Positions 1 through 29,387 of a stretch of DNA of 29,387 bases are shown one piece after another. Origin of the DNA: a virus; the IMG/VR virus record IMGVR_UViG_3300009605_002899, positions 1-29,387 of that record; one strand, written 5' to 3'. The notes beneath the pieces are model-generated. The model saw only the letters and a program-made list of their open reading frames with translations. It searched no databases and was not told where the DNA came from. Numbering within the stretch: position 1 is the first letter of the stretch; each line of letters starts with the position of its first letter. The position numbers were made by a program, and so were the translations under genes.

Positions 1-824
1 CCCTTAACTATCCTAGAGTACTTATCAAACTCACAAAGCCCTCCCTCTATTTCACGCATTTCATAAGGTCGATTGATTAATATCCATTTGTCTAGTCTTT
101 GTATAACCGTTTTATACAAAACATTCATTTCTTTATTCCAATCGTGGCTACGTTTACAAAAACCTAACTCACGACCAGTTAGTCGGTTGAGTCCTCGCAT
201 TGCTCCTGGACCAGCATTAGCCCATGTCACTATATCATTAGCATTTTTTAGCAAGTACGTGTGTCTTAAATCAGTCACTACTTCATAAGCCATGAACGGC
301 CCCATGTAAGGGTAATCTCTAAGAAGTTTCCATGTCTCCTCTAGGTTCATGTTTTCGCTAACGATCTTATTAACAAGTATTTCTCTATCGTTCCACATGT
401 GTGAGATACACTCAGCCACACCCGAAACCTTATCCATACCGTTGGGTGTTTTAATAATATAAGCACCTGTAACCCATTTAGGCTGTTTGGTAATCTCTTC
501 GATAGCCTTTTTTCTATCCCAGTTTTGGATTAAATCATTCTTTATTAGAGTTCTACCTGTCTCAATAAAATTAAACCATCGAAAGATAACCGTAGCCATA
601 AGTACACTTGGGTCATCCTTCAACGGTTCTCTAATATGTTCTCTAAACCACCTAGTAGTTCTGTCGTCTTCTCGAAATACCTGACAAAACTTGAACTGTC
701 GTAAAATAGGATTACCTGTCCAGGGAGGAGGCTCTTTCTGTACTTCCTTTCTAATACGGATTCGCTCTCTTTCCTCTTGCCAATAGCAATAATTCTCTAT
801 CTCATCTTCAAGAAACTTTACCAT
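1..824 (-). CDS. HMUDK/aGPT-pyrophosphorylase helical-family protein, 3' end missing
   Basis: The gene starts with ATG at 824 and stays open to the left window edge, so the C-terminus is missing; 274 residues are visible. They carry what I recognise as the family's hallmarks: PPPWTGNPIL near residue 33, then RQFKFCQVFREDDRTTRW, a FRWFNFIETGRTL helix, YPYMGPFMAYEVVTDLRHTY, the PGAMRGLNRLTGRE segment, and LCEFDKYSR near the visible end. The family (5-hydroxymethyl-dU DNA kinase helical domain / alpha-glutamyl-putrescinyl-thymine pyrophosphorylase) takes part in hypermodification of thymine in phage DNA. No P-loop kinase domain is visible, so a stand-alone pyrophosphorylase-type member is likelier than a kinase fusion, though a domain could lie beyond the edge. 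ATG overlaps the stop of the methyltransferase gene (TAATG), indicating translational coupling. Family placement is fairly sure; the exact reaction is inferred. Confidence 0.75.
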   Translation of the reverse strand, partial: MVKFLEDEIENYCYWQEERERIRIRKEVQKEPPPWTGNPILRQFKFCQVFREDDRTTRWFREHIREPLKDDPSVLMATVIFRWFNFIETGRTLIKNDLIQNWDRKKAIEEITKQPKWVTGAYIIKTPNGMDKVSGVAECISHMWNDREILVNKIVSENMNLEETWKLLRDYPYMGPFMAYEVVTDLRHTYLLKNANDIVTWANAGPGAMRGLNRLTGRELGFCKRSHDWNKEMNVLYKTVIQRLDKWILINRPYEMREIEGGLCEFDKYSRIVK

Positions 825-1672
825 TACTTTTTCCACAACACCCAAGAACAGTTATTGGAGTACTCAGGAAAAGGAGCAGCAGCAACTACACGTAGAAATT
901 GCCTACCGTATCGGGATTCCAGTAGTTCTAATTGCTCAGGCGACCAAGGATGTTTTTGACATTTCGCCTCTCTCATTGCTTTTCTTAGCTTAGGTAACTG
1001 TATAAAAGTCCCTGTAACGCTTTGAATAATGAAGTTTCTTTGTAGTTCCTCTTTAAGTTCTTCAAACCCCCACTCATAGACATGGTCTTCAGGTAGTTTA
1101 TCATTAGAGCCGTCGTGGTTAGGACAAGAGACAAACGCTAATGCATGGGGTTTCATTACTCTAGCTGCTTCATCTAGCCAAGGCCCAACAAACTCTCTAC
1201 CCATATGTTCAATAACTTCAGTAGTCCAGAACAGGTCTATTGATTCACTAGGGATGTCCAAAATAGGGTTAACGGTTACATCTTGTATTCTGATCTCACC
1301 ATTAAAATTCTTAAACCAAGTTGAGTCTTTTAACAATCCTCCTGAATTAGACCAGAAAGGGTTTTCCATTTCGCAAGCAGGGTCTATGTCGTAACCTGTA
1401 TAAGAAGCAATGACATCGGATTTCTTTATAACGTAGGCTTTGTATAGATTCCTCAGAACCCAACACTCACCACATCCCACTTCAAGGGTGTTTAATGGTC
1501 TGCCGAGTCGTTTAGCTTCTTCGATACATAAAGTAGCTATCTTATCGTAACGGCTCATATGAGCTAGTTCATCAGGTCTCCAATTAGCTAGTACTCCAGC
1601 ACTGGCTATGTTCATTCTCGTATTTTTACTGTCATTTTCATTAACAGTAAGTTTCTTTCTGATTGATGACAT
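824..1672 (-). CDS. Class I SAM-dependent methyltransferase
   Basis: This 282-aa protein has a Rossmann-type methyltransferase core: motif I LEVGCGE at about residues 63-69, an acidic end of strand 2 in YTGYDID, and the IDLFWTTEVIEHMG segment followed by DEAARVMKPHALAFVSCPN, typical of class I enzymes. The substrate is not evident; neither a DNA adenine motif (DPPY-like) nor a cytosine-C5 PC motif is seen, so small-molecule, protein or modified-base targets are all open. An upstream in-frame ATG at 1693 lies inside the previous gene; ATG at 1672 is preferred because it forms a TAATG junction with the upstream stop. The stop likewise overlaps the start of the putative thymine-hypermodification gene, so the two enzymes are probably made together and may share a pathway; that link is inference. 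Confidence 0.8.
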   Translation of the reverse strand: MSSIRKKLTVNENDSKNTRMNIASAGVLANWRPDELAHMSRYDKIATLCIEEAKRLGRPLNTLEVGCGECWVLRNLYKAYVIKKSDVIASYTGYDIDPACEMENPFWSNSGGLLKDSTWFKNFNGEIRIQDVTVNPILDIPSESIDLFWTTEVIEHMGREFVGPWLDEAARVMKPHALAFVSCPNHDGSNDKLPEDHVYEWGFEELKEELQRNFIIQSVTGTFIQLPKLRKAMREAKCQKHPWSPEQLELLESRYGRQFLRVVAAAPFPEYSNNCSWVLWKK

Positions 1673-2217
1673 TATTGATTTGCCTCCCACCAACTTGGTT
1701 TATTCCTTCCCTTTTCCCACTTAGCGTAATGTTTTTCATTGATAACGTAGTTACGATAGGCAAGAACAGAGTCCTCATTCTTATACTCATCGGGCATGGC
1801 CTGAGCTACATCGGTCATAAGCCCTCTAGTAATTCGTTTAGGCATTAAGTACAGGGCATCCGCTAGATCTTTAACAGTGCGATGAGTTCGTTTATAGCGG
1901 TAGGTGTATTCCTTACCTAGAGCTAGAAAATGCTTATAAAGCCACCAGTAGTTACCACTACACTCTCTAACCCAGACACTACACGGATGGTTTATGTGAC
2001 AAACTTGGTATAAAACGTCTTCACGTTTATCAGGTAAAGTCCACGCTTTAACCATGGTTTTACCTGACTTAGAAGGTTTACGGATTTCCCAACCGTCAAG
2101 AATCCGATGAGCTGTTGAAAGCATCTGTGCAGACTCAAGTATCATTTTAACCAACATCTTATCAGGCTGTGCCTTCGCAGAAACTGTAGGGTCTTCGCTG
2201 AGATAGAATATGTTCAC
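1672..2217 (-). CDS. Conserved phage protein of unknown function (NIFYL...DPxxxAxxxxDK family)
   Basis: A 181-aa protein starting with GTG at 2217 (mature start MNIFYLSEDPT). A longer frame open to 2277 exists, but an AAAGGAG ribosome-binding site lies six bases upstream of the GTG and the residues before it are a lysine-rich run with no family resemblance. The sequence (DKMLVKMILESAQMLSTAHRILDGW, HINHPCSVWVRE..YWWLYKHF, EYTYRY, MPDEYK, AYRNYVINEKHYAKWEKGR, ending in PSWW) resembles proteins I recall from many marine phages and cyanophages, usually left unnamed. It is rich in conserved His, Trp and Tyr, suggesting an enzyme or nucleic-acid-binding fold, but I assign no function. It is coupled by TAATG to the downstream methyltransferase. 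Confidence 0.75.
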   Translation of the reverse strand: MNIFYLSEDPTVSAKAQPDKMLVKMILESAQMLSTAHRILDGWEIRKPSKSGKTMVKAWTLPDKREDVLYQVCHINHPCSVWVRECSGNYWWLYKHFLALGKEYTYRYKRTHRTVKDLADALYLMPKRITRGLMTDVAQAMPDEYKNEDSVLAYRNYVINEKHYAKWEKGRNKPSWWEANQ

Positions 2218-2223
2218 TTTTTT

Positions 2224-2230
2224 CTCCTTT
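2224..2230 (-). promoter_or_regulatory. Ribosome-binding site that sets a GTG start
   Basis: AAAGGAG on the minus strand, followed by six A residues and GTG at 2217. It is the reason for choosing this start over an in-frame start 60 bases upstream. Confidence 0.7.
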
Positions 2231-2289
2231 CTTTTAACACATACGCTAGTACCTTTATACTTTACTTTTATATGCAAAGTAAAGGACTT

Positions 2290-3786
2290 TCATAGTTGAT
2301 AGCAGCGCGGCGATTTAGGCTCAATTAAGTACAAGTTTTCTTTAGTTCTGGTTATTCCAACATAAAAAACTCTGTTTTCATCATCGGGGTTTTGCTGATA
2401 GTTTTTATAGACTCGAGTTGTTATGTCTGTTAACAAGACAACGTTAGTGGCTTCACCGCCCTTAGCAGCGTGTATGGTTGATAAACGTATCCTTGGCTGC
2501 TTAGTTATCTTCTCTCCTCTACGTAACATTGCTCTTATGTAACTAACCTCACTGGGACTTAATAAAGTAAAAACGTCATACCAATGTCCGTCTGGTAGGT
2601 CAGGAAAATGGCTTTTAAGATCTTGGTACTGTAGTGTTAGTGCAGAGTCCAGTAAATCTAGCTTTTTAGGTTTCTCTACTTTTATGTATTTCAGTATGTT
2701 AGCGCACTCACCTAAAGTAATGCTCTCTCCCTTCGATAAATGTTCCCAAAAAACAACAGCTCTGACTTTTGCCTCTGAAATGCTTGGCCTACCTTTTACT
2801 TCAAAAAACCACCCCTCGTTTCTACAGTACTCATCAACCGCCTCCAGTAAGTAGTTCGTTCTAGCTAAGACTAGCCAATCTCCTTTCTCCATATTAACTA
2901 GCTCTATGGTTGGTTCCCAACGCACCACTCCTTCCTCTTTTCTAGGTGTCCACTCCTTATAGATCCTGGATCGAACTTGTCCTATACATTGGGTGGCTAA
3001 TTCGTGAACTGCTGCAGGGACTCGATAAGATTGTTTAAGCACCATAGCGTTTTTAGAGTTATCTATCAGGTAGTCGACATCAGCTCCTGCCCATTTATAA
3101 ATAGCTTGGTCGTCATCTCCTGCTACATAGATCTTTGTAGACCTTTCGGCAAGTTTACGAACTACCGACCATTGCAAAGGGGACAAGTCCTGAGCTTCAT
3201 CTACAAACATAACATCTAGTGAAGGAATATCGCCTTCATGCAAAAACTTATAGAGCATGTCGGTATAGTCCACGAGCAGTCTGTCTTTTTTAAATAGCTT
3301 CAGACCTCTGGCGAATCGCTCTAATTCAAACCAACCAACAGCATCTTCAACCTCGTGCCACTGCTGCTCTAACGGTATGTTACGCATCCTAGCAAGATTC
3401 TCTATAAAAGCTAATCGATCATCGTGCGTCATGCCAAATAGATGCCCATCATCTGATGTAGTTCTACCGCTTAGTCTTATGTTTAGTTTTTCGTTTAGGT
3501 CTTTTATATCTGTATGACTTACCACACTTTCTCTAGTTAATCCTAGTTGTCGAAACGCTAATGAATGTAATGTTCTAAAGAAAGGTAAGCTTCTATCACT
3601 TATATTGAATTTACTTATGGCTCTTTGTTTTCCTTCTTTTACTGCTTTTTTGGTAAACGTAAAGAACCCTATATTCTCAGGCTCTGTTCCACTTTCTAGT
3701 TCATCCTCTATAAGACTAAGTAATGTGCTTGTTTTTCCTGTCCCAGGAGGTCCAAGAATAACTTGTGTATGGCTCGGTAAGGTCAC
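2290..3786 (-). CDS. UvrD/PcrA-type superfamily 1 DNA helicase
   Basis: A 498-aa ATP-dependent DNA helicase. Motifs appear in order: Walker A GPPGTGKT at residues 12-19, motif Ia FFTFTKKA, Walker B FVDEAQDLSPLQW near residue 195, motif III GDDDQAIYKWAGAD, motif IV LKQSYRVP, motif V STIHAAKGGEA and motif VI RVFYVGITRTKENLYLI. It is shorter than cellular UvrD (about 720 aa) and has reduced 1B/2B domains, as in compact phage helicases. It starts with GTG at 3786 overlapping the TGA of the AlkB-like gene (GTGA), so it is translationally coupled. Its place after the primase suggests a role in phage replication or recombination. Confidence 0.93.
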   Translation of the reverse strand: MTLPSHTQVILGPPGTGKTSTLLSLIEDELESGTEPENIGFFTFTKKAVKEGKQRAISKFNISDRSLPFFRTLHSLAFRQLGLTRESVVSHTDIKDLNEKLNIRLSGRTTSDDGHLFGMTHDDRLAFIENLARMRNIPLEQQWHEVEDAVGWFELERFARGLKLFKKDRLLVDYTDMLYKFLHEGDIPSLDVMFVDEAQDLSPLQWSVVRKLAERSTKIYVAGDDDQAIYKWAGADVDYLIDNSKNAMVLKQSYRVPAAVHELATQCIGQVRSRIYKEWTPRKEEGVVRWEPTIELVNMEKGDWLVLARTNYLLEAVDEYCRNEGWFFEVKGRPSISEAKVRAVVFWEHLSKGESITLGECANILKYIKVEKPKKLDLLDSALTLQYQDLKSHFPDLPDGHWYDVFTLLSPSEVSYIRAMLRRGEKITKQPRIRLSTIHAAKGGEATNVVLLTDITTRVYKNYQQNPDDENRVFYVGITRTKENLYLIEPKSPRCYQL

Positions 3787-4379
3787 AAACCACTTCTAAA
3801 AGTTAAGCTAATTCGACTTTCACAACCAATTAAAGCAGGAATAGAATGGGTTGCTGTCATCTGAGAATGGCCATCGAACATATAAACATCTCCTTCTTCT
3901 AACAAGAATCGAGTTGTTTCTGGTATGTATCGTTCACTAAGTTGTTCTTGATCAACCCATAGTTCACTTGTATTAGTCTCGGGCTTTATAGGAACATTAT
4001 ATTCATTCCACTCAAAAACTCTAGTTCCACCGAATGAGATACCTAGAACAACATCATCCAGCGTAGGGACTGTGTCAGAATGATGAGGGACAAAAGCTTC
4101 TCCTGTTTCATAAAGACCACATAAACAGAAAGTAAATTCAATAGGTCTATCCATCATTGTAGAAGCCCATTCTTCAGCTTTATTCTTAATTTGCTCCATA
4201 GACGGTGTCCAAGGGTCAGGAGTGTAGAGCTTTCCTGCGTAGTTAAATTCTGACACTCCATAGCCTTTTGTTGGCCTACCGTAAACAGTTTTCCCCTTGA
4301 AGACTCTAACCTTTGGTCGATCCCAAGTGGTGATATTAGGATCATCATCCTCGAATACTTCCTTAGCAAAACAAGTCAT
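3783..4379 (-). CDS. AlkB-like 2-oxoglutarate/Fe(II) dioxygenase
   Basis: A 198-aa protein with the complete AlkB-type cofactor set: iron ligands H100-x-D102 (PHHSD), strand LGISFGGTRVFEW, the TTRFLLEEGDVYMFDG hairpin, distal iron ligand H178 (TATHSIP) and 2OG-binding arginines in SRISLTFR (R189 and R195). AlkB enzymes oxidise N-alkylated bases in DNA or RNA; other branches hydroxylate or demethylate different substrates. The start overlaps the primase stop (ATGA) and the stop overlaps the helicase start (GTGA), so it sits in the middle of the replication operon, suggesting that phage nucleic acid is its substrate. Repair of alkylation damage is the simplest reading; tailoring of a modified base is the alternative. 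Confidence 0.85.
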   Translation of the reverse strand: MTCFAKEVFEDDDPNITTWDRPKVRVFKGKTVYGRPTKGYGVSEFNYAGKLYTPDPWTPSMEQIKNKAEEWASTMMDRPIEFTFCLCGLYETGEAFVPHHSDTVPTLDDVVLGISFGGTRVFEWNEYNVPIKPETNTSELWVDQEQLSERYIPETTRFLLEEGDVYMFDGHSQMTATHSIPALIGCESRISLTFRSGL

Positions 4380-5899
4380 AAGAGGTTATCCTTAAATTCG
4401 GGTAAGTCATGCGGCTCTTCCTGTGCTTTAAATTCTTCTATAAACCAAACGTTTACACCTTTGCCTTTTATGTTAAAAAAGTAAGGCTCCCCTTGAAGTT
4501 GTTTTAATTTAGAAGTTAGTTTGTTTCTTTGGTATTCCTTGAAGTTGTTTCTATGTAAGTACTCCATTAGATCCATTAACCTAAAATAAGTTCTACCTTT
4601 ATGTGTCCAAGGTTTGTGTAGTAATAGCTCGTCTCTTTCTCTAGCAGGACGCTCGGTACAGAAAGATTCTAATAGCTCCATAAAATGTCCTTCTGTGGAG
4701 CTCTCTTTAGGCACTTCAACTACGGTTAATGCATCAAGTAACTGTTGTATTATCTGTCGCCAAACGTTTTCTTTTACCTTGGGAGGTATTTTGTTTAAGG
4801 CATCCATACACTTACGTTGGAATCTGTTTTGATTTAATAGGTCATCTGTTTCGAGCTCTAACCGACCACCCTCTACATCCAGGAACCAGATAGGGGGGTC
4901 ACTGTCTTGTTTCGTGAGGTTACTGAATAAGGGAGTGCCGCCGTTAGCTCCAATCCCGAACTTACGAGTTCTACATAAGGGACTGTTGCAGTGACTAGCT
5001 ATAGGCTGATCATTACATCTAAAAAAGTAATCCTTTCTCTGTAACTGTTTACCTACTGTTAGAACTTCTTGAGCTCCCAACGGGGGCTGCATAAACTTTA
5101 TGTTGACATCCTCTAGTCTTTTCTCCCAATCATCCGGGTATTTCTTTCTTAAGAAGACGCCCACATTAAACAGTCCAGAGTTTCTTGAACCTTTAGGAAA
5201 CCCCTGCACAACTAAATGCTGTATACAAGGCGGTGCTTGGTCTAACCATTCTAAATTCTCGTTTAAAGGGCTTGCTTCTAAACGTTCTAAAGCACTAGAA
5301 CTAAGCTCTAGTTCTTTTGCATAATCTAAGAATTCTTGCGGGGTCATTGCTGCCCCATCACTGCCATAGGCGTATCGAGTAGAGTTTTCTCCACCAAAAT
5401 AAGGCATGTTAAGTGTGCTGCCTCTATCGCCACGGTCTAACAGTAACTGTGTTTGTTTAGGAAAGATCTCTGTCTGTCCGTACCCTATCGCAGCAGCTAC
5501 CTGTCTTAGTTTTCTTTGTAGCATGGACGCAGTTACCGGCTCAGATAAAAATATGTAGAGATGTGCTCCACCACTTTTACTACGGCACAATATTAATGGT
5601 AGTTTTTGCTTAGCTATCTTGATCGCTAGATCTTTTAGATCTATGTGATACTCATCAACGTCTATAGCTCCCCAAACGCAATTGTTATTTTCATCAATAG
5701 CTACGAGACCTACGCTTTGATGACCAGACAAGTGGTCTTCCCATAACTTCAATAAGTCGTTATCGGATAACTCCTTAGATATAGTAATGTTTTTACCACT
5801 TGCCTTTCCATCTTCCCTCGTTTCATTGTTAGCTGTGAAAGTCCCATACGCTTGACGTAAACCAGCATAGCGTACAGCAAAGTCCTCTGCTAACGACAT
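4376..5899 (-). CDS. Archaeo-eukaryotic-type primase (AEP/PrimPol)
   Basis: A 507-aa primase. The AEP catalytic core is visible: metal-binding DxD in WGAIDVDEY (D80, D82), then the RSKSGGAHLYIFL motif with H113, TEIFPKQ, and the LNMPYFGG segment. A second region after residue 290 has cysteines and a histidine (CNDQPIASHCNSPLC) that look like a small zinc site, followed by a helical C-terminal part, perhaps a PriCT-like or helicase-contact domain. AEP enzymes make primers and sometimes polymerise DNA. An AAGGAG ribosome-binding site precedes ATG at 5899. No DnaB-like helicase motifs are present in the protein; the SF1 helicase two genes downstream is a likely partner. Confidence 0.85.
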   Translation of the reverse strand: MSLAEDFAVRYAGLRQAYGTFTANNETREDGKASGKNITISKELSDNDLLKLWEDHLSGHQSVGLVAIDENNNCVWGAIDVDEYHIDLKDLAIKIAKQKLPLILCRSKSGGAHLYIFLSEPVTASMLQRKLRQVAAAIGYGQTEIFPKQTQLLLDRGDRGSTLNMPYFGGENSTRYAYGSDGAAMTPQEFLDYAKELELSSSALERLEASPLNENLEWLDQAPPCIQHLVVQGFPKGSRNSGLFNVGVFLRKKYPDDWEKRLEDVNIKFMQPPLGAQEVLTVGKQLQRKDYFFRCNDQPIASHCNSPLCRTRKFGIGANGGTPLFSNLTKQDSDPPIWFLDVEGGRLELETDDLLNQNRFQRKCMDALNKIPPKVKENVWRQIIQQLLDALTVVEVPKESSTEGHFMELLESFCTERPARERDELLLHKPWTHKGRTYFRLMDLMEYLHRNNFKEYQRNKLTSKLKQLQGEPYFFNIKGKGVNVWFIEEFKAQEEPHDLPEFKDNLL

Positions 5900-5913
5900 A
5901 CAGTATCTCCTTT

Positions 5914-6687
5914 TTAGATAATGTCGTTAGTAGTATCATTTTGCTGTTCTTGCTTTACCTCAACGTTTCCAGACCTAGCTGCAGACATAAAGTCTCTAGC
6001 TATCAAAGCATTACTTATTTCTGTTGGCCCTTCTTGGTTAATACTGTAAGAGTTCCAACTACCTTTGTCATTAGACATTACGGTTGAGGTTAGCCTGTAG
6101 GTAAATGCAAACATCGGGGCTTCTACCGAATCCCCCTTAGAGTTTTGTACCCTAGCCATTCTTAACATCGTTAGCCATTTTCTAGCAACACCTAACTGTG
6201 TAGAGGTGAGAGCAAGAACTGCTTGCTGAGGAGCACCTTCAGAAACTATAAGCACGAAAAACTGAGCTGTTTCTACAATCTCATTACCCGCTGGAGTGTA
6301 GTTCCTTCTGTTTTCTGGGTCTCTTGTACAGGTAGTCAAGATAGAAATATCATGGTTAGCATTAACAAGTCCACCACCCTTTTCTCTGGGAATCCACTCA
6401 ATATACTTCTTATTATAGGCACAGGGAACTATCAAGATTCCTTTCTCTCCGTTATAGGCATCTCCTGTAACCGTATTATAAAGGTCTCCTGAACTAGCGT
6501 TTTCCACATAGCTTCCATGTTGTTTTTGTAGTTGAGGTGATAGAGGTTGTAAAACCCTAATGAAAGGTATTGCGAAATCCTCTGCGGTTGTTTCCTCTAA
6601 CCCGGTGCCACCTGATAATAAATCATCATTAAATGAGGTTAGTGCTGTAGTCTTAGAGTGAGCTACTTCCTTTTTATCTTCTGCCAT
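5914..6687 (-). CDS. Conserved phage early protein, possible ssDNA-binding or recombination protein
   Basis: A 257-aa protein with a low-complexity start and an acidic/glutamine-rich tail (VKQEQQNDTTNDII). The middle (AEDFAIPFIRVLQPLSPQL, GDLYNTVTGDAYNGEKGILI, VPCAYNKKYIEWIPRE, LTSTQLGVARKWLTML) resembles proteins I recall in marine podoviruses, found next to the same small partner gene seen here at 6692-7270. A beta-rich core and flexible acidic C-terminus would fit a phage single-strand-binding protein such as T7 gp2.5, but no diagnostic motif proves this. The start is supported by AAGGA eight bases upstream. Its place just before the primase supports a replication role. Confidence 0.7.
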   Translation of the reverse strand: MAEDKKEVAHSKTTALTSFNDDLLSGGTGLEETTAEDFAIPFIRVLQPLSPQLQKQHGSYVENASSGDLYNTVTGDAYNGEKGILIVPCAYNKKYIEWIPREKGGGLVNANHDISILTTCTRDPENRRNYTPAGNEIVETAQFFVLIVSEGAPQQAVLALTSTQLGVARKWLTMLRMARVQNSKGDSVEAPMFAFTYRLTSTVMSNDKGSWNSYSINQEGPTEISNALIARDFMSAARSGNVEVKQEQQNDTTNDII

Positions 6688-6691
6688 GGTG

Positions 6692-7270
6692 TTAATCCTT
6701 CTTAATTATAGCTTTAGTACCTATGTAGATACCAAAAGGCTCTGTTGGTATGTCATTCCCCGAAGTAAACTGCTCTTTAATAAAAGCTCTTAGTGTGCTT
6801 GGGTGAATGCTCTGACGTACCTCTGGTGATAGTCCTCTGGACTGTAAAGCTGAAACAGTTTGGTTAACTACCTCAGTTTCTTCACGTCCAAACTTTAAAA
6901 GAACTTCATTCTTTATGAGTCCTTCATGTCCATTAGACACTAACCATTCATACGCTTTTTCTTGGTTTGCTTTAGAGATGTGAGCCTTATAAAACTCATT
7001 AATAGAGATTTTCTCCCCCGTACTGAGCGTTATTTGAGTGAGCCCTGCAGCTTGCATTGCGTCAGGTAACTCTTGCTCCGAAGTCAAACGAAGCTCTTCT
7101 TTTTTAGCTTTTAAATTAGCTTCTAACTCTGACACCTGTAGGGCGAGTTCTAACTGTTTATTAGCTAAACCTGAAACTACAGAGAGTTCTCCATCAGTAA
7201 CATCATTAGTCCACTCTTGAACATCTTTTGTACCGACTAAGTCTTCAAAGGTTGGTTTCTTCTGATCCAT
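6692..7270 (-). CDS. Conserved phage early protein with coiled coil, function unknown
   Basis: A 192-aa protein. Residues about 35-70 (LELALQVSELEANLKAKKEELRLTSEQ) form a likely coiled coil; the rest (STGEKISINEFYKAHISK, AYEWLVSNGHEGLIKNEV, LKFGREE, HPSTLRAFIKEQF, EPFGIYIGTKAII) resembles a small conserved family in marine podoviruses paired with the downstream 257-aa protein. An AAAGGAG site six bases upstream supports ATG at 7270, so the gene overlaps the previous one by 26 bases. A DNA-binding or single-strand-binding accessory role is plausible from context only. Confidence 0.75.
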   Translation of the reverse strand: MDQKKPTFEDLVGTKDVQEWTNDVTDGELSVVSGLANKQLELALQVSELEANLKAKKEELRLTSEQELPDAMQAAGLTQITLSTGEKISINEFYKAHISKANQEKAYEWLVSNGHEGLIKNEVLLKFGREETEVVNQTVSALQSRGLSPEVRQSIHPSTLRAFIKEQFTSGNDIPTEPFGIYIGTKAIIKKD

Positions 7271-7589
7271 CTATTTCTCCTTTCTTATGTAAATCAATAT
7301 CAACAGGGTAATACATACCCTCTTGCCTATCCCATTTCAATATACTATAGCTACCTCTATTATAAAATGCAGCGATAGAACACGCCACTCCTATAGCAGC
7401 AGGATCCCCTATCAGTAATAGGTAATCCCCTGTCTTATAGTCGTGTAGAATACTTTTCATTCTGCGAACTGAGGGAGATGCACTTAGCATAATTTGTGCA
7501 TTAGAAGGTAACAGAACTTCAAAATCACCATACTGCCTAGCAGAAGCGATATTTCGTCCGGGAACCTCCTGTACGACATAGACTGTCAC
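7245..7589 (-). CDS. Conserved phage early protein, function unknown
   Basis: A 114-aa protein and the first gene of the leftward early operon. It starts with GTG at 7589, supported by GGAG six bases upstream. The pattern YVVQEVPGRNIASARQYGD..VLLP, then DYLLLIGDPAAIGVACSIAA and SILKWDRQEGMYYPVDIDL, resembles a small family common in marine phages. The GDPAAIG loop and conserved KWDRQ give no clear function. It is the gene closest to the candidate minus-strand promoter at 7628-7656 and is thus probably among the first transcribed. Confidence 0.75.
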   Translation of the reverse strand: MTVYVVQEVPGRNIASARQYGDFEVLLPSNAQIMLSASPSVRRMKSILHDYKTGDYLLLIGDPAAIGVACSIAAFYNRGSYSILKWDRQEGMYYPVDIDLHKKGEIDGSEETNL

Positions 7590-7627
7590 TATTTTCTCCT
7601 TTCTTATTTCTTATTTCTAGTAAATAA

Positions 7628-7656
7628 ATTTTATATATGAGTAAGGACAAAGTAAA
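7628..7656 (-). promoter_or_regulatory. Candidate sigma70-type promoter for the leftward early operon
   Basis: On the minus strand, TTTACT (7651-7656) is followed by a 17-base spacer and TAAAAT (7628-7633), about 40 bases upstream of the first early gene. The match is 4/6 and 5/6 to the consensus. The region is very AT-rich, so chance matches are possible. Confidence 0.45.
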
Positions 7657-7691
7657 GCCCTATTGCCGATATGTGTTTTTTTAACTAAAAA

Positions 7692-7717
7692 AAGTTTTCT
7701 AAAAAAGTTTTCTAAAA
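7692..7717. repeat. Two tandem copies of a 13-bp AT-rich repeat
   Basis: AAGTTTTCTAAAA occurs twice back to back at 7692-7704 and 7705-7717, in the intergenic control region between the two divergent transcription units. It could be a protein-binding site or a bent A-tract region; it codes for nothing convincing. Confidence 0.6.
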
Positions 7718-7801
7718 CTACTAATAACTCTAATAAAGTAATACTGATCCTAACGAAACGTAGAGTCTTAGGGACTATACCAATATTAGAGGGCATGGAA
7801 G

Positions 7802-7835
7802 AACTATTAGTTTGGGCTATAAAACTATTAGTTTG
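7802..7835. repeat. Twin palindromic repeats, candidate operator
   Basis: AACTATTAGTTTG occurs at 7802-7814 and again at 7823-7835, exactly 21 bp apart. Each copy contains AACTA-T-TAGTT, an inverted repeat of 5-bp arms around one base. Palindromic sites two helical turns apart on the same DNA face, directly upstream of a possible -10 box, look like operator sites for a dimeric regulator. No regulator gene is seen in the window. Confidence 0.55.
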
Positions 7836-7840
7836 TAATA

Positions 7841-7846
7841 TATAAT
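7841..7846 (+). promoter_or_regulatory. Candidate -10 box upstream of the SNF2 helicase gene
   Basis: TATAAT lies 27 bases before the ATG at 7874, immediately after the twin palindromic repeats, which would cover the -35 region. No good -35 hexamer is present at 17 bases, so the promoter may need an activator or may not be real. Confidence 0.35.
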
Positions 7847-7873
7847 CTCACTTAGAAATTAGAAAGGGTTAGT

Positions 7874-9316
7874 ATGAAATATAAGTTTAAGACACAGCCA
7901 TATGAGCATCAGCTCGTGGCATTAACTAAATCCTGGAATCAGCGTGAGTACGCTTACTTCATGGAAATGGGTACTGGAAAGTCTAAAGTACTCATAGATA
8001 ACATAGCTATTCTCTATGACCGGGGAGGGATTAACGCTGCAATTATTATTGCTCCTAAAGGCGTGTACCGGAACTGGTCTGAAAAAGAGATACCGGCACA
8101 TATGCCAGACCATGTAGAAAAACAAATAGCGGTCTGGAATCCAGCGCCTAATAAAAAACAGAAGAAAGCATTACTTGATCTATTCGAGGTAACGGCTGAC
8201 CTAAAGATATTGGTTATTAATGTTGATGCTTTTAGCACTAAGAAGGGAGTAAACTTTGTAGAAAAGTTTATTCTATGTAATGATGTACTAATGGCGGTTG
8301 ATGAATCAACCACTATTAAAAACCCCAAAGCCCAACGCACTAAGAACCTCTTAAAGCTTGGGATTAATACCAAGTTTCGTAGGATTCTAACGGGCTTTCC
8401 TGTTACTCAGTCTCCTTTAGATTTATATAGTCAAAGTGCTTTTCTATCTAAGAAACTATTAGGTTACGATTCTTTCTACTCTTTTCAAAACCGTTATGCA
8501 AAACTTTTTAATAGAAAGATGGGGCAAAGAACCTTTAGACAAGTTACGGGGTATCAAAACCTAGGAGAATTAACTACTCGACTTGGTAATTTTTCTTACA
8601 GAGTGCTGAAGAAAGAATGCTTAGACCTCCCTGATAAGGTGTATCAAAAAAGAGAAGTCCCACTAACACCTGAACAGAAAAAGGTTTATAAGGAACTAAA
8701 AGACTATGCAATGGCTGAACTAGAGTCTAAAGAAATGGTCAGCGTTACTTCTATCCTTACTCAGATACTAAGATTACATCAAGTAGTTTGTGGGTTTGTA
8801 AAGCATGATAACAACGAAGAAGTGGAGATTAAAAACAATCGGTTAGATGCTTTACTAGATGTCCTAGCAGAAACACAAGGTAAAACAATCATTTGGGCGA
8901 ACTATCGTTACGATATTAGACGCATACTAAAGACGCTGCAAAACACAGTAGGTACTGAGAACGTTGCTACTTATTATGGGGATACGCCTGATGAAGAAAG
9001 ACAGAAAGTAATTACCAAGTTCCAAGACCCTGATTCAAACTTACAATACCTAGTTAGCAATGTGCAAACAGGTGGGTACGGTATCACATTAACACAAGCT
9101 AGTAATGTTATCTATTATTCTAACAACTATGACTTAGAGAAACGTCTACAGTCCGAGGATCGTGCTCATCGAATAGGACAAACTAATAAAGTTACCTACA
9201 TAGATCTTGTTTCTAAAGGCACTGTTGATGAAAAGATTGTAAAAGCTCTGCGCAATAAGTTAGACCTAGCCCAAGAAGTCTTGGGTGACGAAAAATGGAA
9301 AGACTGGATAAGTTAA
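7874..9316 (+). CDS. SNF2-family DEAD-like helicase/ATPase
   Basis: A 480-aa superfamily 2 SNF2-type DNA translocase and the only clear gene on the plus strand. Motifs: Q-like PYEHQLVAL at residues 9-17, Walker A MGTGKSK with K36, Ia IIAPKGVYRNW, motif II LMAVDES (DES in place of DEAH), motif III LTGFPVT, IV IIWANYR, V NVQTGGYGITLTQAS and VI SEDRAHRIGQ. It has the compact two-lobe form usual for phage and prokaryotic SNF2 enzymes, without accessory domains. AAAGGG sits shortly before ATG at 7874. The gene is divergent from the early operon, and its stop overlaps the last codon of the convergent virion-protein operon by 4 bases. A role in phage recombination, replication restart or DNA remodelling is inferred. 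Confidence 0.92.
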   Translation: MKYKFKTQPYEHQLVALTKSWNQREYAYFMEMGTGKSKVLIDNIAILYDRGGINAAIIIAPKGVYRNWSEKEIPAHMPDHVEKQIAVWNPAPNKKQKKALLDLFEVTADLKILVINVDAFSTKKGVNFVEKFILCNDVLMAVDESTTIKNPKAQRTKNLLKLGINTKFRRILTGFPVTQSPLDLYSQSAFLSKKLLGYDSFYSFQNRYAKLFNRKMGQRTFRQVTGYQNLGELTTRLGNFSYRVLKKECLDLPDKVYQKREVPLTPEQKKVYKELKDYAMAELESKEMVSVTSILTQILRLHQVVCGFVKHDNNEEVEIKNNRLDALLDVLAETQGKTIIWANYRYDIRRILKTLQNTVGTENVATYYGDTPDEERQKVITKFQDPDSNLQYLVSNVQTGGYGITLTQASNVIYYSNNYDLEKRLQSEDRAHRIGQTNKVTYIDLVSKGTVDEKIVKALRNKLDLAQEVLGDEKWKDWIS

Positions 9317-9975
9317 GACCTTCTATGTCTCATCATACGGGATAATGCTCTGTCTCTATCAGACATTGCACGGCCTGTTTGACCTTGAGTTACATCTCTA
9401 TCAGACATTTCCCTACCTTTTTGCAAATTATCCATGATCATTTGTCTTAGTATATCGGAATCTGCCCCTTCTAATCGACTAAGTATGTCATTTGTCATGT
9501 CTATTGTACCGCCCATATCACGATACAGCGGTCCACCGCCTCTTCTCATGAGAGGTTTACCATAGGCTGCTTGCATAGGTGGTTCACCCATTCCTCCATC
9601 CATTGGTGGTTGCTCAACACTAGAGATTAGCATAGCTTTAGCCGTATCTAAAACAGCAATAGCAGCCCCTACGTCTCCTTGTGCTCTACCTACCACTGCT
9701 TCGGCTAACATAGCAGAATCCTGCTCTATATCCATTCCAGGGTCTTCCCCCATTGGAGGTGCTCCCGCTGCTGCCATCTCTCCCATTCCAGGAGGAGGCC
9801 CACCCATTGGCGGTCCAGGAGGAGGTCCACCCATTCCAGGAGGAGGTCCACCCATTGGCGGTCTAGGAGGAGGCCCAGCCATTCCAGGAGGAGGTCCACC
9901 TCTTGGAGGCATAGGAGGCGCGTTTGCTGTACCGCCCTGAGTTCTTATATTCATTAGATCTTCTATGCCAGCCAT
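9313..9975 (-). CDS. Pro/Gly/Met-rich protein, probable virion protein
   Basis: A 220-aa protein whose residues 20-65 are a proline-glycine-methionine repeat with a 16-residue unit of the form GGPPPGMxGPPPxPPM. The middle is Ala-rich and helical (SAMLAEAVVGRAQGDVGAAIAVL), and the C-terminus has two MSDRD motifs (GREMSDRDVTQGQTGRAMSDRDRALSRMM) ending in an Arg-rich tail. A related GQTGRTLSDRDLA motif lies in the 576-aa protein at 14508-16238. It is the last gene of the virion-protein run and meets the SNF2 gene tail to tail with a 4-base overlap. It is likely a structural or assembly protein; the exact role is unknown. Confidence 0.7.
   Translation of the reverse strand: MAGIEDLMNIRTQGGTANAPPMPPRGGPPPGMAGPPPRPPMGGPPPGMGGPPPGPPMGGPPPGMGEMAAAGAPPMGEDPGMDIEQDSAMLAEAVVGRAQGDVGAAIAVLDTAKAMLISSVEQPPMDGGMGEPPMQAAYGKPLMRRGGGPLYRDMGGTIDMTNDILSRLEGADSDILRQMIMDNLQKGREMSDRDVTQGQTGRAMSDRDRALSRMMRHRRS
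9353..9409. repeat. 15-bp direct repeat coding for MSDRD
   Basis: TCTCTATCAGACATT occurs at 9353-9367 and 9395-9409. It encodes the two MSDRD peptides at the C-terminus of the Pro/Gly-rich protein. A similar DNA stretch near 15021 encodes LSDRD in a neighbouring virion protein. Confidence 0.6.
9781..9900. repeat. 48-bp tandem repeat encoding a Pro-Gly-Met segment
   Basis: About two and a half copies of a 48-bp unit encode residues 26-65 of the gene at 9313-9975, each unit being GGPPPGM-GGPPPGPPM with small changes. The near identity at DNA level suggests slippage-driven change in copy number. Confidence 0.75.
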
Positions 9976-9977
9976 TG

Positions 9978-11048
9978 CTATCTCCTTGGTCGGAATCCGC
10001 TTTGGAATACCTGTGTCGTTAGTGTATCACCTTGCCCATTCATCGGCAACATTGAAATACCTTGGTTTAAAACATCATTAAAATCTGAAACTTGACTTCC
10101 TTGAATCGGAGTTATTTCCCCCATTGGAGGTTGTCCAAACTGTCCGGGAGTTATATTCCTTGTTAAAGGGGTTGCTCCACTAGCTGTTGAATAAGGTGTG
10201 TAGGGGTTTTTAACTGGTCGTCCTGTGTAATAGTTTATTGGCCCGTCATAGGGATCGTCAATAATTATGTCATCTGGTGGAGGCTGTGTCGGAGGTGGTG
10301 GCGTACTAGGAGCAACAAAATCTGACACAGTTCCCCCTAAGTAATTACCTTTTGTTTGTCCTCCTAGAGAGGTGAAAGGTAGAGGTGTCGCCACTGGTGC
10401 AGGAGCATAAGATTGATCCATCGTTGTATCTGGCCAAGCCTCCGTGTACGGGTTAGCTGGTGGAGGCTCCATTACTGAAGGCGTAGAAGCTACTGGTGGA
10501 GGCTCCATTACTGAACTATAAGCATTCAAATCGTCTCTATAATCCATACCTTCTTCTGCGCCATAATCAGACCTTTTAGGTCTCGCGCTAATGGGGGAAG
10601 GCTGCATTACAGGAGGTAGCTCGGTTGGCCTCCCGACAACGGGTGGAGTCGTTAGTGGAGAAGGTTGCCCCATTGCATCAAGCTCAGCTTGCAATTGATC
10701 TGCCATAGCTTGTTCTTCTGCGTTTGGGCCTCTAGTTCCTTTCGTCAACATATCTATTCGATTTTGTATTTGCTGCGCTTTACTTGTTGGTATTGAATTA
10801 ATCCCCAGAGGAACAGCGGGTACATTCGATAAAGTAGATATCTCAGGAAGGGAAGCTATTCCTTGTTCTATTTCAGTTGCTTGAGTATCTTTAAAATCAG
10901 CAACATCTGCTTCATATTGGTCAGTAGCTGCACTAGCGGCTTGGTTAGCCTCTTGCCTTGCTTGCCATGCCCTTAACGCATCTCTATACTCAATATGACC
11001 TCCATCGTCACTAGAGCCAAAATCACTTCTTCTTGGTCTAAATTGCAT
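9978..11048 (-). CDS. Proline-rich protein, probable internal virion protein
   Basis: A 356-aa, low-complexity protein rich in Pro, Thr and Ala. It contains an internal repeat: residues about 4-28 (RPRRSDFGSS...YRDALRAW) and residues about 156-178 (RPKRSDYGAEEGMDYRDDLNAY). VMEPPP is repeated, and FRPRR recurs at the very C-terminus. The TPIQGSQVSDF motif resembles NPVEGSQVQDF in the 329-aa protein at 17375-18364. Its ATG directly follows the stop of the 1151-aa gene. It has no recognised enzymatic domain; position and composition suggest a flexible virion or scaffold protein. Confidence 0.7.
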   Translation of the reverse strand: MQFRPRRSDFGSSDDGGHIEYRDALRAWQARQEANQAASAATDQYEADVADFKDTQATEIEQGIASLPEISTLSNVPAVPLGINSIPTSKAQQIQNRIDMLTKGTRGPNAEEQAMADQLQAELDAMGQPSPLTTPPVVGRPTELPPVMQPSPISARPKRSDYGAEEGMDYRDDLNAYSSVMEPPPVASTPSVMEPPPANPYTEAWPDTTMDQSYAPAPVATPLPFTSLGGQTKGNYLGGTVSDFVAPSTPPPPTQPPPDDIIIDDPYDGPINYYTGRPVKNPYTPYSTASGATPLTRNITPGQFGQPPMGEITPIQGSQVSDFNDVLNQGISMLPMNGQGDTLTTQVFQSGFRPRR

Positions 11049-14000
11049 TTAATCAGGCTCCGCCATAGCTAATTCTAATACTCTTTGAGGTATTTCTCGT
11101 ATTGTTTGAGGCGTTTCCGCAACGATCCCCACAAACTCTTCAAAAGTTCCTTCAGTTGGTCTTTGTAATTTATCCTCTGTGTCATAATATTTCAGTTCAT
11201 TAGCCATATCTTGAGCTGCAACTGAATAATGAGCCGTTAAATATCTTATAAAGTTTTGCTTACTCACTCTATTTCGTGCGAATGCTATTGATCGATTAAA
11301 TAGTTCTTCATCTAATAACATATGGCCTATAAAATTACGTGCACGTTCAGCCGATTTATTTGTAAGAGCTGTTGCCCTTCTACCCATTTGTGTTAATGGA
11401 CCTATTACCATTCTTTGTAAAAAACGAGCGCCGAGTAGGGGAGTAGCTAGATCTTGTCCAAGACCCTGACTAAATGCTCCTAGGGGATCTGACGCCATAT
11501 TTCTTTGAACTAAACCATTTAAGACTTCTAAATTTTTTAAAAACTCTGGCGCTGTTTCATCACCTAATAACGGTGCCATAAAATTCTCAAAAGTTAATTT
11601 TGGACCTGTAATTTCAGCAGGCCCGAAACCTTCATTAATTAATCTATCTAAACCGAGAACATCTAGCTCAAAGCCTCCCCCTTTCCTTGACTTTATTATA
11701 TCTTGGAATATAAATCTCTTAGTAACTTGAGAAATTTGTTCTCGCAGCTCTGGGCTATCTTTTACTATATCCATAAGATTTTCAATATCTTGTAGAATTC
11801 TTCCAGACTGTAGGGATTCTTTGCTTGTAGTTAAAATATTTTCAAGAATATTAGTTATTCCAGGATCATTTATATTTCCCGCTAAACCAAAACGATTTTT
11901 TATTAGTTGTATCGTTTCTTCTGTTCTTTGTAGTTTGTTAATAACTTCTTCTTGAAATCGTTGTGGACCTCCACCGAACCACTGTGCGTATTTTTCTTCA
12001 CCAAAAACAGATTTTAAAACTCCTTCATGCTCTTTTACAAAATTTCTAAAATTCCTAGCTATTTGTATGGGAGTTGAGTCAGGGGCGTCTAACACCACTC
12101 TTTGTATATAGGCTGCAAGTCCTTCTTGTAACGGTTGTATTTCATCAGAACCTTCCTGTTTTAATATGGTCATTAATTGATCAACAGGAGTATTTATTGC
12201 GCTGCCTGTAGCGGAAGTGTTAAACAAGTAATCAGCAACTCGTTCAGGGCGCTCTTGTTGTAACAAAGAACGAATTGCTTGAGCATTGCCCAGTTCATAT
12301 GCTCGTTTTTGACTAGTCCATGCCGCTTCTATGTCAGCTCCCCATGCATTTTCTGTCATCCAGTCGTCTAATTTAGTTTTGCTAGTTAGTGGTATTCCTG
12401 AAGCTTCAGAAGCACTTTCCCTCACTAATTGCGACATTTGCTGTTCTAGTCCACGCTCTAGATCTCGTGCTGCCTCACGCGTAGCGTTTTGCCCTTTAGG
12501 AAGATTACTGGCAAAATCATTTAAAGCTACCCTAGCATCGTTTAATTCTACCAAACTAAAATTAGGTGATTCAAAACCTTTTTCTCCTATACCTCGTAAT
12601 CGCCTAAGAGTATTTTGGGCTCCTCGTGGAATAAGACTAAATAACCCTCTAACTGCGTCATCTGCATCTTGAGCACGGAAAATAGTATCAGCGTTTCCTT
12701 TTCTCAGGTTTAACCAGTTTTGAGTTGGTTTTCTTGTAAATCCCGCACCTGTAAATGTATCTGCGTAAAGAGGATTTCTTAAAGCAGCATTCCAAGCTTC
12801 AGTATGGGGCCGTATATATTCATTTCTTATTTCTCTAATTCTAGATTGTGCTCTTGGAAGCAACTCCCCACTAGCCTTTTCATCTACTACATCTCTAAGC
12901 ACATTTCCAGCAGCAGCTGCATCTGTTCCTTGCCCTCCAACTTGCGTTCTTACTTTATCAAGCATTCCTTCCATTTGATTAGTAAAATTGTCAACTTCTT
13001 TTTGACCTAACGCTAGAAGCCCTTCTGAGAGTTCAGCACTTGTTACATCATCAATTCCACTGATAGATGGTCCAACCTTTTCCCGCAATGTTTCTATAAA
13101 CTGCTGTTCAACTCTTTGGTTTCCTCTTTTAAGTTCGTTATATAATTGTTTTAATTCAGGGTTATCAGAGTTTCTTAGAAATATTCTTTCTAACTCAGTA
13201 GCATCGGGGTGTCCTGATCTTGCTGACAAAAGAGGGTTGTATCCTGGAGGTCTACCTTTTTGATTAAAAATCACTCCATATATATCAGTTAATTCATCAA
13301 TTTGACTTTGTATTTGTTGAACAGATACAGGATCTCCATAAACCACCCCAGGAATATTTGCATTACTAGGATCTCTTGCTGCTACATACGCATCATCTAT
13401 AGCGGTCCAAAATTCAGCTGGCACGTCTTTTCCGGTAATTAATCTCCAAGCTTTAGGAAGAACTCGTTGGGCAATATCAATAGTGCCTGTTCCCGCAAAA
13501 GCTAATGCAGCAATCATTCCAGTTTCCGTTAGAATCTCATCCATAGTTCTATCATGAGCTCCCATGGCTTTTCCTGCAGTTAGTCGTAAAAAGTCTCCTC
13601 CCGCAGCACCTACCGCAGAGAGTCCTGACATCCCTAATACCTTTGCTGATTGAGCTACAACACTGCCAGTCAGTCCAAGTGGTGTTCCAAATTTTTGATA
13701 CCCATAAGCAGTAAGAACTATATCCCCTGCTGCTGCAGGAAACTCCTGCAGTAAAAAGTCATAGATATCTTCATCCGTAAGATAAGGCGTATCTATTAAT
13801 TCCACATTTTTTACATCTACGTTTTCTTGCCCTTCACGTACAAAACCAATTCCATAACTAGGATCATTTGGTCTAAGATAAATATACTCTCCTTCTCCGA
13901 TCCCGCTAACACCTTCTGCGGCCTTCTCAACATCTCCTATTGTTGAATTACGGGGACTAAGGGAGCGTCTAATTCTAAAAAGATTACGATCTGCAAAATT

Positions 14001-14504
14001 ATCAATTTTTAATTGATTTGTAGGATCAAACCCCATAGCAGCTAGTTCTTGCGCTCTTTCTAAACCAAAAGGAGCGACAGGTCGATCAGAAAATCTTCCT
14101 ATCCCCTCCATCGCATTAATAATAGCAAGAGGGTCTGTCTGTTCACGAGGATTTTCAAAAAGTCTTAATGCTTCTGCATATTCAGGATGAATTTCAGCTA
14201 CGTTATAGTCCCTTGGAGGTCTGTTATATATAGATATTCTATTTTCTAGTACATTCTGAATAGCGTTTTCCATAGTTGATATTTGTTCGTCATTAAATAA
14301 TTCTGCTCGTTTTTCTCTAAGCAAAGAATTACCTCTATGACCTACCTGTAACAGTTCTGGCATCGATATCGTATCCCCCCAAGTAGTGTTGGGATTATTT
14401 GGTAAGGGCGTATCAAACATTCTTCCGGCCACCGCTTGCCTAGTGGCTCTGTAATCTTCTAGGGCTGAACCATCTTCTATTTGTTCTTCAGTATAAATAG
14501 CCAT
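11049..14504 (-). CDS. Very large probable internal virion/DNA-ejection protein
   Basis: A 1151-aa protein, the largest in the window. It is mostly predicted helical with long charged stretches and a Gly/Ala-rich hydrophobic region at about residues 255-345 (TPLGLTGSVVAQSAKVLGMS, then LSAVGAAGGDFL and IAALAFAGTGTIDIA), which could insert in a membrane. This design fits the large inner-core or ejection proteins of podoviruses, which form a DNA conduit across the host envelope. I see no lysozyme, transglycosylase or peptidase motif. The gene lies three bases after the 576-aa protein gene and is followed immediately by the proline-rich protein. The assignment rests on size, composition and neighbours rather than on a recognised domain. 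Confidence 0.65.
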   Translation of the reverse strand: MAIYTEEQIEDGSALEDYRATRQAVAGRMFDTPLPNNPNTTWGDTISMPELLQVGHRGNSLLREKRAELFNDEQISTMENAIQNVLENRISIYNRPPRDYNVAEIHPEYAEALRLFENPREQTDPLAIINAMEGIGRFSDRPVAPFGLERAQELAAMGFDPTNQLKIDNFADRNLFRIRRSLSPRNSTIGDVEKAAEGVSGIGEGEYIYLRPNDPSYGIGFVREGQENVDVKNVELIDTPYLTDEDIYDFLLQEFPAAAGDIVLTAYGYQKFGTPLGLTGSVVAQSAKVLGMSGLSAVGAAGGDFLRLTAGKAMGAHDRTMDEILTETGMIAALAFAGTGTIDIAQRVLPKAWRLITGKDVPAEFWTAIDDAYVAARDPSNANIPGVVYGDPVSVQQIQSQIDELTDIYGVIFNQKGRPPGYNPLLSARSGHPDATELERIFLRNSDNPELKQLYNELKRGNQRVEQQFIETLREKVGPSISGIDDVTSAELSEGLLALGQKEVDNFTNQMEGMLDKVRTQVGGQGTDAAAAGNVLRDVVDEKASGELLPRAQSRIREIRNEYIRPHTEAWNAALRNPLYADTFTGAGFTRKPTQNWLNLRKGNADTIFRAQDADDAVRGLFSLIPRGAQNTLRRLRGIGEKGFESPNFSLVELNDARVALNDFASNLPKGQNATREAARDLERGLEQQMSQLVRESASEASGIPLTSKTKLDDWMTENAWGADIEAAWTSQKRAYELGNAQAIRSLLQQERPERVADYLFNTSATGSAINTPVDQLMTILKQEGSDEIQPLQEGLAAYIQRVVLDAPDSTPIQIARNFRNFVKEHEGVLKSVFGEEKYAQWFGGGPQRFQEEVINKLQRTEETIQLIKNRFGLAGNINDPGITNILENILTTSKESLQSGRILQDIENLMDIVKDSPELREQISQVTKRFIFQDIIKSRKGGGFELDVLGLDRLINEGFGPAEITGPKLTFENFMAPLLGDETAPEFLKNLEVLNGLVQRNMASDPLGAFSQGLGQDLATPLLGARFLQRMVIGPLTQMGRRATALTNKSAERARNFIGHMLLDEELFNRSIAFARNRVSKQNFIRYLTAHYSVAAQDMANELKYYDTEDKLQRPTEGTFEEFVGIVAETPQTIREIPQRVLELAMAEPD

Positions 14505-14507
14505 AAT

Positions 14508-16238
14508 CTAAGGTATAGCAATATTCCCAAGGTCATCAAATTCTGAGTCCATTAACTGTTGCGGGGTTGTAGCTCCCCCTGTTCCTATATTTCCTCCTGG
14601 AGCACTACGAAAAGGGTCATATGCGTTTTCAGGTCTTATATGTCCTGATTGTAAATCTTCTCCTGCCCAACGTTGAACAGCAGGCATATATCTATAACGT
14701 TCTAAAAACCTTCTATATTCCCAGTTTCCCATCTCTGTTGAAGACCAATCATGAACCAGCTGTCCTTCTTCATTTTTTATAGTAGGTGGAATCCAATATG
14801 AAGAGAGTGTCGAAGTGTAAGCTGGATCTTCTTTACCTGTTTGTCTATTTATTACAGGGAAATATCCTGAAGCTATTCTATTTAGAGAAAGACCTCCCTG
14901 AGTTCTATTATCATGTTGTCGAATTATGCTATCCACAAAACCCAATAAATTATCTTTAGCTGTTTGTGGACTATCAGTACTACCAAAACCCACCATATCT
15001 AAATGATAAGCTAAATCTCTATCAGATAAAGTTCTGCCCGTTTGTCCATTAGCTGCTGCTGCCATATAAGCCAGCTGTAACATAGCTCCTCTAGTTCTTA
15101 CATTTCCATATGCAGCATCACCTAGTAAGTCTCTAAAATTAATACTTTTACCTGTACTGGTTGTAAGGTCTTGGTTATCGTTTTCGAAACGAGATAAAGC
15201 ATTTTCTAAAGCCTCCCGACTTCCGCTTTGTAAGGCTTCGAATATTCGCCTAGCCCCTTCACCACTATCACTTTGATCTCCAAAAGTCATATAACTGTAG
15301 ATTGTATCTAAGTTTGCTGTTAAGCTATTACCCATATTTGCAAAAGCAGTAGCTGCCGAGATTGGGTTGTTTACGGGATCTGCAATACCCCGATCAAAGG
15401 CATATATAACTTCGTTTGATAATTCTAGTGTTGCTAACAATGCTTGATCACCAGCAACCGCCTCTACGTCTAATTCATCTAATTGAACTTGACGATCACT
15501 TCTTAAAGTTTTTGACAAAGGTTCTGTTGGTACGTGTCTTTGTTCTATCCAATTTCCTTCCAAATCTCTTATATTAGCGTACCCTGTTTTATCATCGTTC
15601 ATTACATAGACTTCACCTCTAGGGTCAACAAAAGCAGGTCGAACATCAGGAACACCAACAGCAGCTGCATTTGCATCTTCATACACCTTAGATTGCAAGT
15701 TGTCTACTTCTTCAAGGGATTTATTTAAATACGTTGTTCTATTCGTTGCCTGAGCTAACCTAGCCGCTTCTCGAGCTTTTCTAATATCACTATAAGTTCT
15801 AGCATAGTCATCTGCTCCTCTACCCATTCCACTAGCAACAACAAGATTTGCGATTTCATCTAAGCCAAAACCATCCGCTTCTTCACGTCCACCATAAAGA
15901 GCATACGCATTTGCTAAGGCTTCTTGTCTTCTATTATGTAACACATCCTGCAAAAGCAGAGGAGCCCCTTCTTCTGCTTCTCTAAACCCTTCTTCACCTA
16001 TACTTGTTAAATATTCATCTGCGCTCATTCGCTCAGGTTCATCTTCAAATAGCCCCATAATACCCTCAGTAACTAAAGGCATAAAAGGAGCGATTGTTTC
16101 TAGTGTGGTTGGTTCAGGCTCTCTTTGTCGAGGGTTAAAGTTAGGTGTAGGAAACCTCATTTGTGAGGCAGGCATTTGTACAGCAGTAATTCCACCACCT
16201 TCTGGACTACTAAACGTTGGAAAAGGAGTATAAGCCAT
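14508..16238 (-). CDS. Probable internal virion protein
   Basis: A 576-aa protein with a Pro-rich N-terminus (FPTPNFNPRQREPEPTT), a helical, Ala/Glu-rich middle (residues about 80-200) and a C-terminal half containing GQTGRTLSDRDLAYHLDM near residue 405. I recall GRxLSDxD motifs in internal virion proteins of many marine phages; a related copy lies in the 220-aa protein of this window. It shows no signal peptide or clear transmembrane segment. It is tightly spaced with both neighbours (one base and three bases), so it belongs to the virion-protein operon. The function is inferred from context and this motif. Confidence 0.65.
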   Translation of the reverse strand: MAYTPFPTFSSPEGGGITAVQMPASQMRFPTPNFNPRQREPEPTTLETIAPFMPLVTEGIMGLFEDEPERMSADEYLTSIGEEGFREAEEGAPLLLQDVLHNRRQEALANAYALYGGREEADGFGLDEIANLVVASGMGRGADDYARTYSDIRKAREAARLAQATNRTTYLNKSLEEVDNLQSKVYEDANAAAVGVPDVRPAFVDPRGEVYVMNDDKTGYANIRDLEGNWIEQRHVPTEPLSKTLRSDRQVQLDELDVEAVAGDQALLATLELSNEVIYAFDRGIADPVNNPISAATAFANMGNSLTANLDTIYSYMTFGDQSDSGEGARRIFEALQSGSREALENALSRFENDNQDLTTSTGKSINFRDLLGDAAYGNVRTRGAMLQLAYMAAAANGQTGRTLSDRDLAYHLDMVGFGSTDSPQTAKDNLLGFVDSIIRQHDNRTQGGLSLNRIASGYFPVINRQTGKEDPAYTSTLSSYWIPPTIKNEEGQLVHDWSSTEMGNWEYRRFLERYRYMPAVQRWAGEDLQSGHIRPENAYDPFRSAPGGNIGTGGATTPQQLMDSEFDDLGNIAIP

Positions 16239-16239
16239 G

Positions 16240-17382
16240 TTAATCCTCTAAACCAGAATAATCATAAGCTGCTGGAATTCCAAACCCTCCTCCAGGAGGA
16301 GGACTTACAGAACCATAAGCGGGTGGGTTAGGGTTATTGAGTTGTGGTTGCGCCCCTTGCGGTTGCATCATACCAGGACCAATCGGCCCTTGTGGTGAAT
16401 AGTTAACGTTTCCTGTAGGGCTGCCGCCTGCATATCCAAAACCCCCTGCCATTGGTCCAAGAGAGGCTGTCAACGCTCCAACATTCTGTAGCGTCTGCAT
16501 AGGTAAGTTGTACTGACCAGTAAAGTTCTGATAGTTTAAGTCCATTAGAGACTGAGCTCTACCTCTACCTAGTCCCCCCATGCCCATTTGTGACTGAATA
16601 TCAGCTTGCTGTAATTGTTGTAAAGCAGGAGCCATAGCGCCATAAGCACCTCCTAACCCTGCTAAACCTTGACCGCCTCCTAACCCCATTCCGTAGATGT
16701 TTTGTCCTAGTTGTTGTTGTAAACCCGATAACCCTCCAAGTCTTCCCATTCTAGACTCAAAAGCTTGTTGTGCTCTATTAGCTGCGTCTTGATAACCAGC
16801 CCCACGGATAGCTCCTATTTGTTCTGCAGCTCCTCGGGCGGTATTTTCTGCTAATTCATCTCGCCTCATTCTTGACCTAGAACCACCGAAAGCGCCTGCA
16901 CTAACTGCTTCGTCTCTAAGGGCCATATCACCTTTCGATAATCCTTCTCTAACATCTTTTAGTGTTTGTTGAACTACGTCTTCTTCAAAAGGATTATAAA
17001 AACTTCCTATACCTCTAGGGTCAAATCCTGCAGTAGAACCGTATCCTGTTGCTTCGGACCTGCCTAATAAATTTTGTCCTAACCGCTGTCCAGTTCTAAC
17101 GCTTCTACCGGCCTCATCTAATAACCCTGCCTGTTGGCCCAGATAAGGTCTATAACTGCCAATCGCCTGATCAGCAAGTTGCATACCGTATTGCTCTCTT
17201 GGGTCAAAATCTGCAACTCGTTGGCCTGTGTAAGTGAACGGACTAGAATCCGCCTCCCCGTAATTTTGGAATTGTTGTTGTAGAAACTGTTGTGCAAAAG
17301 GAAATATATCCTTCTGCAAAAACTGTCCTATATAGGGGGCGGGGGCTTGACTGGAATATTCTTGGTCTTCTCTACTAGCCAT
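16240..17382 (-). CDS. Gly/Gln-rich phage virion protein
   Basis: A 380-aa protein. The N-terminus (APYIGQFLQKDIFPFAQQFL) and the central GDMALRDEAVSAGAFGGSRS region match a type often seen in marine phage virion-protein clusters. The second half is rich in Gly, Gln and Met (GLGGGQGLAGLGGAYGAMAP) and ends in a Pro/Gly-rich tail. It overlaps the upstream 329-aa gene by 8 bases. No enzymatic motif is present; a virion-associated or ejection role is inferred. Confidence 0.7.
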   Translation of the reverse strand: MASREDQEYSSQAPAPYIGQFLQKDIFPFAQQFLQQQFQNYGEADSSPFTYTGQRVADFDPREQYGMQLADQAIGSYRPYLGQQAGLLDEAGRSVRTGQRLGQNLLGRSEATGYGSTAGFDPRGIGSFYNPFEEDVVQQTLKDVREGLSKGDMALRDEAVSAGAFGGSRSRMRRDELAENTARGAAEQIGAIRGAGYQDAANRAQQAFESRMGRLGGLSGLQQQLGQNIYGMGLGGGQGLAGLGGAYGAMAPALQQLQQADIQSQMGMGGLGRGRAQSLMDLNYQNFTGQYNLPMQTLQNVGALTASLGPMAGGFGYAGGSPTGNVNYSPQGPIGPGMMQPQGAQPQLNNPNPPAYGSVSPPPGGGFGIPAAYDYSGLED

Positions 17383-18364
17383 ATCGCTTATTTCCCATTT
17401 CGTTAAAAGCGTTTAATCGTGCTATCCCTTGTGCATGGCTTCCGTCGCCTGCTGCATCAACCGCTGCTTTAGATAACATATACTCGCCATTACTAGCCAT
17501 AACTGGTATTAGATCATCCTTTGAACCTCCTGGACCGTACATAGCGCCCCCAGAAGGCATAAACATTGGTCTTTTTAAGACCGAACCTCCGTCAGCAAAA
17601 GAAACGGAAGACCCACCAACAGGTTTTATATCTAACGCTGCTCTTCTTCTGTTTGCATTTCCAGGAAGTGTTTGAGTTTTAACCATGCTTCCCCTCGGTT
17701 CTTCATCGTCACCAAGAAGTCTATTGAAAATAGAAGTGCCTATACTACCTAAACCACTATAGATTGCATTTTGGAGCATAGGGTCTTGCTCACTTATCCA
17801 ATCTTGCACATTAAATAGTGTGTTTTGTAATGGAGAAGCTTCTAATTCAGGATCATGGAAAAGACTTGGGGTGGGAGTTACTTGAGACTCCTCTTCAAAA
17901 CGTGCCATTGACTCTTCAAATAAATCAGCAGGGTCGGGTTGTTCCATTTCCGTAAAATCTACATCAAGAACGCCTGAAGTTATTTCAGGTCTTTCGGGTA
18001 TATCTTTTAGTGATAAAAGCCCACCGGTAGCCCTGTTTAAATACCCCCCTAAATACATCCCTACTATTCCTTGTTCATTTAAGGTGTTAGGATCTATTCC
18101 TGCTTCAGCTAACGCTTGTAAAATATACTCTGCTTCTCCCGAAGATTCAGGTTCAATCATGTCCTCTACGCTAAATTCCCCAAAGTCTTGGACTTGACTT
18201 CCTTCGACAGGGTTTACTTCCATGACAGGGCCAGCAGTTACTGAAGGCGTGGTTCCTGGAGGAATTACTGGTTTCTGCTCCGGAGGAGGACTAATTTTAT
18301 CACTTATAGCTTTGCTGGCTACATTAGCAGCAACAGTAGCAAGAACTAAGGTAAATGGATCCAC
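17375..18364 (-). CDS. Phage virion protein with GPGGxKDDLIPVMxSNGEY motif
   Basis: A 329-aa protein starting with GTG at 18364, one base overlapping the TAG of the 35-aa gene (TAGTG), so its translation is probably coupled. It begins with a short hydrophobic Ala/Val-rich segment (FTLVLATVAANVASKAI), has an acidic Pro-rich middle, and ends in a Gly-rich segment GGSKDDLIPVMASNGEYMLS followed by AVDAAGDGSHAQGIARLN. This C-terminal motif recurs in virion-type proteins of many marine phages, so a structural role is likely. GSQVQDF is shared with the proline-rich protein at 9978-11048. Confidence 0.75.
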   Translation of the reverse strand: MDPFTLVLATVAANVASKAISDKISPPPEQKPVIPPGTTPSVTAGPVMEVNPVEGSQVQDFGEFSVEDMIEPESSGEAEYILQALAEAGIDPNTLNEQGIVGMYLGGYLNRATGGLLSLKDIPERPEITSGVLDVDFTEMEQPDPADLFEESMARFEEESQVTPTPSLFHDPELEASPLQNTLFNVQDWISEQDPMLQNAIYSGLGSIGTSIFNRLLGDDEEPRGSMVKTQTLPGNANRRRAALDIKPVGGSSVSFADGGSVLKRPMFMPSGGAMYGPGGSKDDLIPVMASNGEYMLSKAAVDAAGDGSHAQGIARLNAFNEMGNKRYG

Positions 18365-18471
18365 TAAAACCCACTCCTAACTTTTTGCTTTTTTCCTTTA
18401 GACGTATAGATATAGAAGTTAGAACGACTTCCTTTTTTCTTCAGATAGGTCTTTTTATCAACACCAACCAT
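18364..18471 (-). CDS. Small basic protein (35 aa), coupled to the virion operon
   Basis: A short reading frame MVGVDKKTYLKKKGSRSNFY... of 35 residues, with 11 Lys and three Arg. GGAG lies five bases upstream of the ATG at 18471, and its TAG shares a base with the GTG of the next gene (TAGTG). This spacing and coupling make it a likely real gene although it is very short. Highly basic, it may bind nucleic acid or act mainly as a translational leader for the virion operon. No family is recognised. Confidence 0.6.
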   Translation of the reverse strand: MVGVDKKTYLKKKGSRSNFYIYTSKGKKQKVRSGF

Positions 18472-18546
18472 TGTTTCTCCAGCGTGTTTACACGTGTTTG
18501 CGAGTTAGAGTTAACTTCGTAACTGCAGCACAATGGCTGATTTATG

Positions 18547-18576
18547 ATTATATATCAAAAAGTGTATACCTTTAAA
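18547..18576 (-). promoter_or_regulatory. Candidate promoter for the virion-protein operon
   Basis: On the minus strand, TTTAAA (18571-18576), an 18-base spacer and TATAAT (18547-18552) lie at the end of the cyclase gene and 76 bases before the 35-aa gene. This is the largest gap on the minus strand apart from the early control region. The -35 match is weak (4/6), the -10 is perfect. Confidence 0.4.
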
Positions 18577-20327
18577 GGTTTTTCTTTTCCCTTTACATAC
18601 ATTGGCTCAAGTTGCCTTAGCTGATATCCGCACAAACTTTCAGTGCTTTCTCCGATCAATACATCGGTCCCTGCTTCTTTTGTCCCACTTTCTAAGCGAG
18701 CTGCTGTGTTGACTGCATCACCAATCGCAGTATAATCAAATCTTGTATCGCTTCCCATATTGCCAATCACCGCTTCTCCTGTATTCACACCAATACCTAT
18801 GGCAATAGGAGGCAACCCTTTAGCTTGTAGTTCTATGTTTAAATCAACCATGTTTTGCCAAATGTCTTTAGCACAGGTTACTGCTATATTGGGATGATTT
18901 ACTAGGTCTATTGGTGCATTGAATATTGCCATCATTGCGTCTCCAATATACTTGTCGACCATGCCTCCGTGCTTTTGCACAGCTGCCTGTTGTGCAGTAA
19001 GAGCTCTATTCATGATATAAGTCACTTGTTCAGGTGGTAAGCTTTCTGACATAGAAGTAAATCCTCTAACATCAGTGAACAAGAAAGTAGCCGTTTTCTT
19101 TTCTCCCCCTAGTTTTAATAAATCAGGGTTATCCTGCAAACGTTTTACCTGTCTAGGGTCTAGGTAGTGCTCAAACTGTTTCTTTATCTGCTGCCGTAGT
19201 AAGTACTGTTCCCTAAAGTTAAACCAGAACTGTTCCCCGGATAACAACAACAACGACACCCCAGACCACGTTACATCAATTAATTGATTATTACGAATAA
19301 AATATAAGCCCAATAGCACCAAACCACTCAACATCCCACCTACAAAAACAGCTGACCAAACTACGCTACACCTACGGAGAACTAAAACAGTAGTAATACA
19401 AAGAGATAGTAGAATTAATAGTTCATACAATAACCGGTTCGCAGGAATACTAGGGCTATCAGGTAAGAGTAAGCTCTCAGCTAAAGCAGCTTGTATATAG
19501 TGGGGGTTTAATAAACCAGCAGGCGTAGCCAACTGTGGCATTATGCCTGCAGCACTTGTTCCTACAAAAACAAACTTACCTTCTACCTGTGGGTCTTGGT
19601 ACGAAACTGTAGGGGTATCCACCCAAGAGACCCACTTTCGTCCAAACCTATCTGTAGGAATTACCCCAAGTGCCGGTATTCTAAGGCTTTCAATGCCTCC
19701 TTCATTAGTCCGTATTTGGTAAGTTCCTTCCCCTGTAAGAGCTTTTAACACTTGAGTAGCAAAAGAAGCAACCCAACCGTCAGGAGCTCGAGAAATAAGA
19801 GGAATCTGTCGTATAAGGTTATCTACATCAGTAGGAGCAGAAACAGCCCCCTGTAAAGCGGCCTCAGTTAGTTGCTCTATGTTTAAAATAAACCCATTTG
19901 CAGGGCTATAGTTAACAGGATCTTCGCCAAGAATAACCGTTCCATGTGGTGGAGGATATTGTTCATTAGAAAACTCAGGCATAGCTAATACATTAATTCC
20001 CTGAGTTAGGCTTGTAGCAAAAGCTTCATCCCCACCAAAACGATCTGGTTGAGGGAATAAAACTACCCAACCTACTCCCAGAGCACCTCGAGCCATAAGC
20101 TCATTTTGTAATGTAGCTAAGGTTTGGCGGGGGAAAGGCCAACCTCCTTCTCTTGCTATATCTTCTTCAGTTATATCAAGAACTACAAAATGCCCGGATG
20201 GAGTAGGTTGAGTAATAAACGCATCAAATGTTTTAAGTCGGAGCACCTCTAATGCAGACCAGTTTAACAACAAAGGCAAAGCTAAGGCTGCACCAGTAAG
20301 TAACCCAACTTTTGTACCTAATTTCAT
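18555..20327 (-). CDS. CHASE2-domain membrane sensor with class III adenylate cyclase
   Basis: A 590-aa membrane protein. It has an N-terminal membrane segment (residues about 7-23), an extracytoplasmic CHASE2-type sensor region (about 30-300, with FDAFITQPTP, VVLDITEEDIAREGGWPFPR and GKFVFVGTSAAGIMPQLATP), three closely spaced transmembrane helices (about 310-380) and a cytoplasmic class III cyclase domain (about 410-590). Catalytic residues are present: metal aspartates D419 (FTDVRGF) and D463 (DKYIGDAMM), adenine-selecting K459 and D531 (DYTAIGD), and transition-state N540 and R544 (VNTAARLE). It should therefore make cAMP from ATP in response to a periplasmic signal. The ATG overlaps the stop of the upstream curlin-type gene (ATGA). 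In bacteria, CHASE2 cyclases often neighbour FecR-domain genes, as here; in a phage it is unexpected. Confidence 0.9.
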   Translation of the reverse strand: MKLGTKVGLLTGAALALPLLLNWSALEVLRLKTFDAFITQPTPSGHFVVLDITEEDIAREGGWPFPRQTLATLQNELMARGALGVGWVVLFPQPDRFGGDEAFATSLTQGINVLAMPEFSNEQYPPPHGTVILGEDPVNYSPANGFILNIEQLTEAALQGAVSAPTDVDNLIRQIPLISRAPDGWVASFATQVLKALTGEGTYQIRTNEGGIESLRIPALGVIPTDRFGRKWVSWVDTPTVSYQDPQVEGKFVFVGTSAAGIMPQLATPAGLLNPHYIQAALAESLLLPDSPSIPANRLLYELLILLSLCITTVLVLRRCSVVWSAVFVGGMLSGLVLLGLYFIRNNQLIDVTWSGVSLLLLSGEQFWFNFREQYLLRQQIKKQFEHYLDPRQVKRLQDNPDLLKLGGEKKTATFLFTDVRGFTSMSESLPPEQVTYIMNRALTAQQAAVQKHGGMVDKYIGDAMMAIFNAPIDLVNHPNIAVTCAKDIWQNMVDLNIELQAKGLPPIAIGIGVNTGEAVIGNMGSDTRFDYTAIGDAVNTAARLESGTKEAGTDVLIGESTESLCGYQLRQLEPMYVKGKEKPLKVYTF

Positions 20328-21112
20328 TGATCAAATTGATTAATTGTTACAGTTTTGTTACAGCTTGAAGTGCAATCAAACGTTACTGTGTAGTTCTTTA
20401 CGTCGGTTCCGGTTTGCGTTGCATTTACAGTGTAGTTCCCTTGCTTAACAAGGATATTGCCAACGTGTGCACCGTCACCACTTTGCGTTAAGTTGACCGT
20501 GGAGTTGTCAGCAGGATTATTCCTGAATTCAATATCCCCATCTTTTGCTCCACTACCGCTCTGCGTAATGGTCGCATCATTGTTATTACAATTTCCACAA
20601 GACTTAATGTAAGCATTGTGGTTTCCAGAACCTGATTGCGTAGCAGTCCATGTGCTGTCATCCCCAAAGGCATAGAATTTGGCATAGTGATTTCCGCTCC
20701 CGGTCTGACTGATTGTATACACGTTATCATCCCCAGACATGTATATCTCACCATGGTTATCACTGCCTGTTTGAGTAACGATCATTTCATTTGAGTCCTG
20801 ATCTGCATCTATGTAGCCAGTATTGTCATTTCCCGTTTGTGTAATCGTATATTCATTAGACTGATGGTTCGTATATTGAGAATAGGCTTTAGCCAGATTG
20901 TCATCACCGTTCTGGTCAATATCAATGGTGGCACTGCTACAGGTATGAGTCGTATAAGTTCCGTTAGAGAGTCCACACCAGACACGCGCCGTATTGCCGG
21001 TTCCTATTTGGTCAATATAGATACTGGTATTTGTCCCTTTGGTATCTATCTCCACAGAATTGTTAGCGGCAAAAACAGGAAGACTAATTAGACTGATTAA
21101 TGTATATCGCAC
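20324..21112 (-). CDS. Secreted curlin-repeat (amyloid-type) protein A
   Basis: A 262-aa protein starting with GTG at 21112 behind a strong GGAGGAGGGG site. A short signal peptide (MRYTLISLISLPVFA, cleavage after residue 15) precedes about nine or ten imperfect curlin repeats, each with a core like YTITQTGNDN, MIVTQTGSDN, YTISQTGSGN or VNLTQSGDGA, spaced about 22-25 residues. CsgA and CsgB of enteric bacteria have five such repeats of the SxxxxxQxGxxNxA type, so this is a longer relative. Six cysteines occur in the mature part, including CGNC and CTSSC, unlike enteric CsgA. It overlaps the FecR gene by 29 bases and the cyclase start by 4. It is predicted to be exported and secreted through the CsgG channel to form cell-surface or virion-linked amyloid fibres. 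Confidence 0.88.
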   Translation of the reverse strand: MRYTLISLISLPVFAANNSVEIDTKGTNTSIYIDQIGTGNTARVWCGLSNGTYTTHTCSSATIDIDQNGDDNLAKAYSQYTNHQSNEYTITQTGNDNTGYIDADQDSNEMIVTQTGSDNHGEIYMSGDDNVYTISQTGSGNHYAKFYAFGDDSTWTATQSGSGNHNAYIKSCGNCNNNDATITQSGSGAKDGDIEFRNNPADNSTVNLTQSGDGAHVGNILVKQGNYTVNATQTGTDVKNYTVTFDCTSSCNKTVTINQFDQ

Positions 21113-22163
21113 TGTCCCCTCCTCCGTTTATTTCTGCTTGTATTTTTACCCCCGCAGTCATAATATCGATTTTATAAGGCGAAGCTTTGTCCAATTCTAG
21201 ATCAATCGTGTTCTCTACTTCTCGGACAAAGAACAAACTAGCCCCATCGGTAAACGTATAGACTTGTAATTCCTGATCAAACCCTGCAACTACTCCTTCG
21301 ATTTGCACTCCATCAAGCTCATAAACTTTCGCGTCTTTTCTAGAATCAGATATTTGAACTAAAAGATCTCCTAAAAAATCCGCAGCTAAAAGATCAATAT
21401 CCAACCTGCCCATATCTTCTTCGAGTGCATCTTCATCAAGTTCATTCTCATCTAGCTCCGTTTCTTCTAGAAGATCAACGTCCAATATATTGCTAGGACT
21501 ACTTGCTTGTTCCTCTACAGCCTGTTCTATTTCATCTGGGGGATTTACTATAAGTAGGTTATCTATAAAACCCAAAGTCATTCCCTGTAGTAAAACAGGA
21601 GGCGTAGGGGGAGTTTCTGACACACTAACCATGGTAGCTTGAAAAGGCTCGTTCATGACCACTACCCCTGCTTGAGTAGTCACGGTTATTTCACCACTAG
21701 ACGTGCCATCAGCTTGAGGCAATAGAATAACTAAAGACCTTCCTAGCTCATCAACCGTTGTCGTAAAATCCGTTCCACGAATCGCAATCGTAGCACTTGG
21801 AGTTCGAATAGAAATGTTTTCTCTATTTATTCTACCCAACGCTCCCGTAACAAAACGCGCTGTACCACTAACCATTTCAAGAGCCATTCGGCTTTGGCTC
21901 GGATCTGGGTCAAAGATGTATTCGTCGATAATAACTTTAGAGTGTTCAGTAAGCCTAACAATAGAAGAATCAAGAAACTCAATACCGATACGACCGTTAC
22001 CAGTACGGACATCATCGTAACTAAGGATGTCTAAATTAGCTTCTGCTGATATGCTGCTGGATTCGCTATCCCGTAAAACTTCTCCATTACCCCTTAGCTC
22101 AGTGATTAAACCAACTTGAGCTTGTGTAACAAGGGGTAGAAACGCTAACAACCAGAAGTACAT
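21084..22163 (-). CDS. FecR-domain exported protein with curlin-like C-terminus
   Basis: A 359-aa protein. A signal peptide (MYFWLLAFLPLVTQA, cleavage after residue 15) is followed by a FecR domain at about residues 18-170, including GNGEVLRD, DDVRTGNGRIGIEFLDSSIVR and SIRTPSATIAIRGTDF. A proline-rich linker, an acidic run (residues about 228-255, ELDENELDEDALEEDMG) and a beta-rich C-terminal region follow. The last residues, DSAIYINQSN, look like half a curlin repeat. FecR domains act in periplasmic signalling or bind envelope polymers. It overlaps both flanking curlin-type genes (19 and 29 bases). Possible roles are amyloid nucleator, anchor, or the ligand seen by the CHASE2 sensor; which one is unknown. 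Confidence 0.85.
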   Translation of the reverse strand: MYFWLLAFLPLVTQAQVGLITELRGNGEVLRDSESSSISAEANLDILSYDDVRTGNGRIGIEFLDSSIVRLTEHSKVIIDEYIFDPDPSQSRMALEMVSGTARFVTGALGRINRENISIRTPSATIAIRGTDFTTTVDELGRSLVILLPQADGTSSGEITVTTQAGVVVMNEPFQATMVSVSETPPTPPVLLQGMTLGFIDNLLIVNPPDEIEQAVEEQASSPSNILDVDLLEETELDENELDEDALEEDMGRLDIDLLAADFLGDLLVQISDSRKDAKVYELDGVQIEGVVAGFDQELQVYTFTDGASLFFVREVENTIDLELDKASPYKIDIMTAGVKIQAEINGGGDSAIYINQSN

Positions 22164-22861
22164 TGATCTATGTCAATCACGCCGCCTGTCGTAATAGCAA
22201 TAATATCAACGACTCCGCTTACGCTACCTGTTGAATTAGTTTGGTCGATGTCAATATTGTTCGTTGATCCTGTTATATCTGCCGTGATTGAATGCGACTG
22301 GTTTCCGGTTTGTGTCGTATCAATATCATTACTCGAGCCATCTACGTCCCAATTATTTACCGCAGAAACTACCTCTGAGGTGATGTTTAGGTCATTACTT
22401 GTACCGGTAATTACTACATCGGTGTTCCCGCTGGTGGATGAAGCAGCTCCGCCCTGTACGTAGGTAAGCGCGTTGCTATCCCCGGTTGCACCAAAATCGA
22501 AATCTGTTCCTTGTACATCACCAGTTCCGCCTAGAGTGAGGCTCTGGGTATTACTATCCCCTGTGCTTCTCAGCGTAAAACTTGTTGAATTTCCTTGCGC
22601 TACGCTACCAGTAATAATGTTGTTATCACCTACCTGATCAACATCAACAGTCATAGACGTACCAGCTAAAGAGACCCTAGCGTTTGCCGCTGTGCCGACT
22701 CTATTTCCTGAACCAATTTGGTCGATATTCATAGTAAGGGCGGATGACCCACCACTTTGCGTTAAATATATCAATTGGTTACTAGCTGTAGCTGAAATTA
22801 AATAGGCGAGTGAATACAACAAAACTAAATAGACGCAACAACTTTTAATCAAGAGCCTCAT
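22145..22861 (-). CDS. Secreted curlin-repeat (amyloid-type) protein B
   Basis: A 238-aa protein with a signal peptide (residues 1-26, ending SATA) and a mature region rich in Ser, Thr, Gly, Asn and Asp. Curlin-like cores are visible: QLIYLTQSGGSSA, MNIDQIGSGN, VDVDQVGDNN, IDTTQTGNQS and IDIDQTNSTG, with degenerate repeats between them (FTLRSTGDSN, FDFGATGDSN, VVITGTSND). It ends in DIDQCTSGC, giving a C-terminal cysteine pair. It starts 17 bases inside the end of csgG with a near-perfect ribosome-binding site, and overlaps the FecR gene by 19 bases. It is probably the second fibre subunit; whether it is the major one (CsgA-like) or a nucleator (CsgB-like) cannot be told from sequence. Confidence 0.85.
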   Translation of the reverse strand: MRLLIKSCCVYLVLLYSLAYLISATASNQLIYLTQSGGSSALTMNIDQIGSGNRVGTAANARVSLAGTSMTVDVDQVGDNNIITGSVAQGNSTSFTLRSTGDSNTQSLTLGGTGDVQGTDFDFGATGDSNALTYVQGGAASSTSGNTDVVITGTSNDLNITSEVVSAVNNWDVDGSSNDIDTTQTGNQSHSITADITGSTNNIDIDQTNSTGSVSGVVDIIAITTGGVIDIDQCTSGC

Positions 22862-23669
22862 TTTGCACCTCCTGTGGAGTATAGTCCCACATCTCTTGCT
22901 CTATACCTTGACGTACTAGCTCTAAAACCGCTGCTTCGATGGCACTTCTAACAGCATAGGTAGCGGTTTCATTCCTAGCTGTTCCTGCCTCGATCTCTAT
23001 TAATGCCGTGCCATCCTCCGTAAACCTAAATGTATCAAATCCTGTTGAAGTTGAATAGACTTGCTTAGTAGTAATTACGTTTAAAAGCACCTGTCCCGTC
23101 TGTACTAAGACGGCTCTAAGCCCTACTGTGACCTCATCTACTCGGTATTGAGTACTAGTACCTACCCCTAAGTAACGAGCTCCTATACCTCCGCTAATTA
23201 GGTTTGTGTCATACCCAATAATTCCTCCGGTTAATAGTATACCAGAAAAGAGTAAAGGTTCTAATTGATTCGGTCCTTCTCCGTCATAAGTGTTTCTTGT
23301 TGATATAATCAACTGTCTTTCACGGGTAAGTGATTCTAAATTTCCACGTTCTGCAACTAAAAACCACGTCCCTCTCCCCGCAGACATTAATGCATCAATT
23401 AAAAAAGAATCTGCTCCTTGTGTTACAGCTGTAGAAAACAATGCCATGTTATCGGTGGTAGCTCTTTGTCCCGTAAGGTCAAGAAAGTTATAAACGGATA
23501 CCACAGCCTTTTGCCGTGGCATAGGTAAATTAACAAGTTCTGTAAGAGTTGGTCGCTCTACTCGTGGTTCCGGTGAACAATAGTTAGAAAGAGTGCCGCA
23601 ACGATAGGGATCAACGCTTACACATCCCGAGACTGTAAGCGCCAGAGCGAATAAGGTTAGAGAGCGCAC
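22845..23669 (-). CDS. csgG: CsgG-type curli secretion channel lipoprotein
   Basis: A 274-aa protein, close to the 277 aa of the E. coli CsgG precursor. A signal peptide with lipobox VSGC gives a lipidated C16. Family segments are present: AVVSVYNFLDLTGQ, then FSTAVTQGADSFLIDAL, WFLVAERGNLESLTRERQLI, GGIIGYDTNLISGGIGARYL, STQYRVDEVTVGLRAV and GIEQEMWDY near the end. CsgG forms an outer-membrane nonamer that secretes curlin subunits. Compared from memory with E. coli CsgG, the constriction loop before FSTAV is one residue longer; the conserved Phe is kept but the Tyr and Asn are not. The gene starts with GTG at 23669 inside the end of csgF (13-base overlap) with no clear ribosome-binding site, so it is coupled. 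Confidence 0.95.
   Translation of the reverse strand: MRSLTLFALALTVSGCVSVDPYRCGTLSNYCSPEPRVERPTLTELVNLPMPRQKAVVSVYNFLDLTGQRATTDNMALFSTAVTQGADSFLIDALMSAGRGTWFLVAERGNLESLTRERQLIISTRNTYDGEGPNQLEPLLFSGILLTGGIIGYDTNLISGGIGARYLGVGTSTQYRVDEVTVGLRAVLVQTGQVLLNVITTKQVYSTSTGFDTFRFTEDGTALIEIEAGTARNETATYAVRSAIEAAVLELVRQGIEQEMWDYTPQEVQNEALD
22866..22873 (-). promoter_or_regulatory. Near-perfect ribosome-binding site for curlin-repeat protein B
   Basis: AGGAGGTG on the minus strand, six bases (counted from AGGAGG) before the ATG at 22861, placed within the last codons of csgG. It is the strongest such site in the curli-like block and suggests that this subunit is made in larger amounts than the channel. 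Confidence 0.75.
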
Positions 23670-24217
23670 TCGTCTGTACTACAGATGCCAAATGATCCAA
23701 CGGGTATGCGTATCTCCGTAATGCCTCCGTCAAGATCCGTCACTAAAAGAACAATCTCTGTACCCGTATTGATAAAACTAATCTGATTGCCTTGTAAATC
23801 AAAGACCCCTCCGGAGCCGCCACTCTCGCTATTAAAAAGAGAGTTGGCTAAATCCTGTGAAAGTTGAGCAAAGATACGGCTTTCCAGGTTTCGTACAAAC
23901 TTAGCTAGTGTTGTGTTTTCTTGTTCTCTAATTACGTCCTCTGCCCTAGACTCAAGGTCTTCTAGAATTCCTTGTTTACGACTCCTTTCTTGTTCATCAA
24001 TAGTGAGGTAGTGGGCAGACTGGCCCATGCCACTAAACGAGGGGTTACTAAATTGGAAAGTTAAATCAGTCGCTACAGCAGTATTTATAACCATGCCTAG
24101 AAAAACGATCGCTGCAACCACGATTAATATTTTAGCTATTAGAGTTTTTTCGTCCTCTCTTTTCTTGAGTTTTTGTTCCGCTTTGCTTAGTTTGCTTAGT
24201 TTCTTTTGAGTAGTCAT
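23657..24217 (-). CDS. csgF: CsgF-type curli assembly protein with N-terminal extension
   Basis: A 186-aa protein. After a hydrophobic segment (residues 27-49, ending NTAVA) comes DLTFQFSNPSFSG, the CsgF hallmark at the mature N-terminus, followed by a helical region (residues about 75-130, TLAKFVRNLESRIFAQLSQD) and a beta-rich end, as in E. coli CsgF (138 aa). CsgF caps the CsgG channel and helps attach fibres to the surface. Odd features are a 26-residue Lys-rich extension before the hydrophobic segment, which could make it a membrane-anchored protein or a signal peptide with a long n-region, and a C-terminal cysteine pair (CSTDEC). The start at 24217 is backed by AGGAG and lies 86 bases inside the upstream membrane-protein gene. 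Confidence 0.87.
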   Translation of the reverse strand: MTTQKKLSKLSKAEQKLKKREDEKTLIAKILIVVAAIVFLGMVINTAVATDLTFQFSNPSFSGMGQSAHYLTIDEQERSRKQGILEDLESRAEDVIREQENTTLAKFVRNLESRIFAQLSQDLANSLFNSESGGSGGVFDLQGNQISFINTGTEIVLLVTDLDGGITEIRIPVGSFGICSTDECAL

Positions 24218-24455
24218 TTTGCGTCTCCTGCTCTTTTACTTGCAATACCGTGTTAACCTTTTGCTGTAATCGAATCATATCTTGATCTAAAAGACGTAAT
24301 TGATCAGTTAAACGTATAATAGTTCCCTTCATTTCTTGTATAGCTGGATCTATTGTGTTCGTTATAGTTTGCCAAACAAAATAAACGAAATAACCTAACC
24401 CTACCACCATCACCACAGGAAAGCCAAACTCTGCTATGAGTTGTGCAATGTCCAC
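24132..24455 (-). CDS. Small holin-like membrane protein (107 aa)
   Basis: One N-terminal transmembrane segment (residues about 10-30, FGFPVVMVVGLGYFVYFVW) is followed by a helical, possibly coiled-coil part (MIRLQQKVNTVLQ) and a Lys-rich C-terminal tail. The layout resembles the upstream 98-aa protein, so the two may be duplicates. It starts with GTG at 24455 in a TAGTG junction with that gene. Such single-span phage proteins are often holins or holin accessories, but no specific family is certain. The last 86 bases also encode the start of csgF in another frame. Confidence 0.75.
   Translation of the reverse strand: MDIAQLIAEFGFPVVMVVGLGYFVYFVWQTITNTIDPAIQEMKGTIIRLTDQLRLLDQDMIRLQQKVNTVLQVKEQETQNDYSKETKQTKQSGTKTQEKRGRKNSNS
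24225..24229 (-). promoter_or_regulatory. Ribosome-binding site for csgF inside the upstream gene
   Basis: AGGAG seven bases before the ATG at 24217. It supports this start and therefore the long overlap between csgF and the preceding membrane-protein gene. Confidence 0.65.
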
Positions 24456-24751
24456 TAATCTCTCCTAGCATCGATCTTCCCATCTTCTACAAAATTTTCT
24501 GCTCTAGCTATTCTGTCTAGATCAGGAGATAAATTTAACACACTCGAAACGCTAGTATCTATTCGTATTATGTCATTATTCATAATAGAGGCTCTTGTGA
24601 TTAACATCTTAGTTATGGCTTGAACTGTCTTAATTTCACTAACTAGACCATCCATAAGCTGTTTCATCACTAAAAAGATAAAGTAAGCCATGATTAAAGC
24701 ACCCGCGATAGGAACACCTACTTCAGAAATTAATGCAAAACCCTGTTCCAT
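24455..24751 (-). CDS. Small holin-like membrane protein (98 aa)
   Basis: It has an N-terminal transmembrane segment (residues about 9-29, EVGVPIAGALIMAYFIFLVM) and a helical, polar rest ending in an acidic/basic mix. It shares the pattern of hydrophobic N-terminus with YF in the span and a helical C-terminus with the next gene, suggesting a tandem duplication. AGGA lies six bases before the ATG at 24751, and the gene overlaps the previous one by 22 bases. A holin or holin-antiholin pair is plausible, but the function is inferred from topology only. Confidence 0.75.
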   Translation of the reverse strand: MEQGFALISEVGVPIAGALIMAYFIFLVMKQLMDGLVSEIKTVQAITKMLITRASIMNNDIIRIDTSVSSVLNLSPDLDRIARAENFVEDGKIDARRD

Positions 24752-24912
24752 ACGTTGTCCTCAGTAAAGTTAATAAAGCCCTCTAGGACACCTACAACAA
24801 GAACATTATAGGCTTCAGCTTCCTTTTCAGCTTCTTCAAAGGTTTCCGCACAAATACACGGCCCCTCATAAACTGTATCACCCATTCTAAATTCGGTAAT
24901 AAAAACTTTCAT
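24730..24912 (-). CDS. Small conserved-type phage protein, function unknown
   Basis: A 60-aa soluble, acidic protein (MKVFITEFRMGDTVYEGPCI, then AETFEEAEKEAEAYN) with a likely beta-hairpin followed by a helix. Its ATG forms a TAATG junction with the upstream holin-like gene and its end overlaps the downstream membrane-protein gene by 22 bases, so it is probably translated. I recognise no family. Confidence 0.65.
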   Translation of the reverse strand: MKVFITEFRMGDTVYEGPCICAETFEEAEKEAEAYNVLVVGVLEGFINFTEDNVWNRVLH

Positions 24913-25220
24913 TAATCTTCACCCTTAAACTTTTTAGATTGCCCAGAGGTTCCAGCATAAATCCCAAAGACTGCTGCCATGGCTCCTACTATGATGCTTA
25001 CCAGACCCGCCTGTTCTAGGTTAGGCTCCTCAAGCGTCATAAACCAAATCACCACCTCATAAAGAAGGTAAATGTATACGCCTACGAATGCCCTTGGGAA
25101 AATACGCCACGCATCAATAGTTCTAGCCAGATGTATCCACCGCTGGTATGGGTTTATCCCGATATTATTGGGCGTAACTTCAACTTCTAATTCTACTTTT
25201 TTCTTAATAGGTTCTTCCAT
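24912..25220 (-). CDS. Phage membrane protein, probable holin
   Basis: A 102-aa protein with two transmembrane segments (residues about 45-62, AFVGVYIYLLYEVVIWFM, and about 72-90, LVSIIVGAMAAVFGIYAG), a charged N-terminus and a short basic-acidic tail. The pattern WRIFPRAFVGVYIYL...WFM...FGIY is one I recall in holin-like proteins of marine phages. It follows the nuclease gene with one base between stop and ATG. It is the best holin candidate in the window and would act with the lysozyme encoded at 26343-26789. Confidence 0.65.
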   Translation of the reverse strand: MEEPIKKKVELEVEVTPNNIGINPYQRWIHLARTIDAWRIFPRAFVGVYIYLLYEVVIWFMTLEEPNLEQAGLVSIIVGAMAAVFGIYAGTSGQSKKFKGED

Positions 25221-25221
25221 A

Positions 25222-25647
25222 TTAAGCCTCTACTGGAGTAAACTGACCAAGTTCTATTAGCTTTTCTCTGTTAACTAGATGCTCTGCTTCTATATCATCT
25301 TTAGACTGACCAAAATAAGCCACCGCTAAGTAACTGTTTATCATAGCTTGGTTTATATTTACTCCATCAACAATCACATTCCCTAAGACCCTACCAAACT
25401 TGCCCCTAGAATCCTTTAATTTTGTTTCTATAATAACTTTTTCACCGTTATCTATCGCTTTCTGTAAAAACGCGGAAGCTAGTTTACCCCTAACTTTTTC
25501 ATCTTTGTTACGAGTCCTAGACTCAGGGGTGTCAATTCCGTACAAACGAACACGAGAACGATAAAGAATATCAAATCCTAAATCCAGAGTAACATCACAA
25601 GTATCGCCATCAACAACTCTGTCTACCGTACAACTATATTCATACAT
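25222..25647 (-). CDS. Staphylococcal-nuclease-like thermonuclease
   Basis: A 141-aa nuclease of the SNase fold. Key residues are present: D15 (VDGDT), R34, D39, T40 and E42 (RVRLYGIDTPE) and R86 (GKFGRVLG), which match R35, D40, T41, E43 and R87 of the S. aureus enzyme. It lacks a signal peptide, so it is expected to act in the cell, perhaps degrading host DNA late in infection or trimming phage DNA. An in-frame ATG exists at 25659, but the ATG at 25647 forms a TAATG junction with the upstream gene and is preferred. Confidence 0.9.
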   Translation of the reverse strand: MYEYSCTVDRVVDGDTCDVTLDLGFDILYRSRVRLYGIDTPESRTRNKDEKVRGKLASAFLQKAIDNGEKVIIETKLKDSRGKFGRVLGNVIVDGVNINQAMINSYLAVAYFGQSKDDIEAEHLVNREKLIELGQFTPVEA

Positions 25648-25943
25648 TAGCACTTCCACCTTTTTCTTGCTTGCCGTAGTCTTGACTTAGGATTTTTAGC
25701 TGCTTTAGGAAACTTCTTCATTTGCCCTGCTGATCGAGCACAGTAAGACTTTCTCCTTTTTGCTGCCTTGCTTCCTTTTTTAACCTTGCCCGTAACCGCT
25801 GTCTTTAACTTAGATCCAGGATTTGCTTTACGATAAGCAGCAACTCCTTTTTTAGTCATTCCCGCCCCTTTCTTAGTGGAACGATAATTTGCTCCCTTCC
25901 CCTTAGTGGTGCGTCTTATAGACTTTTCTTTTCTTTTAGCCAT
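25647..25943 (-). CDS. Small basic phage protein (DUF6321-like)
   Basis: A 98-aa, Lys/Arg-rich protein with KKGVAAYRKANPGSKLKTAV and GSKAAKRRKSYCARSAGQM near the middle and a C-terminal RKRWKC. I recognise this as a type common in phages (DUF6321-like), often near virion or lysis genes. It probably binds DNA or another polyanion, perhaps inside the capsid. It is coupled to both neighbours by TAATG junctions. Confidence 0.8.
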   Translation of the reverse strand: MAKRKEKSIRRTTKGKGANYRSTKKGAGMTKKGVAAYRKANPGSKLKTAVTGKVKKGSKAAKRRKSYCARSAGQMKKFPKAAKNPKSRLRQARKRWKC

Positions 25944-26152
25944 TATTTCTTCTTCTTCTTTTTCTTCTTTTTCTTCTTGGCTGTTTTAGCAGAACGTTTA
26001 AATGCAGCGGAGGTAGGTGCACCTTTAGCACCTTTTTTACGCATTTTTCTGCCTTCCTTACGTTTTTTATTAATGTTGTAATAAAGACCTTTTTTAACTC
26101 TTCTCCCATCTTTAGTAGTGTGATATTTACTACTTTTCTTTTTTGCTGGCAT
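25943..26152 (-). CDS. Very basic phage protein with a poly-lysine tail
   Basis: A 69-aa protein (MPAKKKSSKYHTTKDGRRVK...) with PTSAAFKRSAKTA near the end and a C-terminal run of 11 lysines. An overlapping frame at 25936-26157 is rejected because this frame has the familiar basic-protein pattern and fits the TAATG junction downstream. The lysine run, made of mixed AAA/AAG codons, is unusual and prone to slippage. Probably a nucleic-acid-binding protein. Confidence 0.75.
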   Translation of the reverse strand: MPAKKKSSKYHTTKDGRRVKKGLYYNINKKRKEGRKMRKKGAKGAPTSAAFKRSAKTAKKKKKKKKKKK

Positions 26153-26153
26153 A

Positions 26154-26333
26154 TCACTTGCCTACCTTTCGCATCGCAGATTGATGAGATTCTTTAAAGG
26201 TCTTTCCTTGTCTCATCATTTTTTTCATTTGGGACATATGTTTTGAGGTGTGGTGCTTTGAATGTCTTTTCAAGGCTTCCTGTTGCCTTTTAGTTAGTTT
26301 CTTAACTTTCTTTTTAGACTTCTTCTTAGGCAT
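26154..26333 (-). CDS. Small basic phage protein (59 aa) with KHHTSKHM motif
   Basis: A 59-aa protein MPKKKSKKKVKKLTKRQQEA... with RHSKHHTSKHMSQMKKMMRQ, then GKTFKESHQSAMRKVGK at the end. I recognise the pattern (HSKHHTxKHMxxM...GKSFxxAHxxAMxKVGK) as a small family frequent in phage genomes. AGGGG lies six bases upstream of the ATG at 26333; the stop is one base before the next ATG. With its two neighbours it forms a set of three basic proteins, perhaps packaged with DNA. Confidence 0.8.
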   Translation of the reverse strand: MPKKKSKKKVKKLTKRQQEALKRHSKHHTSKHMSQMKKMMRQGKTFKESHQSAMRKVGK

Positions 26334-26342
26334 ATTTTTCCC

Positions 26343-26789
26343 CTACTCGCCTTGCTTTAGAACTCTATCCTTCAACCTAGTGGCCCTTGCTCCTACTTGA
26401 GTTGCCCAACGGCTATCCATCATCTCTACAGCCGCTTTATCCCACTCTTTGTCCTCCATAGCCGCTAAGAATTTTTTAAACTTCAATAGACGTGTAATGC
26501 CTAAGTTAAAACACATATTAGCCATAACTCTTTGTAAGTCCTCTGGTAAGTCCTTCCACCACTCCATGTTTCTATCTAAATCGTCTATGACATTTTGTAT
26601 ATCTTTTTCAAAACACTCTTTTATTCTTTCCTCAGAAACAGGAGTATCAACCTTTTGCTCATGTTCATTATCAGTTTCTAAAACTAAATGCCCTATTCCA
26701 AATGTTGGATAACCTAAATGGTCAAGATAGATGTTGTTTACGCATCCTTCATCAAGGGTTAGTTCTTCTCTAAGTTTATCTGTATCCAT
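26343..26789 (-). CDS. T4-type lysozyme (endolysin, GH24)
   Basis: A 148-aa muramidase. The catalytic triad of T4 lysozyme is conserved as E14 (LTLDEG), D23 (NIYLDHLGYP) and T29 (PTFGIGH). The C-terminal helical lobe is also clear, with ANMCFNLGITRLLKFKKFLA and DSRWATQVGARATRLKDRVL. It lacks a signal peptide, so release across the inner membrane needs a holin. AAGGTG precedes the ATG at 26789. It cleaves peptidoglycan at the end of infection. Confidence 0.95.
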   Translation of the reverse strand: MDTDKLREELTLDEGCVNNIYLDHLGYPTFGIGHLVLETDNEHEQKVDTPVSEERIKECFEKDIQNVIDDLDRNMEWWKDLPEDLQRVMANMCFNLGITRLLKFKKFLAAMEDKEWDKAAVEMMDSRWATQVGARATRLKDRVLKQGE

Positions 26790-26801
26790 ATTACACCTTC
26801 A

Positions 26802-27128
26802 TCAGTCAACCACTATTGTTGTATCTCCCCCTGTTGACACACTAATCTTTCCTAATGCAGAAACTCCTTCAACCCCTTTTTCTGAACCTTTATAAAGATC
26901 AACCCAACTAGTTCCCGTCCATAGCTGTAATTGTTTAGTGGTCAGATTCCAAATAAGATCGCCTGTATTAAATTGATTTACATTTTTTTGAGTTTCGTTA
27001 GTGTTGATAGTAGAACCAACGTCTACCCTGTTTAGACTAAGCTCTAAAACTCTAACAAGTCTATTAAATACTTCTGGAGAAATATCTCCGATAGCTACAG
27101 GAAGTTTCGTTTCTAGTAACTTAGCCAC
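26802..27128 (-). CDS. Small phage protein after the tail gene, possible virion protein
   Basis: A 108-aa protein starting with GTG at 27128, one base overlapping the TAG of the tail gene (TAGTG). Its second half (NTGDLIWNLTTKQLQLWTGT, then SWVDLY) resembles short beta-strand motifs found in phage tail or fibre proteins. It has no signal peptide or membrane segment. Coupling to the tail gene suggests a structural role; the family is not recognised. Confidence 0.6.
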   Translation of the reverse strand: MAKLLETKLPVAIGDISPEVFNRLVRVLELSLNRVDVGSTINTNETQKNVNQFNTGDLIWNLTTKQLQLWTGTSWVDLYKGSEKGVEGVSALGKISVSTGGDTTIVVD

Positions 27129-29014
27129 TACCGTTTACCGTCAGGTTTTAAATCTATTCGAGTAGCCCCCGCCCTAAAACTCATTCCTGTAACTGTAGTG
27201 TCATCATCATTAGATTGAATTCTAAAAACAGCCTGTCTTCCTCTCATTCGTGTATCTATTTTAGTTGTGACTGAAGTACACGAACTGGTAAGCGCGGTTG
27301 TTAAACTTTCTCCAGGGAAATTTCTTCTCTTTAATACTAAGTCTAATGTTTGTCCACTAGCCCCTGTATCCGCGTTCCCTATAAATCGAATATCTGGAAT
27401 GATTTTACTAATAAATTGATAGTCATCCCCTTCGCCTAAATCAAAATCACTAGATTCTATAAAGACATTAGTCATTGCAGAACCGTCATCATCTACACCG
27501 TGTTCTTGGTTATATAAATACCCTACATCATCAGTTGACCCCGTTGCTTTAGGATCAGAAAAAATACCCTCATCTATCCAACACGTCCTGGATAGTTCTC
27601 CAATCATCCAAAGATTTTCCGTATAATTATAGGTAACATATTTATCAATTACAGTATTGGTTCCTGAACAATAAAACCAACCAACCTCATCAAAGGCTTT
27701 ATTTACAAAACCAAAAACTTGGTAAGTTTGACCTTGATTTAAATCACTAAAAACATAATCATCCACACTACAGGGAAGTTCCTGAACTTGTCCTGTATAC
27801 GTATAGAAACCTTTTTTATCCATCCAAAACACACCTTTTGGCGTATTAATCATAGCTTTAGGACCGATTAACCCGACCCCTTCATTAACTAGGTTTATAC
27901 TGAATGTGAAAGGCTGCCCTACAAAAGTCATCGAATATAACGACGTATCAGTCCAAACTAAGGTTTCTTGTCTAGACCTAACGGCTCCTATAATGGCAGA
28001 GCCTGCAGAAAGTCTAAAAGACCCGGCTGTGTTTGTTGGTAATGGTTGCCATTCTTCTGCTTGTTCTTGATCACTCCAAGCAATAAACATAGGGTCTATT
28101 GCTCCTGTTCTAGCTGTGCCTGAGTCATTTAAAGGATCTGCACCAAAACATACAACGTGTCTATCTACGTCTGAAACTAAAACCTGTAGTGCGAGAGTGG
28201 GAGTTAAATTCGCCCCTGATAAAGAAGATAAAGCTACTGCTCTAGTGCTAGTGCCGCTACTTTCATCCCAGTAAAAAACACCTCCACCTCGTGGGTTTAT
28301 AAGCAAGTCTTCACCAAAATTATCATGAGTCCATATTCGTAATTGATTTGTGGTTCCCAAAGCAGAAACACTACCCCAAGTGCCTGCTCCGTAAGTGCCT
28401 GATCCCCAACCTGTTGAAGCCACATAAACATCAAGACCTACGTTTAGCTGATAAGAACCATCAACTCCAGAGCCACCATTACCGGAATCACTACTATTGG
28501 CTGTTACCGTATCACCATCAGTGTCTTTTGCCGTAAAAGTGTACGTATTAGTTGTTATTGAAGTTATTTGATATTCTTGGTTTAAAACAGCGGCTGTTAC
28601 TACTCCCCCTAACGATACTGCACCTGAAATAGTCACAAAATCATCTATAACTGCCCCGTGGCTTGAATCTGTTGCAGTAATGGTAGAAGACCCATTTGTA
28701 GCTGCAAACGTTATACCGTCAGTTGTTGTAGCTCTAATAGGAGTAATGTCATTAAAAACGTTACCTTCTAGGACATAATACTTCCAAGTAGCGCCTAACC
28801 CAAGATACTTAGTGCCGTCTAAATCAACCCAAGCATGAAGTGCTCTACCTGTTGACTTAAAAGAATTGACAGTTGCCTTAACCCAACCACCTATTTTTTC
28901 TGGTAATCCTTTACGAAACCGTACTAAATTACTGTTAAACCAGCCTCCTTCATTAGCGTAGGCTGTTGTTTCTTTATTGATTCCTGGTTTAAATAAAAGC
29001 TTTTGTAAGGGCAT
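27128..29014 (-). CDS. Podovirus-type tail structural protein
   Basis: A 628-aa protein. The N-terminus (MPLQKLLFKPGINKETTAYA, NEGGWFNSNLVRFRKGLPEK, IGGW) is characteristic of a tail protein common in marine podoviruses and relatives. Residues about 95-160 form an inserted beta-rich domain (SSTITATDSSHGAVIDDFVT..LNQEYQITSITTNTYTFTA); later come WSDQEQAEEWQPL and GVFWMDKKGFYTYTG, typical of the beta-propeller-like body. It is probably a tail nozzle or hub component contacting the host surface. A strong GGGAGGTG site precedes the ATG. Confidence 0.8.
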   Translation of the reverse strand: MPLQKLLFKPGINKETTAYANEGGWFNSNLVRFRKGLPEKIGGWVKATVNSFKSTGRALHAWVDLDGTKYLGLGATWKYYVLEGNVFNDITPIRATTTDGITFAATNGSSTITATDSSHGAVIDDFVTISGAVSLGGVVTAAVLNQEYQITSITTNTYTFTAKDTDGDTVTANSSDSGNGGSGVDGSYQLNVGLDVYVASTGWGSGTYGAGTWGSVSALGTTNQLRIWTHDNFGEDLLINPRGGGVFYWDESSGTSTRAVALSSLSGANLTPTLALQVLVSDVDRHVVCFGADPLNDSGTARTGAIDPMFIAWSDQEQAEEWQPLPTNTAGSFRLSAGSAIIGAVRSRQETLVWTDTSLYSMTFVGQPFTFSINLVNEGVGLIGPKAMINTPKGVFWMDKKGFYTYTGQVQELPCSVDDYVFSDLNQGQTYQVFGFVNKAFDEVGWFYCSGTNTVIDKYVTYNYTENLWMIGELSRTCWIDEGIFSDPKATGSTDDVGYLYNQEHGVDDDGSAMTNVFIESSDFDLGEGDDYQFISKIIPDIRFIGNADTGASGQTLDLVLKRRNFPGESLTTALTSSCTSVTTKIDTRMRGRQAVFRIQSNDDDTTVTGMSFRAGATRIDLKPDGKR

Positions 29015-29023
29015 TTCACCTCC

Positions 29024-29209
29024 CTATACGAAATATTTGGTTAAAATAATGGATCCTAATATAAAAGGATATACCCCCCAAAGAAGACGCTCTAATTTCT
29101 TAAATTTTTCAGAACCTTCATCCAACCTCTTTTCAATATAAAGATAACGCAAAGCACATTCTCTTTCATGTGCATTAATCTCTGCTAATGGGTCTTTTCC
29201 GTTAGACAT
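29024..29209 (-). CDS. XhlA-like small membrane protein
   Basis: A 61-aa protein with an N-terminal helical polar part (INAHERECALRYLYIEKRLD, GSEKFKKLERLLWG) and a C-terminal transmembrane segment (VYPFILGSIILTKYFV). The layout resembles the haemolysin XhlA family of phages, small membrane proteins that assist holin-endolysin lysis. It precedes the tail gene. Confidence 0.7.
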   Translation of the reverse strand: MSNGKDPLAEINAHERECALRYLYIEKRLDEGSEKFKKLERLLWGVYPFILGSIILTKYFV

Positions 29210-29219
29210 TTTAATCAGC

Positions 29220-29387
29220 TTAAGCTACATCCCAACAATTTAAATTAGAGGCAACTGTCCTTCTTTCTCCATCGCCCTTAAACGGATAGACCATGTGCTG
29301 AAGCCAGCTTGGAAAAACTAAGAGCTTTCCCACCTCTGGTTGCATAACAAAAGACTGTGGAGGTCTTAATCTATCCACATCAATTAA
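29220..29387 (-). CDS. 2OG-Fe(II) oxygenase, C-terminal part only
   Basis: The last 55 codons of a gene whose start lies beyond the right edge. The visible part VMQPEVGKLLVFPSWLQHMV, then YPFKGDGERRTVASNLNCW, matches the C-terminal end of phage 2OG-Fe(II) oxygenases (P4H-like), with the distal iron His in WLQHMV and the 2OG-binding Arg in ERRTVASNLN. The HxD ligand pair is not in the window. Its substrate is unknown. Confidence 0.8.
   Translation of the reverse strand, partial: LIDVDRLRPPQSFVMQPEVGKLLVFPSWLQHMVYPFKGDGERRTVASNLNCWDVA

Follow-up and report, generated by a model that had tools for sequence, protein, structure and literature searches.

The window analysed here, the 29,387 nucleotides at positions 1 to 29,387 of the IMG/VR virus record IMGVR_UViG_3300009605_002899, probably ends inside a three-gene thymine-modification module. 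In this module, genes for a SAM methyltransferase, a PF18723 protein and a thymidylate synthase (TS)-family hydroxymethylase precede the gene for the DNA polymerase PolA, and by means of it 5-hydroxymethyl-dU (5-hmdU) would be made, incorporated and tailored. The methyltransferase and PF18723 genes are found at the left edge of the window, and the TS-family and PolA genes lie past that edge. Judged from homology and gene order, a genome modification based on 5-hmdU is very likely, and it is likely that the methyltransferase takes part in it, with O-methylation as a tentative proposal for the tailoring chemistry.

The ORF at 3-845 on the minus strand, whose C-terminus is cut by the contig end, had been placed in the HMUDK / aGPT-pyrophosphorylase group by a first-pass annotation of the sequence, and the Pfam search bears this out. 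The ORF matches PF18723 (HMUDK_hel / aGPT-Pplase1) with 146.9 bits (E 9.9e-43; cut-off 25 bits), which as a sequence match is far beyond chance, and it also matches PHROG 2396 (E 2.5e-61). Since residues 17-279 cover profile positions 5-274 of 281, the domain is essentially complete, and comparison with the 301-315 aa of full-length relatives puts the C-terminal loss at only about 25-35 residues. The ATG at 824-822 is a likelier start than the TTG at 845. Residues that are invariant in the family (e.g. GPF, GPG and LCExxKYxR) are kept in an alignment with the proteins of M6, Ab18, Pam3, RHph_I65, LuckyBarnes, Chepli and S118. By tblastn, the closest annotated relatives belong to Pseudomonas phages of the Epa5/PaMx11/Ab18 type (43-45% identity), and gp55 of Pseudomonas phage M6, representing the M6-type phages, is 38% identical.

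The fold of the PF18723 protein was examined with an AlphaFold model of a full-length relative (L001), which reaches a mean pLDDT of 74.5, a moderate quality, and varies among the five models produced. This moderate-quality model resembled the HhH DNA glycosylases NTHL1 (Z 9.1), MutY (Z 8.9) and MjOgg (Z 8.3) and, with Z 6.5, PUGT (8z2n), the PaMx11 enzyme acting on 5-phosphomethyl-dU; Foldseek gave no match for it at E <= 0.001. A fold like that of HhH DNA glycosylases is suggested by the model, and we treat it as suggestive only. The one sequence match to a solved structure, a stretch of YoeB (E 0.012), was judged to be due to chance.

The first-pass annotation had also coupled this gene to a SAM methyltransferase, a link that the sequence upholds. 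Directly upstream of PF18723, at 824-1672 on the minus strand, lies a class I SAM methyltransferase gene with Methyltransf_23 and Methyltransf_11 matches above the Pfam cut-offs (30.5 bits for Methyltransf_23). The two genes meet in a TAATG at 822-826 (minus strand), where the TAA stop of the methyltransferase gene has one base in common with the next ATG, the likely PF18723 start; such overlaps were found in 75 of the 86 distinct methyltransferase-PF18723 junctions of relatives. The methyltransferase model is Rossmann-like (mean pLDDT 78.6) and resembles many small-molecule methyltransferases, DNA not being singled out as a substrate. Its only sequence match to a solved structure, to TAL-effector repeats, was again dismissed as chance. 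A further possible member of the module is the adjacent gene at 1672-2277 (minus strand), a PHROG 624 'DNA binding protein' with a weak Pyr_excise match, which lies just upstream of the methyltransferase gene in part of the relatives.

To follow the module beyond the window, we took advantage of 16 related IMG/VR records that extend leftward. In these, PF18723 is followed by a TS-family gene, often with a 73-aa ORF between them, and then usually by two small ORFs and by PolA, a family A DNA polymerase. Where the sequence upstream of PF18723 reached 1.3 kb or more (72 loci), the methyltransferase gene was always present there. Where 1.5 kb or more was available downstream of the methyltransferase gene (78 loci), PF18723 always came after it, within 150 bp in 73 of them, and where 2 kb or more was available downstream of PF18723 (80 loci), the TS-family gene always came next; the loci of these separate scans partly share contigs, and the relatives are metagenomic records whose sampling is weighted to close ones. 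The order methyltransferase-PF18723-TS is invariant in the pelagiphage relatives, and the order PF18723-TS-x-y-PolA is common to the relatives and to M6, Ab18 and Pam3.

The TS-family protein of these relatives showed 38% identity (146 bits) to the dUMP hydroxymethylase gp29 of SPO1, its nearest biochemically known relative among those compared, against 27% identity (58 bits) to E. coli ThyA, and it scored far below every NCBI thymidylate-synthase cut-off. Its best relatives with solved structures are chains of the CMP hydroxymethylase MilA. Residue 177 (E. coli numbering) sets dUMP specificity in the TS family, Asn177 being the dUMP type (PMC8670742), and Asn occupies this position in all 16 pelagiphage proteins. 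At position 147 the pelagiphage protein has Asn, as does SPO1 gp29, whereas ThyA has His147. An FSDDG stretch replaces the Trp80 region of ThyA, but loss of Trp80 carries little weight as a hydroxymethylase marker since it is not general, T4 gp42 being aligned with a Trp there. We read the TS-family enzyme as a dUMP hydroxymethylase, an activity predicted from these similarities.

The methyltransferase is the most informative gene of the module, as its linkage to hydroxymethylase genes recurs in phages that are unrelated. Among cultured or complete phages, relatives of it were found in ct3Et533, AXL3 and PW916 only. In the two of these that were examined closely, AXL3 being one, it stands at the head of an operon that continues with an NTP pyrophosphohydrolase, a thymidylate-kinase-like enzyme, a TS/pyrimidine hydroxymethylase gene and a dCMP deaminase. 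Outside the pelagiphage clade, a TS-family gene was near 56 of the 63 scored IMG/VR methyltransferase relatives, exactly three genes on in 37; 17 of the 80 distant loci were left out of this count because a simple gene caller had lost the methyltransferase ORF, probably to longer overlapping ORFs. All 67 TS-family proteins from the distant loci have Asp177, the dCMP type. The dUMP-type neighbours in pelagiphages and the dCMP-type neighbours elsewhere together indicate that one methyltransferase family accompanies both types of hydroxymethylase. In loci L280-L359, from many uncultivated phages, genes for the methyltransferase, NTP pyrophosphohydrolase, dNMP kinase, an Asp177 TS-family enzyme and a dCMP deaminase stand in a single row, which is likely to be a cytosine-modification operon.

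The gene content, gene order, homologies and residues described above fit a scheme of which we infer the reactions, their order and the product. The TS-family enzyme would hydroxymethylate dUMP, cellular kinases would convert the product to 5-hmdUTP, and the phage PolA would insert 5-hmdU, which would replace the thymine partly or completely. The PF18723 protein, which has a putative glycosylase-like fold and no recognised kinase beside it, would then bind and perhaps flip out 5-hmdU, and the coupled methyltransferase would modify the base, in the simplest case by O-methylation to 5-methoxymethyl-dU. The outcome would be a genome protected against host restriction.

An alternative scheme has 5-hmdU as the final base, as in SPO1, with the PF18723 protein only binding or guarding it and the methyltransferase, merely co-expressed, having RNA, protein or a small molecule as its substrate. 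The similarity of the TS-family protein to an SPO1-type dUMP hydroxymethylase, the general fold matches of the methyltransferase and the module loci devoid of kinase, transferase or glycosyltransferase relatives all agree with it, and overlapping genes in a constant order can stem from a shared time of expression rather than from a shared reaction. We nevertheless regard it as unlikely, since plain 5-hmdU probably does not need PF18723, of which SPO1 is not known to have an obvious copy. Moreover, the methyltransferase accompanies PF18723 and TS in the relatives without exception, and it also goes with hydroxymethylase operons in phages that lack PF18723.

A DNA kinase would be expected if the module worked by the classical M6/ViI pathway, and this is where the module departs from the earlier proposal. 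The first-pass annotation had named a hydroxymethylase and a P-loop kinase as the partners to look for to the left, and had held that a genome with neither would speak against modification; the relatives supplied the hydroxymethylase type in 80 of 80 loci, but of the two partners it was the only one. The 5-hmdU DNA kinase profile PF18748 found the M6 control and no match in 16 plus 20 related records, and the amino acid:DNA transferase profile PF18724 found the M6 and Ab18 controls and no match in the 36. The Ab18 kinase as query gave no match in the first 16 records, nor did the general kinase profile PF13671 in the last 20, all of which contain PF18723. Relatives of the HMUDK kinase, ADDT, PLP and radical-SAM enzymes were likewise absent from the pelagiphage module. 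These absences rest on metagenomic records of unproven closure, although 19 of the 20 in the second set are 58-84 kb (most 58-67 kb) and several are larger than the mean genome published for HTVC023P-type phages, 58.8 +/- 2.5 kb (PMC9599517). A kinase of another family was also considered and set aside after the negative PF13671 and Ab18 kinase searches, absence in open records being no proof. So was a ViI-type domain architecture: the PF18723 protein of S118 has 402 aa but no clear kinase motif, and its long branch makes its placement unsure.

The classical pathway could still operate if its kinase and amino-acid transferase were host-encoded or too divergent to recognise. Components of the M6/ViI pathway have orthologues here in PF18723 and the TS-family enzyme, and the nearest kinase-bearing relatives, those of the Ab18 group, form a sister group. 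Besides the profile results, however, a Walker A scan of the ORFs in the G003, G009 and G007 stretches found the UvrD helicase and, as the sole short-motif P-loop outside it, one in a long tail-like protein of G007, and phages normally encode their hypermodification enzymes themselves, so that this explanation seems improbable. Equally hard to sustain is the absence of any base modification, with the TS-family gene encoding a normal thymidylate synthase for dTMP and PF18723 being a repair glycosylase or a relic: phage TS genes without modification are common and the PF18723 model may resemble repair glycosylases, but the TS-family protein lies under all the thymidylate-synthase cut-offs and nearer to SPO1 gp29 than to ThyA, agrees with the SPO1 type at positions 147 and 177, carries the FSDDG stretch, and accompanies PF18723 in every locus scored, while the highly conserved residues of PF18723 argue against a relic.

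In its widest form, the proposed involvement of the methyltransferase in 5-hmdU tailoring would make it a member of a widespread family of hydroxymethylpyrimidine-DNA methyltransferases. Such a family would act on 5-hmdU in pelagiphages, where PF18723 would present the base, and on a 5-hmdC-type base in AXL3-like phages, yielding methylated hydroxymethyl bases (e.g. 5-methoxymethyl-dU). We offer this as a speculative extension, somewhat less secure than O-methylation itself. Under such a reading, PF18723 would be an exchangeable adaptor for kinases, glycosyltransferases or methyltransferases.

The gene beside PF18723 does vary among diverse loci, being a kinase, a glycosyltransferase, a radical-SAM enzyme, an FkbM methyltransferase or a methyltransferase of the pelagiphage type. 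The pelagiphage-type methyltransferase (14 records) and the kinase (12 records) occurred together in none of 53 distinct records (Fisher p 0.023, uncorrected for kinship). In a tree of 61 PF18723 proteins, those accompanied by the methyltransferase did not all group together: the pelagiphage clade (100/99) and L212 lie apart, with a strongly supported branch between them. L212 has the methyltransferase, PF18723 and Asn177 TS-family genes in a row at 6159-8841 on the plus strand; identity is 56% in the methyltransferase but no more than 34% in the PF18723 protein, and L212 offers the strongest independent instance of the module outside the pelagiphage clade.

Other loci show further combinations. 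In L214, L218 and L032 (Microbacterium phage Chepli), PF18723 stands alongside TS-family enzymes with Asp177, the dCMP type, and its range may thus extend beyond bases derived from thymine. L224, L225 and L227 have PF18723 without a recognised kinase, adjoined by radical-SAM or FkbM methyltransferase and glycosyltransferase genes, and possibly represent further undescribed tailoring routes; L224 and L227 adjoin the pelagiphage clade in the PF18723 tree.

Outside the module, the window encodes the thermonuclease mentioned in the first-pass annotation, an SNase at 25222-25659 (minus strand; Pfam E 1.6e-14); the idea in that annotation that a modified genome could be spared from this enzyme drew no support from the analysis. 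An AlkB-like 2OG-Fe(II) oxygenase gene at 3783-4379 (minus strand) lies between the primase and UvrD-helicase genes and is kept in many relatives. A small ORF at 25943-26152 (minus strand) ends in a run of 11 lysines and adjoins a very basic ORF at 25647-25943. A curli (T8SS) module occupies 18555-24751 (minus strand) with genes for CsgF, a CsgG-like protein, two curlin-repeat proteins, a FecR-like protein and a CHASE2 adenylate cyclase, of which the CsgF and CHASE2/cyclase domains were found by Pfam and the others were assigned from ORF order and sequence. Its order agrees with that given for pelagiphages in PMC9599517, CsgF-CsgG-CsgA/B-FecR-CsgA/B-adenylate cyclase.

Among the closest known systems are the pathways of M6 and of the Abidjanvirus/PaMx11-type phages, made up of a 5-hmdU hydroxymethylase, the HMUDK kinase, PF18723, ADDT and tailoring enzymes. 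Their PF18723 and TS-family genes are orthologous to those of the module and adjoin PolA in an identical order. M6 DNA contains 5-(2-aminoethyl)-dU (5-NedU) (PMC6449724). In M6, with single-gene roles taken from Pfam names and secondary papers, gp54 (the HMUDK 5-hmdU kinase) directly precedes gp55 (PF18723), gp51 is the amino acid:DNA transferase and gp58 the TS-family protein, and Ab18, Pam3 and RHph_I65 have the same gene order. The difference is that in M6 and Ab18 the kinase occupies the place of the pelagiphage SAM methyltransferase. Brevibacterium phage LuckyBarnes also combines PF18723 with an Asn177 TS-family enzyme and has no recognised kinase in the stretch read, but its module (PF18723, two glycosyltransferases, TS, PolA) contains glycosyltransferases and no methyltransferase. 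In Stenotrophomonas phage AXL3 a related methyltransferase heads the hydroxymethylase operon, and its DNA is restriction-resistant: only 2 of 37 enzymes cut it, both with A/T-only sites, and 35 were resisted (PMC7504290), a pattern that fits modified cytosine. Unlike the pelagiphages, AXL3 has a dCMP-type hydroxymethylase and no PF18723, and the AXL3-type methyltransferases are only 26% identical to that of the pelagiphages.

Another close system is that of the HTVC023P-type pelagiphages, which according to PMC9599517 have TS and aG/PT-PPlase1 genes near PolA, a curli module and a 2OG-Fe(II) gene. Both the order of the curli module and the TS/aG/PT-PPlase1 pair near PolA match, and the window phage and these pelagiphages almost certainly belong to the same phage group. 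For clades V, VIII and IX of the HTVC023P type, a role of this pair in thymidine hypermodification has been proposed in that paper, whose passages on the pair are silent on the absence of kinase and transferase; a methyltransferase is named nowhere in its text. Few ocean viruses are as abundant as the HTVC023P-type pelagiphages. A kinase-free thymine modification in them, if true, would mean that much of the marine phage population carries an undescribed base in its DNA, with consequences for restriction, for sequencing and for the role of PF18723, whose function has so far been tied to a kinase. The chemistries listed for hydroxymethyl bases include glycosylation, amination and carbamoylation (PMC12783734, 2025), our literature search found no O-methylated hydroxymethyl base, and O-methylation, if true, would be a tailoring chemistry outside that list. 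What is new relative to these systems is the kinase-free, methyltransferase-bearing form of the module together with the family-wide link of the methyltransferase to hydroxymethylase operons.
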